A DNA stretch of 64,000 bases, taken from Bacteroidia bacterium. Its GTDB lineage: Bacteria; Bacteroidota; Bacteroidia; B-17B0; Aurantibacillaceae. Below, piece after piece: positions 1 through 64,000 of the stretch. Made by a program: the position numbers and the translations under genes. Where the stretch lies: positions 1-64,000 of the forward strand of contig JAEUTQ010000082.1 in assembly GCA_016787445.1 (NCBI GenBank). The letters are read 5' to 3'. The notes beneath the pieces were generated by a model. That model was given only the letters and a program-made list of their open reading frames with translations, did no database searches and was not told the DNA's origin. Position 1 is the stretch's first letter. Each line of letters opens with the position of its first letter.

Positions 1-446
1 GAAAAATTACCGCCCGGACAAACAACAGGAAATCCGCCGCAGGGATCAACACCGTTACCTGTCATAATGGTTTGCGCACCACCGGCATTTGGACAACAAC
101 CGGCTGCATTAAATAAAGGATGAAAACCTGTAGTGGCTGTCCAACCGTTTAATGTACCGGATTCGAAATCAATATTGGTACACGCCTGTTGAATTACAGG
201 TGAATTGGGGGTTTGCTTTTGTTCAGGAAAATAGGTTTCATGAATGTAGTGTCTTTCATGAGCTTTAATAAACTCAGTAACACTACCGGGTGGAAGGTTT
301 AAAGTGGTATTGGCATAATTGAGCCAATAATTTTTATCAAAATGCTGCAAGCTGTCAATCGTAGAGCTTGAGATTTTGTGTGCCTGACCTGCACTTATGA
401 AGTACAAGGCAGCCAGCACGGCTGTTAAGTAAATTTTTGCTTTCAT
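1..446 (-). CDS. Secreted multidomain protein, N-terminal part (runs off left edge)
   Basis: An open frame begins at ATG 446 on the minus strand and is still open at base 1, giving 148 codons. The protein starts with a clear signal peptide (Met-Lys-Ala-Lys, hydrophobic stretch, then Ala-Gly-Gln-Ala near residue 23). After about 90 residues comes a Cys-containing stretch with FESGTLNGW near residue 96, a motif I associate with the large surface adhesins or PKD-type proteins of Bacteroidota, many of which carry a gliding/T9SS C-terminal domain. That C-terminus is outside the window, so secretion by T9SS is only inferred. No enzymatic domain is visible in this part. The leader upstream (447-500) is rich in A on the coding strand. 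Confidence 0.75.
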   Translation of the reverse strand, partial: MKAKIYLTAVLAALYFISAGQAHKISSSTIDSLQHFDKNYWLNYANTTLNLPPGSVTEFIKAHERHYIHETYFPEQKQTPNSPVIQQACTNIDFESGTLNGWTATTGFHPLFNAAGCCPNAGGAQTIMTGNGVDPCGGFPVVCPGGNF

Positions 447-762
447 GGCTAATGGGGTTTTGATAGTTTTTTGTTTTCATTTTTTTTGTTGTTTAATTCC
501 GCTTATGCGGATAGGTTTGTAATTGTTTTTAATTAGGTAGATGTTTTTTTACCAGCCCACGCGACTTGAATGTTAACGGGGGTTTCGGGTATGATTGGGT
601 TTTTGTTATCGTATTATACGTAGCTTATTTAGGGAGGTTCTAAAAACAAGGCTTTAAGTAATCAACCGAAAATTGTTCATTACCACTAAAATGTTTTAAG
701 AAAGTATTAATGGCAGTTTTGAGATGATGGAATTATCATTATTTTAGCTTAAAATAATATTT
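447..762. other. Divergent intergenic region
   Basis: This 316-base stretch separates the minus-strand secreted protein from the plus-strand gene at 763. The part next to 446 gives an A-rich leader for the minus transcript. A four-base-pair stem (CCGC-TTAT-GCGG, 498-509) is present but too small to weigh. The only convincing signal is the plus promoter listed separately at 717-747. No RNA gene or further coding frame was recognised. Confidence 0.6.
717..747 (+). promoter_or_regulatory. Bacteroidota-type promoter for the gene at 763
   Basis: TTTTG at 717-721 is followed after 18 bases by TATTTTAG at 740-747, a seven-of-eight match to the Bacteroidota -7 element TAnnTTTG. Transcription would start near 752, about 11 bases before the ATG. 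Confidence 0.45.
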
Positions 763-1164
763 ATGGAAAATTCCAATACACCAAACGAACAACAAATCAA
801 TCAGCAATTCAATCAACAATTCGGAGGAGCGCCTTCCGGACAAGTACCATTACCAAATGGTACCACTTCTTTAGTGTTGGGAATTATTAGTTGTGTATTT
901 GGAGTATTTTGGTGTTATTGGATTGGATCTGTAATTGCCATTGTTTGTGGCATTATAGCTATATCAATGGGAAACTCAGGTAGAAAATTATTGAAGACAA
1001 ATGGTTCAAATAATTACACGACATCTTCAATAAATAATAATAATGCTGGAAGAATAATGGGAATAATTGGTTTGTGTTTAGGCTCTTTAGCTTTAGTATT
1101 CTTAATTATTGTAATTATCTTCTATACCGCTTTTGCTAGTGCTATTTTCGGCGCAAGTCTTTAA
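763..1164 (+). CDS. Small DUF4190-like two-helix membrane protein
   Basis: The 133-residue protein has a hydrophilic, Gln/Asn-rich N-terminus (residues 1-33) followed by two membrane segments, about residues 36-70 and 96-128, joined by an Asn-rich loop. The arrangement of a small-residue-rich first segment (SLVLGIISCVFGV), a GIIAISMG turn and a GRIMGIIGLCLG second segment matches the DUF4190 family of bacterial inner-membrane proteins. Several Cys lie in the first helix; related Bacteroidota proteins are named for such a Cys motif. Function is unknown. The gene stands alone, with its own promoter and a strong terminator. Confidence 0.65.
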   Translation: MENSNTPNEQQINQQFNQQFGGAPSGQVPLPNGTTSLVLGIISCVFGVFWCYWIGSVIAIVCGIIAISMGNSGRKLLKTNGSNNYTTSSINNNNAGRIMGIIGLCLGSLALVFLIIVIIFYTAFASAIFGASL

Positions 1165-1180
1165 TATAACTTATAATCAC

Positions 1181-1213
1181 AAAAAAGCCCCGAAATATTT
1201 TGGGGCTTTTTTT
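1181..1213. terminator. Bidirectional intrinsic terminator
   Basis: An A6 run, the stem GCCCC / GGGGC (1187-1191 and 1202-1206) extended by A/T pairs, and a T7 run form a terminator that works for the plus gene ending at 1164 and for the minus gene ending at 1212. Confidence 0.85.
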
Positions 1214-1889
1214 ATACTCTTCCGTATCGGTTTCTCCAACCATGAAAGATGCTTTTGAAAGTTGGCATAAATAATTTTACTCTCAATCCTCCGCCATAAC
1301 ATACATCCATAATATTAAAGCTCCAGCCCCGCTCTCTTCCTACCCGCATGCGATAATCAAAAAATATAACTACGGGACCAAAAGCATGTTCAAACCCTGT
1401 CCCTAAATTTAAGCCCAGCCAATTATTCTTAATAGTCGTATTTGCCTTAAACTGCTCTCTTAAATTCAAATAGTCGTTTTGCCCGGTAAAATATCCTCTA
1501 AAGGTGTTATAGCTGAGTCCAAGAAACGGATATAAATAGGTTTTGTTATTAGGAAATCTGGCCAGGATCTCTGTATTAAACTCAAAAGTATTCGCTCTGA
1601 TGGTATACCAGGTAGGTTCTATATTGATGGGCTTATAATAGGTGTACTGTATGCTATATCTTAAAAGCTTATGTCCTCCATAATTAGCCACAATAGTATA
1701 ACCCAAGGCATCATTATCCTCCTGAATATTTCGGCTCAGATATAAAACACTCCCCATTAATCCGCCACCGACTTCGAAATTTGTTTTAACAACATCGGTC
1801 TTTGTTTTTCTTTTAGGCGGATCAGACGCTATTAGCTGATCACACAAGACTGTAATTAAAGTGAGTATATGTAAAGTGTACCGAATCAT
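1212..1889 (-). CDS. Putative outer-membrane beta-barrel protein
   Basis: The 225-residue product begins with a hydrophobic signal-like segment (residues 1-22). After a short basic linker, the chain is made of alternating aromatic and polar strands (for example LLRYSIQYTYYKP and TYLYPFLGLSY) and has a Gly-rich N-terminal strand (FEVGGGLMGSVLYL), as expected for a small beta-barrel of the outer-membrane-protein type common in Bacteroidota. It does not end in a classical C-terminal Phe, and no catalytic residues are apparent. It is a single gene, convergent with the DUF4190-like gene. The exact function is unknown. Confidence 0.55.
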   Translation of the reverse strand: MIRYTLHILTLITVLCDQLIASDPPKRKTKTDVVKTNFEVGGGLMGSVLYLSRNIQEDNDALGYTIVANYGGHKLLRYSIQYTYYKPINIEPTWYTIRANTFEFNTEILARFPNNKTYLYPFLGLSYNTFRGYFTGQNDYLNLREQFKANTTIKNNWLGLNLGTGFEHAFGPVVIFFDYRMRVGRERGWSFNIMDVCYGGGLRVKLFMPTFKSIFHGWRNRYGRV

Positions 1890-2037
1890 ATAAAATAAAA
1901 TTAGTAAATAATATGGTTAAAACATTCGTTTTTAGATAAGTGGGTGCATTTAATTCATAAATGGCAGAATTATAAAATATGTTATTAGCGGCAAAAATCA
2001 GTAAATTAAATAAAAAAGTATAGTAAATTTACCCGTA

Positions 2038-2688
2038 ATGAAAAGAATATCTCTTATACTAATCGGGTTACTTTATTTTTCCCAAAGTTTTTTAGCACAG
2101 GAGAAAAACAATCCTGAGCATTATATTCAACTATCTGGAGTTGTGGTAGATGGCGACAGCTTGCGCGGAATCCCTTTCGTTTCTGTCATTGTGAAAGGAA
2201 CTAAACGCGGTACCATCACCGACTTTTATGGTTTTTTTACAGTAGTAGCGCAGCCCGGCGATGAGTTGCAGTTTTTTTCTATCAACCATAAAAATGGAGT
2301 ATATAAGTTAGATGATACATTAAGCATTAAGCATTTTTATATTTTACAACGTTTATTAAAAGATACCATATTATTAGCTGATGTAGATGTATATCCCTGG
2401 CCAAGTAAAGAGGAATTCAAAAAGGCATTTCTTAATTTGGATTTAAGTGAAACGGATTATGATCGTGCTGCAAAAAATTTAGACCGTAACGATTTAAGCT
2501 ATGCCGAAAGAAATTTAAAAATGGATGCTCAGGCTAATTACCGTTATGCCATGCAACAATATTTAACCAAGGTTTATACAACCGGGCAATATCCTGTAAA
2601 TAATTTATTAAACCCAATTGCCTGGGCACAGTTTATTGACGCCTGGCGACAAGGAAAGTTTAAGAAGAAATCCGCTAATAAGAAGTAA
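2038..2688 (+). CDS. Exported carboxypeptidase-regulatory-like domain protein
   Basis: The 216-residue protein has a signal peptide (residues 1-20, ending FLAQ). Residues about 30-110 read as a carboxypeptidase regulatory-like beta-sandwich: LSGVVVDGDSLRGIPFVSV, then GTKRGTITDFYGFFTV. This is the domain found at the N-terminus of TonB-dependent receptors and as a stand-alone module in Bacteroidota. The rest, about 110-216, is helical and charged, with a Lys-rich end; no TonB plug or barrel follows. It is probably periplasmic or outer-membrane associated. No operon partner is visible. A terminator follows directly. Confidence 0.65.
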   Translation: MKRISLILIGLLYFSQSFLAQEKNNPEHYIQLSGVVVDGDSLRGIPFVSVIVKGTKRGTITDFYGFFTVVAQPGDELQFFSINHKNGVYKLDDTLSIKHFYILQRLLKDTILLADVDVYPWPSKEEFKKAFLNLDLSETDYDRAAKNLDRNDLSYAERNLKMDAQANYRYAMQQYLTKVYTTGQYPVNNLLNPIAWAQFIDAWRQGKFKKKSANKK

Positions 2689-2705
2689 AGAATTACTATC
2701 AATAG

Positions 2706-2732
2706 AAAAGGCTCCAAATGGAGCCTTTTTTT
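2706..2732 (+). terminator. Intrinsic terminator
   Basis: The stem GGCTCC / GGAGCC (2710-2715, 2720-2725) with an AAAT loop and a T7 tail follows the gene ending at 2688. The preceding A4 may let it also act for the minus gene ending at 2754. Confidence 0.8.
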
Positions 2733-2753
2733 ATTATTTCGTTTTGATTTTAT

Positions 2754-3320
2754 TTACCACTCATCACCGGCAGTATCAACCGATCTCATCATCGCTTCTT
2801 TTAATTCTGAAACAACCATGTTTGCGTTTTTGAAAGCATCACCTTTAATACGCTTCCAAATTAAATCAGGCATTACCATACTACCACACGCCGGAACCAC
2901 ATTATTAATATCGCCTCCACTTGCTTTACCGCTTGCAGAAGTGTGTGTTAATTTAGAAATCACATAACGATAGCGGTTATCTTTACATTCAATGCTAACA
3001 TGCATGGTTATGAAACCGGTATAATCAGGTTTCGGATTTAATTCTTTCGGTTTGATTTTAAATTTAGCAATACACTCCGCTTTATTCCCTGTTGTTACAC
3101 CTTTGGTTTTCGCAAAACGAGGCGATTCAATTTTAATAAAGTTTACGGCACGCTTTAAAATTTCAGACGCCGGCATTGAATCCATTAACACAACTTCCTG
3201 AAACTTTTTTTCTTCCGCTTTTTTCTCGGAAGTTCCTCCATCACCATCATCCTGTGCATTTGCTGCTGCAGAAAACAAAAACAGTGTACTAAATAAAAGC
3301 GCTTTTAATATAATTTTCAT
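2754..3320 (-). CDS. Exported DUF4468-like protein
   Basis: I take ATG 3320 as the start because it gives a textbook signal peptide (MKIILKALLF... to ANAQ); the frame continues upstream only to a TTG at 3332. After a Gly/Asp/Lys-rich linker, the mature chain (about residues 45-188) has the layout I associate with the TBP-like DUF4468 fold of Bacteroidota: MDSMPASEILKRA, a Lys-rich strand pair, then KDNRYRYVISKL. Function is unknown. It begins 14 bases after the E1 dehydrogenase stop on the same strand, so the two are probably co-transcribed, although no biochemical link is evident. Confidence 0.55.
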   Translation of the reverse strand: MKIILKALLFSTLFLFSAAANAQDDGDGGTSEKKAEEKKFQEVVLMDSMPASEILKRAVNFIKIESPRFAKTKGVTTGNKAECIAKFKIKPKELNPKPDYTGFITMHVSIECKDNRYRYVISKLTHTSASGKASGGDINNVVPACGSMVMPDLIWKRIKGDAFKNANMVVSELKEAMMRSVDTAGDEW

Positions 3321-3334
3321 ATTCGAACTCAAAA

Positions 3335-5761
3335 TTAATAAATTTTCGGAAATGCAGCCGGATTGCTTTCGTGCATTAAATTGTACACTACATCAAACAC
3401 ATCATCACTGCTTGGTTTAGAGAAATAATCTCCATCACTTCCGTAAGCCGGACGATGTTCTTTTGCTGCAATAGTTACCGGTGCCGAATCTAAGAATCGA
3501 TAAGCTCCTTGCTCTTCAACAATCTTTTGCAAAATATAAGCACTTGCTCCTCCCGGTACATCTTCATCTAAAACAACTAAGCGATTTGTTTTCTTCACTG
3601 AGTTGACAATGCTGTGATGTATATCAAATGGTAATAAAGTTTGAACGTCGATTAACTCAACGCTGATTCCATGTTCCGCGAGCATTTTAATAGCCTCTTG
3701 GGCAATACGTAAAGTTGAACCATAAGAAACCAAAGTAATGTCAGAACCTTCGTTCAATGTTTCAGGAATACCTAATGGCATTTTGAATTCACTTAAATTA
3801 CTTGGCATTTGTTCCTTCAAACGATATCCGTTTAAAGGTTCGATAATCAAAGCAGGTTCATCCGCTTCTAATAAAGTATTATAGAATCCTGCCGCTTGAA
3901 CCATGTTGCGAGGTACGCAAACATGAATACCACGACAGGCATGAATAATCATTCCCATTGGGGAACCACTGTGCCAAACACCTTCTAAACGATGACCGCG
4001 TGTACGAATGATTACAGGCGCTTTTTGAGTTCCTTTCGTTCTCCATTGTACTGTTGCTAAATCATCACTCATTAACTGTAATGCGTATAACAAATAATCT
4101 AAATATTGGATTTCAGCAATTGGTCTTAGTCCACGCATAGCCAAACCAATAGCTTGTCCCATAATTGTTGCCTCGCGAATACCGGTATCAAAAACACGGT
4201 GTTCACCAAACTTAGCTTGCAAACCTTCTAATCCTTGGTTAACACCTCCGATTTTACCGGAATCTTCCCCAAAAATTAAAGTATTAGGGTATTTCTCTAA
4301 AATTGATCCGAAATTCTCACGTAAAATTTCACGACCATCCATCATTTTAACTTCACCTTCATACTGAGCAGGATTAGATGAAATATTTAATGCATTCATT
4401 GGAGATTGCGAATGCAAGTAAGAACTATAACGATCGTGATTTTCAATTTTTGATAAACTTAGCCATGAGATTAATTTTTGACGACCTGCAACATCATCGT
4501 TCTTCACTAAGCGCAATACTTTCTTAACGGCTACCTGAATATCCTTTCGGATGGGTTCCTTAATGGAAACCAATTCGTTTTTAATTGGATGAATGAATGC
4601 ATCCTTTCCGCTTTCTGATGCAATTTCGTCAAACAAAGCGCAAACTTCGGCCACTTCGTTTTTGATCGGTTGTAAGTAAGCTGTCCAGGCGGCTGTTTTG
4701 CTGTCGCGAACCGCATTTTTAGCATCCTCTTCAATCTTATCTAATGTCGCTTCATCGCTTAATGCGTTCTTTAAAATCCATTCGCGCATTTTTTTAATAC
4801 AATCGAAATCATTTTCCCATTGTAAACGCTCTTTGGATTTATAACGTTCGTGCGAACCGGAAGTACTATGACCTTGGGGTTGTGTTACTTCTTCTACATG
4901 CACTAATACAGGCACATGTTCTTCGCGACAAACTTTGGCTGCTTTCTCGTAAGTTTCACAAAGATGGGCGTAATCCCAGCCTTTGGTTTTAAATATTTCG
5001 TAACCTTTTCCTCCATTTTCTCTCTGAAAACCTTTTAAAATTTCAGAAATACTCTCTTTGGTAGTTTGGTATTTTTTAGGAACAGATATTCCATGTCCGT
5101 CATCCCAAACAGAAACCAGCATTGGAATTTGTAATACACCTGCTGCATTAATAGTTTCCCAGAATAACCCCTCGGAAGTACTGGCATCACCAATAGTTCC
5201 GAAAGCAATTTCATTTCCTTTATTGGAATAATTTAAAAACTCTCCTTGTTGTAAATCTTTATTTACTCTGTAGAAGTGGGAAGCATAAGCTAAACCAAGT
5301 AAACGCGGCATCTGACTGCCGGTTGGAGAAATATCGGATGAAGAATTCTTTTGATTAATAAGAGCACGGAAAGTACCATCTTCATTCAAGCTACGAGTAG
5401 CGAAATGTCCGCCCATTTGGCGACCCGCACTCATAGGTTCATGTTCAATATCGGTATGTGCATATAAACCTGCAAACCATTGCTGCAAAGTAACCGCGCC
5501 AATCGACATCATAAACGTTTGATCACGGTAATATCCACTTCGGAAATCGCCATTTTGAAATACTTTGGAGAGGGCAATTTGTGGCACCTCTTTTCCATCG
5601 CCAAAAATGCCGAATTTGGCCTTTCCTGTTAATACTTCTTTTCTGCCCAATAAACTAGCCTGACGGCTTTCGTTTACGATGCGGTAATCTTCAAGAACAA
5701 CTTTTTTAAAATCGTCGAACGATAGGTCTTTTGCAATACCAATATTTCCTTGCTTTTCCAT
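3335..5761 (-). CDS. Fused alpha/beta E1 subunit of a branched-chain-type 2-oxoacid dehydrogenase
   Basis: At 808 residues this is a single-chain E1 (alpha then beta), the form common in Bacteroidota. It uses thiamine diphosphate to decarboxylate a 2-oxoacid and passes the acyl group to the lipoyl E2. The alpha half (about 20-360) carries the TPP/Mg motif GDASTSEG at 191-198 with the paired Asn near 205, and a GHS(T)SGSHERY phosphorylation-loop-like segment. The beta half (about 470-800) has the transketolase pyrimidine domain (FGEDSGKIGGV, IREATIMGQAIGLAMRG) and the C-terminal domain. Branched-chain oxoacids are the likeliest substrate; pyruvate is possible. E2/E3 are not in the window; a branched-chain aminotransferase lies at 18.9 kb. 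Confidence 0.85.
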   Translation of the reverse strand: MEKQGNIGIAKDLSFDDFKKVVLEDYRIVNESRQASLLGRKEVLTGKAKFGIFGDGKEVPQIALSKVFQNGDFRSGYYRDQTFMMSIGAVTLQQWFAGLYAHTDIEHEPMSAGRQMGGHFATRSLNEDGTFRALINQKNSSSDISPTGSQMPRLLGLAYASHFYRVNKDLQQGEFLNYSNKGNEIAFGTIGDASTSEGLFWETINAAGVLQIPMLVSVWDDGHGISVPKKYQTTKESISEILKGFQRENGGKGYEIFKTKGWDYAHLCETYEKAAKVCREEHVPVLVHVEEVTQPQGHSTSGSHERYKSKERLQWENDFDCIKKMREWILKNALSDEATLDKIEEDAKNAVRDSKTAAWTAYLQPIKNEVAEVCALFDEIASESGKDAFIHPIKNELVSIKEPIRKDIQVAVKKVLRLVKNDDVAGRQKLISWLSLSKIENHDRYSSYLHSQSPMNALNISSNPAQYEGEVKMMDGREILRENFGSILEKYPNTLIFGEDSGKIGGVNQGLEGLQAKFGEHRVFDTGIREATIMGQAIGLAMRGLRPIAEIQYLDYLLYALQLMSDDLATVQWRTKGTQKAPVIIRTRGHRLEGVWHSGSPMGMIIHACRGIHVCVPRNMVQAAGFYNTLLEADEPALIIEPLNGYRLKEQMPSNLSEFKMPLGIPETLNEGSDITLVSYGSTLRIAQEAIKMLAEHGISVELIDVQTLLPFDIHHSIVNSVKKTNRLVVLDEDVPGGASAYILQKIVEEQGAYRFLDSAPVTIAAKEHRPAYGSDGDYFSKPSSDDVFDVVYNLMHESNPAAFPKIY

Positions 5762-5776
5762 GATAGTGTATCCTTA

Positions 5777-5784
5777 CAAATATA
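5777..5784 (-). promoter_or_regulatory. -7 element for the E1 dehydrogenase
   Basis: On the minus strand the bases read TATATTTG, a perfect TAnnTTTG, placing the transcript start about 11 bases before the ATG at 5761. No clear TTG is found at the -33 distance, where there is a T-run instead. Confidence 0.5.
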
Positions 5785-5998
5785 AAGTTTGAGAGGGATA
5801 AAAAAAAATAAAGGCAGGTGTTTTTACGAGATATAATTTAACCTGATTTTAGTTATAAACTATTTGTATAAATTTGAATAATTCTGAGAATTGATTCCGG
5901 GTAATTTGAATTCCTGATTAGATGGAAGTAAAAAGACCCGAAAGCTTCTGTTTTCGGGCAGGCTGTTTAACTATTTGATAATCTTATTATTACAAATA
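5785..5998. other. Divergent spacer with one orphan hairpin
   Basis: The 309-base region 5762-6070 between the E1 gene and L31 holds a promoter at each end. Its middle part has no convincing reading frame. The one structured element is CCCGAAA / TTTCGGG at 5937-5958, followed on the minus strand by TCTTTTTA, so it has the form of a minus-strand intrinsic terminator although no minus-strand gene lies upstream of it. See the finding on this element. Confidence 0.5.
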
Positions 5999-6030
5999 TT
6001 TTGTGAATAGTGAAAAATGTACTATTTTTG
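5999..6030 (+). promoter_or_regulatory. Promoter of the L31 gene
   Basis: TTG at 6001-6003 (in a TTTTG context), a 19-base spacer and TATTTTTG at 6023-6030 exactly match the Bacteroidota housekeeping consensus TTG-N19-TAnnTTTG. The start would be near 6035, giving a leader of about 36 bases. Confidence 0.75.
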
Positions 6031-6070
6031 TACCCCTATTAAAATTACGAAAGAATAAAGATTTAATATC

Positions 6071-6322
6071 ATGAAAAAAGAAATTCACCCAGAGAACTAC
6101 AGATTCTGCATATTTAAAGATATGAGCAACGGTTATTCATTTTTAACTCGCTCTTGTGCTGACACAAAAGAAACTATTAAATGGGAAGACGGTAACGAAT
6201 ACCCATTGGTGAAGTTAGATATCTCTATGACATCTCACCCGTTCTATACAGGTAAACAAATGTTAGTGGATACTGCCGGTCGCGTTGATAAATTCCGCAC
6301 CCGTTACAACAAGAAGAAATAA
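6071..6322 (+). CDS. rpmE2: 50S ribosomal protein L31, type B
   Basis: The 83-residue product matches L31 of the zinc-independent (C-) type. It starts [18 protein letters not shown], contains the conserved SHPFYTGKQ segment near residues 55-63 and ends in a basic tail ([13 protein letters not shown]). The CxxC zinc pairs of type A are absent; the two Cys present (FCIF and RSCAD) are not in that spacing. It is a structural component of the large subunit. The gene is monocistronic, with a consensus promoter in front and a terminator behind. Confidence 0.93.
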
Positions 6323-6343
6323 TACTTATTTCCATTATAAAAG

Positions 6344-6370
6344 AGCCCTGCCTAAAGCGGGGCTTTTTAT
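6344..6370 (+). terminator. Intrinsic terminator after L31
   Basis: The arms AGCCCTGC (6344-6351) and GCGGGGCT (6357-6364) pair with one G-T, followed by TTTTTATTTT. Confidence 0.75.
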
Positions 6371-6466
6371 TTTGTAGTATTTGAGCATACTATCGTTAAC
6401 ATTTTTTGTTAAACGGTATAAAATAATCAACCAATATTTAAGTTATTTGTAACACATTTATATACT

Positions 6467-8284
6467 ATGGGTAATTACATATATCTGGCACTTGTTATCA
6501 TTTCGTTTTACGGTTTATCAAAATTATTTGTGAAAGCCGGAGAAGCAGCCTGGAAAGGCTTCGTGCCCTTTTATAATTTCTATGTTCTTTCTAAATTATT
6601 AAACAAACCTTGGTGGTGGTGTTTAATCATGGTGGTTCCCGGCGTTAATTTAATGATGTATGGTGTTTACGGATTTAATGTAGCCCGCGCTTTTAATAAA
6701 GCAGAAACTAAGGATTTAGTGTTTGCATCTATTATGCCTTACTTATTTTTTGTGGTGGCGGGTCATGATAAAGACGCGAAGTTTGTTGGTTTAGACAGAT
6801 ATAAAAAGGAACCAAGTGCATTTGTGAAAAACTGGCTCGACCCAATCATCTTCGCAGTTATTGCGGCTTCCATCATCCGTACTTTTTTCCTCGAAGCTTT
6901 TACCATTCCTACTTCTTCGTTAGAGAAATCATTAATGGTAGGTGATTTCTTATTTGTAAACAAACTGGCATACGGACCAAAAATTCCGCAAACGCCAATC
7001 GCATTTCCATTCGCGCATCACACTTTACCCTTTACCGCTACAACAAAATCTTATTTGGAGTGGATTAAACTACCTTACACTCGTTTGCCGGGAATGGGTA
7101 ATCCAAAAAACGGAGATATCGTAGTGTTTAATTATCCGGATGGTGATACAGTGTTCCTGAATATGCAGGATATAAGCTATTATCAAGGTATTCGTCAGGT
7201 GGCTCAATTAATGAAGCATGAAGATGCAGCCAATAGTCAGCAACTAAAATCAGACAATCAATATCAACAACAAGCCTGGGATTATATGCATAATCCGGCG
7301 AATCCAAATCCGTTTAACGGACAACCAATCGGAGAAATTGCTGCGCGTCCTGCTGATAAACGCGAGCATTATGTGAAGCGTTGCGTTGCGATTGGTGGTG
7401 ATAAAATTGAAATTAAAGACGGAGAGATTTTTATCAATGATTCTAAGCAAGAAATGCCGGAATACGCACAGCATAAGTATTTTGTAACAACCAAGGGAGC
7501 CATTTTTGGTGAAAGAATGGAAAACAAACAAGGGCGTGTTGTTTTAAGTAATCAAGCTTTGTTAGATGAATTGGATATTTATGTAACAGAGGCAGATCTG
7601 GAAAACACTAAAACCGATACGTGTATTTATTTACTGAATATGCCTCGTACAAAAATTGAATCGGTAAAGAAAATCCCCGGTGTTATTTCAATTGAGAGAA
7701 AGATCGAACCGAAAGGAGAGCGTGATTTGACTATCTTCCCTCACCATCCATCCTATGCTTGGAACAACGATAATTTCGGTCCACTTCAAATTCCTGCAAA
7801 AGGCATGACTTTGAAAATTGATACCGGTAATATTTGTTTGTATGAAAAGATCTTGAGTACGTATGATAATGGAATTCACCAAATCGAGAAGAAAAACGGT
7901 CAGGTTTTATATGATGGTAAACCTATAAGTGAATATACATTCAAGCAAGATTATTATTGGATGATGGGTGATAACCGTCATAACAGTGCCGATTCACGCA
8001 GCTGGGGGTTTGTTCCGTTTGATCATGTGGTTGGTAAACCGGTGTTTGTTTGGTTTAGCATGAAATACGCCGATAACAATCCGGTAAGCGGTAAATCTGT
8101 TTTAGGCTCAATATTCAAAAATTCAAAGGAAGGAAAGTTCCGTTGGGAGCGTTTCTTATGCTATGTTGGTGATAATGGTTTAGTGTCAATGAAAACTCCT
8201 GTTATTGCCATTATTTTAATTTTGTGGGGATACAGCTACTATAAAAAGCGTCGTAAACCAAAAACAACAGATGCCAAGAATTGA
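6467..8284 (+). CDS. lepB: Signal peptidase I with N-terminal membrane domain
   Basis: The 605-residue S26 serine protease removes signal peptides from exported proteins at the outer face of the inner membrane. Residues 1-100 form an extra three-helix membrane domain of the small DUF5684-like kind. The peptidase follows at about 120-590: IPTSSLEKSLMVGD places the nucleophile at Ser151, and the general-base Lys is Lys304 (YVKR). GDNRHNSADSR near the C-terminus is the conserved box E. Between the Ser and Lys boxes lies a long insertion (about 165-290), larger than in E. coli LepB but usual for Bacteroidota. A further C-terminal membrane helix ends in basic residues. The gene overlaps the next reading frame by 14 bases. 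Confidence 0.92.
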   Translation: MGNYIYLALVIISFYGLSKLFVKAGEAAWKGFVPFYNFYVLSKLLNKPWWWCLIMVVPGVNLMMYGVYGFNVARAFNKAETKDLVFASIMPYLFFVVAGHDKDAKFVGLDRYKKEPSAFVKNWLDPIIFAVIAASIIRTFFLEAFTIPTSSLEKSLMVGDFLFVNKLAYGPKIPQTPIAFPFAHHTLPFTATTKSYLEWIKLPYTRLPGMGNPKNGDIVVFNYPDGDTVFLNMQDISYYQGIRQVAQLMKHEDAANSQQLKSDNQYQQQAWDYMHNPANPNPFNGQPIGEIAARPADKREHYVKRCVAIGGDKIEIKDGEIFINDSKQEMPEYAQHKYFVTTKGAIFGERMENKQGRVVLSNQALLDELDIYVTEADLENTKTDTCIYLLNMPRTKIESVKKIPGVISIERKIEPKGERDLTIFPHHPSYAWNNDNFGPLQIPAKGMTLKIDTGNICLYEKILSTYDNGIHQIEKKNGQVLYDGKPISEYTFKQDYYWMMGDNRHNSADSRSWGFVPFDHVVGKPVFVWFSMKYADNNPVSGKSVLGSIFKNSKEGKFRWERFLCYVGDNGLVSMKTPVIAIILILWGYSYYKKRRKPKTTDAKN

Positions 8285-9158
8285 TAAAACATTTTCATTG
8301 CACATATTGCCCTGGATTATTCCGGGGCTTATTGCTTTATTTGTTTTATTTATTGTCTCCACTTTCTTCGTAAAACTGGTTCATGTTCCGTCACACGACA
8401 TGCATCCGTCTTATCATCGCGGCGATTTAGTCATGATGCGTGTAACCAATCATTTTGAACAAGGTGATTTATTAGCATTTAATTTTTATGCCGACGATAG
8501 CACCGATACAAAACCGGTTTTATTTACACAACGTTGCATTGCATTACCCGGCGATACACTCGTGATTGATAATGGAAATGTGTATGTAAATAATAAAATT
8601 GAGTCGAACACCGAATCTTATTTTTATAATTATCACTTTAAAACAAAAAGAGCTTTGGATTCCTTGTTTTTAGTGAACTATCAATTAAATGAAGGCGGCG
8701 CTATTTCAAATGAGTTGGATTATTCCTTTAGCATGAATGAAAAAACGGCAGCACTTTTAAAAAACGATTCTCTTGTTACGTATCTTTACAAAAACATTGA
8801 AAAGAGTGATTTCGGCGATGAGCAAATGTACACTAACGATACCATTCATAAATGGAACAAACATAATTTTGGTCCGCTTTATATTCCTAAAAAAGGCGAT
8901 ATTTTAAAACTCGACACATCTAATATTTATAAATACAAGCGACTTATTGAACTGGAAAATGACGCAACAATTATAGTCGAAAACAATTCTATTCAGTTAA
9001 ACGGCAAGCGCATTACGGAAATAGAAATTAAGAATAACTATTATTTTGTATTGGGAGATAATCGCGATAATGCCATCGACTCACGTTATTGGGGATTATT
9101 ATCTGAACAGAATATTTTAGGAAAAATAACCCGCAAACTAATTTCTAATAAGGATTAA
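8271..9158 (+). CDS. Signal peptidase I homologue lacking the catalytic Ser/Lys dyad
   Basis: The 295-residue protein has one N-terminal membrane helix (about 13-38) and the S26 fold boxes in order: VPSHDMHPSYHRGD (39-52), TQRCIALPGD (86-95) and GDNRDNAIDSRYWG near the C-terminus. Against the canonical PSGSM box the nucleophilic Ser is Asp43, and the general-base Lys is Gln87; I checked both codons (GAC, CAA). Proteolysis is therefore unlikely, while the substrate-groove strands and box E remain. Ser41 would be two residues out of place as a substitute. It overlaps lepB by 14 bases and the WbqC gene by one base, so all three are probably translated together. It may help or regulate LepB, bind preproteins, or be a relic; sequence alone cannot decide. 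Confidence 0.85.
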   Translation: MPRIDKTFSLHILPWIIPGLIALFVLFIVSTFFVKLVHVPSHDMHPSYHRGDLVMMRVTNHFEQGDLLAFNFYADDSTDTKPVLFTQRCIALPGDTLVIDNGNVYVNNKIESNTESYFYNYHFKTKRALDSLFLVNYQLNEGGAISNELDYSFSMNEKTAALLKNDSLVTYLYKNIEKSDFGDEQMYTNDTIHKWNKHNFGPLYIPKKGDILKLDTSNIYKYKRLIELENDATIIVENNSIQLNGKRITEIEIKNNYYFVLGDNRDNAIDSRYWGLLSEQNILGKITRKLISNKD

Positions 9159-9769
9159 TGAATTCACGGGTTCTGTTAAGCTCCGCTTATTTACCTTCCA
9201 TAAACTGGATGTATCATTTTTTACAAAATGAAAACGTTGTTATTGAAGCTCATGAACACTTTCAGAAACAATCATACCGAAATCGCTGCGAAATACTTTC
9301 CGCGAATGGTAAATTGGCTTTAAGCATTCCCTTAATTAAACAATCCGACAAAGAAATAATTTCTCAAAAGAGAATCAGTTATAATGAAAACTGGCAAATG
9401 AATCATTGGCGAGCCATAACAAGCGCTTATAAAAACTCGCCTTACTTTGAGTATTTTGAAGATGATTTTAAGCCGTTTTATACACAACAATTCGATTTGC
9501 TGTTTGATTACAATAACGCCTTGTTAAAGCTGATTTTAAAGCTTTGGCGAATAAAGAAAACTGTGGCATTGACCGAGAACTTCTCTTTAGAATTTAACGG
9601 AGCAGATTTAAGAAATACGATTCATCCTAAAATGAATAATGAAGTCATCATAAAGCCATATCATCAGGTTTTTTCCGACAAGCATGGCTTCATTGCCAAT
9701 TTAAGTTGCATTGATTTATTGTTTAATCAAGGTATGACCGGACTTGATTTACTATCGGGTAAGATTTAA
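9158..9769 (+). CDS. WbqC-family protein
   Basis: The 203-residue product matches the WbqC family: it starts SRVLLSSAYLPSINWMYHFL and has the NRCEILSANGKLALSIPL and NWQMNHWRAITSAYKNSPYFEYF segments. Some members lie in O-antigen loci and are thought to act in sugar or lipopolysaccharide synthesis; in Bacteroidota the gene typically sits next to lepB, as here. There is no signal peptide, so it should be cytoplasmic. Its ATG overlaps the previous stop (TAATG). Its last 18 bases overlap the 3' end of the convergent M23 gene. Confidence 0.8.
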   Translation: MNSRVLLSSAYLPSINWMYHFLQNENVVIEAHEHFQKQSYRNRCEILSANGKLALSIPLIKQSDKEIISQKRISYNENWQMNHWRAITSAYKNSPYFEYFEDDFKPFYTQQFDLLFDYNNALLKLILKLWRIKKTVALTENFSLEFNGADLRNTIHPKMNNEVIIKPYHQVFSDKHGFIANLSCIDLLFNQGMTGLDLLSGKI

Positions 9770-11398
9770 TTTATACGTTCCTACATTCCCTACTCTGTCT
9801 TGTACACTGACTAATATTTTCAATTCTCCTGTTGGTGTTTCAGCATTAAAAAAATAAGTGAGTAAATCGGATTTCGCGTCGTATTCGGCCAATACCCATT
9901 GATCATTAATGTAAACGTAATAGTTCGCAATTCCGCTTAAATTATCCGATATTTTAAAAGAAAGATTTTCGGCTTTTTTAATTTGAGTTTTTAAACGTTT
10001 AAGAGGTACGGCTGTTTTGATTGTGGGCGCAATAGTGTCGAGCATCATCGTTAAATTACCAAACGATTTAAAATTGTATGAGTTAAAATTCTCACTCACT
10101 TTTGGCAGACAAACCGAATTATTGTTTTTCAAAATCCATTTCCCTGCCCGTTCTTTTTGTTTCTCACTTAACCTTATTGTCATCATACCGGCTTGTCTTA
10201 ATGGTGTGTTTGGAACTGAAATGTTCACTGATTTTTTAGAGCTGAAATTATCGGTAATGGAAATAAATCCACTTTGATATACGGAGTTTGGAGGGATGTT
10301 TAGGGTAAAGGATTTGGCCGAATGAGTAAATCCGGATTTTACATTCATAAAATTCGGGGCTTTTGTATTTATCCATTTATAATCGTTTAGTTCCTTTGAC
10401 TTTATATAAAACTTCAGATTATTACTGTTTCCGGCTTCATCTTGCCACTCCAATTTAATGTAATGAAACAAAGTATCTTTCAACTCAATTCTGCCTTTAT
10501 TCTTGACGTTTTTATACATGTAAGTAGCGTATACAGAGGGTAAAAAACATTTTTGATATTTACGTTTATCCGCCTCAAATGAAAATTCATTCACATAATT
10601 CGCCAAATCAAATGGAATATAATTCAGTTCATGATGATACATCAAGGTATCATCCAAAAACAATTTGGCTGAATAAATATTATTCGGATTACCATTAAAC
10701 ATTTCCTGATCATATCCGCTAAATGCAATTCCTAATTTCGATTGATTAATTACGATGGAATCATTTACACAATACAAACTATCCTTTTTGTTCTTCACCG
10801 AAATATATTTAATCAGCTGTGGTTGAAGCGTATCTTGTATATCAAACAAAGCAAGTGACGTGCAATTGGGTTTAATAGTGTCTGTTAGTTTGTAAATCAT
10901 TAATGGATTAAGCGGGATTTCAGTTATTTCATCTCTAATTTCAAAGTGAAGATGTGGTCCGGTTGAACCACCTGTGTTGCCAACATAACCAATAAGTTCA
11001 GCTTCTTTAACGGGTAATTCGTTTAATTGCGGGAATAACTCCACTTCATAGGAAAGCTTTCTGATTTGTTCACGCTTCACATAATTTGAAATAGAATCAT
11101 TAAACCGCAATTGATGGGCATAAACACTAACTTTTCCATCGTAATGTGTTATGTAAATGACTTTACCATAACCATAAGGACTTATCTTAATTCTGGAAAT
11201 ATAACCTGATTTCACTGCGTAAATTGGAGAGCCTAAAATATTCTCCCAGGCAAAATCGAGTCCCGCGTGAAAATGATTAGGTCTTATTTCACCGTAATTA
11301 CCTGTTAAATTAGTATTTGATACAGGCCATTTTGTATAAAGTTGGGCTCTGGCGCTTAAACAAAGGCACATTAACAGGATATATCCGATTTTGTTCAT
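9752..11398 (-). CDS. Exported M23-family metallopeptidase with C-terminal beta domain
   Basis: The signal peptide covers residues 1-18 (ending ARA). The M23 (LytM/lysostaphin) zinc site is complete: His44 and Asp48 (HAGLD), His95 (YAH), and His149/His151 (HLHFE). Such enzymes cut peptide crosslinks in peptidoglycan. Unlike most M23 proteins the catalytic domain is at the very N-terminus (about 20-175), followed by about 370 residues with a beta-sandwich character and no LysM or SH3 domain that I recognise. It is convergent with the WbqC gene with an 18-base overlap, and divergent from the M4 protease. Confidence 0.82.
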   Translation of the reverse strand: MNKIGYILLMCLCLSARAQLYTKWPVSNTNLTGNYGEIRPNHFHAGLDFAWENILGSPIYAVKSGYISRIKISPYGYGKVIYITHYDGKVSVYAHQLRFNDSISNYVKREQIRKLSYEVELFPQLNELPVKEAELIGYVGNTGGSTGPHLHFEIRDEITEIPLNPLMIYKLTDTIKPNCTSLALFDIQDTLQPQLIKYISVKNKKDSLYCVNDSIVINQSKLGIAFSGYDQEMFNGNPNNIYSAKLFLDDTLMYHHELNYIPFDLANYVNEFSFEADKRKYQKCFLPSVYATYMYKNVKNKGRIELKDTLFHYIKLEWQDEAGNSNNLKFYIKSKELNDYKWINTKAPNFMNVKSGFTHSAKSFTLNIPPNSVYQSGFISITDNFSSKKSVNISVPNTPLRQAGMMTIRLSEKQKERAGKWILKNNNSVCLPKVSENFNSYNFKSFGNLTMMLDTIAPTIKTAVPLKRLKTQIKKAENLSFKISDNLSGIANYYVYINDQWVLAEYDAKSDLLTYFFNAETPTGELKILVSVQDRVGNVGTYKLNLTR

Positions 11399-11504
11399 TT
11401 ACACTGCTAAATTATCCATGAACGGTTATCATTTTACATTAATGGTAGTCAATTATTAACCCTTTACCTATTAATAACTTAATAACGATTAATTCGACTA
11501 AAGA

Positions 11505-11536
11505 TTTGCATTTAACACTCTGCTTTACTACTTTCA
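11505..11536 (+). promoter_or_regulatory. Possible promoter of the first M4 protease
   Basis: TTTG at 11505-11508, a 20-base spacer and TACTTTCA at 11529-11536 (six of eight against TAnnTTTG) would start transcription near 11541, 27 bases before the ATG. The match is imperfect. Confidence 0.3.
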
Positions 11537-11567
11537 TAGATAACAAACACACACTAACACACAACAC

Positions 11568-14500
11568 ATGAAAAACCTCTATTCAGGAAGCTTATTTCTG
11601 TTAAGCTTCGTTACGGGCACTTCTATTGCACAAACCAATCAACGTTTGATGGAAATGGCGCAAGATAAAGCCTATGACAAAAACAAAGTTCATTTTGTAC
11701 AGCTGAAAGAAAATTATACCATCTATGAAAATTCGGCAGAAGCATTTTTAAACGCTGTTGTTCTTAATAATGACATGACAGTTAAAAAAATGCGTTCTGA
11801 GCAGGATGAAATTGGTTATACACATACACGATATCAAGTTCAATATAATAACATTCCGGTGCATAATGCAATTATCGTTACACACGGAACAGGTGGAAAA
11901 GTAGCTTCCATTAATGGAGATATATCTGCTATACAAAAACCCGTTAATGCGGTAGTTTTATCTGAGCAAAAAGCGCTTCAAAAAGCTTTACAAAAAATAA
12001 ATGCTACTAAGTATAAGTGGGAGAATAAGGAGGAAGAAGAGCACATGCGTAAAGCATTAAATGACCCTAATTTTTCTTATTCACCAAAGGGACAATTAGT
12101 ATTATTTCAAAAGAACGAAAAAGTTTATTTCGCATATAAGTTTAACATCTATGCTGAAGTTCCTTTATACAAAGCTAATGTGTTAGTGGATGCTCAAAAC
12201 GGAACTATCTTAGAAGAAGAAAATCAAATTTGTCATGCTGATGTACCGGGAACAGCTGTAACAAAGTACAGTGGTGTCCGTTCTTTTACAGTAGATAATT
12301 TCGGAACAAATCAGTACCGTATGCGTGAAACAGGCCGCGGTAATGGGGTTGCAACGTATAATTTAAATAATGGATCTAATTATGGTGCAGCTACTGATTT
12401 CACTAACACAACAACCAGTTGGACGACAACCGGAGTTGACCAGGCTGCAGCTGATGCACACTGGGGTGCAGAAATGACTTATGATTATTACTTAAGTGCT
12501 CATAGCAGAAACAGTATTGATGGCGCAGGTTACAATTTATTAAGCTACGTACATTACAACACCAATTATGCTAACGCTTTTTGGGATGGTACACGTATGA
12601 CTTATGGAGATGGTAACGGTTCAACCTTTACGATCTTAACCGCTTTGGATGTTTGTGGTCACGAAATCACACACGGATTAACCTCCAATACTTCTAATTT
12701 AACGTACAGTAATGAATCCGGGGCATTAAATGAAAGCTATTCTGATATTTTCGGTAATACGATTGAAAACTTTGCCCGTCCTACTCAATGGTCTTGGAAA
12801 GTTGGTGAAGATATGACACCAGGTAATAATGGTATTCGTAACATGTCGAACCCAGGTTTATTCGCGGATCCTGATACTTACTTAGGTACTAACTGGTATA
12901 CAGGAACTGCAGATAATGGTGGTGTACACACAAATAGTGGCGTAAGTAATTTTTGGTATTATTTACTTGTAAATGGCGGTACCGGTGTGAATGATATTTC
13001 AAACTCTTATACTGTAACATCAATTGGTTGGACGGCTGCTGCGCGTATAGCATTCCGTGCCTTAACTGTGTATTATACACCTTCGACCAATTATGCCCAA
13101 GCGCGTAATTTGTCGATTCAGGCTGCTAAAGATTTATATGGAAATTGCAGTAATGAAGTTGTACAAGTGACTAACGCATGGTACGCTGTAGGTGTTGGAC
13201 CTGCTTATTCAAACTCTATCTCTCCTAACTTTGTTGCGAATAGCACTTCATTTTGTACAGTGCCTGCCACTATCAACTTTAATAATACCACTGCAAATGG
13301 TTTAAGTTACCAATGGAATTTTGGTGATGGTTCAGCTATAGCAACTACAACTAATCCTGTTCATACTTATACGGCTAATGGAACTTACTCTGTAAAATTA
13401 AAAGCGGTAGGTTGTTTATCAGCAGTAGATTCAATTATTAAAACGGCTTACATTACAATTAACACTCCTGCGAATCCTGTAACAACAGGTGCATCAAGAT
13501 GCGGAACGGGAAGTGTTAATTTGGCTGCAAGCGGAACATCACAATTGTATTGGTATACTTCTCCAACAGGAACCGGAACCCCTGTTTTTATTGGAACCAA
13601 CTACTCTACTCCATCTCTAAGTACCACCACAAGTTATTATGTAGTGAATACGTCTACTAACACCCCTGTGTTTGGCGCACCTACTAGTACAAACATTGGT
13701 GCGGGTGCTAACTTTAATACCAATACTGCTTACGAAATTTTCGATGTATTACAACCTTGTACTTTAAGAACCGCAGTGATGTATGCAAGCACAGCTGGTA
13801 ACAGAACAATCGAATTAAGAAATTCTGCGAATGCAGTTATCACAAGTACAATTGTTAACCTTGCTATTGGTGCAAATACGGTGAACATTAATTTTGCCTT
13901 AACTCCCGGAACAGGTTACCGATTAGGATTGAGCTCCACATCAGCTGTTAACTTATACCGTAATAGTGCCGGTGCGGTTTATCCGTATAACATCGGAGGT
14001 TTAGTAAGCATTACCGGTTCAAGTGCGGGCACACCGGGTTACTTCTATTTCTATTACAACTGGCAAGTACAAAAGGCACCATGTACCAGTGCTCCTGTTG
14101 CTGTAACAGCGACCATCAGTGCCGGACCATCACTAACGGTTAATACCCCTACTATTTGTAGCGGACAATCAGTTAACCTTACTGCAAGTGGTGCAACAAC
14201 GTATTCCTGGAGTTCAGGACAAACAACATCCGCTATTAATGTTACACCTTCATCAACAACAAACTATACAGTATATGGAACAAGCTCATCTTGTACTAAC
14301 TCTTTATCTACTTCGGTTGTTGTGAATCCAACGCCTACAGTAACTGTAAATTCAGCTACAATTTGTGCGGGACAAAACGCGGTGTTAACGGCGAATGGTG
14401 CTTCAGCTTATTCATGGAGTTCAGGACCATCTACACAAAGTATTTCTGTGAGTCCAACTTCTAATACTACCTATACTGTAACAGGCTTAAGCGGCTCTTG

Positions 14501-15041
14501 TACCGGATCTGCTTTGTCTAGCGTAATTGTAAATGCTTTACCATCGGTAAGCTTAGCAGCTACATCAAGTACAGCTTGTACAAGTACAACAGGCGGTATT
14601 CCGGTTACCTTAACGGGAACTCCTGCAGGTGGTGTATATTCAGGAACTGGTGTGAGCGGAAATACATTTAATACCCAAGCTGCTGCTGGAACTTATACAG
14701 CTGTATATTCTTATACCAATTCAACAACAGGTTGTAGTAATTCAACTTCAACCAATATTGTTGTAAATGTTTGTACCGGTATTGAGTTATTGAATGGGTT
14801 AACAGAAAAATTGACGGTTTATCCTAATCCGGCTACAGAGTATTTTGTATTAAACGGAAATATTTCAGGAGAAAGTTTAACTGTAAATATATATGATGTA
14901 ACAGGAAAAATAATTATCAGTCATTCTACTTCATCTAATCAAGAAATAATCGACATCTCTGAACTGGCAAAAGGAACTTACTTTGTAGAAGTTTTAAGTC
15001 AGCAACAAAGAGTTTATAAAACAAATATCGTAAAACAATAA
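11568..15041 (+). CDS. T9SS-secreted thermolysin-family (M4) metalloprotease, copy 1
   Basis: The order of parts in this 1157-residue protein is: signal peptide (1-21); FTP/PepSY propeptide (about 40-220); M4 catalytic domain (about 240-545) with HEITH at 365-369 and the third zinc ligand in NESGALNES; a PKD-type domain with the YQWNFGDGS turn; a Bacteroidota jelly-roll-like domain; two Ig-like Cys-containing repeats (TICSGQSVNL, TICAGQNAVL); and a T9SS type A sorting domain starting LTVYPNPATEYF. It should be a surface or secreted endoprotease activated by propeptide cleavage. It is followed 69 bases later by a paralogue. The Ig-like repeats are absent from copy 2. Confidence 0.92.
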   Translation: MKNLYSGSLFLLSFVTGTSIAQTNQRLMEMAQDKAYDKNKVHFVQLKENYTIYENSAEAFLNAVVLNNDMTVKKMRSEQDEIGYTHTRYQVQYNNIPVHNAIIVTHGTGGKVASINGDISAIQKPVNAVVLSEQKALQKALQKINATKYKWENKEEEEHMRKALNDPNFSYSPKGQLVLFQKNEKVYFAYKFNIYAEVPLYKANVLVDAQNGTILEEENQICHADVPGTAVTKYSGVRSFTVDNFGTNQYRMRETGRGNGVATYNLNNGSNYGAATDFTNTTTSWTTTGVDQAAADAHWGAEMTYDYYLSAHSRNSIDGAGYNLLSYVHYNTNYANAFWDGTRMTYGDGNGSTFTILTALDVCGHEITHGLTSNTSNLTYSNESGALNESYSDIFGNTIENFARPTQWSWKVGEDMTPGNNGIRNMSNPGLFADPDTYLGTNWYTGTADNGGVHTNSGVSNFWYYLLVNGGTGVNDISNSYTVTSIGWTAAARIAFRALTVYYTPSTNYAQARNLSIQAAKDLYGNCSNEVVQVTNAWYAVGVGPAYSNSISPNFVANSTSFCTVPATINFNNTTANGLSYQWNFGDGSAIATTTNPVHTYTANGTYSVKLKAVGCLSAVDSIIKTAYITINTPANPVTTGASRCGTGSVNLAASGTSQLYWYTSPTGTGTPVFIGTNYSTPSLSTTTSYYVVNTSTNTPVFGAPTSTNIGAGANFNTNTAYEIFDVLQPCTLRTAVMYASTAGNRTIELRNSANAVITSTIVNLAIGANTVNINFALTPGTGYRLGLSSTSAVNLYRNSAGAVYPYNIGGLVSITGSSAGTPGYFYFYYNWQVQKAPCTSAPVAVTATISAGPSLTVNTPTICSGQSVNLTASGATTYSWSSGQTTSAINVTPSSTTNYTVYGTSSSCTNSLSTSVVVNPTPTVTVNSATICAGQNAVLTANGASAYSWSSGPSTQSISVSPTSNTTYTVTGLSGSCTGSALSSVIVNALPSVSLAATSSTACTSTTGGIPVTLTGTPAGGVYSGTGVSGNTFNTQAAAGTYTAVYSYTNSTTGCSNSTSTNIVVNVCTGIELLNGLTEKLTVYPNPATEYFVLNGNISGESLTVNIYDVTGKIIISHSTSSNQEIIDISELAKGTYFVEVLSQQQRVYKTNIVKQ

Positions 15042-15049
15042 TCTAAATC

Positions 15050-15089
15050 ATTGCAAAAGGCTTGGTGGCGATACCAAACCTTTTGCAAT
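15050..15089 (+). other. Long stem-loop between the two M4 protease genes
   Basis: Arms 15050-15066 and 15073-15089 pair at 16 of 17 positions around the six-base loop GGCGAT. No T-run follows on either strand, so it is not a standard intrinsic terminator. It could stabilise or process the upstream mRNA, or partly terminate. Confidence 0.7.
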
Positions 15090-15110
15090 TTATCACCGTA
15101 ATAATTATAA

Positions 15111-18100
15111 ATGAAAAAACTTACCTTAAAGGCATTATCTCTTAGCCTTGGCTTAAGCACTTTTGCTTACTCTCAAAATAAAAGTGTATTGAATTCCGTA
15201 GCTCAGGACATATCGTTTAACAAAAACGGTAAAGTTGAATTTTTAAAAATTAAACCTGGTTTGTCCGTTTTCGAATCAAATACTGAGGGTTTCGTTAATT
15301 CAACGTTTTTAAATGATTTATTTAAAATTTCTAAACTTAAGAGTGAAACCGATGACCTTGGTTACACGCATCAACGTTTTTCCATCACATACAACAATGT
15401 GCCTGTTTGCAATGAACAAATAGTAACGCATTCTAAGGATGGAAAAATTGTTTCCTTAAACGGACATCTTAGTGCGTATAATGAGCCTGTAAATTCTGTT
15501 GTATTAAACGAAAGCAAAGCTCTTGAAAAAGCTTTACAAAAAGTAAACGCTCAAAAATACATGTGGGAGAACGAAGTACAAACATCCCAAATGAGAAAAT
15601 CATTCAACAACGCCGCATTTACATTTTATCCAAAGGCAGAACTTGTTTTGTTTGTGAATACTCAGGAAGAATTGCGTTATGCTTACAAATTTGATATTTA
15701 TGCCGAATTACCACTTTATAGAGCGAATGTATTTGTTGATGCGCAAACCGGAACTATTCTTTCTGAAGAAAACTTAATACACACGGCTGATGTTCCTGCA
15801 ACCGCGAATACACGTTTTAGTGGTGTTAAAACAATGACTGTTGACAACGTTTCTCCCGGATTATATCGCCTTCAGGAAACCGGTCGCGGTTTAGGCGTAG
15901 AAACTTATAACTTAAATACCAGCCAAACTTTTTCGGCAGCTGTAGATTATACAAACACAACCACCAGCTGGACTACCACAACTATTCAACAAGTAGGAAC
16001 AGATGCACATTGGGGAGCGGAAATGGTTTATGATTATTATTTAACTCAGCACAGTCGTAATAGTATCGATAATGCCGGACATAAATTAATCAGTTATGCC
16101 GATTACGGTGTAGGTTATCAAAATGCATTTTGGAATGGTTTCTGGATGACTTACGGTTCCGGCGGCGGCGGCGGATTTACAGGATTAGATATTTGCGGGC
16201 ATGAAGTAACACATGGCTTAACGTCAAAAACATCCGCTTTGGTTTATCAAAATGAATCAGGTGCCTTAAATGAGAGTTACTCGGATATTTTTGGAGTAGC
16301 CATTGAACATTTCGCAAAACCATCATCAGCTAATTGGTTAATGGGAGAAGATGTTGGTGTTATCAGAAGTATGTCAAATCCTAACGCGTATGGCGATCCG
16401 GATACGTATCAGGGATTAAACTGGTATACAGGTACAGGAGATAATGGTGGCGTACATACCAATAGCGGTGTAAGTAACTTCTGGTATTATTTATTATGCC
16501 AGGGCGGTACAGGTGTTAACGATATCTCCAATTCTTATACCGTTACTTCAATAGGCATGACTGCTGCATCAAGAATTGCATTCCGTGCCTTAACAGTTTA
16601 TTATGGTCCAAATACAACGTATTCTCAAGCAAGAACATTATCCATTCAGGCCGCTACTGATTTATATGGTGCATGTTCGAATGAAGTGTATCAGGTGAAG
16701 AGTGCCTGGTATGCTGTTGGTGTTGGCCCTGCTCCATCAGGAACAATGGCACCAACTGCTAATTTTACATCTTTTGCCGGTTCAATTTGCTCTTTACCTG
16801 TAACCGTAAATTTTGTAAACAAAACATTGGGAGGTGATAATTATTTCTGGGATTTTGGAGACGGATCAACTATATCCACTTCCTTCAATCCTACTCACAC
16901 TTATACTACGAATGGTGTTTATACCGTGAAGTTAAAATCAACCTCAAACTGTTCTTCTATTCCGGATTCCATCATTAAAACTTCCTATATTACCATCAAC
17001 GCGCCATCTGCACCAACCATTACAAGTAGCGCACCAATTTGTACAGGTACAAGTGCTACATTAAATGCGAGCGGAAGTGGTCAACAATACTGGTATAACG
17101 TTCCAAATACAACGGCAACTCCACTGTTTATTGGCAATGCATTTGTGACACCTAGTTTAACATCTAACAGTACGTTTTATGTGGCTAATACATTTACAAA
17201 TGCATCAGTATACGGAGCTCCAACTTCAACAGCGATTGGTACCGGCGCATTTTTCCCTGGAACTACAGCGTACGACTCTTTATCTGTTTTACAACCTTGT
17301 ACGTTGAAATCGGTAGTTGTGTATGCCAGTACAACAGCTAATCGTATATTTGAATTAAGAAATTCAGCAAATGCAGTTTTATCTACAACAACCATTCCCT
17401 TAACGGCAGGTGCGAATACCGTCAATCTTAATTTTAAATTAAATCCCGGATATGGTTACCGTTTTGGATTAGGAGCAGGAACTGCACAATTGTATAGAAA
17501 TAGCGGTGGGGTTTCTTATCCTTATAACATTGGTGGTTTAGTTGAAATAACCGGTTCAAGCGGTGGAGCCGGACAATTTTTCTTCTTCTATAATTGGGAA
17601 GTACAACAAGATAATTGTACATCATTAACAAATTCTGTTACTGTTACAGTAAATCAATTACCCAACGTAAGTGCTAGCGCAACCAGCACACAAGTTTGTA
17701 CCGACGATGGAGCATTGGCTTTAGTTGGTAGTCCTGCCGGTGGAACATTCAGCGGAAGCGGTGTTAGCGGAACCAATTTCAACCCTTCAGTTGGTGCCGG
17801 AAGTTACACAGTTAATTATGTTTATACAGATGGCAACGGATGCTCTAATACAGGAAATTTAAATATTGTTGTTTCGCCTTGTATTGGCATAAATGAAATT
17901 TCAGGACTTCAAGACATAAACATTTATCCAAATCCATTTAATGATTTGATTCATGTAAACGGTTTAAAAAACTTAGTGAATGCAAAAATCATACTTACTG
18001 ACGCAACCGGAAAACAAGTAATGGTAAAAGATGTTACAGGTATTGATGAAGTTATTTCAGTGAATAAGCTTTCATCTGGTGTTTACTTAATTGAAATTAA

Positions 18101-18146
18101 AGACGACCAAGGTCATCATTATCGTTCCAAACTCATTAAGCAATAA
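15111..18146 (+). CDS. T9SS-secreted thermolysin-family (M4) metalloprotease, copy 2
   Basis: This 1011-residue protein is a tandem paralogue of the preceding gene and is collinear with it: signal peptide (1-21), FTP/PepSY propeptide, M4 domain with HEVTH at 364-368 and NESGALNES, PKD domain (YFWDFGDGS), jelly-roll-like domain and a T9SS tail starting INIYPNPFNDLI. It lacks the pair of Ig-like repeats that copy 1 has before the tail. The propeptide and catalytic region are very similar between the copies, whereas the codons have diverged, which suggests an old duplication. No obvious promoter lies in the 69-base spacer, so read-through from copy 1 is likely. Confidence 0.92.
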   Translation: MKKLTLKALSLSLGLSTFAYSQNKSVLNSVAQDISFNKNGKVEFLKIKPGLSVFESNTEGFVNSTFLNDLFKISKLKSETDDLGYTHQRFSITYNNVPVCNEQIVTHSKDGKIVSLNGHLSAYNEPVNSVVLNESKALEKALQKVNAQKYMWENEVQTSQMRKSFNNAAFTFYPKAELVLFVNTQEELRYAYKFDIYAELPLYRANVFVDAQTGTILSEENLIHTADVPATANTRFSGVKTMTVDNVSPGLYRLQETGRGLGVETYNLNTSQTFSAAVDYTNTTTSWTTTTIQQVGTDAHWGAEMVYDYYLTQHSRNSIDNAGHKLISYADYGVGYQNAFWNGFWMTYGSGGGGGFTGLDICGHEVTHGLTSKTSALVYQNESGALNESYSDIFGVAIEHFAKPSSANWLMGEDVGVIRSMSNPNAYGDPDTYQGLNWYTGTGDNGGVHTNSGVSNFWYYLLCQGGTGVNDISNSYTVTSIGMTAASRIAFRALTVYYGPNTTYSQARTLSIQAATDLYGACSNEVYQVKSAWYAVGVGPAPSGTMAPTANFTSFAGSICSLPVTVNFVNKTLGGDNYFWDFGDGSTISTSFNPTHTYTTNGVYTVKLKSTSNCSSIPDSIIKTSYITINAPSAPTITSSAPICTGTSATLNASGSGQQYWYNVPNTTATPLFIGNAFVTPSLTSNSTFYVANTFTNASVYGAPTSTAIGTGAFFPGTTAYDSLSVLQPCTLKSVVVYASTTANRIFELRNSANAVLSTTTIPLTAGANTVNLNFKLNPGYGYRFGLGAGTAQLYRNSGGVSYPYNIGGLVEITGSSGGAGQFFFFYNWEVQQDNCTSLTNSVTVTVNQLPNVSASATSTQVCTDDGALALVGSPAGGTFSGSGVSGTNFNPSVGAGSYTVNYVYTDGNGCSNTGNLNIVVSPCIGINEISGLQDINIYPNPFNDLIHVNGLKNLVNAKIILTDATGKQVMVKDVTGIDEVISVNKLSSGVYLIEIKDDQGHHYRSKLIKQ

Positions 18147-18154
18147 CTAATATT

Positions 18155-18197
18155 AGCCCCGGTATCTAAATCTAAGAACCGGGGCTTTTTGTTTTTT
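18155..18197 (+). terminator. Intrinsic terminator after the M4 pair
   Basis: The perfect nine-base-pair stem AGCCCCGGT (18155-18163) / ACCGGGGCT (18178-18186) is followed by TTTTTGTTTTTT. Confidence 0.85.
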
Positions 18198-18219
18198 ATA
18201 ATTAATGGAAATAAAATGG

Positions 18220-18227
18220 TAATTTCG
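18220..18227 (+). promoter_or_regulatory. Possible -7 element for the transporter at 18241
   Basis: TAATTTCG matches TAnnTTTG at seven of eight positions and would start transcription near 18232, nine bases before the ATG. No clear -33 TTG is present. Confidence 0.3.
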
Positions 18228-18240
18228 CCCCTCGGTTTAA

Positions 18241-18861
18241 ATGCTATATCAATTAATTATAGGAACAGTCACAATAAGTGTATTACACGCGCTTATTCCA
18301 AGTCATTGGTTACCTATTCTGGCATTTGAAAAAAAATTCAACTGGACAAAGGAGCAAACATTGCGAATTACGGTTATCTCTGCATTGGCACACGCTTTAA
18401 GTACTGTGCTTTTAGGAATTGCCATTGGCTTATTAAGTTTAAAAGTAAGTGCGATTTATGAAGAGATAATGGAATATGTAATGGCAGTTGTTTTAGTTGT
18501 TCTGGGAATTATTTTCATCGTACGCCATCATCATCATAACCACTTTCATTTACATAATGAGGGCGAATTACAAACTTTAAGTTCAAGAAAAATAATTACG
18601 GTTTTGGTGACAAGCATGTTTTTATCGCCATGCTTAGAAATTGAAGGCTACTTTATTTTAGCAGGTTCGGCCGGACTTAAATATATCTTCTTAACCAGTG
18701 TGCTTTATATTGGAATATCCGTATTAGGTATTGTTATCTGGATTTCATTTGCGCAAAAAATTCTTAAGAAAATAAATGCGCATAAAATTGAACATAATGC
18801 GGGCTTAATTTCCGGGATTGTTTTAATCATCACCGGCATTATCAGCATTTTTGTTAAATAA
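18241..18861 (+). CDS. Six-helix membrane protein with His-rich loop, putative metal transporter
   Basis: The 206-residue protein has about six membrane segments. The first carries LHALIPSHWLPI and the second AHALSTVLLGIAIG; a cytoplasmic-type loop holds a run of His (RHHHHNHFHLHNEG, residues about 98-111), and SPCLEIEGYF opens the next helix. His/Asp in the early helices plus a His-rich loop is the layout of NicO/RcnA and HupE-type nickel or cobalt carriers, and of related DsbD/UreH-like families. The metal and the direction of transport cannot be told from sequence. It has its own short leader after the M4 terminator and no metal-linked neighbour. Confidence 0.5.
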   Translation: MLYQLIIGTVTISVLHALIPSHWLPILAFEKKFNWTKEQTLRITVISALAHALSTVLLGIAIGLLSLKVSAIYEEIMEYVMAVVLVVLGIIFIVRHHHHNHFHLHNEGELQTLSSRKIITVLVTSMFLSPCLEIEGYFILAGSAGLKYIFLTSVLYIGISVLGIVIWISFAQKILKKINAHKIEHNAGLISGIVLIITGIISIFVK

Positions 18862-18885
18862 AAAAGGTAGCCTAAGCTACCTTAA
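18859..18885 (-). terminator. Terminator of the aminotransferase, overlapping its stop codon
   Basis: AAGGTAGC-CTAA-GCTACCTT (18864-18883) is a perfect eight-base-pair hairpin followed on the minus strand by TTTTTATTT. The TAG stop of the aminotransferase (18874-18872) lies in its loop and stem. Confidence 0.7.
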
Positions 18886-19939
18886 TAATCCATCGGAATT
18901 TATCTTCCACTCGACCTTTTCTGATATCTCTTAAAGCCTGGTCAATTTTAGGTGAGAATTTTCTTTGTTCAATTGGAGGTAATTCGTAATCCTTTCCTTC
19001 AAAACCAATTGTAACAATATGAGCGATGGTGGCAGCGGTTCCTACACCAAACGCCTCTTGTAATTTACCGTTTTTGTGTGCGTCAAAAATTTCTTTAATA
19101 GAAACTTTACGCTCTTCTACCATCATTCCCCAATCGCGGGCTAGTTGAATAACGCTATCACGAGTTACACCGGCCAAAATAGTATCACTGGTTGCGGGAG
19201 TAATTAAGATATTATCAATAACAAACATGAGGTTCATAGTACCGGATTCCTCAACATAAGAGTGAGTCTTCGCATCGGTCCAGATTACTTGCTGATATCC
19301 TTTTTGCTGAGCTAATTTTGTTGGGAATAAGCTTCGACCATAATTACCTGCGCATTTAGTGAAACCAACACCACCTTCAACAGCACGGAAATAATTCGTT
19401 TCAACCATTACTTTAATTGGTTCAGAATAATATTTTCCGGCAGGACAAGTAATGATAATGAACTTATATGTATCACTTGCTTTAACACCAATTGCTTCAT
19501 CTGTAGCAATCATAAACGGACGGATATATAAGCTCCCGGTTTCAGAATCAGGAACCCAGGCTTTATCTAATTTCAAAAGTTCGTTTAATCCACCCATGAA
19601 AATTTCTTCAGGTACTTCCGGCATTGCCATACGAACGGCAGAAATATTTAAACGCTTAAAATTATCTAAAGGGCGAAACAAATTGATTTCTCCGCTAGAT
19701 GTTTTATACGCTTTCATACCTTCAAAAATAGCTTGTCCGTAATGAAGTGCCGACAAAGCTAAACTCATTGGTACATCTTGATATGGCATGATAGCACCTT
19801 GATGCCATTTACCATCTTTATATTCTGCCACAAACATGTGGTCTGAAAAAACTTTACCGAAAGGAACATTATTCACATCATATTCCCCTACTCTGCTCTT
19901 CGCAATTTTCTGGATTTTGATTGGTTCAGTACTGGTCAT
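18872..19939 (-). CDS. ilvE: Branched-chain amino acid aminotransferase
   Basis: The 355-residue class IV PLP enzyme is of the BCAT type (PSEUDO: long 'eukaryote-like' form). It interconverts Leu, Ile and Val with their 2-oxoacids using 2-oxoglutarate/glutamate. Diagnostic parts are HYGQAIFEGMKAY (66-78), the PLP lysine Lys195 in GFTKCAGNYGRS, and the substrate/cofactor segment VEESGTMNLMFV. Cytoplasmic. It is monocistronic: convergent with the transporter and 90 bases downstream of the next minus-strand gene's coordinates, with its own 5' region. Together with the E1 dehydrogenase at 3.3-5.8 kb it fits branched-chain amino acid use or branched fatty acid precursor supply, but the loci are separate. 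Confidence 0.92.
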   Translation of the reverse strand: MTSTEPIKIQKIAKSRVGEYDVNNVPFGKVFSDHMFVAEYKDGKWHQGAIMPYQDVPMSLALSALHYGQAIFEGMKAYKTSSGEINLFRPLDNFKRLNISAVRMAMPEVPEEIFMGGLNELLKLDKAWVPDSETGSLYIRPFMIATDEAIGVKASDTYKFIIITCPAGKYYSEPIKVMVETNYFRAVEGGVGFTKCAGNYGRSLFPTKLAQQKGYQQVIWTDAKTHSYVEESGTMNLMFVIDNILITPATSDTILAGVTRDSVIQLARDWGMMVEERKVSIKEIFDAHKNGKLQEAFGVGTAATIAHIVTIGFEGKDYELPPIEQRKFSPKIDQALRDIRKGRVEDKFRWIIKVA

Positions 19940-20029
19940 AACTCAATAATTAGTTCCTTCCAAGTAACTACAATTATATTAAAAAAGCAAATTTTTGAGC
20001 TAAAAGGGAAATTTCTTAGTTGCAGTTAA

Positions 20030-22018
20030 TCAGACTTTTATTGCCACCATGGTGATGTCATCCGTTTGTTCGTGGGAACCTTGCCACTCTGCCAGTTCAG
20101 ATTTGAAATAATTACACTGCTCAATTAATGGTCGTGATTTAACATCCTCAATTAACTGCCTTACTTTAGCAATAGTAAGTTTCTTTTGATTTGGTCCTCC
20201 AAACTGATCAGTTAAACCATCAGTAAACAAATAAAACACAGTTCCTTCTTGATATGGTATAGTATGACTTGTGAAAGGATTAGAGTTTTCAGAAACACCT
20301 ACAGGTTTACGATCAGGCTTTAATTCATTCAAAAATTTATCCTGCACATATATTAAGCGATTATTCGCCCCGGTCCATTGTATTTGCTTATTGGCTAAAT
20401 CTATCTTAAGTAAAGATATATCCATACCATCCTTAATTTGATTATCGGATTTATTAAAATTGGAGATTACGATATCCTTTACGGCATCTAAAATTGAACC
20501 CGTGTTATTAAGATTTAATTCAAAAATAGCTTTCTGAAGTGCATTATAACAAGCAATGGATAGCATGGCTCCGGGAACACCATGACCCGTACAATCTGCA
20601 GCGGCGATAAAAACATTTTGTCCCTTCTTCTCGAAGAAATAAAAATCGCCACTCACAATATCCTTTGGTTTAAACAAAATAAAACATTCACTAAAAACTT
20701 CTTTGAATACAGCTTCAGAAGGTAAAATAGCTCCCTGCAATCGACTTGCATAATTTATGCTATCCGTAATTTCCTTGTTCTTTAATTCTACAATTTCTTT
20801 CTGTTCTTCAATAATTTTCTTTTGTTTAGAAGTCACTTTAAATCTTGAATAAATCAATCCAAGAACTAAAACAGTTAAAACCAGAGCAAGAATTAAAAAA
20901 TAAGATTGATTCTTTTTCTGAGAAATTTTTAAATCTTTCAATCGGATTTCTTCTTGATTCCTTAAGCTATCGGCCAAATGTATTTTATCGAAATCATTTT
21001 TTAATTCTAAGCGCGAAATGTTATCCGATTCACTTCGTTTATCCAAGGTGTCTTTTACAATACTTAATAATTTTACATATTTCAATTCGTTTTTTACATC
21101 TCCGGTTTTCTCGTAGAGGTTAGACAAATTTGTGTAAGTTACTCTATTATCAGAAGTGAAATCGTTTTTATTTAAAAACGACTCAGCCAGCTTGGCCATT
21201 TCGAGAGCTTTAGTATAGTTACCGGTTCTGAGATAAAAATCACAAAGATTATTATATGCATCTACAATGTCCGATTGATTTCCATGTTTAAGCTTTAAAT
21301 CTTTTGCTTTCGTAAAATAATAAAAGGCACTATCCGCCCTATTTTGCTCCATGTAAACACTCGCGTAATTATTGTATATATAGGCTATGCTCAGTGTGTC
21401 TTTTTGTTTATACCATAGATTCAGTGCCAAATCCAAATATATTTTTCCATATAAATAATCTTTTTTGGACGCATAAATGATTCCGAGATTATTATAAAGA
21501 TTCGCAAGTTTACCTTCCGTTTCAGGCTTTATATCTTTTATCTTTTTATAATCCTCAATGGCCTTTTTATAATAATCTAAGGCTTTGTCTAAATTACCCA
21601 TGTAATAATACGTATTACCAATATTGGCACGAGCCGAATTAACGCCCGAATAAGAATTTTCAGCTTCAAAAAGTTTAATAGCATTTTGAAATGCCTCCAA
21701 AGCACGATAATAATTTCCCGTTTCTAAATATAAGTTTCCATAAGATATATCAATAACCGCGATGAGCCGCGGTGAATTAATTTCAACTGCCCTAATTCGT
21801 AAATTTTCAAGATAGTTAAATTGAAGCTTGAGGTTTCCCTTACGAAATAAACTATCATTTATCTCAATGTGACGGTCTTGCTGCTGTTCAAAAACCGGTT
21901 TTGAAATAACATTTTTGCTTAATTTAATAACTTCCTCTTGAGCATTAATACTCAGAGAAATAAGAGATAGCACGAATGATAAACACCAAAACTTAACTAT
22001 TGATTTCCAATATAACAC
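20030..22018 (-). CDS. TPR-sensor SpoIIE-type PP2C phosphatase (1 of 4)
   Basis: The 662-residue chain starts at GTG 22018 (no ATG nearby) with a signal peptide (ending INAQ). A periplasmic tetratricopeptide array (about 60-330) follows, then one membrane helix (about 372-393), a coiled-coil linker containing EITDSINYASRLQGAILP, and a SpoIIE/PP2C phosphatase domain (about 440-662). Metal-binding Asp residues are present in VSGDFYFF, AADCTGHGVPGA, KDGMDISLL and TDDITMV, so it should dephosphorylate Ser/Thr on a cytoplasmic partner. It shares the linker and output domain with the genes at 29016, 33533 and 59184. No STAS or anti-sigma partner is adjacent. It is divergent from the PH-domain gene. 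Confidence 0.88.
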   Translation of the reverse strand: MLYWKSIVKFWCLSFVLSLISLSINAQEEVIKLSKNVISKPVFEQQQDRHIEINDSLFRKGNLKLQFNYLENLRIRAVEINSPRLIAVIDISYGNLYLETGNYYRALEAFQNAIKLFEAENSYSGVNSARANIGNTYYYMGNLDKALDYYKKAIEDYKKIKDIKPETEGKLANLYNNLGIIYASKKDYLYGKIYLDLALNLWYKQKDTLSIAYIYNNYASVYMEQNRADSAFYYFTKAKDLKLKHGNQSDIVDAYNNLCDFYLRTGNYTKALEMAKLAESFLNKNDFTSDNRVTYTNLSNLYEKTGDVKNELKYVKLLSIVKDTLDKRSESDNISRLELKNDFDKIHLADSLRNQEEIRLKDLKISQKKNQSYFLILALVLTVLVLGLIYSRFKVTSKQKKIIEEQKEIVELKNKEITDSINYASRLQGAILPSEAVFKEVFSECFILFKPKDIVSGDFYFFEKKGQNVFIAAADCTGHGVPGAMLSIACYNALQKAIFELNLNNTGSILDAVKDIVISNFNKSDNQIKDGMDISLLKIDLANKQIQWTGANNRLIYVQDKFLNELKPDRKPVGVSENSNPFTSHTIPYQEGTVFYLFTDGLTDQFGGPNQKKLTIAKVRQLIEDVKSRPLIEQCNYFKSELAEWQGSHEQTDDITMVAIKV

Positions 22019-22091
22019 AGTACTAATTTAACCATTTTTCTTAATTATTAACATTACCAATTCAAGGCTGTTTATTTATTAAATTTAGGCT

Positions 22092-22643
22092 ATGGAAGAG
22101 AATTATATTATCCGACAAGCCACCTTTAATCCTAAAGTTAAAACGTACATTTTTATAGTCGTAATGTTTTACCTCATTGTAAGTTTTATCGGCTTGGTAG
22201 TTTTACCTTTTTGGATTTTCGGATTGGGTCAGTGGTTAAGTAATAAATTCTTCAACACCTTAAAATGTGAATTAGGTAACAAGCACTTGAAATTTTCAAA
22301 AGGATTTATCTTACACATTGAGAAAACAATTCCATTAGAAAACATTCAGGATCTTTCATTCATTGGCGGACCAATCCTTCGTTCATTTGGATTAACAATA
22401 ATAAAAGTGGAGACTGCCGGTGGCGGTGGGGCGCATCAATCCAATATGATGAGCATGATTGGCATTGAAAATGCGGAAGAATTTAAAAATCTTATTTTAA
22501 CACAACGCGAAAAAGTAATCAAAGAAAAAAGTCACGGCACCATAAGCACCGTTAATACTTCATCTGCTTCTTCAGACTCTATTTTATTAGATATAAAGAA
22601 TGAACTAACTCAGATAAAACAGATTCTCGCAACAAAAAACTAA
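22092..22643 (+). CDS. Membrane-anchored bacterial PH-domain protein
   Basis: The 183-residue protein has a short N-terminus, two close membrane segments (about 20-50) and then a bacterial Pleckstrin-homology domain of the DUF304/bPH_2 type (about 55-140), with the typical LKFSKGFILHIEKTIPLENIQDL pattern of which the core is HIEKTIPLENIQDL. The C-terminal tail (140-183) is Ser/Thr-rich and then helical. Such proteins are membrane-associated and of unknown function. It lies 25 bases before dnaE on the same strand and may be co-transcribed with it. Confidence 0.75.
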   Translation: MEENYIIRQATFNPKVKTYIFIVVMFYLIVSFIGLVVLPFWIFGLGQWLSNKFFNTLKCELGNKHLKFSKGFILHIEKTIPLENIQDLSFIGGPILRSFGLTIIKVETAGGGGAHQSNMMSMIGIENAEEFKNLILTQREKVIKEKSHGTISTVNTSSASSDSILLDIKNELTQIKQILATKN

Positions 22644-22668
22644 TAAATCACATTCATAATTACACACC

Positions 22669-25600
22669 ATGTTCTTAATATTTGATACCGAAACAACAGG
22701 CTTGCCAAAAAACTATAACGCACCTTTAAGCGATTCAGATAACTGGCCGCGAATGGTTCAAGTAGCCTGGCAATTACACGATGATAAAGGGAATTTATTA
22801 AATCACGCGTCTATAATCATCAAGCCGGAAGGTTATACTATTCCGTTTAATGCTGAACAGGTTCATGGAATATCCACGGCTCGCGCTAATGCGGAAGGTC
22901 AGGATTTAAAAACAGTTCTTGAACAATTCATTGAGGTTGTTAACCAATGTAAATATTTATGCGGACACAACATTGAATTTGATATCAATATTATTGGTGC
23001 CGAATTCTTACGTAAAGGATTAACCAATGTTTTTGAAGGTAAACCTAGCATTGACACCAAAAACGATGAAACTACTGAGTTCTGCGCCATTCCGGGTGGT
23101 AAAGGCGGGAAATTTAAATGGCCTACACTAACAGAATTATATTCCAAACTATTTAACGATAGTTTTGCAGAAGCGCATAACGCCGCATTTGATGTGCAAG
23201 CTACAGCGAAAGCATTCTTCGAAATCATCAAACGTGGTATCATTAAAATCAAAGACGTTACTGATGCTTCCTCTGTTAATTATGTTTCTCCTGATTTATC
23301 GGATTTACTTGCCAATGAATTAAAATTAAAAGAGCAAAAAACAAAGACTGAAGAAAAAGTAAATCAGAATGATTCTTCCGCTGCTGATTTAAAGAATATT
23401 TCCTTTACACATCTTCACAACCACTCTCAGTTCTCGGTATTGCAAAGTACAAGTGATGTGGCGGATTTGGTAAAAAAGGCGGCAGAATATAATATGCCTG
23501 CCATTGCACTTACTGATCATGGAAATATGTACGGTGCTTTTACTTTCTGGCAATCGGTAGATAAGCAAAACAAAGGCATTAAAGCACACAATGAAGCCAT
23601 TGATAAAGGTGAAAAGCAAGGCGAAAAGAAGAAGGAAATAAAATGCATCATTGGTTGCGAATTATATGTAACCAAAAACCATACTGATAAATCGAAACAA
23701 GATAACGGTTTCGCTATACCGTTTCTGGCAAAAAACAAACTCGGTTACGAGAATCTTTCTAAGTTAAGTTCTATCGGATTTGTTCAGGGATTTTATTACG
23801 TACCTCGTATTGATAAAGATGTTCTGGTTCAACATAAAGAAGGTTTGATAGTAACAACCGGCGGACTTATGGGTGAGGTACCTTCTCTCATTTTGAACGT
23901 AGGTGAATCCCAAGCAGAAGAAGCTTTTTTATGGTATAAAGAACAATTTGGTGACGATTTTTATGTTGAGTTAAACCGCCATAATTTACCCGATGAGAAC
24001 CATGTTAACGACGTTTTATTGCAGTTTGCAAAAAAACATAACGTAAAGTGCATCGCGGCTAATAACAATTATTACATTGATAAAAAAGGTTCCGAAGCGC
24101 ATGATATTTTGTTGTGTGTAAAGGATGGTGAATTAAAAGAAACGCCTGTTGGTCGCGGTAGAGGTTTCCGTTTTGGAATGCCTAATAATGAATTCTATTT
24201 TAAATCACCCAAGGAAATGGCTGACTTATTCAGTGATTTACCGGAAGCTCTCACAAACACACAGGAAGTCGTTGACAAAATAGAATCCTTTAAATTAGGT
24301 CGTGATGTACTACTTCCTAAATTTCCATTACCGAAAGAATTTGAAGACCCACGTGATTTAGACCCGAATGATGAGGGAAAAGGAAAACGTGGTGAAAATG
24401 CCTATTTAAAACACTTAACCTATGAAGGTGCTAAAAAACGATATCCGGATTTAACACCTGAGATTAAAGACCGTTTGGATTTCGAATTAAGTGTAATGGA
24501 ACGGATGGGTTTCCCCGGTTACTTCTTAATCGTTTCCGATTTTACCACCAAAGCCCGCGAAATGGGTGTTTCTGTTGGTCCTGGTCGTGGTAGTGCCGCC
24601 GGTTCTGCAGTAGCATATTGTTTAGGAATTACCAATGTCGATCCTATTAAATACGATCTCCTCTTTGAGCGTTTCTTAAATCCTGATCGTATTAGCATGC
24701 CCGATATAGATATTGATTTTGATGACGAGGGCCGCGATAAAGTAATTGATTATGTAATCGATAAATACGGATTTAATCAAGTTGCACAGATTATTACGTA
24801 TGGAACAATGGGAGGAAAATCCGCCATCCGTGATACAGCGCGTGTATTAAATTTACCATTGCCTGACGCCGATAAATTGGCAAAATCTTTTCCTGACAGT
24901 CTGGAAGCAGAATTGAAAGCTTTATTAAAGCCGGGAGGAATTGATGAAAAATACTTAGAGAAAGTAAAAGATCGTCGTGAGGTTGTAGAACAGTCGATTA
25001 ACTTCCGTAAACTCTCTGAAGAGAATACACCGGAGGCGAAAGTATTACAGCAAGCTTATGAATTAGAAGGCTCTTTACGTAATACGGGTATTCATGCCTG
25101 CGGGGTAATCATTACACCGGATGAATTAACAAAATATGTTCCGGTAACGAAAGCTAAAGACAGCGACATGCTGGTAACGCAATTCGATAACTCGGTAGCT
25201 GAATCAGCAGGTTTATTGAAAATGGACTTCCTTGGATTGAGAACCTTAACCATCATTAAAGATGCGCTGGCTCTCATTAAAAAAGGGAAAGGAATAGATA
25301 TCGATATCGACGCAATTCCTCTGGATGATTTAAAAACATTAGAATTATTTCAACGCGGTGAAACCAACGGTATTTTTCAGTTTGAAAGTGCCGGTATGCA
25401 AAAATATTTAAAGGACTTAAAGCCCGACAGTATTAACGACTTGATTGCGATGAACGCCTTGTATCGTCCGGGTCCATTAGCTTATATTCCAAACTACGTT
25501 AATCGTAAACATGGTAGAGAGCCTATCACGTATGATTTGGAGGGAATGGATGAATTTCTGAAAGAGACATATGGAATTACGGTATATCAGGAGCAGGTTA

Positions 25601-27033
25601 TGCGATTGAGTCAGAAACTGGCCAATTTTACCAAAGGTGATGCGGATACACTTCGTAAAGCCATGGGTAAAAAGCAGAAGGATGTTCTTGATAAAATGAA
25701 GAGCAAGTATTTGGATGGATGTAAAGCTAACGGTCATGATACCACGGTTGCAGAAAAAGTGTGGAAAGACTGGGAAGCTTTTGCGAGTTATGCATTTAAT
25801 AAATCTCACTCTACTTGTTATGCTTATTTAGCCTTTCAAACTGCTTATTTAAAAGCCCACTACCCTTCTGAATTCATGGCATCTGTGTTAAATCATTCCG
25901 GAGCCATTGAAAAGATTACCTTCTTTATGGAAGAATGTAAACGAATGGGCATAAAAGTTTTGGGTCCCGATGTAAATGAAGGTTTTGGTAAGTTTAGTGT
26001 AAATCCAAATGGGGATGTTCGTTTTGGAATGGCCAGTATCAAAGGTGTTGGCGAAAATGTAATTAATACTTTAGTGACGGAGCGTGAAGCCAACGGTAAA
26101 TTTACCTCTGTATTTGATTTAGCCAAACGACTCGACAGCAAAGCCATCAATAAAAAATCGATTGAAGGCTTAGCGCTGGCAGGAGCTATGGATAGTTTTG
26201 AAGGCGTACATAGAGCTATGTTCTTCGTACCGGAAGGCGGAGACAGCACTACCCTCACCGACCGTATGATTAAATATGGTAATCAAATGAACAACGGCAC
26301 TGATACATCACAAGCCAGTTTATTTGGAGGCGAAGATGAAATTGAAATTACAGAACCTCAATTGCCGAAAGTAGAGCCGTGGAATTCATTAGAACAATTG
26401 GCACGTGAAAAAGAAGTGGTAGGATTCTTCATTTCCGGACATCCACTCGATCCCTATAAATTAGAAATAGAACATTTATGCAAAGCGAATTGCGCTCAGT
26501 TGAAAGCAGGATTAGAACCTTTCAAAAATAAAGAGGTAACCATTGCAGGAATTGTTGTTAATACAGAAACCCGTACATCAAAAACCGGTAATCAGTTTGG
26601 TAAAATTGTAATAGAAGATTACCACGGCGCTTTTGATATTATGTTATTTGGAAAAGACTTTGTTGAGTATTCTAAATTCATGGTGCCTCAATTATTTATT
26701 TTTGTTAAAGCACGTGTTCAGGAACGTTACAATCAACCCGGAAGTTTAGAGCTGAAAGTTCAGAAAATAGAATTACTGGATGAAATCAAACAAAAAGCCT
26801 TTAGCCATCTTAAATTAAAAATTGACGTTAATAATTTAACCGACGAATTAATCAGTAATCTTGAAAATTTATTCCGACAATTTGAAGGAAAATCGAATGT
26901 TGAATTTTATGTGGAAGACCCTAATGAAAACATTAGTATTAAGCTTCATTCTAAAGGATATAAAGTTGCTATTAGCAACGATTTAATGTTTGAATTGGAA
27001 CGTATGGGCAATGTGGCTTGCGAGTTAAATTAA
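22669..27033 (+). CDS. dnaE: DNA polymerase III alpha subunit with fused N-terminal DnaQ-like exonuclease
   Basis: The 1454-residue replicative polymerase has an N-terminal DEDDh 3'-5' exonuclease (1-190): Asp6/Glu8 in FDTETTG, NIEFD, and the HNAAFD box. After a Lys/Glu linker a PHP domain starts near 246 (HLHNHSQFS, LTDHGNMYG). The polymerase core follows with PGRGSAAGSAVAY and the catalytic MPDIDIDFDD (about 677-686), then finger and helix-hairpin-helix regions and an OB fold near 1290-1335 (VTIAGIVVNTETR). E. coli-type DnaE is about 1160 residues; the surplus is the exonuclease. The fusion should supply proofreading in cis. The last codons (NVACELN-stop) recur 905 bases downstream; see the repeat entries. 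Confidence 0.93.
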   Translation: MFLIFDTETTGLPKNYNAPLSDSDNWPRMVQVAWQLHDDKGNLLNHASIIIKPEGYTIPFNAEQVHGISTARANAEGQDLKTVLEQFIEVVNQCKYLCGHNIEFDINIIGAEFLRKGLTNVFEGKPSIDTKNDETTEFCAIPGGKGGKFKWPTLTELYSKLFNDSFAEAHNAAFDVQATAKAFFEIIKRGIIKIKDVTDASSVNYVSPDLSDLLANELKLKEQKTKTEEKVNQNDSSAADLKNISFTHLHNHSQFSVLQSTSDVADLVKKAAEYNMPAIALTDHGNMYGAFTFWQSVDKQNKGIKAHNEAIDKGEKQGEKKKEIKCIIGCELYVTKNHTDKSKQDNGFAIPFLAKNKLGYENLSKLSSIGFVQGFYYVPRIDKDVLVQHKEGLIVTTGGLMGEVPSLILNVGESQAEEAFLWYKEQFGDDFYVELNRHNLPDENHVNDVLLQFAKKHNVKCIAANNNYYIDKKGSEAHDILLCVKDGELKETPVGRGRGFRFGMPNNEFYFKSPKEMADLFSDLPEALTNTQEVVDKIESFKLGRDVLLPKFPLPKEFEDPRDLDPNDEGKGKRGENAYLKHLTYEGAKKRYPDLTPEIKDRLDFELSVMERMGFPGYFLIVSDFTTKAREMGVSVGPGRGSAAGSAVAYCLGITNVDPIKYDLLFERFLNPDRISMPDIDIDFDDEGRDKVIDYVIDKYGFNQVAQIITYGTMGGKSAIRDTARVLNLPLPDADKLAKSFPDSLEAELKALLKPGGIDEKYLEKVKDRREVVEQSINFRKLSEENTPEAKVLQQAYELEGSLRNTGIHACGVIITPDELTKYVPVTKAKDSDMLVTQFDNSVAESAGLLKMDFLGLRTLTIIKDALALIKKGKGIDIDIDAIPLDDLKTLELFQRGETNGIFQFESAGMQKYLKDLKPDSINDLIAMNALYRPGPLAYIPNYVNRKHGREPITYDLEGMDEFLKETYGITVYQEQVMRLSQKLANFTKGDADTLRKAMGKKQKDVLDKMKSKYLDGCKANGHDTTVAEKVWKDWEAFASYAFNKSHSTCYAYLAFQTAYLKAHYPSEFMASVLNHSGAIEKITFFMEECKRMGIKVLGPDVNEGFGKFSVNPNGDVRFGMASIKGVGENVINTLVTEREANGKFTSVFDLAKRLDSKAINKKSIEGLALAGAMDSFEGVHRAMFFVPEGGDSTTLTDRMIKYGNQMNNGTDTSQASLFGGEDEIEITEPQLPKVEPWNSLEQLAREKEVVGFFISGHPLDPYKLEIEHLCKANCAQLKAGLEPFKNKEVTIAGIVVNTETRTSKTGNQFGKIVIEDYHGAFDIMLFGKDFVEYSKFMVPQLFIFVKARVQERYNQPGSLELKVQKIELLDEIKQKAFSHLKLKIDVNNLTDELISNLENLFRQFEGKSNVEFYVEDPNENISIKLHSKGYKVAISNDLMFELERMGNVACELN
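27009..27033 (+). repeat. Direct repeat, copy 1 (dnaE 3' end)
   Basis: This is the last 25 bases of dnaE, including its stop. It matches 27914-27938 at 22 of 25 positions, with an 18-base core (27016-27033) that differs at one base only. The period is 905 bases. Confidence 0.85.
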
Positions 27034-27913
27034 TCTGCAAAAGATTTAATGATTCAAAATTTATATTTTAGAAATGAATCTTCGAGGCCATAAATTTCTT
27101 TTGGTTATTATTTTATTTTACTTAACGTCTTGTGTTTTATTAAAGAATAAGACACACTATAAAGACCCTGAGTTTAATGGAAGTAATCTGCAGATTAATA
27201 AGTATTTCAAAAAGTATATAAATTATCCGTTAATTTATCTTGAAAAAAACATTCAAGAGTGTATAAGTGCTAAACTATATATTAACAAAAGTGGTATTGT
27301 CACCAATATTGAAGCTGAAACTAACAGCCAATTATTTATATACGAAATAAGAAGAACTTCATGTTTAATGCCAAAATGGAAACCAGGTAAATTAAATAAT
27401 ATAAATATTGACACAACGCTAACTAAAATATTTTGTTTCGAAATTGGAAAGGAAAATACCGTAAAAGATCCGAATTCAGATACAATCCATATTATCGCAT
27501 ATAAAGTATCTTATTATCTGCATCCTGATCAATCAATTATGAATGACACCAAAAGGCTTAATGAATTATATAGACAAAACGATTCTTTACAAAAAATTAT
27601 AAAACGAAAATTAGAGGAAGAAAGAATAATTGACAAATTATATGAAACAGGTGTTGAATTATATAATAATAGTAAATATAAAGAAGCATTATATTACTTT
27701 AACCTTGCAATAAAAAATAGTAATAGTAGTAAAAACGCCTATTTTTATTATCGAGGTAATACATACTTTAAATTAAACAATAATAAAAAAGCTTGTGCTG
27801 ATTGGTTAGAGGCGTATAGGTCTAATTATTCGTATGCAGCTGATTTATACGATAAAACATGTCGTTGTAAACAATAGCATTTGATTACTATTTAAATAAA
27901 ACGAGTTAATTTT
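27034..27913. other. AT-rich segment bracketed by dnaE-end repeats, possible inserted element
   Basis: The segment lies between two copies of the dnaE 3' terminus and holds one gene (27074-27877). It is much richer in A+T than its surroundings: the 60-base lines beginning 27661 and 27721 contain 10 and 13 G+C, against 26 in the dnaE line beginning 26401. It encodes no integrase or transposase. The arrangement resembles integration into the 3' end of a conserved gene with the end restored, but duplication by another route is possible. Confidence 0.5.
27074..27877 (+). CDS. Lipoprotein with TonB-C-like and TPR regions
   Basis: The 267-residue protein starts with a lipoprotein signal (lipobox LTSC, Cys near residue 20). 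Residues about 45-125 resemble a TonB C-terminal-type domain as found in stand-alone Bacteroidota proteins (CISAKLYINKSGIVTNIEA, then MPKWKPGK). A charged helix (about 175-200) leads into two TPR-like hairpins (LYNNSKYKEALYYFNLAI, YYRGNTYFKLNNNKKACADW), ending CRCKQ. It should sit in the envelope. Codons are strikingly A/T-rich compared with flanking dnaE. The gene is isolated between the two repeats of the dnaE end, which suggests horizontal acquisition. Function is unknown. Confidence 0.6.
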   Translation: MNLRGHKFLLVIILFYLTSCVLLKNKTHYKDPEFNGSNLQINKYFKKYINYPLIYLEKNIQECISAKLYINKSGIVTNIEAETNSQLFIYEIRRTSCLMPKWKPGKLNNINIDTTLTKIFCFEIGKENTVKDPNSDTIHIIAYKVSYYLHPDQSIMNDTKRLNELYRQNDSLQKIIKRKLEEERIIDKLYETGVELYNNSKYKEALYYFNLAIKNSNSSKNAYFYYRGNTYFKLNNNKKACADWLEAYRSNYSYAADLYDKTCRCKQ

Positions 27914-27938
27914 CAATATTGCTTGCGAATTAAATTAA
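27914..27938 (+). repeat. Direct repeat, copy 2 (displaced dnaE-like 3' end)
   Basis: Read in the dnaE frame these bases encode N-I-A-C-E-L-N-stop, against N-V-A-C-E-L-N-stop in dnaE. The three differences give one conservative (V/I) and one synonymous (GAG/GAA) codon change, which is what a second allele of the dnaE terminus would show. Confidence 0.8.
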
Positions 27939-27962
27939 CTTTTTTACTTAAAAACAATTTAT

Positions 27963-27970
27963 TATATTTG
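27963..27970 (+). promoter_or_regulatory. -7 element for the lipoprotein at 27989
   Basis: TATATTTG is a perfect TAnnTTTG. The start would be near 27975, 14 bases before ATG 27989. The -33 position has a T-run instead of TTG. Confidence 0.5.
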
Positions 27971-27988
27971 ATTAAACACAAAACATCT

Positions 27989-28948
27989 ATGAAATCAAAG
28001 ATTAGTCTATTTCTGGCATTAGCATTAACAGCTTTTGCTATGGTTGAATGTAAAAAGAAAACAGAAGAACCGGAACCGGAGCCGGAACCAACTCCAACAG
28101 CGGGCATCAGTACTTTAGCCGATTTATTCGCTACCAATGGCTCTCCATTTGTGAATTTTACGGTAAGCGCCACCGCTCCTAGCACCATCACCTCTAATGA
28201 TGTTACGATTGAGTTTCCTGCCAATGCATTTCAAACAAGCACCAGCGGCACCGTTACAGGTAATGTTGTAATTAGTGTAAAAACTATCCTTACAAAGGAT
28301 CAAATAATTTTAACCGGCGCTCAAGCCAATTCTACAAATTCACGCTTAGTTACAACGAAAGGATGTGTAAAATTGACCGCTTCACAAAACAGTCAGTCTT
28401 TACGTTTAAGTCCTGCTAGCGGTACAGTTTTTGTAAGTTTACCTGATGGACCAGTAACTCCTCAAGCAACAAAGAAATATTACGTTAGTAAATTATCTGT
28501 AACTGATTCTACAAAAGTGTGGGCTATGGAAGCAGATACAAACAATGTTCAAGCGGTTTGGAGCCCAACTTTAAGCAAATATGTTCACCGTGCAGGATTA
28601 GATTCACTTAAATGGTTAAACGTTGGTAAACAATGGGACACAACCGGTTTAAAAGTACCGATGGTTGCTACTGTTAATGCAAGTATGTTTAACAAGAATA
28701 ATTGCGCTGTTTATATTTCATTTAATGGAAGTTTAACCATTGGTGCAATGTATGAAATCAGTCCTGGTGTTTATCGTATTTCCAATATGCCAAATGGTAA
28801 AGGAGTTCATATTGTAGGTATTTCAGTAATCGACGGACAGTATTACTCAGCTATTATGTCTACAGCCGTAAGTTCTGGTACATTTGGATTAAACATGCAA
28901 CCTACCTCATTTAGCACGCTGGTAACAAGTATGAAAAATTTACCATAA
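27989..28948 (+). CDS. Putative lipoprotein with repeated beta domain
   Basis: I start at ATG 27989: it lies just after a perfect -7 element and gives a proper lipoprotein signal (MKSKISLFLALAL..., Cys in MVECKKK); the frame also runs 22 codons further upstream, but through the promoter and the dnaE-end repeat. A Glu-Pro repeat linker follows. The domain at about 60-150 has the Bacteroidota pattern of an internal beta-sandwich (VTIEFPANAFQ, VTGNVVISVKTILTKDQI, then TTKGCVKLTAS). The rest is beta-rich, without catalytic motifs. It is probably surface or periplasmic. Function unknown. A strong terminator follows. Confidence 0.65.
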   Translation: MKSKISLFLALALTAFAMVECKKKTEEPEPEPEPTPTAGISTLADLFATNGSPFVNFTVSATAPSTITSNDVTIEFPANAFQTSTSGTVTGNVVISVKTILTKDQIILTGAQANSTNSRLVTTKGCVKLTASQNSQSLRLSPASGTVFVSLPDGPVTPQATKKYYVSKLSVTDSTKVWAMEADTNNVQAVWSPTLSKYVHRAGLDSLKWLNVGKQWDTTGLKVPMVATVNASMFNKNNCAVYISFNGSLTIGAMYEISPGVYRISNMPNGKGVHIVGISVIDGQYYSAIMSTAVSSGTFGLNMQPTSFSTLVTSMKNLP

Positions 28949-28965
28949 ATATTTCATTTCTAATT

Positions 28966-28997
28966 AAAAGGCTGCTTCTTTAGGCAGCCTTTTTTTA
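28966..28997 (+). terminator. Intrinsic terminator
   Basis: AGGCTGC (28969-28975) pairs with GCAGCCT (28984-28990), followed by a T7 run. Confidence 0.85.
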
Positions 28998-29015
28998 TTA
29001 TTTTTACCCTATTCT

Positions 29016-31445
29016 ATGAGACAAAAAGGGAGTTCTATATTACTATTGATGGTGTTAATTTCCTTTGCTTTCATTTATTCCTGTACTCACGAAACAAAAG
29101 ATATAAAGGCAAATAGCGATCAGCAACTTTCCTTAAGCAAAAATATTTCCGACCTGCTAAATGATACATCAAAAGTAAATCCATTAGTAGACAGTCTTAG
29201 AAAAACTATTTTAAGTAGTGAGACCGAAAAGCAAATGGAAATGATTTCTGAGTTAGCAGAAACATGGCGACCTCATACTTACAGTTTAGCCACCGAGCTT
29301 CTTTCCCAAAGTAAAAAGCTTAACAAATTACATCATCAGGCATCAGCCAATGCCAAATTCGGAATATACTATGCGCGAAAATACAATTTCGACTCAGCGC
29401 ACTACTTTTTAAATGAAACTGAAAAAATCGCCAAAGAAATAAACTCAGATGCTTTGAGTGCTGAAGCTCAATCATGGCGTGCAGAAATACTCCGTATGAA
29501 CGGACTCAATGACAGCGTTATCAATAGTCAGGATGTAGCCATTGCCTTAGCAAAAAAAGCAAACGATAAAAAGAGATTAGCCTTCTGCAATATTTCAAAA
29601 GGTGAGGCGTATCGATTTACCGGACAATCTGATAAAGCAATAGAGTGCTATGAAAATGCAATTGCTTATGCACAGGAGATTAATGATATAACTAAAATCA
29701 CCATTTGCTATAACAGCTTAGGTGAAGTTTACCGTATTCAAAGTAATTTCCCTGAAGCATTAAATTATTATAATAAGGCATTATCATTGGCTAAACAAAT
29801 GGGTAACAAAAACCAGATCGCCTTTTGTTTAAGTTGTATGGGTGATATATATAGTGCCCAAAAGGAAATTTCTAAAGCTTTAAAATATTATAATGATTCC
29901 TACGAAATTGCTGTTGAATTAGGCGCAAAAGTGCAACAATGTAATATTTTAAGCAGTATGTCTTTGGCTTATGATCAGGAGAAGGATTATACGAAAGCAT
30001 TAGAGTATATTGAAAAGTCAAATAAACTTGCGGAAGAAATTGGTTACGTCGACAAATTGGCGTTTGGTTATGTTGCGAAAGGGAATATTTTGGTGAGTAC
30101 TGGTAAATACAATGAAGCCATTAACAGTACCAAAATGGCTATTGAAATTACTCAGGAAACAGGAAATACATCTTTATTAACTAAATGTTACAATCAGTTG
30201 GCACAAATTCATATTCTATTAAAAGATTATAATCTTGCCAAAGAACTTAGTCAGAAGTGTATCAAAATTGCCTATGAAAACGGAATAATTGAGGATATAA
30301 AAAACTCAGCAAGTGTTTTATCTGAGGTATTCAGAGCACAAGGCAATCATAAAGAAGCCTTTGAAATGCTCAAAACATTCATCAAAATGCGTGACTCCGT
30401 GAATAATGAGGAAAACGTAAAACGTATGGCAGCTATTGAGTATCAGGCCAAGGAAGATGGATTAAAAGCAGAACAAAAGGCAAAAGAACTATCGTTTAAA
30501 GCTGAACAAGAAAAGAAAGAAACAGAATTAAAAAGACAAAAAACAATTCGCTACGCATTCACGATTGGTTTTATTCTGGTTTTGCTTTTAGTAGGAGTTG
30601 TATATCGCAGCTTACAACAAAATAAAAAACAAAATAAAATTATCGTTGCTCAAAAGAAAGAAGTAGAACATCAGAAAGAGTTAGTTGAAGAAAAAAATAA
30701 AGAGATTACAGATAGTATAACCTACGCTAAACGTTTGCAGGATGCCATCATGCCGCCTATAAAAATGGTGAAGCAACATTTTCCGGAAAGTTTTATTTTA
30801 TATAAACCTAAAGATATTATTGCAGGGGATTTTTATTGGATGGAAGCGATTGATAACAATGTGTTTTTTGCGGCAGCTGATTCAACCGGACATGGTGTTC
30901 CCGGAGCATTAGTTTCTGTGGTATGTTCAAACGCACTCAATCGCGCTTTAAAAGAGTTTAAATTAAATGAACCGGGTAAAATACTAGATAAAACACGTGA
31001 GCTTGTTTTAGAAACATTTGAAAAAAGCGAAGGTGAAGTAAAAGACGGAATGGATATTTCTTTAATTTGTGTTAATCACACGTCAAAGAAAATTTCCTGG
31101 AGTGGTGCCAATAATCCACTTTGGTTCATCAATAAAAACGGATTACAGGAAATAAAAGCTACCAAACAACCGATTGGAAAAACAGAAAATCCAATGCCGT
31201 TTACGACACATCAATTAGATTACGAGGAAGGAACTATTTTCTACTTAATTACCGACGGTTTTGCCGATCAGTTTGGCGGTCCAAAAGGAAAGAAATTCAA
31301 GTATAAGCAGCTACAAGAACAGTTTTTACTAAATAAGGATAAAAACCTAAATGAACAGCAAGTTATATTAGATACGTCGTTCGAATCGTGGCGCGGTGAA
31401 TTAGAACAGGTGGATGATGTGACATTAATCGGATTTAAAATCTAA
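29016..31445 (+). CDS. TPR-sensor SpoIIE-type PP2C phosphatase with lipoprotein-type N-terminus (2 of 4)
   Basis: The 809-residue protein has a hydrophobic leader with a lipobox-like FIYSC (Cys near residue 23). A long tetratricopeptide array follows (about 100-450; repeats such as DKAIECYENAIAYAQEI and PEALNYYNKALSLAKQM), then a Lys/Glu coiled coil, one membrane helix (about 511-531), a second coiled coil with EITDSITYAKRLQDAIMPP, and a complete SpoIIE/PP2C domain (about 590-809) with AGDFYWM, AADSTGHGVPGA, KDGMDISLI and VDDVTLI. It should report a periplasmic TPR-bound signal to a cytoplasmic phosphoprotein. It heads a plus-strand run of six close genes to 35794, closed by another PP2C phosphatase. 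Confidence 0.88.
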   Translation: MRQKGSSILLLMVLISFAFIYSCTHETKDIKANSDQQLSLSKNISDLLNDTSKVNPLVDSLRKTILSSETEKQMEMISELAETWRPHTYSLATELLSQSKKLNKLHHQASANAKFGIYYARKYNFDSAHYFLNETEKIAKEINSDALSAEAQSWRAEILRMNGLNDSVINSQDVAIALAKKANDKKRLAFCNISKGEAYRFTGQSDKAIECYENAIAYAQEINDITKITICYNSLGEVYRIQSNFPEALNYYNKALSLAKQMGNKNQIAFCLSCMGDIYSAQKEISKALKYYNDSYEIAVELGAKVQQCNILSSMSLAYDQEKDYTKALEYIEKSNKLAEEIGYVDKLAFGYVAKGNILVSTGKYNEAINSTKMAIEITQETGNTSLLTKCYNQLAQIHILLKDYNLAKELSQKCIKIAYENGIIEDIKNSASVLSEVFRAQGNHKEAFEMLKTFIKMRDSVNNEENVKRMAAIEYQAKEDGLKAEQKAKELSFKAEQEKKETELKRQKTIRYAFTIGFILVLLLVGVVYRSLQQNKKQNKIIVAQKKEVEHQKELVEEKNKEITDSITYAKRLQDAIMPPIKMVKQHFPESFILYKPKDIIAGDFYWMEAIDNNVFFAAADSTGHGVPGALVSVVCSNALNRALKEFKLNEPGKILDKTRELVLETFEKSEGEVKDGMDISLICVNHTSKKISWSGANNPLWFINKNGLQEIKATKQPIGKTENPMPFTTHQLDYEEGTIFYLITDGFADQFGGPKGKKFKYKQLQEQFLLNKDKNLNEQQVILDTSFESWRGELEQVDDVTLIGFKI

Positions 31446-31463
31446 AGCTATATACAAAAACCT

Positions 31464-31964
31464 ATGAAAATCGACATTGTAATTTTATTGTTAGCAGCGT
31501 TGGTACCATTAGCTGTTGGAAATATTTGGTATAATCCAAAAATTGGATTTGGTAAGGCCTGGTTGAAGGCTTCAGACATGACAGAAGAAAAAGCGAAAGG
31601 GGCCAACATGATTGTGATATTAGGATTAACTTATCTTTTTAGCTTCTTTGTGGCTTTTGCTTTATGCTCTTTATCCATTCACCAATTAAGTTTAACTTCT
31701 CTTTTCTTTTTACAACCAATTGACGATCCTACCACCGAAATGGGCGCTTTATATAAATCTGTTATGGATGTTTTAGGAAACAGTTATCGTACTTTTAAAC
31801 ACGGCGCTTTTCATGGAACAATTGCCGGAATAGTTATTGCCCTCCCTGTAATTAGCGTTGGCGCTATGTTCGAGCGCCGCGGCTTTAAATATATCGCGAT
31901 ACATGCGGGATATTGGATTGTGAGTATGGCACTAATGGGAGGAATCGTTTGCGCCTACGCTTAA
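31464..31964 (+). CDS. DUF1761-family membrane protein
   Basis: The 166-residue protein has four membrane segments and the DUF1761 layout: an N-terminal helix leading into NIWYNPKIGFGKAWLKASDM, then YLFSFFVAFAL, a His-bearing loop (FKHGAFHGTIAG) and a last helix with HAGYWIVSMALMGG. No function is established for the family. The gene starts 18 bases after the phosphatase stop and ends three bases before mnmD, so all are likely in one transcript. Confidence 0.8.
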   Translation: MKIDIVILLLAALVPLAVGNIWYNPKIGFGKAWLKASDMTEEKAKGANMIVILGLTYLFSFFVAFALCSLSIHQLSLTSLFFLQPIDDPTTEMGALYKSVMDVLGNSYRTFKHGAFHGTIAGIVIALPVISVGAMFERRGFKYIAIHAGYWIVSMALMGGIVCAYA

Positions 31965-31967
31965 ACA

Positions 31968-32606
31968 ATGTTCGAAATACTGAAAACAAAGGATGGTAGT
32001 GATACTGTTTTTAGTAAACAGTATAATGCAACCTATCATTCTATACATGGCGCAGTTCGTGAAAGCAATCATGTATTTATTGAAAACGGACTTCGTGTCG
32101 CAATTTCAAAATTCGACTCTCTTTCAATTTTAGAAATTGGATTAGGAACTGCACTTAATCTCTTTTTAACTCTTAAAGAATTGTCAAATAAACCCATTCG
32201 TTATACCGCAATCGAAAAGTTTCCATTATCAGAAGATATCTACTCAAACTTAAGTTATGCAAAGGAAGAGGGTTTTATCCATGTACATCAATTACCCTGG
32301 AACGAGAAAATTGAAGTTAAAGACGGTTTTGTCATCGAAAAAATCAATGCAGATTTTTTAGAATTTAAGTCTAAAGAAATCTATAATTTAGTCTACCTGG
32401 ATGCCTTCGCTCCTACTACACAGAATGAACTTTGGCAAGTTGAAGTGCTTCAGAAAATCTTTCATATGATGGCACATCAAGGTATTTTAGTAACTTATTG
32501 TGCCAAGGGAGAACTGAAGCGTAATTTAAAATCGGTTGGTTTTATAGTAGAAACCCTGGCCGGACCACCCGGTAAAAGAGAAATGACCAGAGCTATTCGT
32601 CCTTAA
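31968..32606 (+). CDS. mnmD: tRNA (mnm5s2U34) methyltransferase, MnmD/MnmC-N type
   Basis: The 212-residue enzyme corresponds to the methyltransferase half of MnmC without the oxidase half, so MnmD. It methylates the nm5 group at wobble U34 of tRNAs for Glu, Lys, Gln and others, using SAM. Visible parts are the N-terminal YHSIHGAVRESNHVFIENGL, the SAM-binding ILEIGLGTALNLF (about 54-66), the catalytic-site VYLDAFAPTTQNELW (about 142-157) and the C-terminal GPPGKREMTRA. Cytoplasmic. It is embedded between DUF1761 and NUDIX genes. Confidence 0.9.
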   Translation: MFEILKTKDGSDTVFSKQYNATYHSIHGAVRESNHVFIENGLRVAISKFDSLSILEIGLGTALNLFLTLKELSNKPIRYTAIEKFPLSEDIYSNLSYAKEEGFIHVHQLPWNEKIEVKDGFVIEKINADFLEFKSKEIYNLVYLDAFAPTTQNELWQVEVLQKIFHMMAHQGILVTYCAKGELKRNLKSVGFIVETLAGPPGKREMTRAIRP

Positions 32607-32637
32607 GCTTTCAACATTTTTTTGTAATTTCAAGCCA

Positions 32638-33081
32638 ATGAAACTATTTAATGTTCGTGTTTACGGGCTACTCCTGGATGAAGGTCGTATTTTGGTAAGT
32701 GATGAACTTATTAAAGGGCATAAAATAACTAAATTTCCGGGTGGCGGACTCGAATTTGGTGAAGGGACAGTAGATTGTGTTATTCGTGAATTCAAGGAGG
32801 AGTTAAATCTAAGTATAGAGGTTGTCGACCACTTTTATACGACTGATTTTTTTGTCGCTTCTGCATTCAATCCTTCCAGTCAGGTAATTAGTATTTATTA
32901 CCATGTTCGTGCCCTAGAACCCATTAATGCGAAAATTTCGGAAACTGAGTTTGATTTTGATCCTTTAAAGGAAGAAGATCAGGCATTTAGGTGGTTAAAA
33001 GTCGACGAGCTACACCAAAATAATTTTACATTTGCTATAGATAAAAAAGTATCTTTATTACTCAATAGAAAACTGCACTAA
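32638..33081 (+). CDS. NUDIX hydrolase
   Basis: The 147-residue protein contains a Nudix box near 38-60: G-G-L-E-F-G-E followed seven residues later by REFKEELNL. The box is complete except that the usual Gly of EExGU is Asn. Such enzymes cut a nucleoside diphosphate linked to another group; the substrate cannot be told. The C-terminal half has the LKEEDQAFRWLKVDEL element frequent in ADP-ribose or mutator-type members. Cytoplasmic, in the same gene run as mnmD, and two bases before the next gene. Confidence 0.85.
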   Translation: MKLFNVRVYGLLLDEGRILVSDELIKGHKITKFPGGGLEFGEGTVDCVIREFKEELNLSIEVVDHFYTTDFFVASAFNPSSQVISIYYHVRALEPINAKISETEFDFDPLKEEDQAFRWLKVDELHQNNFTFAIDKKVSLLLNRKLH

Positions 33082-33083
33082 TT

Positions 33084-33536
33084 ATGCTTCAACGTGTACA
33101 AACCTTATTTTTATCGCTCATAATTGTTATTTCTGTTTTATTGCCATTTGTGCCTTTTCAACTTATTTCAACCTATGAAACCTCATATGTTGTAAATATG
33201 AGAATATGGAATTTAGGTCCAAATATAAAATCCATCATTTATATCCCTTTTACCCTGAATGCTCTAATTTTTGCACTAACACTCTTCACAATTTTTAAAT
33301 TTAAAAACAGACCGCTTCAAATGCTTTTATGCAGAATAATTGCTTTTACTTCAGGAGCAGTTATAGCTTGCTTTTTTTCATTGACGTATATTCAATTAAC
33401 AGACAGCAAGGATGTGGTAATGAATTACACGCTTATGGCGTTTTTACCCGGACTCAATATTTTACTAGCCTATATATCCAAGAAGTTTATTAAAAATGAT
33501 GAAGAGCTTGTTAAAAGCGCCGACAGAATCAGGTGA
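33084..33536 (+). CDS. DUF4293-family membrane protein
   Basis: The 150-residue protein has four membrane segments in the DUF4293 pattern of Bacteroidota: an N-terminal MLQRVQTLFLSLIIV start, a polar periplasmic loop (about 28-50), three further helices, and a C-terminal KKFIKNDEELVKSADRIR tail that is characteristic of the family. Function unknown. Its TGA overlaps the GTG start of the next gene (GTGA), implying translational coupling to the phosphatase at 33533. Confidence 0.82.
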   Translation: MLQRVQTLFLSLIIVISVLLPFVPFQLISTYETSYVVNMRIWNLGPNIKSIIYIPFTLNALIFALTLFTIFKFKNRPLQMLLCRIIAFTSGAVIACFFSLTYIQLTDSKDVVMNYTLMAFLPGLNILLAYISKKFIKNDEELVKSADRIR

Positions 33537-35794
33537 TTAGTAAATTAAAATATTCGATTTTATTTCTGTTTATACTTTGCAGTAATGTTGTTTGGGCAAT
33601 TCCTGATTCACTAATTAATATTATCGATTACACATCCGCTTTTGATCAAAACATTACCATTAACAATGGAAAAAGAGACAAAAAGTTTGATTTCGCTAAC
33701 CCTATTTGGCTTTTTAAAGTAGGAGACAAACCTGAGTATAAGTTAAATTCAAGAACTGATTCTAATTACACGCTTGTTAACGGACGTTCAGGTATAGTCT
33801 TGAGCCTAGAAAAGGATTCAGGTATATATGAATTTGGTTTCAGAGGTAATGCATGGTATAAATGTTATTTTAAAGTTCCACCAAAACAGGATAAAAAGGT
33901 ATATGGAATTGAAATAATGTTGCATGGTGCCTGTGAGGTTTATTATAATGGAGTATTACTAAATACAATAGGTAAAATTAATAGTGCTGGTGAATCTGAA
34001 ATAGAAATCAATGAAACCGGTCAGAAGATTAACTTTTATGTAGCAGATACATCAGTTCAATGCATTGCTATCCGATATGCATTTACTAATTACAAAAAAT
34101 TAAGTGACAAATACGGGGATGATGTAGAAGAACCTTCATTTAATTTTACTTCTGATGAAGTTGGAGAAAACGGAAAAACAGTTTTAAGCCTATATCACAG
34201 CATTACAAACATGCTTTCTGCTTTTTTCTTTTCCTTGTTTTTAATACACCTTCTTATTTATTTTTTCTACAGAGAAAAAAGTTTTAATCTTTTATATTCA
34301 CTTTTTTTATTCCTTTTATCACTTTCTTTTTTAGAAGCGTATTTATTGCAATTTGTTGAAGATTTAAGTTTCTATTTATGGCTTTCCAATATTGACGATA
34401 TCATCTTTCCAACTGTTTGTGTGATCTTAGTTACCCTTCTTAATAAGTTACTAAATGAGAAAAGAACATGGCATTACGTCGGTTTACTGATTCTTCTGGC
34501 GTATTTATATATAGATGTTTTATTTATCGATAAACATTCGAGAATATGTTTCATCACTATTATATTCTATACGTATTTCAATACATTGGCACATTCAATC
34601 AAAGGAATACGCCGTAGAACACCTTCTGCAAAATTTCTTGGCTGGGGTATTTTAGGATTAACACTTTCCATAATATTATTGATACTTTCCACAATAGTTG
34701 TTTCCATGATATCCATACAGGCGGCTGGTGAACCATGGGCATTATTCATTTTCGGTTTTTTCATTGTACTGTCTATTTTAAGTATACCATTGTCGATGAC
34801 CGCCTATCTTGCTTACGACTTTGCTTACACAAATAAATCCTTAGCGAAAAAATTAAAGGAAAACCAAGAATTAAACGCAAAATCTATTCAGCAGGAAAAA
34901 GAAAAGCAAGAATTACTAGCCAACCAAAATCGCACTTTGGAAACTCAGGTTGCGCAGCGCACAAAAGAAATTGCCGAGCAAAATAAAATGCTTGAACATC
35001 AAAAAAAAGAAATAACTGACAGTATAACTTACGCAAAGCGAATTCAACAAGCTTTACTTCCTGAATTAAGTGAAATCAAGGCTAAACTGCCTAACAGTTT
35101 TATTCTCTATTTGCCAAAAGATATTGTGAGCGGAGATTTTTATTACTTCCAAACCTTTAGTAGTGGTGCTGAACATCCGGGCCGAATGGAAAAATTAAAC
35201 GAATCTGGCACATATATTGCCGCTGCTGACTGTACGGGACATGGTGTTCCCGGTGCCTTAATGAGCATGATTGTACACGAAAAAATTGAGGCCGCTACTA
35301 AAATATTTAATCAGCCTAAGGATATTTTAAAAAGCATCAATAAACAGGTAAAGGATGCTTTAAAACAATATCAAAACGAGAATGCCTCAAGAGACGGCTG
35401 CGATATTGCATTTTTAAAATTATCTAATAATAAATTATTTTTTTCAGGTGCTTATCGACCATTATACCTTTTTGATAAGGAGAATAATTTCAGTGAAGTA
35501 AAAGCTACAAAAACGGCTATTGCAGGCTTAACGCCATACGATCAGGAATTCGAACAGCATGAATTTGATAGTACACAATTAAATGCTGTTTATGTATTTA
35601 GCGATGGGTTTGCAGATCAGTTTGGTGGCGAAAAGACTAAAAAACTTACCACAAAAAAATTCAAGGAACTTTTATCCAAAATAGTAGATTTGCCGATTGA
35701 CGAGCAAAAAGAGCATTTAAACACCTTTTTTAGCAGCTGGAAGGGTCAGGTAGAGCAAATTGATGATGTTTTAGTGATTGGCATCCGCTTCTAA
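33533..35794 (+). CDS. 7TM-DISM sensor SpoIIE-type PP2C phosphatase (3 of 4)
   Basis: The 753-residue protein starts at GTG 33533, overlapping the previous stop, and has a signal peptide (ending VWA). A periplasmic beta-rich domain (about 25-215) includes a jelly-roll-like stretch (YGIEIMLHGACEVYYNGVLL), as in the extracellular part of 7TMR-DISM receptors. Seven membrane helices follow (about 225-435), then a coiled coil (about 440-500) with EITDSITYAKRIQQALLP, and a PP2C/SpoIIE domain (about 530-753) with VSGDFYYF, AADCTGHGVPGA, RDGCDIAFL and IDDVLVI. DGCD replaces the DGMD of the other three copies; the metal-binding Asp residues remain. The ligand is unknown; carbohydrate or a small envelope molecule is possible. 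Confidence 0.88.
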   Translation: MISKLKYSILFLFILCSNVVWAIPDSLINIIDYTSAFDQNITINNGKRDKKFDFANPIWLFKVGDKPEYKLNSRTDSNYTLVNGRSGIVLSLEKDSGIYEFGFRGNAWYKCYFKVPPKQDKKVYGIEIMLHGACEVYYNGVLLNTIGKINSAGESEIEINETGQKINFYVADTSVQCIAIRYAFTNYKKLSDKYGDDVEEPSFNFTSDEVGENGKTVLSLYHSITNMLSAFFFSLFLIHLLIYFFYREKSFNLLYSLFLFLLSLSFLEAYLLQFVEDLSFYLWLSNIDDIIFPTVCVILVTLLNKLLNEKRTWHYVGLLILLAYLYIDVLFIDKHSRICFITIIFYTYFNTLAHSIKGIRRRTPSAKFLGWGILGLTLSIILLILSTIVVSMISIQAAGEPWALFIFGFFIVLSILSIPLSMTAYLAYDFAYTNKSLAKKLKENQELNAKSIQQEKEKQELLANQNRTLETQVAQRTKEIAEQNKMLEHQKKEITDSITYAKRIQQALLPELSEIKAKLPNSFILYLPKDIVSGDFYYFQTFSSGAEHPGRMEKLNESGTYIAAADCTGHGVPGALMSMIVHEKIEAATKIFNQPKDILKSINKQVKDALKQYQNENASRDGCDIAFLKLSNNKLFFSGAYRPLYLFDKENNFSEVKATKTAIAGLTPYDQEFEQHEFDSTQLNAVYVFSDGFADQFGGEKTKKLTTKKFKELLSKIVDLPIDEQKEHLNTFFSSWKGQVEQIDDVLVIGIRF

Positions 35795-35831
35795 ATTTGT
35801 TTTAGTTTTTCTTTAAATTATCCCTTTAAAC

Positions 35832-35861
35832 TTGCTGATTCTTATAATTTTACTATTTTAG
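35832..35861 (+). promoter_or_regulatory. Promoter of the M23-LysM gene
   Basis: TTG at 35832-35834, a 19-base spacer and TATTTTAG at 35854-35861 (seven of eight) put the start near 35866, 14 bases before the GTG at 35880. Confidence 0.5.
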
Positions 35862-35879
35862 CACCTTTCAATCATCCCC

Positions 35880-36851
35880 GTGTTGAAACTGAAAGGATAT
35901 CTGCTACTTTTTATTCTGTCTTTACAGACATTAGTCGGTCAAAACGGTCCGAATGCAAAAGCCGTTTTCACTAAATTTTTCCATGAAGGCGAAGAGCCAG
36001 CCGGAAATTTCCCGATTTCCAAATCCAGATTAGTCAAAATCGTTGATTCCTTATTAAACCTTGATCATATCGATTCAAAGGAAATTGAATTGGTTGCCTA
36101 CTATAACGATTTGTTATCTATTTACGCCGATTCAACAAAAGCTACACCCATAAAATTATCCGATTTAAATTTTTATGAGGACTTAGATGAGTCGATGATT
36201 TTCCCCTTGGTGAGTGATAAAACCATTCCTGAATCGACTACTATTGTTATTGAAAATGATGCTTTGAGTTATTATACCACTCCCCGCGCCGGCGTCATCA
36301 CCTCCCTATACGGTTGGCGCGATAAAAAAATGCACAAAGGCATCGATATTGATTTAGTAAAGGGTGATGCAGTTGTAGCGGCATTTGACGGTAAAGTAAG
36401 GGTGGCGGCTAAACGCGGAGGTTACGGTAATGTTGTTGTAATCATGCATCCTAACGGTCTCGAAACGGTGTACGCACACCTTTCTAAATTAAAAGTTAAG
36501 CCCGGCCAAGTTGTTTTATCAGGACAAATAATAGGCTTAGGTGGTAATACAGGGCACAGTACCGGTTCACATTTACACTTTGAAGTACGCTATAAAAGTG
36601 TGGCTTTGAATCCTTCTACATTCATTTCCTTTGATGAACACAAACTTTTATACAACACTATTGTTTTAAATAAATCCAGGGTTGGTGTGAATGCTTATCC
36701 GGCAAATGCTACTTTTCATACGGTAGGTAAAGGCGAAAGCTGGTCGGTAATTGCAAAAAAATATGGAGTTTCCAGCAAAGAGCTCTGCGCTTTAAATGGC
36801 ACAAAAAGCCGCTACTATTTAAAAGTGGGACAAAAAATACGGGTAAATTAA
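35880..36851 (+). CDS. M23 peptidoglycan endopeptidase with C-terminal LysM
   Basis: The start codon is GTG, just behind a promoter-like sequence, and gives a signal peptide (1-20, ending LVGQ). The M23 domain (about 130-245) has all zinc and catalytic residues: His152/Asp156 (HKGID), His200 (YAH) and His231/His233 (HLHFE). A LysM peptidoglycan-binding domain covers about 275-322 (VGKGESWSVIAKKYGVS). It should act on periplasmic cell wall during growth or division. The following hydrolase gene begins 22 bases later. Confidence 0.9.
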   Translation: MLKLKGYLLLFILSLQTLVGQNGPNAKAVFTKFFHEGEEPAGNFPISKSRLVKIVDSLLNLDHIDSKEIELVAYYNDLLSIYADSTKATPIKLSDLNFYEDLDESMIFPLVSDKTIPESTTIVIENDALSYYTTPRAGVITSLYGWRDKKMHKGIDIDLVKGDAVVAAFDGKVRVAAKRGGYGNVVVIMHPNGLETVYAHLSKLKVKPGQVVLSGQIIGLGGNTGHSTGSHLHFEVRYKSVALNPSTFISFDEHKLLYNTIVLNKSRVGVNAYPANATFHTVGKGESWSVIAKKYGVSSKELCALNGTKSRYYLKVGQKIRVN

Positions 36852-36852
36852 A

Positions 36853-36860
36853 TACCTTCG
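36853..36860 (+). promoter_or_regulatory. Possible -7 element before the alpha/beta hydrolase
   Basis: TACCTTCG matches TAnnTTTG at seven of eight positions, nine bases after it transcription would reach the ATG at 36874. No -33 element was found, so read-through from the M23 gene is equally likely. Confidence 0.25.
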
Positions 36861-36873
36861 TCCCCATATTTCT

Positions 36874-38193
36874 ATGAAAAAAATCACCTTCGTTTTACTA
36901 GCATTCTTGAGTTATGCGGTAAAGTCTCAAACAGTCAATGAACTTTCTGAAAGTTTTTTAAATAAAATGTTACGCGGCAGTTACGATAGTTGCCGTTCTT
37001 ATTTTGACGCTTCAGTGCTTGATAAGATTAATCCTCAGATGATACAATCGATGTGGGAAAAAATCCCGAATTACGTTGGCGAATTTAAATCTTATGAAAA
37101 TGTAAGAAGCGAAAAGCAAGATACACTGGAAGTAGTTTTAATGACCTGTGCTTTCGAAAAGACAAAACTCGATTTAAAATTAGTATACAATACACCAAAA
37201 AAAATTGTCGGTATATTCTTTCAACCGGTTAAAAGCAAAGCTGTTTATAATGTACCGGAGTATTATCGCGTAGAAAAGCTTTACGAAACAAAACTCGAGC
37301 TTAAAACCGGCGATTATAAAATGCCGGGAATGTTATGTGTACCAAACAATACTGAAAATCCTCCTGTGGTGATCTTCGTGCACGGCTCCGGACCAAATGA
37401 CAAAGACGAAACCCTAGGTCCTAATAAAGTGCTGAAAGACTTAGCCCTTGGATTAGCATCGAATGGGATAGCCAGTTACCGTTATGATAAACGCACATTA
37501 GCAGAAGCGCAGAAAATGTCTTCTTTACAAGATAAAATCGGATTGGAAGAAGAAGTTATTGAGGACGTATTGAGTGCCGTAAAACTTTTAAGAAATCATC
37601 CGACAACAAAGTCTTCAAAAATTTATGTAGCCGGACATAGTTTAGGCGCTATGTGCGCACCACTTATTGCTAAAAAAGGTAAAGACATCAGCGGAATTAT
37701 CATGTTGGCTGGCCCTGCACGTCCTTTTGAGGATATGCTTTTGGAACAGTTTACTTATTTGTTTAATCTGGATAGTATCATTGATGCCGATGAAAAAAAA
37801 TCATTAAGTGATTTAGAAGTTCAAATAAAAAAAGTAAAAGATCCAAAGCAACTTAAAACTGCAAAAGCATCAGAATTGCCGCTCGGACAACCTTCTTACT
37901 ATTGGCAAAGCATCAAAAAATACAATCAGGTACAAACAGCAAAAGGTGTTAAACAACCGATTTTAGTACTTCAGGGTAAACGCGATTATCAGGTAACTAT
38001 GACTGATTTTGAAATTTGGAAAAAGGAATTAGAAAATAACCCGAAGAATCAATTTATTTCGTACGAAGGTTTAAATCATTTATTCATTAAGGGCGAAGGG
38101 AAATGCACTCCTGCAGAATACCAAGTTTCGGGTAATGTTCAAGAGCAAGTGATAAAAGATATTTGCGCCTGGATAAAAGCATTCCAGAAATAA
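36874..38193 (+). CDS. Exported alpha/beta hydrolase with N-terminal DUF3887-like domain
   Basis: The signal peptide is residues 1-18 (ending AVKSQ). Residues about 20-125 form a DUF3887-like cystatin/NTF2-type domain (FLNKMLRGSYDSCRSYFD, MIQSMWEKIPNYVGEF). The alpha/beta hydrolase domain (about 150-439) has an oxyanion HGSGPNDKDE, the nucleophile elbow GHSLG (Ser256), an Asp-bearing strand (LQGKRDYQV) and the His in GLNHLF. The family includes esterases and peptidases; the substrate is not predictable. It acts in the periplasm or outside the cell. Confidence 0.85.
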   Translation: MKKITFVLLAFLSYAVKSQTVNELSESFLNKMLRGSYDSCRSYFDASVLDKINPQMIQSMWEKIPNYVGEFKSYENVRSEKQDTLEVVLMTCAFEKTKLDLKLVYNTPKKIVGIFFQPVKSKAVYNVPEYYRVEKLYETKLELKTGDYKMPGMLCVPNNTENPPVVIFVHGSGPNDKDETLGPNKVLKDLALGLASNGIASYRYDKRTLAEAQKMSSLQDKIGLEEEVIEDVLSAVKLLRNHPTTKSSKIYVAGHSLGAMCAPLIAKKGKDISGIIMLAGPARPFEDMLLEQFTYLFNLDSIIDADEKKSLSDLEVQIKKVKDPKQLKTAKASELPLGQPSYYWQSIKKYNQVQTAKGVKQPILVLQGKRDYQVTMTDFEIWKKELENNPKNQFISYEGLNHLFIKGEGKCTPAEYQVSGNVQEQVIKDICAWIKAFQK

Positions 38194-38228
38194 CTGATTT
38201 AGGTCAATTAAAAAATTATTTGTTGTAA

Positions 38229-38236
38229 TACCTTTG
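38229..38236 (+). promoter_or_regulatory. Consensus -7 element directly abutting the ATG at 38241
   Basis: TACCTTTG is a perfect TAnnTTTG only four bases before the start codon. If used, the transcript would begin at or very near the ATG (leaderless). There is no -33 TTG. Confidence 0.3.
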
Positions 38237-38240
38237 TTTT

Positions 38241-38915
38241 ATGAAAAGGTATTTGTTGTTACTTACGGTTATTGCTTTCACTTCGTGCGCTCCAGTATAC
38301 GTACCAAACGCCATTAACACACCTTTGTTTACCGAAAAACATGATGCTTCCTTACAAGGTAGCTTTGGTTTTAACGGATATGATGTTCAAGCCGCCTACT
38401 CTCCCTTCAAACATTTTGGTATAATGGCCAATACGGGATTCTATAATGTTAACGACGATAGTCATCAGTTTTTTGAAGGAGGTTTAGGTTATTACGGCGA
38501 CTTCGAAACCAATGGCAGGTATGAAGTTTATGCAGGGTTCGGGAATGGAAACACTATTTTAAATAATAATATTCTAGCGGAAAGAGTATCCGCCAGTTAT
38601 AATCGTATTTTTATTCAGCCAGCCATTGGAGCAAAAATGAATGTGTTTGAAGCTTCATTTGCGCCTCGCATTTCTTATGTTAATTTATATGATTTAAGAC
38701 TGGATAATTTAACCAATACACCAACCGATGCCTTGTTTATAGAACCGGTGGTTACTGCAAAAGTGGGCTATAAATACGGTAAGTTCTTTGTGCAATTTGG
38801 CGCTTCATTACACACAAATGATGTTTTAACCATTTATAATCAGCCTCTCATATTCAACATGGGATTAAACCTAAGCTTTAGCAAATTATATTTACAGAAA
38901 AAAGTAAGTGAATAA
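38241..38915 (+). CDS. Putative outer-membrane beta-barrel lipoprotein
   Basis: The 224-residue protein has a short lipoprotein signal (MKRYLLLLTVIAFTSC, Cys16). The mature part is a succession of amphipathic beta strands rich in Gly and aromatic residues (for example FGFNGYDVQAAYSPF, FFEGGLGYYGDF, RYEVYAGFGNG), as in eight- to ten-stranded outer-membrane barrels. No enzymatic motif is seen. It stands in a plus-strand series of envelope genes. Function unknown. Confidence 0.55.
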   Translation: MKRYLLLLTVIAFTSCAPVYVPNAINTPLFTEKHDASLQGSFGFNGYDVQAAYSPFKHFGIMANTGFYNVNDDSHQFFEGGLGYYGDFETNGRYEVYAGFGNGNTILNNNILAERVSASYNRIFIQPAIGAKMNVFEASFAPRISYVNLYDLRLDNLTNTPTDALFIEPVVTAKVGYKYGKFFVQFGASLHTNDVLTIYNQPLIFNMGLNLSFSKLYLQKKVSE

Positions 38916-38932
38916 GGCTTTTACTTAAAGAC

Positions 38933-38962
38933 TTGCTTATTGTGTATTTATTTATATCTTCG
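38933..38962 (+). promoter_or_regulatory. Promoter of the T9SS protein at 38978
   Basis: TTG at 38933-38935, a 19-base spacer and TATCTTCG at 38955-38962 (seven of eight) would start transcription near 38967, 11 bases before the ATG. Confidence 0.4.
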
Positions 38963-38977
38963 GTAAGTTTTTAAATA

Positions 38978-40426
38978 ATGTATATCCGAAGAATATTAAC
39001 ACTTTTATTTTATTGCCTGTTTTTAATTAAAACAGATTCTGTAGCGCAGATGAGTTTTTATCAGGATGTTTTTCTTGGCGGGGTTACTTGCGCTGGATAC
39101 TCTCCTACCTACTCTCAAACTACCCCTGTTACAGGAATCATAACGGTTAATATTGCGGCAGGAAGTACCATTCGCCGTGCGTATTTACTAAGCGGGCGGT
39201 TAGGAGCAGCACCTGCTACCAACGTTACACTGAATGGCAATGTTTTAACCTTTAACGGCACCAATCAGGTTACTCCGGCTTTCAATACCATTTATGGCGG
39301 AGCATCGGCAGTTCATGCTATTGATGTAACTACAATAATTAATCCCGCTGTTAATGTATACAGTTTAGGATTACCAGCCCAGTCGAGCACCTCCAATCGT
39401 TTTCAGGATTACTATTTATACATAGCTTATGACAACGCATCTTTATTACAAGTTGGTACGGCCATATTCTTAAATTCACAGAACGCTGCGAATATTATGA
39501 ACTGGGGAACATTAACGCTTACTAATCCTATTAATACTGCAGGTGATGCCATTTATTCGTTCTTTGGTGGCTATGAGTGCAGCCTTGCCGATGGAGAAAA
39601 TATTACTTTAAACGGAACACTACTTGGAACGGTTGTGGGTACAGATATCAATTCAGGTTTTTGCGGTGGCCCCGTTGGAAGTTTTTACTTTAATAATAAC
39701 ATAGGAACAGCTTTGAGTGATGATAATGTGAACCTAAGCGTGAGCAATGCTGAGGCTTTGAGTCAGTTTAAAACCTTAACAACAAATGGTGCGACAACAG
39801 TAAGTTTATTGCATCAACATGCCGGAGGCGGAAGCGATAATCATCCCTGGGGCGGAATCTTTGCCTATGCAACAACAAACCCTTTACCAATTGAGTTATC
39901 CTCGTATTCAGTAAAATGTGAAGCCGAAAAAGCAAAACTGGTTTGGTCGACGGCAACTGAAAAAAACAACAATTATTTTACAATTGAAAGATCAGAAAAC
40001 GGAATAGATTTCATGGAGGTTGGAAATCTTAAAGGGGCCGGCAATAGCTATCAAATCAGGAATTACAGTTATTTGGATAATACCATCGAGTTAGAAAAAA
40101 CCTATTATTACCGCATTCGTCAGACAGATTATGACAAGAAGAGCACAGTTTCTAATCCTATGATTTTACAGCCATGTTACGGAATCAAAAATTATAAGCC
40201 CGAAGTGTATCCAAATCCCACCTCTGAAATTTTAAAAATCAGTTATTCCTATCCTCCAGTAAATTCAAAATTTACTCTAAAAACTTCCACCGGCGAAAAA
40301 ATCATGGAAGGGAATTTGGATAAATATGAAAATGAAATTGAACTGAAAAGTTTAGAAAATGGTTTCTATATCTTAGAAATTGAGAATAACGGTATTTATT
40401 ATATGCGGAAAATAATTCGCAACTAG
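38978..40426 (+). CDS. T9SS-secreted surface protein of unknown function
   Basis: The 482-residue protein has a signal peptide (ending SVAQ) and an N-terminal beta-rich domain of about 280 residues, with strands such as STIRRAYLLSGRLG and NVTLNGNVLTFNG. This resembles the DUF3344/DUF11-like surface modules in which an 'NG' turn recurs, but I cannot assign it firmly. A fibronectin-III-like domain (about 300-385; LVWSTATEKNNNYFTIERS) is followed by a T9SS type A sorting domain beginning VYPNPTSEILKI. No catalytic residues are recognised; an adhesive or matrix role is a guess. Confidence 0.7.
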   Translation: MYIRRILTLLFYCLFLIKTDSVAQMSFYQDVFLGGVTCAGYSPTYSQTTPVTGIITVNIAAGSTIRRAYLLSGRLGAAPATNVTLNGNVLTFNGTNQVTPAFNTIYGGASAVHAIDVTTIINPAVNVYSLGLPAQSSTSNRFQDYYLYIAYDNASLLQVGTAIFLNSQNAANIMNWGTLTLTNPINTAGDAIYSFFGGYECSLADGENITLNGTLLGTVVGTDINSGFCGGPVGSFYFNNNIGTALSDDNVNLSVSNAEALSQFKTLTTNGATTVSLLHQHAGGGSDNHPWGGIFAYATTNPLPIELSSYSVKCEAEKAKLVWSTATEKNNNYFTIERSENGIDFMEVGNLKGAGNSYQIRNYSYLDNTIELEKTYYYRIRQTDYDKKSTVSNPMILQPCYGIKNYKPEVYPNPTSEILKISYSYPPVNSKFTLKTSTGEKIMEGNLDKYENEIELKSLENGFYILEIENNGIYYMRKIIRN

Positions 40427-40452
40427 CCTTCTTTATAATTCAGCTTCAAAAA

Positions 40453-40887
40453 TTATCGCTTTTTCAAAAAGAAGTCTTTTATAATTTTACTGCAAGCCAC
40501 CTCATTTACTCCTTTACTAACCAGCGTTTTAGGATGCAATAAAGGCTCTGAAAACAAACTGTAACCACGTTTAGCGTCAGAGGCTCCGTAAACTATTTTA
40601 GTGATTTGCGCCCAGTTTAACGCACCGGCACACATCGGACAAGGTTCTAATGTAACATATAAAGTACATTCGTGAAGATATTTACCTCCCAAGGCATTTG
40701 TAGCAGCTGTAATAGCCTGCATTTCGGCGTGTGCCGTAACGTCATTTAAGCGCTCCGTTAAATTATGCGCCCTGGCAATAATTCGGTTATTCGCCACTAT
40801 TACCGCCCCCACCGGAACTTCATCAGCATCAAAGGCTTTCTGAGCCTCCTTAAACGCCTCGTTCATAAAGTAATTATCATCAAACAT
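40453..40887 (-). CDS. tadA: tRNA-specific adenosine deaminase TadA
   Basis: The 144-residue cytidine-deaminase-fold enzyme has the zinc site His53-x-Glu55 (TAHAEMQAI) and Cys83/Cys86 (EPCPMCAGAL). It converts the wobble A34 of tRNA-Arg(ACG) to inosine. The surrounding sequence (VPVGAVIV near 24-31, GASDAKRGYSLF near 106-117) fits TadA rather than a guanine or cytosine deaminase. Single gene, convergent with the T9SS protein and divergent from the lipoprotein at 40946. Confidence 0.92.
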   Translation of the reverse strand: MFDDNYFMNEAFKEAQKAFDADEVPVGAVIVANNRIIARAHNLTERLNDVTAHAEMQAITAATNALGGKYLHECTLYVTLEPCPMCAGALNWAQITKIVYGASDAKRGYSLFSEPLLHPKTLVSKGVNEVACSKIIKDFFLKKR

Positions 40888-40909
40888 ATATGACTTAAAG
40901 GTAAAATAT

Positions 40910-40917
40910 TATATTTG
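40910..40917 (+). promoter_or_regulatory. -7 element for the lipoprotein at 40946
   Basis: TATATTTG is a perfect TAnnTTTG, with a predicted start near 40922 and a leader of about 24 bases. No -33 TTG at the expected distance. Confidence 0.5.
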
Positions 40918-40945
40918 TTCCTGTTTAAATAAAATCTCAATAATT

Positions 40946-41806
40946 ATGAAAAAATTAAGTTTTGTACTTCCTCTTACTTTAGGTGCTGTTTTAATGGCTT
41001 GTGGCGGTGGCCATGATGCTGAAGAAGCAAAAGAATCTGTTGACTCAGCCTCAGTGGTTGCGGTGGATACAACCCCTGTAACAGTAAATGAAGAAACTAA
41101 ATTTAAATTCGACTTCGCAATAGCTAATATTTCTTCACCGGTTGGAATGGTAAATGATATTTCAAGCTGGGGTGTGCCTTATAACAACACCTTGATGAAT
41201 GATCCTAAAAAATCAAATACGTATACAGCTGAATTTACTAAAGCAGTTACTTTAGGTATTTACAATATTGATATGTCGTATGCCATGGTAAATAACCGCG
41301 GTGAAGATGTAATGAAGTTAATGAAAACTGTAATGGTTCAATCAGATGCTTTAGGATTAAAAGGTGCGGTTGATCAAATGGTAGGAAAACGCGCTGAACA
41401 AAACTTAAGTAACAAGGATTCATTATTACGTATTTTGGATGAGATTTTTGTAAAGAGCGATTCTTATTTACGTACCAACGAACGCGTTTATACAGCTTCT
41501 TCTGTTTTTGCAGGTTCTTGGATTGAAGGTTTATACTTAGCTTGTAAATTAGGTGAAAGCGTAACTGATGCCGCTGCTAAAGCAAACGTTTACAAAACAG
41601 TATGGGATCAACGTTTTTACTTAAACAACTTGATTACTTTAATGGAAGATTATAAAGACAAAAAAGAAGCAGCGGATTTAAACAACAACTTCCGTGAAAT
41701 TCATAAGGAAATCAACGATATTAAAGACCCAAAAGATATGAATGACGCAAAATTCAAATCTATCAGTGCTAAAATTTATGCTTTACGCGATAAAGTAACT
41801 AAATAA
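40946..41806 (+). CDS. Lipoprotein of unknown function, mainly helical
   Basis: The 286-residue protein has a lipoprotein signal (lipobox LMAC, Cys19) followed by Gly-Gly-Gly and an acidic linker. The mature part is mostly alpha-helical (for example MKLMKTVMVQSDALGLKGAV, the segment around residues 130-150, and LNNNFREIHKEINDIKD). No Pfam-style motif is recognised. Codon choice (frequent GGT, TTA, GCT) is like that of strongly expressed genes. It has its own -7 element and terminator and is probably an abundant envelope lipoprotein. Confidence 0.55.
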   Translation: MKKLSFVLPLTLGAVLMACGGGHDAEEAKESVDSASVVAVDTTPVTVNEETKFKFDFAIANISSPVGMVNDISSWGVPYNNTLMNDPKKSNTYTAEFTKAVTLGIYNIDMSYAMVNNRGEDVMKLMKTVMVQSDALGLKGAVDQMVGKRAEQNLSNKDSLLRILDEIFVKSDSYLRTNERVYTASSVFAGSWIEGLYLACKLGESVTDAAAKANVYKTVWDQRFYLNNLITLMEDYKDKKEAADLNNNFREIHKEINDIKDPKDMNDAKFKSISAKIYALRDKVTK

Positions 41807-41823
41807 CAATTTGATTTTTTAAT

Positions 41824-41854
41824 AAAAGCCTCCTCAAAAGGGAGGCTTTTTTAT
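41824..41854. terminator. Bidirectional intrinsic terminator
   Basis: GCCTCC / GGAGGC (41828-41833, 41841-41846) is flanked by A4 on the left and T7 on the right. It sits between the convergent lipoprotein (ends 41806) and TolC-family (ends 41851) genes. Confidence 0.8.
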
Positions 41855-43155
41855 TTCACTAAATCGCCGTTGGAGCGTAACAATTCTGTTTCTGATTTTT
41901 TACAATCGTAAGAAGCATTTATCATTCGGGTTTGAGCTTCTTCTAAATTACTTTGCGCTTCTTTTGTCTCCAATAAATTTGCCTTTCCAATCCTATATCT
42001 TTCCATTGAAATAGACAACAACTCCTCTGCTCCTTTCAGATTATAAGATTCAAGTTCCAAAATTTTCTTATTAGTTAAATAGTTTTGATAATGTATGTAA
42101 ACCATCGCGTCCACCTGTTGCTTATTTAACTCTGTCAGATTTTTTTGATTCAACAAACGAATTTGTCTTTCTTTTACGAGTTTATTGTTCTTGTTACCAC
42201 TAAACAATAACCATCCGGCACTTAAACCGGCGTTCACGCCATTTTGCTGATTTAAGAATAAAAATCCGGCCTGACTTTGATTTCTGATAAAGTTATAGGA
42301 AGCATTTAATTGTAGTTGAGGTAAAAAACCGGAGCGTGCCTCTTTAATGTTTTGCTCGGCTATCATCTCATTTTGCAATGCCATCAATAAAGAAGAATTA
42401 TTCTTTAGAGCTGATTTTTTTAATTCATCATAAGCCGGGTTATAATTGGTAGCAATTTCAGTTGTTGTTTTAAAGTCTGCATCCGGTGCTACATTCATTA
42501 AAACATTCAAACCTGATTTTGCGCTTAATAACTGTTGTTCCAATTTCAGTAAATTACTTTTTGCTTTGTTCTCATCGGCTTCAGTGAGTAATAAATCTAC
42601 CTTTGAATCGGAACCAATGTCTAATTTAAGTTTCGCTATTTTTTTTCTTTCCTCATACACTGCCAGATTTTGTTGCGCCGCTTTCATCAGTTGTTGTATT
42701 CGCACCACATCGTAATAAGCATTTACAATTTCATAAACAGTGTTTTCCATTTGTTGCTTTAATTGCAAACTACTCAATTGCTCACTTTGGTTTAAACGCT
42801 TTTTAACGGCAAACATTTTCATTCCATCAAACACAACCCAGTTCACATTTAAAGATGCACCGGTGCTATTGGATTGCGCGCCTTGTCTGTCTTGAACCGT
42901 TCCGTTACTGAATTCCTGATACGAATTAAGATTAGCTAAACTTAAATTACCGTTTAAACTTACTTGTGGCGACATACCCGCATTGCCGAAATTATTCTGA
43001 GCTTTGGCAATCTCTGTTTCGTTGCGAGATATCATCACCGCGTAATTCTTTTCTAAACCTGTTTTTATCGCTTGCTCTATAGTTAGAACATCCTGAGCAT
43101 GCAGAAACGTTATTCCGAATAAAGCAATTGCAATATTTATTTTCTTATTCAGCAT
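41851..43155 (-). CDS. TolC-family outer-membrane efflux channel
   Basis: The 434-residue protein has a signal peptide (ending LHAQ) and two tandem outer-membrane-efflux-protein repeats, each a long pair of helices followed by beta strands: the first about 25-210, the second about 225-425. Segments such as VDLLLTEADENKAKSNLL and ANLLETKEAQSNLEEAQ are typical of the periplasmic helical tunnel. It completes the tripartite pump encoded just upstream: its ATG overlaps the RND stop by 11 bases, so translation is coupled. Confidence 0.9.
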   Translation of the reverse strand: MLNKKINIAIALFGITFLHAQDVLTIEQAIKTGLEKNYAVMISRNETEIAKAQNNFGNAGMSPQVSLNGNLSLANLNSYQEFSNGTVQDRQGAQSNSTGASLNVNWVVFDGMKMFAVKKRLNQSEQLSSLQLKQQMENTVYEIVNAYYDVVRIQQLMKAAQQNLAVYEERKKIAKLKLDIGSDSKVDLLLTEADENKAKSNLLKLEQQLLSAKSGLNVLMNVAPDADFKTTTEIATNYNPAYDELKKSALKNNSSLLMALQNEMIAEQNIKEARSGFLPQLQLNASYNFIRNQSQAGFLFLNQQNGVNAGLSAGWLLFSGNKNNKLVKERQIRLLNQKNLTELNKQQVDAMVYIHYQNYLTNKKILELESYNLKGAEELLSISMERYRIGKANLLETKEAQSNLEEAQTRMINASYDCKKSETELLRSNGDLVK

Positions 43156-46100
43156 GTTTCTTCTCCTTTACAAAATATGAATAAACGGATGGAATCACGT
43201 ACAAGGTTAACACCATCGATAATAATAAACCACCAATAATTACGATACCCATTCCCATTCTGCTCTTTGCTCCCGCGCCTAATGCCATGGCAATTGGCAA
43301 AGCTCCTAGAATAGTAGCTAAACTGGTCATTAAAATCGGTCGTAATCGCGCCGTTGATGCTTCAATTAAGGCTTCTCTTACACCCATACCTTTTTCTCTG
43401 AGTTGATTGGTAAATTCCACAATCAAAATTCCGTTTTTAGTTACTAATCCAATCAGCATAATCATACCAATCTGACTAAAAACATTCAAAGTCTGATTAA
43501 AATACCAAAGTGAGAATACGGCTCCTGCTAAAGCGGTCGGAACTGTTAACATGATTATTAAAGGTTGTATAAAGCTCTCGAATTGCGCGGCTAACAACAA
43601 GTAAATTAAAACCAATGCTAAAACGAAAGCAAATAAGGTATTTGATGAACTCTCTGCAAAATCACGCGATGAACCGGTTAAGGAAGTTGTAAAAGAATCA
43701 TCCAGTATTTTTTTAGCGATCTCATTCATAGCGTTAATACCATCTCCTATAGTTTTACCGGGAGCTAATCCTGCCTGCACAGTTGCCGATTGATAGCGGT
43801 TATAATGGTACAATTGCGGCGGACTACTTTGCTCACGCATTTTGGTGATGTTATCCAGTTGTATCATTTCACCTTTGTTATTTTTAATATACAAAGCTGA
43901 TAAATCTAAAGGGTCGTCTCTGTTTTCTCTGTCAACCTGACCAATAATTTGATATTGCCGGTCATTCATAATAAAATAACCAAAACGTTGTCCGCTTAAT
44001 GCCAATTGCAGCGTTTGCGCTAAATCAGCAATACTCACACCTAAAGTTTTGGCTTTTTCTCTATCTACTTCAATAACTAATTCAGGTTTATTAAACTTGA
44101 GATTAACATCCACCCCCTGAAACACCGGATGTTTATTCGCTTCTTCCATAAATTTTGGAAGTATTTCCTGAATCTTTGAAAAATCATTGTTCTGCAATAC
44201 AAATTGTACAGGTAAACCACCACGCGGTCCGCCTCCCGATGATATGGTTTGCTCTTGTATAACAAACACTTTTCCTTCCGGGAACATGGCTATATTCTTG
44301 TTGATGTAATTGGCGATATCCTGTTGAGAACGTTTTCGGTCTTTTGCCTCCGTTAAAGCCAAACGAACAAATGCCGTATTAACTGCTCCTGAGCCAACAA
44401 AACCCGGTGCGGTAACCGTTAGACAAACGCGTTTTTCAGGTATTGAATCTCCAACAAACTTCGCCATACGATCCACCACAGCATCTGTTGCTTCGTAGGA
44501 AGTTCCTTCAGGTCCCGTAAAACTTAAACGTAACCAATCACGGTCTTCCAATGGTGATAACTCAGATTGTAATTGTTTTCCGAAAAAGAAAATAGCACCG
44601 GTAGAAACAATAATAATAATGAATGCCCACCATCGTTTCGTTAAAAAATTAGTAATTGAATTCTTAAATCCCGAATCCAATGCTGCAAAGAAAGGTTCGC
44701 TCCAAATATAAAAACGGCTTTTCTTATTATGGTCTTCACGCACCAACTTTGCATTTAGCATGGGTGTTAAGGTTAAGGAAACAAAAGCAGAAATTAGAAC
44801 AGCGCCGGCTAAAACAATCCCGAATTCACGGAATAAACGTCCTACAAATCCTTCCATAAATACAACCGGCATAAATACTGCAGCTAAGGTTAAAGAGGTG
44901 GAGATGACCGCAAAATAAATTTCACGCGTACCTTCAATAGCGGCTTGTTGTGGAAGCATACCTTTCTCCAATTTCTTAAAGATATTTTCAGTCACCACAA
45001 TTCCATCATCAACAACCAAACCTGTTGCTAATACAATAGCTAAAAGCGTTAGTACATTAATGGAATACCCCATAATATACATGATAAAGAAAGCCCCAAT
45101 TAAAGAAACCGGAATATCGATTAACGGACGAAACGCTATAAGCCAATCACGGAAGAACAAATAAATAATCAGAATCACAAGAAGAATCGCAATCAATAAC
45201 GTTTCTTGCACTTCTAAAATGGACTTTTTAATAAAGCGTGTATTATCTAAAGCTATATTAATGGTATAATCTTTCGGCAAATCTTGCTTTAAGCGTTCGT
45301 AACGTTTATAAAATTCATCGGCAATCTCCACATAATTAGCACCCGGCTGCGGCACCAAAGCTAAACCAATCATTGGTACTCCTGATTCTTTCAATATTGT
45401 TTCTTCATTCTCTACACCTAAATCAACATTCGCTACATCTTTAAGTCTCACCACTTCATTCGCGTTTTGTTTGACAATCATTTCTTCAAACTGACTAACG
45501 GTTACCAACCTGCCGCTTGTTTTGATGGTTAACTCTGTAGAATTACCGGCAACTTTTCCCGTTGGTAACTCTACATTTTCTCTATCCAAAGCTTGTTTAA
45601 CATCTAAAGCCGTTAATCCGAATGCCGTTAATTTTTTAGGTTCAATGCGAATTCGCATCGCATAACGTTTTTGACCCCAAATTTGAACGTTACTTACCCC
45701 GGGAATGGTCTGTAAATTTTGTCCGATCACATTCTCTGCATAATCACTTATCTCGGCATGTGTTCGTGTATCACTTTTCAAGGTCATGGAGATAATTGCA
45801 TCCGAGTTAGCATCTGATTTAGTCACGACCGGAGGCGCATCAATATCTTGGGGTAATTGACGAACCGCTTGAGAAACCTTATCGCGTACATCATTAGCTG
45901 CTGCCTCCAGATTAGAACTCAGATTGAACTCTACAGTAATGATGCTTGAACCTTGATTAGATGCACCTGAAATAGTTCTAATACCTTCGATACCGTTAAT
46001 GGCTTTTTCGAGTGGCTCTGTAATTTGTGACTGAATAACTTCAGCATTGGCTCCTGTATAATTTGTACGAACCGTAATAACAGGCGGATCGATAGATGGA

Positions 46101-46210
46101 AACTCACGCACACCCAAAAATGTATAACCAATTGCACCAAATAGCACAATGATAATCGACATAACGGTGGCCAGCACCGGGCGCTTAACACTTAATCCTG
46201 CTATATCCAT
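43145..46210 (-). CDS. RND-family (AcrB/HAE-1 type) inner-membrane efflux transporter
   Basis: The 1021-residue transporter shows the two-fold RND architecture of twelve membrane helices and two large periplasmic loops. The N-terminus has AGLSVKRPVLATVMSII. Helix 4 carries the proton-relay Asp pair (GLVVDDGIVVTENI), which together with the absence of heavy-metal signature residues indicates a hydrophobe/amphiphile exporter for drugs, bile-salt-like compounds or lipids. The second half repeats the pattern (IGLVTKNGILIVEFTNQ). The ATG overlaps the stop of the adaptor gene by one base (TAATG). Downstream gene is the TolC-type channel. Confidence 0.93.
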   Translation of the reverse strand: MDIAGLSVKRPVLATVMSIIIVLFGAIGYTFLGVREFPSIDPPVITVRTNYTGANAEVIQSQITEPLEKAINGIEGIRTISGASNQGSSIITVEFNLSSNLEAAANDVRDKVSQAVRQLPQDIDAPPVVTKSDANSDAIISMTLKSDTRTHAEISDYAENVIGQNLQTIPGVSNVQIWGQKRYAMRIRIEPKKLTAFGLTALDVKQALDRENVELPTGKVAGNSTELTIKTSGRLVTVSQFEEMIVKQNANEVVRLKDVANVDLGVENEETILKESGVPMIGLALVPQPGANYVEIADEFYKRYERLKQDLPKDYTINIALDNTRFIKKSILEVQETLLIAILLVILIIYLFFRDWLIAFRPLIDIPVSLIGAFFIMYIMGYSINVLTLLAIVLATGLVVDDGIVVTENIFKKLEKGMLPQQAAIEGTREIYFAVISTSLTLAAVFMPVVFMEGFVGRLFREFGIVLAGAVLISAFVSLTLTPMLNAKLVREDHNKKSRFYIWSEPFFAALDSGFKNSITNFLTKRWWAFIIIIVSTGAIFFFGKQLQSELSPLEDRDWLRLSFTGPEGTSYEATDAVVDRMAKFVGDSIPEKRVCLTVTAPGFVGSGAVNTAFVRLALTEAKDRKRSQQDIANYINKNIAMFPEGKVFVIQEQTISSGGGPRGGLPVQFVLQNNDFSKIQEILPKFMEEANKHPVFQGVDVNLKFNKPELVIEVDREKAKTLGVSIADLAQTLQLALSGQRFGYFIMNDRQYQIIGQVDRENRDDPLDLSALYIKNNKGEMIQLDNITKMREQSSPPQLYHYNRYQSATVQAGLAPGKTIGDGINAMNEIAKKILDDSFTTSLTGSSRDFAESSSNTLFAFVLALVLIYLLLAAQFESFIQPLIIMLTVPTALAGAVFSLWYFNQTLNVFSQIGMIMLIGLVTKNGILIVEFTNQLREKGMGVREALIEASTARLRPILMTSLATILGALPIAMALGAGAKSRMGMGIVIIGGLLLSMVLTLYVIPSVYSYFVKEKKHAE

Positions 46211-47280
46211 TACTTCTTACCCTGATTTAAAAATTTAAGCTTCGAACCCTTTTTAACTGATAGTAAACCTGTCGTTAAAACCGTATCTCCTACCTGAAGT
46301 CCTTCCAATATTTGTATATTTTCGTCCGTTCTAACTCCGGTTACTACTTTAGCCTCATCCGCTTCGCCATTACGTGCAATCATTACTTTTTGTCCTTTCA
46401 GAATTGGAATAACGCACTGCGTTGGAATCATGATGCTGTTTTCGGTTTTAATCAAGTCAACATATACTTTTACAAAACTGCCGGGATACAATTCCGCACT
46501 ACCATTATACATGGCCCGGCAGCGAATCGATTTGGTGACATCATCAATTTTTGGTTCAATCGCGTAAATGGTAGCTTTCATTTTTTCGTTTGAATTATCG
46601 CGACTAAACTCTACCTCTAAACCTTTCTTCAAACTATTGCTGTATTTCTCAGGTAATGAAAACTCAATGAACAAGGGTTTTACCTGAACCAAAGAAGCGA
46701 TACTTAGCGCAGGACTTACATAAGCACCTTCGCTGATATTTTTTAATCCGATTCGTCCGCTAAAAGGTGCAGTAATATTTGTTTTTGCAATTTGCGCGTT
46801 AATAAAAGCCTGATCAGCCATTAAAGATGTTACTTCGTTATCCTGAATTTCATACTCCTCCTTACTAACTCCATTCACCTCCAAAAGCTTCTTTAAACGC
46901 TCGAGTTTATCCTGAGCTAATTTTATTTGGGCTTTATTTTTTAATAACTGAGCTTGTAAATCGGCATCATTAATTTTAAGTAAGGAAGTTCCTTTCATTA
47001 CTTCATCACCTTCCTTAAAATAGATAGCCGTTACCTTACCGGAAACTTCCGGTTTTATTTCAATTTCATTTAGCGCGCCAATTTTTCCGCTACTGTATAC
47101 TTTATTGCTGAATGAATTAGATTGAGCAATCATGTAATTGACCGCCACTGGCATTTTGGATTTGTCCATACCCTTTGGACCTCCCCCTTTTTCTTCAGGT
47201 TTTGAAAGGAAAATAAATTTTATGGCAATGAGAATGCCAAAAAACACAACCACATATAACCATCCCGGAATCTTTTTCAT
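46210..47280 (-). CDS. Periplasmic adaptor (membrane fusion protein) of the RND pump
   Basis: The 356-residue protein has an N-terminal membrane anchor (about 7-25). Next come a barrel-sandwich/lipoyl-type hybrid (SGKIGALNEIEIKPEVSGKV, whose core is IKPEVSGKV), a short alpha hairpin (about 105-150), a second lipoyl half (NITAPFSGRIGLKNISEGAYV), and beta-barrel and membrane-proximal domains ending near 350. It links the RND transporter to the TolC channel. The gene lies six bases after marR in the same operon. Confidence 0.92.
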   Translation of the reverse strand: MKKIPGWLYVVVFFGILIAIKFIFLSKPEEKGGGPKGMDKSKMPVAVNYMIAQSNSFSNKVYSSGKIGALNEIEIKPEVSGKVTAIYFKEGDEVMKGTSLLKINDADLQAQLLKNKAQIKLAQDKLERLKKLLEVNGVSKEEYEIQDNEVTSLMADQAFINAQIAKTNITAPFSGRIGLKNISEGAYVSPALSIASLVQVKPLFIEFSLPEKYSNSLKKGLEVEFSRDNSNEKMKATIYAIEPKIDDVTKSIRCRAMYNGSAELYPGSFVKVYVDLIKTENSIMIPTQCVIPILKGQKVMIARNGEADEAKVVTGVRTDENIQILEGLQVGDTVLTTGLLSVKKGSKLKFLNQGKK

Positions 47281-47285
47281 AGCGT

Positions 47286-47768
47286 TTAATTTTTTGCTTT
47301 AGTTTTCTTGTAATTAAAAAATAAATCGTCGGAAGGCAGGGAATCCAAGTTTTTGCAAACTAATTGCATCACCTTTAAAAAGGTTTTTCTTTCACCTTCG
47401 GAAATATTTAAAAAAGCCTTCTCATCAATTGAATCAAAGGATTGTACTATTTTTTTGGTTTGCTTTTCGCCTTTCTTAGATAATCGAATGAAATGCTCGC
47501 GACGATCGGCCGGATTGGTAGTGCGTTCAATATAACCGGCCTTACTTAAATAATCCAAAACTTTTACCATGGCTGTTTTATCAATACGTAAATTATCACA
47601 AACCACTTGCTGACAACAGTTTTGATGATTGTATAAAAAGAAAAGCACCGAATAATAACGCTCCACATCTAAATTATCTAAACTCTTTGACAAAGCGCCG
47701 TAATACAACTTCGATAAAATAAGCGCTCTGGTTCCAACAGGCAGTTCGTTATTTATCTCACTCTTCAT
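47286..47768 (-). CDS. MarR-family transcriptional regulator of the efflux operon
   Basis: The 160-residue winged-helix protein has the MarR layout: an N-terminal dimer helix, recognition helix around RIDKTAMVKVLDYL (about 61-74) and the wing NPADRREHFIRLS (about 85-97), followed by C-terminal dimer helices. Three Cys (51, 52 and 57, in NCCQQVVC) lie just before the recognition helix, where a redox or metal response is conceivable. As first gene of marR-MFP-RND-TolC it most likely represses its own operon and is released by a pump substrate. A candidate operator covers its -7 element. Confidence 0.88.
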   Translation of the reverse strand: MKSEINNELPVGTRALILSKLYYGALSKSLDNLDVERYYSVLFFLYNHQNCCQQVVCDNLRIDKTAMVKVLDYLSKAGYIERTTNPADRREHFIRLSKKGEKQTKKIVQSFDSIDEKAFLNISEGERKTFLKVMQLVCKNLDSLPSDDLFFNYKKTKAKN

Positions 47769-47786
47769 AATAGTTGAATTTTAAAA

Positions 47787-47805
47787 TAGTTGACAAATAT
47801 AACTA
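47787..47805 (-). promoter_or_regulatory. Candidate MarR operator overlapping the operon's -7 element
   Basis: TAGTT (47787-47791) and AACTA (47801-47805) form an inverted repeat around the minus-strand TATATTTG (47801-47794), a perfect -7 element about 25 bases before the marR ATG. A further half-site TAGTTGA lies at 47771-47777, repeating 47787-47793. Binding here would block initiation. Confidence 0.45.
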
Positions 47806-47880
47806 ATTCTTAAGCGATGAGGGGCAATTTAACATTTTTATGATTTTTGTTGGGATGGCTTTTATGTGTACTATTTCTCT

Positions 47881-47888
47881 TATTTTTG
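47881..47888 (+). promoter_or_regulatory. -7 element for the PD40 protein
   Basis: TATTTTTG is a perfect TAnnTTTG; the start would be near 47893, 12 bases before ATG 47905. It supports that ATG over the in-frame one at 47866, which lies upstream of the element. Confidence 0.5.
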
Positions 47889-47904
47889 TAGCCTATTTAC
47901 TCTT

Positions 47905-49008
47905 ATGAAACAATTACTAGTATTCGCCATAATTTTCGCAGGAATTTCACATATTAACGGTCAGGACCAGAAAGTTTATAGTACCGCAAATAAGGATACA
48001 AAAAGCAATAACGAAAGTGGTTTAAGCAAGGAGCCCCATCTCAAGAACCTTCAAAAACTGACCTATGGCGGCGATAATGCTGAAGCCTATTTTTCACCAA
48101 ACGGAAAGATGGCGGCGTTTCAGAGTAATAATTCTAAATGGGGATTACAATGCGATCAGATTTTTGCTTTAGATATTGAAAAAGCAGCGAAAGACAGTAC
48201 TTATAAACCTCCAATGATTAGTACGGGTAAAGGCAGAACTACATGCAGTTATTTCATGCCTAACGGAAAAGATATTTTGTATGCCTCTACACACAAAGCC
48301 AATGATTCTTGTCCGCCTGCCCCACAGATTAAAGGAAAATATTTGTGGGCGGTATACAAAGATTTTGATATTTACGTGGCCGATGAAAAAGGAAAGATAA
48401 CCAAACAATTAACCAATTCGCCGGGATATGATGCCGAAGCAACCATTTCACCAAAAGGCGACAAAATTGTTTTCACCAGCGACCGCAGTGGCGATTTGGA
48501 ATTATGGACCATGGATATTGATGGAAAAAATCAAAAACAAATTACCAAAGGATTAGGTTATGATGGCGGTGCTTTCTTTTCACCTGACGGAAAGAAATTA
48601 GTATTTCGCGCTTCTCGTCCGAAAACAGAAGAAGAAATAAAGGAATACAAAGATTTATTATCACAACATTTGGTAGCTCCCACCAATATGGAGATATACA
48701 CCTGTAATGTGGATGGCAGTGATTTAAAACAAGTGACTTCTCTTGGTAAAGCAAATTGGGCGCCGTTTTATCACCCTTCCGGAAAGAAAATTATTTTTTC
48801 AAGTAATCATCACAGCGCAAGAGGTTACGACTTTCAATTATTTATGGTGAATGAAGACGGAACAGGATTAGAACAAATCACAAACGAGAGCATGTTCAAT
48901 GCCTTCCCTATGTTTTCACCGGATGGTAAGAAATTAATTTTCTCTAGCAACAGAAATAACCACGGTACCCGTGATACCAATTTATTTATTGCTGACTGGG
49001 TGGATTAA
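47905..49008 (+). CDS. Exported TolB-like PD40 beta-propeller protein
   Basis: I use ATG 47905, which gives the signal peptide MKQLLVFAIIFAGISHINGQ; the frame opens 13 codons earlier but that stretch holds the promoter. The mature protein has five recognisable PD40/WD40-like repeats, for example AYFSPNGKMAAFQSN, ATISPKGDKIVFTSDRSGD, AFFSPDGKKLVF, PFYHPSGKKIIFSSN and PMFSPDGKKLIFSSNRN. These should form a periplasmic six-bladed propeller as in the C-terminal part of TolB, without TolB's N-terminal domain. A binding role is likely. It is divergent from the efflux operon and overlaps the carotenoid-side small gene by 23 bases. Confidence 0.82.
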   Translation: MKQLLVFAIIFAGISHINGQDQKVYSTANKDTKSNNESGLSKEPHLKNLQKLTYGGDNAEAYFSPNGKMAAFQSNNSKWGLQCDQIFALDIEKAAKDSTYKPPMISTGKGRTTCSYFMPNGKDILYASTHKANDSCPPAPQIKGKYLWAVYKDFDIYVADEKGKITKQLTNSPGYDAEATISPKGDKIVFTSDRSGDLELWTMDIDGKNQKQITKGLGYDGGAFFSPDGKKLVFRASRPKTEEEIKEYKDLLSQHLVAPTNMEIYTCNVDGSDLKQVTSLGKANWAPFYHPSGKKIIFSSNHHSARGYDFQLFMVNEDGTGLEQITNESMFNAFPMFSPDGKKLIFSSNRNNHGTRDTNLFIADWVD

Positions 49009-49186
49009 AATCCGTAGCGCATTTACCCGTAGTTAAACAACGGTTTAGTAAACCGAAAATTAAAACAACCAGGCCTACTAAAGCCATTAACCATTCTTTG
49101 CGTTCGAAAGCGGTATAAATTATCCAAACTCCAATTGGAGTTAATACAATTCGGAATAATCCTATTTTTTGAATGAGTTTAAGCAT
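48986..49186 (-). CDS. Small two-helix membrane protein at the end of the carotenoid operon
   Basis: The 66-residue protein has two membrane helices (about 8-26 and 32-48) and a C-terminal tail with two Cys (NRCLTTGKCATDF). I do not recognise a family. It starts with ATG inside the last codons of the lycopene cyclase gene (8-base overlap), so it is probably translated with the carotenoid genes and sits in the same membrane. Its 3' end overlaps the convergent PD40 gene by 23 bases. Confidence 0.6.
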   Translation of the reverse strand: MLKLIQKIGLFRIVLTPIGVWIIYTAFERKEWLMALVGLVVLIFGLLNRCLTTGKCATDFNPPSQQ

Positions 49187-49871
49187 GGCTTTTATTCATA
49201 TAACGGAATTTCTCATAAAAGAAACACCATAAAATGATCATGCTAAAGTTATAAAATAAATCCTCGAAAGGAATGGTTCCCATCCGAATGGATAAATTTT
49301 GGCTATCGTTGTAAATCAAAATTGGCCAAGATGTTAAAACTCCGTTACAAATAGCAAACGGTAAAAGACAAACAGTAAAGGCCAGATAAAACAAATTAAG
49401 CTGTTTCCATTTCGCAAAGTACGCCACATAAACAACGCATAAGATGGCCACTATTGAGTTAACAAGTGTATAAACCTTATTAAAACCATACACAAGCGTA
49501 ATTAAGTTAACGGCAATAATGATTTTGGTAATTAAATCGGTCACCGAATTAGTGTAATAACTTTTAAAGTAAACCCGAATACACTCGTAAATAAATACCG
49601 TTGAATATGGTACTGTAATAAAAAACAAACACTCTTCAATGGGCAGATTAAAAAAGTAAATCCCACTTACATATTCGGGATTAAACTGCCAGATTCCGCT
49701 TTTTGTAAATAGAATATCCCAAATAATAAAACCAATACCAACAATTAGTATGGAAAGAAAGAGCGATTTCCAGGTTTTATAAAAAGCTACTTTTTTATCA
49801 AAGCTCAAAATAAGCGGAAAGAAGATTACTGCCGCATCCAATAACAAATATGTAAACTTCGGATTAATCAC
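49179..49871 (-). CDS. Lycopene beta-cyclase of the CrtYc/CrtYd-fused membrane type
   Basis: The 230-residue membrane protein has about seven helices and both short motifs of the heterodimeric-type cyclases: PIEECLFF (about 76-83) from the first half and PFEDLFYNF (about 201-209) from the second. It should close a beta-ionone ring on a lycopene-type end. The start is GTG (overlap of 8 bases with the preceding stop). Located downstream of the CruF-like gene in a crtD-cruF-cyclase arm. Confidence 0.82.
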   Translation of the reverse strand: MINPKFTYLLLDAAVIFFPLILSFDKKVAFYKTWKSLFLSILIVGIGFIIWDILFTKSGIWQFNPEYVSGIYFFNLPIEECLFFITVPYSTVFIYECIRVYFKSYYTNSVTDLITKIIIAVNLITLVYGFNKVYTLVNSIVAILCVVYVAYFAKWKQLNLFYLAFTVCLLPFAICNGVLTSWPILIYNDSQNLSIRMGTIPFEDLFYNFSMIILWCFFYEKFRYMNKSHA

Positions 49872-50517
49872 GAAATACGTATAAACAGAATAAGAAAAAC
49901 ATGAATTGAGTTACATATAAAGTAAGCGCCGCTTGATTTTCCTTTAAAGGTAATTTCTTGCGTATGTAAAAGGAGAACAGCAACGAAATACAAAACCAAG
50001 CCACATAGTTAGACATTGGAATATGATTGTCTTTCCAAAACCAAAATCCCATTATATGAACGCTTTGCTCTATCACTACATCCAATAGTACCATTAGGAA
50101 TGAAGCGCCAATGACAGACACATAAAAGGATTGTTTCCGTAAAATCACATGGCAGGCATATAATAACATGATCCAATTTATGCCAATTACTAAAGGTACA
50201 TTCAATAGTCTAGGGCCAAGATTGGTTCCGTAATAATACTCTCCAAAAGGAAAACCGGTATAAACACCCAGTACTTCAATAAAAAAGGCCAATAATGCCA
50301 CATTCAAAACAACCACATAATGGATTGGCTTTAATTCAGCCTTCCAGAAAAGCATGATGGCGGAAAGCACCAGATTAAAAACCGATAGTTTTAAAAAGTA
50401 AACCGGGGCAAATAACATCCCAACTGCTCCGATACAATGAAACAATATAATAATCGCCGATGGCAACCAGGGATCGTTTATTTTTTTTAAAACATTCAAC
50501 TTAATTATGCTTATCAA
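49864..50517 (-). CDS. cruF: CruF-family carotenoid 1',2'-hydratase
   Basis: The 217-residue polytopic membrane protein belongs to the carotenoid biosynthesis (DUF422/CruF) family: VLGVYTGFPFGEYYYGTNLG (the core YTGFPFGEYYYG near 89-100), NVPLVIGINWIMLLY and LDVVIEQ are diagnostic. CruF adds water to the psi end of a carotenoid. The start is uncertain: TTG 50517 overlaps crtD by 17 bases, and TTG 50499, immediately after the crtD stop, also fits; no ATG is available. It overlaps the cyclase gene by 8 bases. Confidence 0.82.
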   Translation of the reverse strand: MISIIKLNVLKKINDPWLPSAIIILFHCIGAVGMLFAPVYFLKLSVFNLVLSAIMLFWKAELKPIHYVVVLNVALLAFFIEVLGVYTGFPFGEYYYGTNLGPRLLNVPLVIGINWIMLLYACHVILRKQSFYVSVIGASFLMVLLDVVIEQSVHIMGFWFWKDNHIPMSNYVAWFCISLLFSFYIRKKLPLKENQAALTLYVTQFMFFLFCLYVFRD

Positions 50518-51967
50518 TTATCATATTTCCGGCAATTTTTGCCGAAAGTAAACACAAAGGAATTCCGCCACCGGGATGTACACTTCCTCCGCAAAAATAC
50601 AAACCTTTAATCTTACTACTGTAATTAGCGTGTCTTAAAAACGCAGAAAACTTATTATTGGACGAATTACCATACAAAGAACCGCCATATGACGATGTAT
50701 CTTTCTCAATGGTGAATGGGTCCCAAGTAGATTCCTCCTCTATATATGGAAGAATATCTGTTTTAAGAATTCTGTTTACTTTCTTAATCACATTCAATTT
50801 CAGCTCATCAAAATAACCTACCGGTAAATGTGATTTATTGTGTGGCGCGTTAATTAAAATAAACCAATTTTCACAACCTGCAGGTGCATCTTTTTTACAC
50901 ACTTTAGAACTGATATGAATATACACAGTTGGGTCGTGATAAGGTTTATCGGAATTAAAAAGCTGCTCAAATTCCTTTTCATAATTATCACTAAACAAAA
51001 TATTATGTACGCCCAGCTCTGTGAATTCGCGTTTTATTCCCCAATAAAAGATATAAGCAGAGGATGATTTTTCCTGATTTAGCAATTTATGTGGTGTGTA
51101 TTTTGAAGGAAGTAATTTCTGATATACTACATGCATATCGGCATCGCTCAACACAATATCACTTTCAAAAAGAGAACCATTGGCTTTAAGGCCTTTTACT
51201 TTTTCATTTTCAATAACAATGTCTTCCACCTTATGGTTAAAATAAAACTCAACACCTTGTTCTTTGGCCAAACCGTAGATGTATTTGGTAATGTCGTACA
51301 TCCCTTCGTTAGGCATAAATGCTCCGATATTATATTCCAAATGTGGAATGATATTCAGTAATGCCGGCGCCTTATAGGGATTAGAACCATTATAAGTCGC
51401 GTACCGATTAAATAATTGCACTGTTTTTGGGTTTTTAAAGCGCTTTGCATTCGCTTCATGCATTGTTTTACTTAATTGCAGTTTTTTAATATTCCCAATA
51501 GCTTTTATTGTTTTTATATTAAAAAAATTATGCGGCTTGTGTAAGGACTGATGTAAAAACAAATCGGCGGTATAATGATACAACTGAGCACTATGTTCTA
51601 AATGCTTCAGCACAGCCTCCCTACTCTCTCCTAAATGCTGATGAATTTCATCGGCGAATGCATTTAAATCGGATTTTGCTTTTAAACGTGTTCCGTCTTC
51701 ATAGAAATAATGACAAACATCGTTCAGTTTTTGAAATTTAAACTGTGATTTGGTTTTCGTTAGTTCACCCAATTCATTTACCAAATGCGGCATGGTAAAT
51801 AAAGAAGGACCTTTATCAAATCGATAGGCGCCAAGATTCATTTCGCAAAGTTTGCCGCCGGGATGTGCCGCACTCTCGAATACACTCACCTTAAATCCGG
51901 CCTTCGCCAAACGTACCGATGCGGCCAGTCCTGCTATTCCGCTTCCGATGATATGAACGCGCTTCAA
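50501..51967 (-). CDS. crtD: 1'-hydroxycarotenoid 3',4'-desaturase, CrtD type
   Basis: The FAD-dependent desaturase family is shown by the N-terminal dinucleotide fold (HIIGSGIAGLAASVRLA), the FDKGPSLFTMP segment and the C-terminal GLYFCGGSVHPGGGIPL. The GPSLFTMP form, in contrast to GPSWYWMP of the divergent neighbour, points to CrtD, which desaturates after hydration by CruF. I place the start at TTG 51967 (MKRVHIIGSG); the frame continues to a TTG at 52021, but that extra stretch is Lys-rich, non-homologous and holds a -7-like element. It would be 488 residues from this start, a normal family length. Confidence 0.82.
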   Translation of the reverse strand: MKRVHIIGSGIAGLAASVRLAKAGFKVSVFESAAHPGGKLCEMNLGAYRFDKGPSLFTMPHLVNELGELTKTKSQFKFQKLNDVCHYFYEDGTRLKAKSDLNAFADEIHQHLGESREAVLKHLEHSAQLYHYTADLFLHQSLHKPHNFFNIKTIKAIGNIKKLQLSKTMHEANAKRFKNPKTVQLFNRYATYNGSNPYKAPALLNIIPHLEYNIGAFMPNEGMYDITKYIYGLAKEQGVEFYFNHKVEDIVIENEKVKGLKANGSLFESDIVLSDADMHVVYQKLLPSKYTPHKLLNQEKSSSAYIFYWGIKREFTELGVHNILFSDNYEKEFEQLFNSDKPYHDPTVYIHISSKVCKKDAPAGCENWFILINAPHNKSHLPVGYFDELKLNVIKKVNRILKTDILPYIEEESTWDPFTIEKDTSSYGGSLYGNSSNNKFSAFLRHANYSSKIKGLYFCGGSVHPGGGIPLCLLSAKIAGNMIIDKHN

Positions 51968-51988
51968 ATTTTTACGTTTTTTAATAAA

Positions 51989-51996
51989 CAATTGTA
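51989..51996 (-). promoter_or_regulatory. Possible -7 element of the crtD arm
   Basis: On the minus strand TACAATTG matches TAnnTTTG at seven of eight positions and would start transcription near 51984, about 17 bases before TTG 51967. A TTG lies 22 bases further upstream, slightly beyond the usual distance. Confidence 0.3.
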
Positions 51997-52021
51997 GTGA
52001 AAGTTTGTTTAACTTAGGCAA

Positions 52022-53491
52022 GTGAAGAAAAATATTTCCATAATCGGTGCCGGATTCTCAGGTTTAGCGGCAGCATGTTATCTGGCAAAAGACGGATATA
52101 ATGTTACTATTTACGAGAAACATTCACAAATTGGCGGACGTGCACGTACCATCGAAAAAGATGGTTTTTTGTTTGATATGGGTCCAAGCTGGTATTGGAT
52201 GCCGGATGTTTTTGAGCGTTTTTTCGGAGATTTCGGAAAAAAGGTTTCTGATTACTACGAGTTAAAAAGACTTTCACCGGGATATCGCATATATTTTAGT
52301 GATGAATATTTAGATGTTCCGGCTTCGTTGGAAGAATTATACGAAGTATTTGAAAAGCACGAGAAAGGAAGTGCGGCTAAGCTCAAACAATTCTTAAAAG
52401 AAGCCGAATACAAATACAATGTTGGAATTCACGAATTGGTTTATAAACCGGGCGTAAATATTTCTGAATTGATGGATGCCCGTTTGATAACGGGAATATT
52501 TAAATTGGATGTTTTCAAATCCATCCGAAAGCACATTGCTAAAAATTTCAAAAATCCAAAGCTGGTTCAATTGCTTGAATTTCCTGTTTTGTTTTTAGGT
52601 GCCTTACCGCAAAACACACCCGCGCTTTACAGTTTAATGAATTATGCTGATTTGGTTCTTGGAACCTGGTATCCTATGGGCGGAATGGCCGTGGTGCCGG
52701 AGGCTATGAAAAAACTAGCTCTTGAATTAGGCGTGAAGTTTGAAACGGGGGTTGACGTATCTGCAATAGAATTGAATGGAAACCTGGCAAAAAAATTAAA
52801 AGCGCAGAAAGAATATAACGGTTTCGATGCACTGATTTCTTCAGCGGATTATCATTTTACCGACCAGGTATTACTTCCTCCTACTCACCGTCATTATACT
52901 AAAGACTATTGGGAATCACGGAAAATGGCACCAAGTTCTATTTTATTTTACGTGGGAATCAATAAAAAATTACCAAATCTTCTTCATCATAATTTGTTTT
53001 TCGATGAAGATTTTGAATTACACTCTCAGGAGATTTACACAACTCCCAAATGGCCAAGTAAACCTTTATTGTATGTAAGTTGTACTTCCAAAACTGACCC
53101 TATTACCGCGCCTGAAGGTTACGAAAACTTAACCATCCTCATTCCGGTTGCCCCGGGGTTAAATGAAAGTGAGGAAATAAAAGAGAAGTATTTCAATTTG
53201 GCTATAGAACGTATTGAGAAAAAAATAGGTATGAGCTTTAAAAAAAACATCATCTTTAAACATATTTATTCGCCAAAAAATTTCATTAACGATTATAACT
53301 CTTTTAAAGGGAATGCCTATGGATTAGCTAACACCTTGCTTCAAACAGCGCATTTAAAACCTTCCATTAAGAGTAAAAAAGTAAAAAATCTGTTCTACAC
53401 CGGACAATTAACAGTTCCCGGGCCGGGAGTTCCGCCTTCTTTAATTTCAGGAAAACTAGTTGCTGATCAAATAAACAATTATTTCAAGTAA
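52022..53491 (+). CDS. crtI: Phytoene desaturase CrtI
   Basis: The 489-residue FAD-dependent enzyme desaturates phytoene to lycopene. It has the dinucleotide fold IIGAGFSGLAAACYLAK, FDMGPSWYWMPDVF near 52-65 (the typical CrtI box of Bacteroidota), YPMGGMAVVPEAM near 220, and the C-terminal GQLTVPGPGVPPSLISGK. The start is GTG 52022. It is divergent from crtD, with 54 bases between the two starts, and is followed at once by idi, so desaturase and isoprenoid supply are co-expressed. Confidence 0.9.
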   Translation: MKKNISIIGAGFSGLAAACYLAKDGYNVTIYEKHSQIGGRARTIEKDGFLFDMGPSWYWMPDVFERFFGDFGKKVSDYYELKRLSPGYRIYFSDEYLDVPASLEELYEVFEKHEKGSAAKLKQFLKEAEYKYNVGIHELVYKPGVNISELMDARLITGIFKLDVFKSIRKHIAKNFKNPKLVQLLEFPVLFLGALPQNTPALYSLMNYADLVLGTWYPMGGMAVVPEAMKKLALELGVKFETGVDVSAIELNGNLAKKLKAQKEYNGFDALISSADYHFTDQVLLPPTHRHYTKDYWESRKMAPSSILFYVGINKKLPNLLHHNLFFDEDFELHSQEIYTTPKWPSKPLLYVSCTSKTDPITAPEGYENLTILIPVAPGLNESEEIKEKYFNLAIERIEKKIGMSFKKNIIFKHIYSPKNFINDYNSFKGNAYGLANTLLQTAHLKPSIKSKKVKNLFYTGQLTVPGPGVPPSLISGKLVADQINNYFK

Positions 53492-53494
53492 GTG

Positions 53495-53995
53495 ATGGAA
53501 GAAGTTGTACTTGTAAATGAGAAGGACGAATCCATTGGCCGCATGGAAAAAATGGAGGCACATGAAAAAGGACTTCTGCACCGTGCCATCTCTGTATTCA
53601 TTCTCAACGAAAAGGGTGAAATGCTTTTACAAAAACGTGCTTTGCACAAATATCACAGCGCCGGTTTATGGACAAACACCTGTTGCAGTCATCCACGTCC
53701 CGGTGAAGACACTAAAATGGCTGCGGAGCGCCGTCTTTTTGAAGAAATGGGAATAAAAACCTCCTTAAATCATAAGGGAGAGTTTATTTACAAAACTGAA
53801 TTTGGCAACGGTCTCACTGAATTTGAACTGGATCATGTTTTTACGGGAATTTATACTGAAAATCCCGAATTAAATCCAGAAGAAGCCGCCGATTTTTGCT
53901 GGAAATCCATTCCCGACATCAAAATTGATATCGGGACCTTCCCCAATAGCTATACCTCCTGGTTTAAAATAGCCCTTGAGAAGTTTTTTAGTTAA
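53495..53995 (+). CDS. idi: Isopentenyl-diphosphate delta-isomerase, type 1
   Basis: The enzyme interconverts IPP and DMAPP for terpenoid synthesis. Nudix-fold type 1 markers are AISVFILNEKGEMLLQKRA, the catalytic-Cys loop TNTCCSHPRPGE (about 62-73), RRLFEEMG and the acidic ELDHVFTG. I prefer ATG 53495 to the GTG at 53492 that immediately follows the crtI stop. It is three bases behind crtI. A carotenoid-dedicated isomerase next to crtI is common in pigmented Bacteroidota. Confidence 0.92.
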   Translation: MEEVVLVNEKDESIGRMEKMEAHEKGLLHRAISVFILNEKGEMLLQKRALHKYHSAGLWTNTCCSHPRPGEDTKMAAERRLFEEMGIKTSLNHKGEFIYKTEFGNGLTEFELDHVFTGIYTENPELNPEEAADFCWKSIPDIKIDIGTFPNSYTSWFKIALEKFFS

Positions 53996-54016
53996 TACAC
54001 GGTTCATATTCAAGTG

Positions 54017-54047
54017 TTTTGTCGTTTCTAATAAAATCTTATATTTG
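54017..54047 (+). promoter_or_regulatory. Promoter of the gene pair at 54086
   Basis: TTTTG at 54017-54021, an 18-base spacer and a perfect TATATTTG at 54040-54047. The predicted start is near 54052, 34 bases before ATG 54086. Confidence 0.65.
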
Positions 54048-54085
54048 TTACATGTAAGGTTCATTTGTCGAATAAACTTACTGTT

Positions 54086-54358
54086 ATGAAAGAAAAAGTA
54101 ATAATTATTCTTCTATTTTGTATTGCTATTGGATGTACTTTCATCTCCATGACGCCCTACAATACCGGCTTTTTAATAATTTCGGTGGGTATGGGATTAA
54201 CTGTTTGTAGTTTAATCATGGCCTTTTTTATTAGTCCTTGGTATTTAGGCACTTTTAAAGACCGTTTTAAAAAATCATTGAAATTGGGTTTCATTTTAGC
54301 CTCTTCATTTTATATTTTAGGTTACTGCTTTATTTTACTTGAATCTTTAATCCGATAA
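54086..54358 (+). CDS. Small three-helix membrane protein, unknown
   Basis: The start is ATG 54086 (MKEKVIIILLF); the frame opens seven codons earlier only with TTG. The roughly 90-residue product has three membrane segments (about 4-20, 25-48 and 65-88) and a basic cytoplasmic-type loop (FKDRFKKSLK). No family recognised. It has a good promoter of its own and is followed after five bases by the BamE-like gene, so the two form a short operon separate from the carotenoid genes. Confidence 0.55.
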   Translation: MKEKVIIILLFCIAIGCTFISMTPYNTGFLIISVGMGLTVCSLIMAFFISPWYLGTFKDRFKKSLKLGFILASSFYILGYCFILLESLIR

Positions 54359-54363
54359 GTAAT

Positions 54364-54726
54364 ATGTCGTCCTTATTTAAAATATTATCAGTTGTTGCGG
54401 TTGTCTTTTGCTGCGTTGGAATGTTCTTTTTAGGAGGATTTTCGTTACATGAGGGTTATAATCCTGTGAAGCCTGATATTGATACTCAATTTGGTCCTGG
54501 TTATTCTGAAGAAAATTTTAATAAAATCACCGAAGGAATCGATTCAAGTGAAGTCATAAAATTAGTGGGTCGCCCAATAGGCGTTATAGGAAGTTCTTCC
54601 AAATTATGGTATTATTCCACTGATGGAAAATGTAAATGGCAAAACTTTGCCTGGTTAGCCAGAGCAGTTGTTATCGACCGAAACGGGAAAGTAAAACAAG
54701 TACAAAAATCAGTACGTTACGATTAA
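54364..54726 (+). CDS. SmpA/BamE-like small envelope protein
   Basis: The 120-residue protein has an N-terminal membrane helix or signal (about 5-27). Residues about 50-115 resemble the SmpA/OmlA (BamE-like) fold: FNKITEGIDSSEVIKLVGRP, then WYYSTDGKC and AVVIDRNGKVKQV. BamE itself is a lipoprotein of the barrel-assembly machine, but this one lacks a clear lipobox and many proteins with this fold have other roles. It overlaps the convergent lipoprotein gene by 4 bases. Confidence 0.6.
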   Translation: MSSLFKILSVVAVVFCCVGMFFLGGFSLHEGYNPVKPDIDTQFGPGYSEENFNKITEGIDSSEVIKLVGRPIGVIGSSSKLWYYSTDGKCKWQNFAWLARAVVIDRNGKVKQVQKSVRYD

Positions 54727-55343
54727 TCCTTAAATCGGATTTGTTTTGGATTTATCCCCAAACTCTTTAAAATTTCAATTAGCTTTTCTTTGGCCTTCGT
54801 ATTGCCTTTAAGTTCCGGTTGAGAATACTCTTTAAATTCCTTCACAATAAAAGAATCTCCTTTTCCAAAATTTAAGCTTTCTACATAGTTCTTAATCTGT
54901 ACTTTCTCGTATTCCGAAAAATCTTTCTCAGGATACTTTATCAATAAACTATCTTCGCCCGGAGGATGCGCTTCATTAAAAACCAAAATCAAATAATTTG
55001 AATCACCATTTGGATTAGGTGTATATTTCGTGGGATCTGTTTTTGCTGATTCTATAGGTTCTTCCTGTTCATTTGAAGAATTATTATTTGACTTAGCATT
55101 GACAACCGCTGTTTCATTCATTTTATTGCGTTTCCTTTTTTTAGCTTCCCGTTTCTTCTTTCTCACTTTGGCATTTGTTTGCATGCGCTTCATCACTACT
55201 TTTTTATCAGGCAAGCCCACTTGTTTTGCAAAACACCCCCAACGTAAACAGATGTAAGGAAATTTATTATGAATGGCACAAGAGTTGAGTAAAAGTATAA
55301 TGAGAATTAAAATTAATACCCGAATATGAACCGCTTTATGCAT
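54723..55343 (-). CDS. Lipoprotein with strongly basic linker, function unknown
   Basis: The 206-residue protein has a lipoprotein signal (LLLNSC, Cys near 22). Residues about 45-75 are extremely Lys/Arg-rich (KVRKKKREAKKRKRNK), then comes an Asn/Ser/Glu-rich stretch. The last 90 residues look folded: YLILVFNEA, KGDSFIVKEF and KAKEKLIEILKSLGINPKQI. This last part recalls the spacing of an OmpA-like peptidoglycan-binding domain, but its key Asp and Arg are missing, so the assignment is weak. Single gene, convergent with the BamE-like gene. Confidence 0.5.
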   Translation of the reverse strand: MHKAVHIRVLILILIILLLNSCAIHNKFPYICLRWGCFAKQVGLPDKKVVMKRMQTNAKVRKKKREAKKRKRNKMNETAVVNAKSNNNSSNEQEEPIESAKTDPTKYTPNPNGDSNYLILVFNEAHPPGEDSLLIKYPEKDFSEYEKVQIKNYVESLNFGKGDSFIVKEFKEYSQPELKGNTKAKEKLIEILKSLGINPKQIRFKD

Positions 55344-55434
55344 TTAGTCGAATGTACAAAAACAAACCTTTAGTCTCCTAATAATTTTCTTATATTGCAT
55401 ATACAAATCAGCCTCCCCCTTAATTTTATTTGAA

Positions 55435-57597
55435 ATGAAAAAAATCATTGTCTTACTGTTTTTAGCAGTCAATCTGTTTGCAGCTCCTCCTGCCACTACG
55501 GTTGAATTTATTAAAGTAGATCAGTTTGGTTACAAGCCGAATGATGAAAAAATTGCAGTGATTGCGAATCCTATTACCGGGTACAACAACACAACACCAT
55601 TCTCGCCAGGTACTACTTATCAGGTGAGAGAATGGACAACCAATATCGTTGTTTTTACTGGCTCTATTACGCCTTGGAATGCAGGAGCAACACAAACACA
55701 ATCGGGTGATAAAGTTTGGCACTTTAATTTCAGTTCATTAACAACTCCCGGGAGTTATTACATTTTTGATGTAACAAACAATGTGGGCTCGTATCGATTT
55801 GAAATTAACACCTGCGTTTATAACAATGTCATGAAAGCTGCGGTACGTATGTTTTATTACCAACGTTGTGGCATGGCAAAGGCCTTTCCATTTGCTGATA
55901 CAGGATTTGTAGATGGAGTTTGTCACAAAGGAACACAACAGGATACCGACTGTCGATTGTATAATAATACCAATGTCTCAACCTCGAAGGATTTATCCGG
56001 TGGATGGCACGATGCAGGTGATTACAACAAGTATGTGAATTTCGCTTACTCGCCATTAATTGATATGTTACTGGCTTATGAATATAATCCTACTGTATTC
56101 AGTGATGATTATAATTTGCCTGAATCAGGAAACGGTATTCCTGATTTATTAGATGAAGTGAAATATGAATTAGACTGGTTTATGAAAATGCAGGGAAACG
56201 ACAGCTCCCTTATTTCTGTTATTGGCGGAGGTTCTGCCAGTCCGAATTCAGCAGATGTCGCGTTCCGACGTTACGGTCCGCCAACAACGGCAGCCAGTTT
56301 AACAGGCGCAGCTGCTTTTGCTTTGGCCGCCATTCAATTTAATGCTATTGGTCAAACTACATACGCAGCTTCACTTCAATCGCGCGCCATAAAGGCTTGG
56401 CATTGGGCAAATAACCATCCCAATATTACATTTTATAATGCCGGGACATTAGCTGCCGGAGAACAACAAACGAGCGCTTATGATACTGATATGCGTAAGT
56501 TGGGCGGTGCTATTTATTTGTATGCACTTACCGGAAATAATTTTTACAGAACCTATGTAGATGCGAATGTTCCCAATGCGCATTTGATTATGTGGACTTA
56601 TGCCTACCCTTTTGAAGCTGTTGAGCAGGATGCCCTACTTTATTATACCAAAACACCCGGAGCCACAACAGCTATCCGTAATCAAATAATAAATTCTTAT
56701 TCGGTAAGCATGCAAACGAATAATGCTGATAATTTACCTGCACATATTAATAAAACAGATGCTTACAGAGCCTGGATGGCCAATAATAATTACACTTGGA
56801 ACAGCAATCAAACTAAAAGCAAACAAGGCATTATGTTCTTATTAATGAATCAGTATAATTTGAATTCTGCCAATTCTACAAATTACACAAATGCAGCTTC
56901 CGGATTTGTACATTACATGCACGGTGTAAATCCAAATACAAAAGTTTATTTAAGCAATATGAAAAAATACGGAGCTGAAAACTACGTAAAACAATTCTAT
57001 CATAGTTGGTTTAAAGACGGAAGTGCCTTATGGGATGAGGAAGGAGTTTCTACCTATGGTCCTGCACCTGGTTATATTCCCGGTGGACCAAATCCAAGCT
57101 ATTCACTTGCTTCGTGTTGTCCGAGTACATGTGGCAGTGCAGCCAATAATGCACTTTGCTTAACGAATGTAACACCACCCATGGGACAACCCATTCAAAA
57201 GTCGTATAAAGATTTTAATAATGATTGGCCGGTTAACAGTTGGGAGATCACAGAGGCCGGCATTTATACAAATGCCGCATATGTAAGGATGTTATCCAAG
57301 TTTATAAGTACCGGTTGCAGCACAAGTACTGGATTAGAAAATAATCTTACAAACACAAAGAATGAAGCCAGGCTATATCCTAATCCTACAGAAAACAAAG
57401 TATTTATACAATTAAGTAACAAAGAAACAGGTTTTAGTTGCAAAATATTCTCAGTAAGCGGACAACTCTTAGCAGAAGGAATCGATAATAACAACGGTCT
57501 AATAGAAATAAATATGGAAAAGATGTCAGCAGGCATCTATTTTGCTGAAGTAAGCTATAATAACACTAAGCAAACCATTAAATTTGTAAAAGAATAA
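55435..57597 (+). CDS. T9SS-secreted GH9 endoglucanase-type glycoside hydrolase
   Basis: The 720-residue protein has a signal peptide (ending LFAAP), an N-terminal CelD-type Ig domain (about 20-125; VDQFGYKPNDEKIAVI) and a GH9 (alpha/alpha)6 catalytic domain (about 130-625). Catalytic features: GGWHDAGDYNKY at 189-200 with Asp193 and Asp196, the His segment YMHGVNPNTKVYLS, and the proton-donor Glu607 in WEITEAGIYTNAAY. It ends with a T9SS sorting domain starting LYPNPTENKVFI. It should cut beta-1,4-glucans such as cellulose or mixed-link glucan outside the cell. It is followed after 8 bases by an unknown secreted protein. Confidence 0.92.
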   Translation: MKKIIVLLFLAVNLFAAPPATTVEFIKVDQFGYKPNDEKIAVIANPITGYNNTTPFSPGTTYQVREWTTNIVVFTGSITPWNAGATQTQSGDKVWHFNFSSLTTPGSYYIFDVTNNVGSYRFEINTCVYNNVMKAAVRMFYYQRCGMAKAFPFADTGFVDGVCHKGTQQDTDCRLYNNTNVSTSKDLSGGWHDAGDYNKYVNFAYSPLIDMLLAYEYNPTVFSDDYNLPESGNGIPDLLDEVKYELDWFMKMQGNDSSLISVIGGGSASPNSADVAFRRYGPPTTAASLTGAAAFALAAIQFNAIGQTTYAASLQSRAIKAWHWANNHPNITFYNAGTLAAGEQQTSAYDTDMRKLGGAIYLYALTGNNFYRTYVDANVPNAHLIMWTYAYPFEAVEQDALLYYTKTPGATTAIRNQIINSYSVSMQTNNADNLPAHINKTDAYRAWMANNNYTWNSNQTKSKQGIMFLLMNQYNLNSANSTNYTNAASGFVHYMHGVNPNTKVYLSNMKKYGAENYVKQFYHSWFKDGSALWDEEGVSTYGPAPGYIPGGPNPSYSLASCCPSTCGSAANNALCLTNVTPPMGQPIQKSYKDFNNDWPVNSWEITEAGIYTNAAYVRMLSKFISTGCSTSTGLENNLTNTKNEARLYPNPTENKVFIQLSNKETGFSCKIFSVSGQLLAEGIDNNNGLIEINMEKMSAGIYFAEVSYNNTKQTIKFVKE

Positions 57598-57605
57598 ATT
57601 ATTAT

Positions 57606-59180
57606 ATGAAACTTTCATTTAGCTCAATCGCACTTTTAGCAGGCATTCAGCTTACTATAGCACAACAAAACTCACCGTATACAGTTAAGGTTTCCCAGGA
57701 ATTTGAATCTCCGAAACGCCATGTGGTAATGAATCCCGTAGCCTATGGTGATTTAGGTATAATACAGGTAAATGCAAAAAAGGTAGAGTCCTTTTCATTT
57801 CAGTTGTTTAATAACGATTTGAAGTATTTAAAAGAAAACACTGTTAGTACAGAGGGAAAATTAAATGAACACGTAAGTTATAACCGATTTCAGAAGTTCA
57901 ACAACAAAACTTACTTAATGGTAAGAGATGTATTTAAAGATACAGAGACGGAAGGAATTTCAGCACTTGAGTTTTCTCCAGAAAAATTGGACTTTGTGGG
58001 ACAATCGCGCAATTTATTTAAATCATCCGATAAGGTACGTTCATTTAGTTATAGCTTTCACATGAGTGAAGACGAAAAAAATTTCATGTACACTTATGAG
58101 TTGGTGAGTCGTGAAAAACGCGACAAGCTGAATAAGGATATTGTGGGTATGCATATTTTTGATGAAAACCTGGGTAAGATATGGGGCGCGGAAGTTGAGA
58201 TGCCATACACAGAAGCTAAAATGGATAACTGGGGTTATACATTGGGTGATGACGGAACTGTTTATTTACTGGCCAGAGTTTATAACGATGACACACAAAA
58301 AGAAAGTATTGATGGTTTACCTAACTATCATTTCGAAGTTATTATGTATAATGCCGATAATGTTAAACCTAAAATCATAAAAGTAAACCTGGATAATAAT
58401 TTCCCTAAAGAAGCGTACATCTATGAAAATGAAAAGCATGACATTTTCGTAAGTGGCTTTTATTCTAAAGGTGCCAACAAACCAATCGATGGGGCCTATA
58501 TGGTAACGATAGACACCAAGCAGGGCATTTCAATGAAACCCGAAGGCGGTTATTATGAATTTCCTTCCGAATTAATTAAATCATTCATGAGCGACAGAGA
58601 AAAGAAGCGAGCAGAAAAGAGAGAACAAAAGGATTCTGACTTAGGAATTGATTTCTTAAAAATTCGAGCCATTTATAAAATGAAAAACGGATCCACTACC
58701 ATCGTTTCTGAACAATACCATGTAGTGACACGCACTTATTATAATGGAAGAACAACCCAAACCACATATGACACCTATGCAGAAGATGTTTTTATCATGA
58801 ACATCGATGCGATGCGTAAAATGAAATGGGTGAAGAAAATTCCGAAAGCTCAACACAGTAATGATGCTGGCGGACCACAATTATCTATACAATCTTATGC
58901 TGTCGGTAATGACATTCATGTTTTTTACGTCGATAATTTGAAAAATTTAAATCTGCCGGTGAATGAAGCGCCTAAATGGCATGAGCAAGGTCGCGGTGGA
59001 TTTTTAACCGGTGTTAAAATTGATGAGAACGGCAATCAGAGTAAATATAATTTAGGAGAGGTAGAAAAATACGAAACCAATTTTTATATCCGTGAATTCA
59101 TTGACGGAGGCAGAAATAATATAATAAGTAGTGAGCGTAAACATAAAATGAATAGCCTTTACTCTATTGAGATAAAATAA
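57606..59180 (+). CDS. Exported protein of unknown function
   Basis: The 524-residue protein has a signal peptide (1-20, ending TIAQ) and no lipobox. The chain is beta-rich with repeated strand-turn units (YLMVRDVFKDTETEG, VYLLARVYNDD, HDIFVSGFYSKGA) that suggest a beta-propeller, although no recognised repeat motif is kept. A charged helix (SDREKKRAEKREQKDSD, about 330-347) interrupts it. It is sandwiched with 8 and 3 base gaps between the GH9 enzyme and a SpoIIE phosphatase, so the three are probably one transcript. It lacks a T9SS tail. Confidence 0.6.
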   Translation: MKLSFSSIALLAGIQLTIAQQNSPYTVKVSQEFESPKRHVVMNPVAYGDLGIIQVNAKKVESFSFQLFNNDLKYLKENTVSTEGKLNEHVSYNRFQKFNNKTYLMVRDVFKDTETEGISALEFSPEKLDFVGQSRNLFKSSDKVRSFSYSFHMSEDEKNFMYTYELVSREKRDKLNKDIVGMHIFDENLGKIWGAEVEMPYTEAKMDNWGYTLGDDGTVYLLARVYNDDTQKESIDGLPNYHFEVIMYNADNVKPKIIKVNLDNNFPKEAYIYENEKHDIFVSGFYSKGANKPIDGAYMVTIDTKQGISMKPEGGYYEFPSELIKSFMSDREKKRAEKREQKDSDLGIDFLKIRAIYKMKNGSTTIVSEQYHVVTRTYYNGRTTQTTYDTYAEDVFIMNIDAMRKMKWVKKIPKAQHSNDAGGPQLSIQSYAVGNDIHVFYVDNLKNLNLPVNEAPKWHEQGRGGFLTGVKIDENGNQSKYNLGEVEKYETNFYIREFIDGGRNNIISSERKHKMNSLYSIEIK

Positions 59181-59183
59181 AGC

Positions 59184-61325
59184 ATGAATCAAACCATTAA
59201 AGCAAACACATTAATAAAGGTATTAATATGGATTACTGTCATCAGTAGTCTATTGGGTCAGTTATTCAAATTAATACATTGGCCAGGTGCCTCTATATTA
59301 ATGATGCTTGGTACCTTTGTACTTTGCTTTTTATACATTCCTTTATATTTTATAGAGGCTCAGAAGAGTATAGACTCGTTCAAATCCAAATTAATCTTAC
59401 TGGCGGAAAGCTTGGTTATTTTTCTATTTGGACTAGGATTTTTATTTAAAATCATGCATTGGCCGGGTTCGGGACTTTTATATAATTTAAATTACAATAT
59501 ACTTTTCTTTATTGTTACGCCTTATTCAATTTATCACTTAATTAAATCATTTAAGAAAAGTATATTCACTACACACGCTATTTTTCTGGCCATATATTTC
59601 TTTGCTTTCAGCATGAGCTCGCTTTTCATGTCGGGTACCGGTAAAATAAATGTTAATCCAATTTATGTACAAGGAAATAATATGGAGAATGCTCTTCAAT
59701 CGGCAAACTCACGTAATCTTAACTTATACAAAACCATTAAAGAGGCAGGCATTAACGATTCTTTGTCCATTTCCATAAAATCCAAAAAATTAAAAGAATT
59801 ATGCGATACTACTTCCAGATTTATTCAGGATTTAAAATCGGAATTGTTAAGTAAGTCGGCAGAAATAACTAAAGCTGAAGCAGATTCATTGCATTTTGTG
59901 AATATTAAAAGTCCCAACGAAATGGATATCCCAAATTTAATTTTGTTCGAAACAGGTGACCCAAAAACCTATAAATATTCCGCTTCTCGATTAAAAAAGG
60001 TGATAAATAGTTTTAGAGACTCGCTTATTAATCTTGTTAGTGAAGAAAAGCGTACAGTAATTGGTGAAGGTATCAATTTATCAACTGAAAATTATGAAAG
60101 TACCGATGGTGAAATCATTACCTGGGAGGTAGAAAATTTCTCCCATACCCCACTCTTGTCTGCAATTTACACACTACTTTCCATACAATATGAAATTAAA
60201 AACGCGGAGTATCAGATATTGATTGATATTCTGAATTCAGAAAAACAAAATTTGAGCAGCGGCGTACAAAACAAAATATCTGAATTGAATTCAAACTATA
60301 CCGAAAACAAAAAACAAAAAGAAATTAGCAAATTACAAAGTGAAAATGAGAAGCGAGAAGTAATGATAAATCAACGGGAAGAAGAATTAAACACGCAGAA
60401 ACAAACCATTCTTGTATTTGTGTTAATCACCTTATTATTCCTCATAATGGTTTTTTTCGTTGTAAGAAGCAATTACTTAAGAAAACAAGCTAATAAAACA
60501 TTATTAAGTCAGAAAATAATCATTGAAAAGCAGAAAGAAGAAACGGAGCAACAGAAGCATGTTATTGAAGAAAAACAAAAGGAAATTATAGACAGTATCT
60601 CCTATGCGAAGCGATTACAGGAAGCCATCTTACCTCCGGCTAAATTTATTAATGAGAACCTACCCAATAATTTTGTTATTTATTTACCGAAAGATATTGT
60701 TGCGGGTGACTTCTATTGGGCTGAAAAAATCAACGATCTCTTCTTTATTGCCGCCGCCGACAGCACAGGTCACGGGGTACCGGGTGCTATGGTTAGTGTA
60801 GTTTGCAGCAACGCACTTAACCGTACTGTTAAAGAATTTAATATTACTGATACAGGAAAAATATTGGATAAAACACGTGAGTTGGTTTTAGAAACTTTTT
60901 CGAAAAGCAATAGTGATGTAAAAGACGGAATGGACATTTCCTTATTATGCGTTGACAAAGCAAAAAAATCAATTTACTGGAGCGGCGCCAATAATCCGCT
61001 TTGGTATTTGAGTAACAATGAACTTAAAGAAATTAAAGCTGATAAGCAACCTGTTGGAAAAAGCGATCACGCAAAACCTTTTACAAGTCATCAATTAACT
61101 TACAACCCGGGAGATATTTTTTACTTATTTACAGATGGACTTGCTGATCAATTTGGCGGACCAAAAGGAAAAAAATTCAAATACAAGCAGTTTGAAGAAT
61201 TATTAGTGTCCATTAAAAACAAATCCATGAATGAACAAGCTCAGGATATCTCTAACGTCTTTATGAATTGGAAAGGTGGACTTGAACAAGTGGATGATGT
61301 TTGTGTACTAGGTATTAAATTATAG
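59184..61325 (+). CDS. SpoIIE-type PP2C phosphatase with GldL-like membrane hairpins (4 of 4)
   Basis: The 713-residue protein has four membrane helices in the first 140 residues. Two contain the motif FKLIHWPGA (28-36) and FKIMHWPGS (88-96), the same kind of FKxxHWPG motif found in the membrane part of the T9SS/gliding motor protein GldL. A periplasmic, mostly helical domain follows (about 150-400), then another membrane helix (about 412-430), a coiled coil with EIIDSISYAKRLQEAILPP, and an intact SpoIIE/PP2C domain (about 490-713; AGDFYWA, AADSTGHGVPGA, KDGMDISLL, VDDVCVL). It closes the GH9 transcript. The output domain is very close to that of the gene at 29016. Confidence 0.85.
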   Translation: MNQTIKANTLIKVLIWITVISSLLGQLFKLIHWPGASILMMLGTFVLCFLYIPLYFIEAQKSIDSFKSKLILLAESLVIFLFGLGFLFKIMHWPGSGLLYNLNYNILFFIVTPYSIYHLIKSFKKSIFTTHAIFLAIYFFAFSMSSLFMSGTGKINVNPIYVQGNNMENALQSANSRNLNLYKTIKEAGINDSLSISIKSKKLKELCDTTSRFIQDLKSELLSKSAEITKAEADSLHFVNIKSPNEMDIPNLILFETGDPKTYKYSASRLKKVINSFRDSLINLVSEEKRTVIGEGINLSTENYESTDGEIITWEVENFSHTPLLSAIYTLLSIQYEIKNAEYQILIDILNSEKQNLSSGVQNKISELNSNYTENKKQKEISKLQSENEKREVMINQREEELNTQKQTILVFVLITLLFLIMVFFVVRSNYLRKQANKTLLSQKIIIEKQKEETEQQKHVIEEKQKEIIDSISYAKRLQEAILPPAKFINENLPNNFVIYLPKDIVAGDFYWAEKINDLFFIAAADSTGHGVPGAMVSVVCSNALNRTVKEFNITDTGKILDKTRELVLETFSKSNSDVKDGMDISLLCVDKAKKSIYWSGANNPLWYLSNNELKEIKADKQPVGKSDHAKPFTSHQLTYNPGDIFYLFTDGLADQFGGPKGKKFKYKQFEELLVSIKNKSMNEQAQDISNVFMNWKGGLEQVDDVCVLGIKL

Positions 61326-61331
61326 AGCTGT

Positions 61332-61793
61332 TTAAACCCCAAACAGTTGTTCTACTTTCTTTTTTCTGAACAAAAAGATTTCATCCAATTTCTTCCTAAT
61401 AATAATACTATTGGACAAATCACCTAATACCCCTAGAGGCGGTTTATAATTAACAATATCTGTCATTAAAACCCCGCCTTCTACTTCCCTTATATGATGT
61501 TGATGATGCCACAATTTATAGGGCCCTATTCTTTGTTCATCCACGAAAAATTCAAAATCACGAACCTGTGTTATTTCAGTAACCCACGTCATCGGAATGT
61601 TCATCAGCGGTTTTACCGTGTAGGCTATTATCATTCCGGGATACATCTCCTTCGGCAGATCTTTCGTAAGCACCTCAAACCCCATATATTCAGGCGTTAT
61701 TAACTTTAAATTATATGGCGAAGAAATAAATTCCCAAACTGTTTTGATAGGTGCAGGAATCCTCTGGGTTTGCTGTAAAGTATAAATAGACAT
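61332..61793 (-). CDS. SRPBCC (START-like) ligand-binding protein
   Basis: The 153-residue protein has the helix-grip pattern of SRPBCC proteins related to coenzyme-Q-binding or cell-division-inhibitor-type members: TQRIPAPIKTVWEFISSPYN at the N-terminus, ITPEYMGFEVL, the WVTEITQV strand, HHQHHIREVEGGVLMTD and a C-terminal helix (SNSIIIRKKLDEIFLFRKKK). It probably binds a hydrophobic ligand in the cytoplasm; the ligand is unknown. Convergent with the phosphatase gene, six bases apart. Confidence 0.8.
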   Translation of the reverse strand: MSIYTLQQTQRIPAPIKTVWEFISSPYNLKLITPEYMGFEVLTKDLPKEMYPGMIIAYTVKPLMNIPMTWVTEITQVRDFEFFVDEQRIGPYKLWHHQHHIREVEGGVLMTDIVNYKPPLGVLGDLSNSIIIRKKLDEIFLFRKKKVEQLFGV

Positions 61794-61838
61794 ACTTACA
61801 CAACAAATAAAACAAGAAAATGTTTATTAATTAGATAA

Positions 61839-63035
61839 TCAGGCTTGATTAAAGCTTAAGCTGAAAACTAAACCATTACGGTTAGCGAATTCATATTTAC
61901 CTTCTAATTGCTCGGTTAATGATTTAATGAGTTCAATACCCAATGCATTTGGTTTATTTAACGCTTCATTAGTTATACCAGGTCCGTTATCCCTAACAAC
62001 TAAATTAATTGAATTACCATTTTTCTTTAATTCGATGGACACCTGAATAGCCGCTTCATGTGACCCGGCATGTTTGTAAGCATTTGTGATAAGTTCGTTT
62101 AAGATTAAGCCACAAGGAATGGCATTACTTAATTCTAAATTAATATTTTCAGCATCTATTGCAACGTTTAGCTTCTTTGTGCCTCCTAATGAGTGCTTAA
62201 TATCCTTTACTAAATCATTGATGTAATCTTTAAAATTTAAGCTCTCAAGGTTATTGCTATTATACATTTTTTGATGCACGAGAGCCATCGAATAAACCCT
62301 GTTACGGCAATCATCCAGCGCTTCTTGAACTTCCTTGGAAGAAGACATGTCCTTTTTAAGATTAAGAAGACTTGTCACAATATTCATATTATTCTTAACT
62401 CTATGATAGACTTCGGCTAATAATACTTCTTTCTCATTGAGCATGTTTTTAATTAATCGTTCCTGGCTCATCGATTCAGTAACAACAACAATAATAAAAG
62501 CAATCGCAGTAATGAAACTTAAAATAATCATAAATATACTTAAGTCTTGAATCGTTTCTTTCGACAAGGGAGATTCAAACCAATGATACCTGTAGCTAAA
62601 TACTATCACAACTGCACAAACAACAACTAGTGAGCTTAAAATGATCAAATGCTTCAATAATTCTCGCCGACCAAGTAACTGAATCATACTGATAATAACA
62701 GGAAAGAAAAACAACAGAATAAATGAATCCTTTCCCATGTGTAAATTGAAGGCCGTTAAATAGAGATACCCTAAAATATAAAACCAGTAAACACCCCAAA
62801 TTACATTTTTATACTTATTAAACACAAACACCATTGGTCCAATGGCAAGAACAATAAAACACTCAAGATTAAATTGCGGCAAACCGATTAAACTAAAAAA
62901 GACTATTCCAATAATATTATTGACAAGGGCAATTATTGTAATAGCATTTAACTTACGCATTAAGTAAACTTCCCACGTTTGCAAGCCCGGCTTTACACCA
63001 ATGTTTACTATTTTATTTAAGTAAGCCTTAATCAT
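61839..63035 (-). CDS. HisKA_2-type membrane sensor histidine kinase
   Basis: The 398-residue kinase has six predicted membrane helices (about 30-187), with no sizeable periplasmic sensor domain. The dimerisation domain is of the HisKA_2 type, with phospho-acceptor His211 in EVYHRVKNNMNIV. The HATPase_c domain (about 290-395) has the N-box NELITNAYKHA and the G1 box VRDNGPGI. This class usually phosphorylates stand-alone or unusual response regulators; none is adjacent. The ATG overlaps the stop of the ABC-F gene by one base, so it is the second gene of that transcript. Confidence 0.9.
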   Translation of the reverse strand: MIKAYLNKIVNIGVKPGLQTWEVYLMRKLNAITIIALVNNIIGIVFFSLIGLPQFNLECFIVLAIGPMVFVFNKYKNVIWGVYWFYILGYLYLTAFNLHMGKDSFILLFFFPVIISMIQLLGRRELLKHLIILSSLVVVCAVVIVFSYRYHWFESPLSKETIQDLSIFMIILSFITAIAFIIVVVTESMSQERLIKNMLNEKEVLLAEVYHRVKNNMNIVTSLLNLKKDMSSSKEVQEALDDCRNRVYSMALVHQKMYNSNNLESLNFKDYINDLVKDIKHSLGGTKKLNVAIDAENINLELSNAIPCGLILNELITNAYKHAGSHEAAIQVSIELKKNGNSINLVVRDNGPGITNEALNKPNALGIELIKSLTEQLEGKYEFANRNGLVFSLSFNQA

Positions 63036-64000
63036 TATGCCATTTTCTCTTGCAATTCAAGCCAGCGCATGGTTTTTCCTTCGAGAATCTCGTTATTAAC
63101 TTTTAAGTCATTGCTCAATTTCTGTAAAGCCTCGTATTCAGTGGTTGTACCCATGCTATTCTCTAAATCTTTCTTCCTTTTTTCTAACTCACCAATCTCC
63201 TTTTCGATTAATTCCAATTCTCTCTGTTCTTTATAACTTAATCGTTTCGCATCGGAAATTGGCTTGGTTTCAATTTCTTTTACAGGAACAGGTTCTACTT
63301 TTGGCAACTTACTTTCTTCTTTTTGTTCCTGTTTCCATTCGCGATATTCAGTATAATTACCCGGATAGTCTTTGATAACGCCATTTCCTTCAAACACAAA
63401 AACATGATCTACTAACTTATCAATAAAGTAACGGTCGTGTGAAACAATAAGCACGCAACCGCCAAAATCGGCCAAAAATTCCTCTAGCACTTGTAAAGTC
63501 ACAATATCCAAATCGTTGGTTGGCTCATCCAGAATTAAAAAATTCGGATTCTTTTGAAGTACGGTTAATAAATACAAGCGTCTTTTCTCCCCACCACTCA
63601 ATTTACTTACGTAATTATATTGCATGTCGGGAGGAAAATTAAACCTGGTCAATAATTGCGAAGCGGATAGTTGTGTTCCGTTAGCTAATGGAATAAAATC
63701 AGCAATATCGCGCACCACTTCAATCACACGTTTATCCTCACTTACCTTGATACCCGCTTGAGAGTAATATCCGAACACAACGGTTTCACCGGTTTGTACT
63801 TTCCCTGAATCAACTTGCTCTATTCCTTGAAGTATATTTAAAAAAGTACTCTTGCCTACTCCGTTCTTTCCTATAATTCCGATTTTCTCTCCTTTTTTAA
63901 AGGTATAGGTAAAAGGTTCAAGTATTTTTTTTGCACCGAATGATTTGGAAATTTTCACTAATTCCAGAATTTTAGAACCCAATCGTTCCATTTTAACGCT
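63035..64000 (-). CDS. ABC-F family ATPase, C-terminal half (Uup-like; runs off right edge)
   Basis: The frame is open to base 64000, and an ABC-F protein of about 620 residues is expected, so the N-terminal half lies outside. The part seen holds the second nucleotide-binding domain: Walker A GKNGVGKSTFLN, signature LSGGEKRRL, Walker B FLILDEPTNDLD and the switch His in VSHDRYF. A charged linker and a C-terminal coiled coil (ELELIEKEIGELEKRKKDLE) follow, as in Uup. ABC-F proteins act on ribosomes or branched DNA and are not transporters. Internal ATG 63991 is not a likely start. Confidence 0.88.
   Translation of the reverse strand, partial: SVKMERLGSKILELVKISKSFGAKKILEPFTYTFKKGEKIGIIGKNGVGKSTFLNILQGIEQVDSGKVQTGETVVFGYYSQAGIKVSEDKRVIEVVRDIADFIPLANGTQLSASQLLTRFNFPPDMQYNYVSKLSGGEKRRLYLLTVLQKNPNFLILDEPTNDLDIVTLQVLEEFLADFGGCVLIVSHDRYFIDKLVDHVFVFEGNGVIKDYPGNYTEYREWKQEQKEESKLPKVEPVPVKEIETKPISDAKRLSYKEQRELELIEKEIGELEKRKKDLENSMGTTTEYEALQKLSNDLKVNNEILEGKTMRWLELQEKMA

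Follow-up and report, generated by a model that had tools for sequence, protein, structure and literature searches.

A single-chain fusion of GldL- and GldM-type motor membrane parts with a PP2C phosphatase in a Bacteroidia bacterium

Introduction

Ion-driven 5:2 motors are familiar as devices for mechanical work, by which other components are pushed or rotated. A motor-type membrane unit can also pass a signal inward, as does the MotAB-like ZorAB of Zorya defence, in which the ion-driven motor is kept. RsbU/SpoIIE-type phosphatases differ from the protein described here, P0001, in their front end and membrane topology. They belong to the same catalytic family (PDB 3KE6, 5UCG), and so does SiaA of the SiaABC system of Pseudomonas aeruginosa (PDB 6K4E), which shares the PP2C fold and active-site residues with P0001. 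According to the available part of PMC7647112, SiaA contains a HAMP domain and spans the membrane in two regions, and the phosphorylation of SiaC is balanced by SiaA and SiaB. In P0001, by contrast, the front is made of GldL and GldM parts, and no siaBCD neighbors were seen beside its gene.

With the GldLM/PorLM motor of the type 9 secretion system (T9SS) and gliding (PDB 6YS8, 7SAT, 7SAU, 7SAX, 7SAZ), P0001 shares the FKxxHWPG hairpins, the GldM-type membrane helix, and the D1 fold. Unlike this motor, P0001 is a single chain in which the hairpin is doubled and a PP2C domain is added, whereas the glutamate E49, the GldL tail, the GldM domains D2-D4, and the PRQKMI signature are lacking. The parts are known, but their combination was not found in the literature searched. 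A fusion of GldL/GldM to PP2C or PadR was not found described there, although an earlier mention is possible, for example in the 2021 GldLM structure paper. The available text of the 5:2 motor review PMC9389320 does not mention fusions, a phosphatase, or sensor use, and in that of PMC10951265, "fused" refers to two-hybrid constructs and not to a GldL/GldM sensor fusion.

Results and Discussion

The window, that is, the whole stretch of 64,000 nucleotides of DNA that was analyzed, contains an open reading frame at 59184-61325 on the + strand with a stop-free translation of 713 residues. Its product P0001 combines membrane parts of both motor subunits, GldL and GldM, with a signaling enzyme in a single polypeptide, and the Pfam families GldL_N, GldM_1st, and SpoIIE all exceed their curated cut-offs in this chain. 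Over the full length, there is a 90% identical sister, and homologues in other families of the class are 39-57% identical. The features of the gene are as follows:

59184..61325, + strand: whole gene, 713 amino acids; two GldL hairpins, GldM-type transmembrane helix and D1, stalk, TM6, signaling helix, PP2C
59208..59363, + strand: GldL-type hairpin 1, residues 9-60, motif FKLIHWPGA at 59265-59291; Pfam GldL_N at 23-60, model helices 9-31 and 36-60
59379..59546, + strand: GldL-type hairpin 2, residues 66-121, motif FKIMHWPGS at 59445-59471; second GldL_N stretch, local profile match at 84-98, model helices 66-90 and 96-121
59562..59630, + strand: fifth membrane helix (TM5), residues 127-149, placed like the single GldM transmembrane helix; model helix, structural alignment to 7sax_B, profile match
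59637..60248, + strand: GldM/PorM D1-like periplasmic domain, residues 152-355; Pfam GldM_1st, 7cmg_A, 104-bit profile score
60258..60407, + strand: periplasmic stalk, residues 359-408, a putative coiled coil; part of the continuous model helix 359-482, pLDDT about 70-75
60408..60464, + strand: sixth membrane helix (TM6), residues about 409-427; hydrophobic stretch ILVFVLITLLFLIMVFFVV, read from the sequence, inside helix 359-482
60465..60629, + strand: cytoplasmic signaling helix, residues 428-482, leading into the phosphatase; conservation of 431-482
60639..61322, + strand: SiaA/SpoIIE-type PP2C domain, residues 486-713, metal ligands intact; Pfam, NCBIfam, 6k4e_B, invariant ligands

The AlphaFold model of P0001, a monomer built with 52 sequences (mean pLDDT 85.6, pTM 0.49), has helices at 9-31, 36-60, 66-90, 96-121, and 127-149, a helical domain at 152-352, a single helix at 359-482, and the phosphatase at 486-712. 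GldL has its N-terminus inside, in the cytoplasm. With the same orientation, D1 of P0001 would be periplasmic and the phosphatase cytoplasmic. A sequence-only reading of this DNA had placed the two motifs at residues 28-36 and 88-96, in paired membrane helices ahead of a SpoIIE output domain. The motif positions are exactly those given, each motif lies between the two helices of a pair in the model (9-31/36-60 and 66-90/96-121), and Pfam SpoIIE covers residues 521-712 (3.1e-18). What that reading overlooked is the GldM N-terminal domain at residues 165-351 (Pfam GldM_1st). With this domain, the protein no longer resembles GldL by a motif alone but joins parts of both motor subunits.

The GldL-type identity of the hairpins ahead of the PP2C domain, which had been proposed from the motif, was borne out by profile comparisons. 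Pfam GldL_N (PF22827) matched in two stretches, with 3.3e-7 and 30.8 bits for the whole protein and 4.2e-9 and 36.9 bits for residues 1-141 alone (cut-off 24). A profile of genuine GldL hairpins scored 42.0 bits against residues 1-141; none of 1000 shuffled versions exceeded 8.4 bits, and the reversed sequence reached 1.9. The full-length GldL equivalog TIGR03513 (68.3 bits) was not reached, with 12.9 bits for the whole protein and 25.1 bits for the N-terminus. As the GldL profile alignments to the hairpins are short (15-28 residues), the objection that the likeness to GldL is confined to the motif partly applies to the hairpins alone, but it is overridden by the fused GldM domain: with a GldM-type membrane helix and D1 next in the same chain, the relationship is supported much more strongly than by the motif. 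In hairpin 1, K29, H32, P34, A36, and P53 are invariant among the 12 PP2C-type proteins (own protein included), and K29, P34, P53, H92, W93, and W314 are invariant across 35 module sequences.

For the GldM part, Pfam GldM_1st (PF12081) matched residues 165-351 with 6.2e-17 and 62.7 bits (cut-off 25), and NCBIfam GldM_gliding matched 165-356 with 6.3e-13, beneath its equivalog cut-off. A full-length GldM with D2-D4 (TIGR03517, 180 bits) was not detected, as P0001 reached 48.3 bits and the match stopped at profile position 228 of 524. The genuine-GldM profile gave 104 bits for residues 140-360, as against 8.4 for the best of 1000 shuffles and 0.8 for the reversed sequence. In structural comparisons, model residues 154-355 aligned to the PorM periplasmic domain 7cmg_A in the PDB (Z 22.1, rmsd 1.9 A, 184 residues), and model residues 129-353 aligned to residues 5-215 of 7sax_B with the GldM membrane helix included (Z 20.0, rmsd 3.7, 202 residues). 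A module profile of 23 sequences found the solved motor complexes, with GldM up to 6.5e-31 and GldL up to 4.6e-5, and its columns 130-343 matched the GldM transmembrane helix and D1 to its end. Among the 12 PP2C-type proteins, W314 and P323 in D1 are invariant, and there is no invariant residue in TM5. The N-terminal PRQKMI signature of GldM was found in none of 58 fusions, with a loose form in two. In a quick, unrooted D1 tree with several long branches, 28 GldM rows (from among those listed) were on one side of a branch with an SH-aLRT of 97 and all 57 fusion rows, the G005 fragment L012 among them, on the other; D1 matches shorter than 110 residues had been dropped. This separation is in line with an old split.

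The C-terminal half is that of a SiaA-type phosphatase. NCBIfam SiaA (NF038263) matched residues 448-712 with 6.4e-50 and 170.4 bits, which covers the C-terminal part only and is far below the 700-bit equivalog cut-off, and model residues 461-713 aligned to SiaA 6k4e_B with Z 32.0, rmsd 2.1, and 242 residues. The active-site residues of SiaA are D457, D474, G477, D600, G601, and D653 (available part of PMC7647112); their counterparts by motif in P0001 are D509, D526, G529, D651, G652, and D704 or D705, all of which are invariant among the 12 PP2C-type proteins. The signaling helix is also well conserved in these proteins, with a mean identity of 0.68 and 10 invariant residues in 431-482. The half from the stalk through the membrane helix and signaling helix to PP2C is more conserved than the module and up to 68% identical to phosphatases with a non-matching front part, which indicates front-end swapping.

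Contiguous hairpin-plus-D1 matches were found in at least 19 of 60 genomes, own genome included. The PP2C form was intact in seven (G000, G003, G004, G007, G011, G016, and G056), and a copy in G005 is interrupted and stops before the phosphatase. A class-level search, in which three candidates were scored per genome, added PP2C forms in G094 (57% identity), G099, and G315 and detected full fusions in at least 6 of 295 genomes, including G099 with a match to query positions 8-516. With two further PP2C forms on the metagenome-assembled Bacteroidota contigs L135 and L136, the total is 12. When up to seven candidates were scored per genome in a phylum survey, 3 of 296 genomes (G000, G097, and G055) had a hairpin-plus-D1 match at 1e-20. 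As judged from these searches, the module family is rare in the phylum sample and more common near the lineage of the window.

We also counted architectures over 1473 reading frames from 214 loci, with identical proteins taken once and with L for hairpin, M for D1, and P for PP2C. The architectures with PP2C were LLMP (9), LMP (1), MP (3), LP (5), and LLP (4); the three MP cases are two proteins with diverged hairpins and the G005 fragment, and some of the LP and LLP entries are incomplete versions of the same genes. Without PP2C, there were LLM (29), LLLM (14), LM (2), LL (37), and LLL (8). Hairpins and a detectable D1 thus occur together in 55 distinct proteins, P0001 included, and this makes a chance pairing implausible. 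Pfam scans of 28 proteins, two of which are unrelated neighbors, found GldL_N in 25 and GldM_1st in 24. There are also stand-alone double-hairpin proteins of about 145-180 amino acids, proteins in which hairpins and PP2C occur with no GldM part, and 45 proteins that have several hairpins but no detectable D1, 35 of which have at least 180 residues past the last hairpin. For one of the latter, a protein of 382 amino acids from the own genome (L002), the model suggests a tail that folds like D1: PorM/GldM made up the first nine rows of the VIA-align comparison with Z 8.8-12.5, below the value of about 13 under which helical bundles call for caution. Foldseek gave no match to this model at E <= 0.001, and in the alignment of this protein, just 12 of the 33 sequences have a Pfam GldM_1st match.

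A second output became apparent in Bacteroidota relatives that share the hairpin module with P0001 but have an N-terminal cytoplasmic helical domain and an upstream PadR instead of PP2C. Among 57 relatives with an N-terminal extra domain of about 80 residues and a complete upstream sequence, 49 have a PadR-like gene just upstream, namely 22 of the 25 with a detectable D1 and 27 of the 32 without; such an upstream gene was seen in none of 30 relatives without the N-terminal extension. All ten upstream genes that were sampled are PadR by Pfam. No PadR was found beside 13 PP2C-type rows, whose loci are mostly about 4-5 kb, with two of 10-13 kb. Four hairpin-PP2C genes without D1 (L048, L090, L091, and L092) are divergent beside PadR operons. 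A HAAS-type identity was considered for the N-terminal domain of the PadR-linked relatives but found no support, as ten segments gave no Pfam match of this kind at E values up to 5. By sequence, the module has two outputs, either PP2C in cis (12 proteins) or an upstream PadR-like gene, and its recurrence with two unrelated outputs supports the earlier suggestion that the hairpins are used as a sensory module.

Motor residues of GldL were lost in these proteins. According to the available part of PMC8986121, E49 of GldL is strictly conserved and essential for secretion and gliding. At this position, which is 19 residues past the F of the motif, every genuine GldL locus retrieved from relatives (30 of 30) has a glutamate, and an acidic residue had not been a condition for including a locus. 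Among the fusion and hairpin-PP2C proteins, however, none of 133 aligned hairpins (out of 134, with one left unaligned) had an acidic residue there; the position was L in 63, F in 27, P in 13, and others in the rest. Both P0001 hairpins have L at this position, with the conserved Pro53 in hairpin 1. The acid at the E59 position was absent in 18 of 18 PP2C-type hairpins and in 92 of 93 other GldL-GldM fusion hairpins. A proline at F+25 was present in 17 of 18 and 88 of 93 hairpins of these two groups and missing in all nine hairpins of the hairpin-PP2C proteins without D1. Acidic residues elsewhere were present in 3 of 120 second helices (TM2) and in 19 of 120 stretches ahead of the motif (14 of the 134 hairpins were outside the motif pattern and left out), and an alternative proton path is therefore possible in some hairpins. 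Nevertheless, as E49 is gone from the aligned hairpins, proton harvesting in the way of GldL is unlikely, and the earlier idea that the module would couple the phosphatase to envelope energisation is not supported for this route. As GldM D2-D4 and the cytoplasmic tail of GldL are also missing, P0001 is probably not a motor.

A genuine GldL was found in 40 of 41 related genomes searched, and the one genome without a match, G022, is fragmented and 78% complete, yet has the fusions. In the own genome, GldL is encoded beside GldM on contig C61, a second GldM-like gene is on C18, and the phosphatase gene is not adjacent to gldLM. This genome also has 50 SpoIIE-type matches and seven SiaC matches, the latter on contigs other than C17, and thus seems to rely heavily on this type of signaling.

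In our view, P0001 is rather probably a six-pass inner-membrane receptor phosphatase, the sensing half of which is related to the T9SS/gliding motor and in which a shift of D1 switches PP2C, with PadR taking this role in relatives. As in GldM, D1 and the stalk would mediate dimerization of P0001, and the hairpins may form a static ring that encloses the GldM-type helices. An envelope change would shift D1; this could be a D1 ligand, an altered state of the membrane, or a motor or ring protein in contact with the receptor. The shift would be passed through the stalk, TM6, and the helix before the phosphatase to switch the enzyme. The stimulus could possibly be the motor state, envelope energisation, or a soluble ligand, and direct proton harvesting is the least likely route, as E49 is lost. 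The phosphatase might then dephosphorylate a SiaC- or STAS-type partner-switch protein. This substrate is a guess, because no SiaC, STAS, or kinase partner was seen among the genes just beside the phosphatase gene; the nearest kinase-like gene is at 61839-63035 on the opposite strand. In relatives without PP2C, the module may act on the upstream-encoded PadR via the cytoplasmic N-terminal helical domain. We infer a motor-derived receptor family.

A different role would be that of a reporter that co-assembles with genuine GldL and GldM, in a mixed ring or as a D1 heterodimer, and reads rotation, load, or assembly. The likely interface regions are kept (hairpin K/H, HWPG loop, and D1 fold), and the own genome and nearly all relatives carry a genuine GldL (40/41). 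There is also a precedent for contact between motor and signaling, as the T9SS regulator PorX was found to interact with GldL by its CheY domain in Flavobacterium in two-hybrid assays (available part of PMC10951265). However, the fusion D1 domains are apart from the 28 genuine GldM D1 domains in the tree, TM5 has diverged, and the gene is not beside gldLM in the own genome, and we therefore consider co-assembly unlikely. Far less credible still is that P0001 is itself an energized motor that turns or strains the phosphatase: parts of both subunits are fused, the GldL motif retains its K and H, and some hairpins have acidic residues elsewhere, but this can hardly compensate for the loss of E49 in 133/133 and of the E59-position acid in 18/18 and 92/93 hairpins and for the lack of GldM D2-D4 and the GldL cytoplasmic tail.

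The same very low probability applies to the view of the HWPG hairpins as a membrane element of general occurrence in Bacteroidota that has only the motif in common with GldL. The shortness of the hairpin-GldL matches, the stand-alone double hairpins, the hairpin-PP2C proteins without GldM, and the 45 multi-hairpin proteins without detectable D1 would fit such an element. It is countered by the 55 distinct proteins with hairpins and GldM D1 in one chain, by the frequency of GldL_N (25) and GldM_1st (24) among the 28 scanned proteins, including the two unrelated neighbors, and by the GldM D1 fold that does follow the hairpins in the P0001 model (7cmg_A, Z 22.1). It is also improbable, if less so, that P0001 is a receptor phosphatase of the usual RsbU/SiaA type whose GldL/GldM parts do no sensing of their own and only anchor and dimerize it. 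In agreement with this, conservation is higher in the PP2C half than in the module, and that half is up to 68% identical to phosphatases with other fronts, so that front ends seem to be freely swapped; yet the module recurs with the second, unrelated output PadR, and the invariance of K29, P34, P53, H92, W93, and W314 over 35 sequences goes beyond the needs of an anchor.

If the preferred reading of a receptor phosphatase is extended, Bacteroidota might possess a receptor class in which motor membrane units are fused and the proton carrier is removed; the silenced motor would then read the envelope or the live GldLM, possibly in a mixed assembly, and report to PP2C and PadR. We put this forward tentatively and regard it as rather doubtful in this general form. 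Motor membrane parts were apparently rebuilt as a receptor front end without the proton carrier, in cells that keep a working motor, and this may be a Bacteroidota route that links PadR regulation and Ser/Thr phosphorylation to the condition of the envelope or of the T9SS. As a natural motor-dead GldLM in one chain, the protein is also a tool for analyzing the roles of the HWPG loop and D1 apart from proton flow.

Two genes are located closely upstream of the phosphatase gene:

55435..57597, + strand: GH9 enzyme with a T9SS type A sorting tail, first gene of a tight cluster; Pfam, NCBIfam; 8-base gap to the next gene
57606..59180, + strand: 524-amino-acid protein, 3 bases ahead of the phosphatase gene; the sister G007 is the one other genome in which it was found next to a PP2C-type gene

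We did not retain the GH9 operon as evidence for a T9SS link. In tblastn searches with the GH9 enzyme, the 524-amino-acid protein, an SRPBCC-like protein, and a kinase-like protein against 12 PP2C-type loci (own genome not counted; 8-17 kb, several of them short upstream), only the sister locus L037 matched; L087 is uninformative on GH9 linkage because it has just 297 bases upstream. With GH9 beside the PP2C-type gene only in the nearest sister, G007, a T9SS connection through this neighbor is not supported. The 524-amino-acid protein had no significant Pfam or NCBIfam match, and scans for promoters and terminators gave sites that were not above shuffle expectation. Locally, the transcript that had been proposed from the sequence does hold, as the gaps are 8 and 3 bases, the cluster starts with the GH9 enzyme and its T9SS sorting tail, and the phosphatase gene closes it.

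Relatives of the hairpin proteins

Hairpins of the GldL type (FKxxHWPG) also occur in other arrangements. Several loci, among them L051:5351-7750, L054:4655-7060, and L052:4608-7054, carry tandem pairs in which a three-hairpin GldL-GldM protein is followed by a two-hairpin one, and such pairs could perhaps form a heteromeric receptor. At L157, L189, L192, L204, and L205, the double hairpin occurs as a free-standing protein, roughly 145-156 aa long, that lacks both D1 (the first periplasmic domain of GldM) and PP2C. The copy of the PP2C-type gene in the relative's genome G005 (L041:6913-8358) is interrupted by a stop, and its end falls before the phosphatase.

The genome under study contains two further genes for hairpin or GldM-like proteins:

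L002:1099-2247 (contig C62), second double-hairpin protein
L003:1381-3060 (contig C18), second full-length GldM-like gene

The C-terminal end of the double-hairpin protein resembles GldM D1 in a predicted model, which is suggestive; Pfam detects no GldM D1 there. The adjoining reading frames look like SiaB and SiaC, the SiaC match being confirmed on the same contig at C62:3549-3899, and a PP2C lies nearby. No GldL was found near the GldM-like gene within the 3.6 kb of sequence at that locus, and the adjoining gene reads as a peptide release factor.

Other genes of the window and genome

Beyond the phosphatase gene, the window holds the following genes:

20030-22018 (-), SpoIIE-type PP2C gene
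29016-31445 (+), SpoIIE-type PP2C gene
33533-35794 (+), SpoIIE-type PP2C gene
57606-59180, 524-aa protein, N-terminus signal-like as read from the sequence

The whole genome gave 50 SpoIIE matches in 3.77 Mb, which strikes us as a large set. The 524-aa protein had no significant family match in Pfam or NCBIfam, and a 97% identical counterpart adjoins the phosphatase gene in the sister genome. Window positions 49864-53995 hold a putative carotenoid biosynthesis cluster, with presumed paired desaturases and a presumed IPP isomerase.
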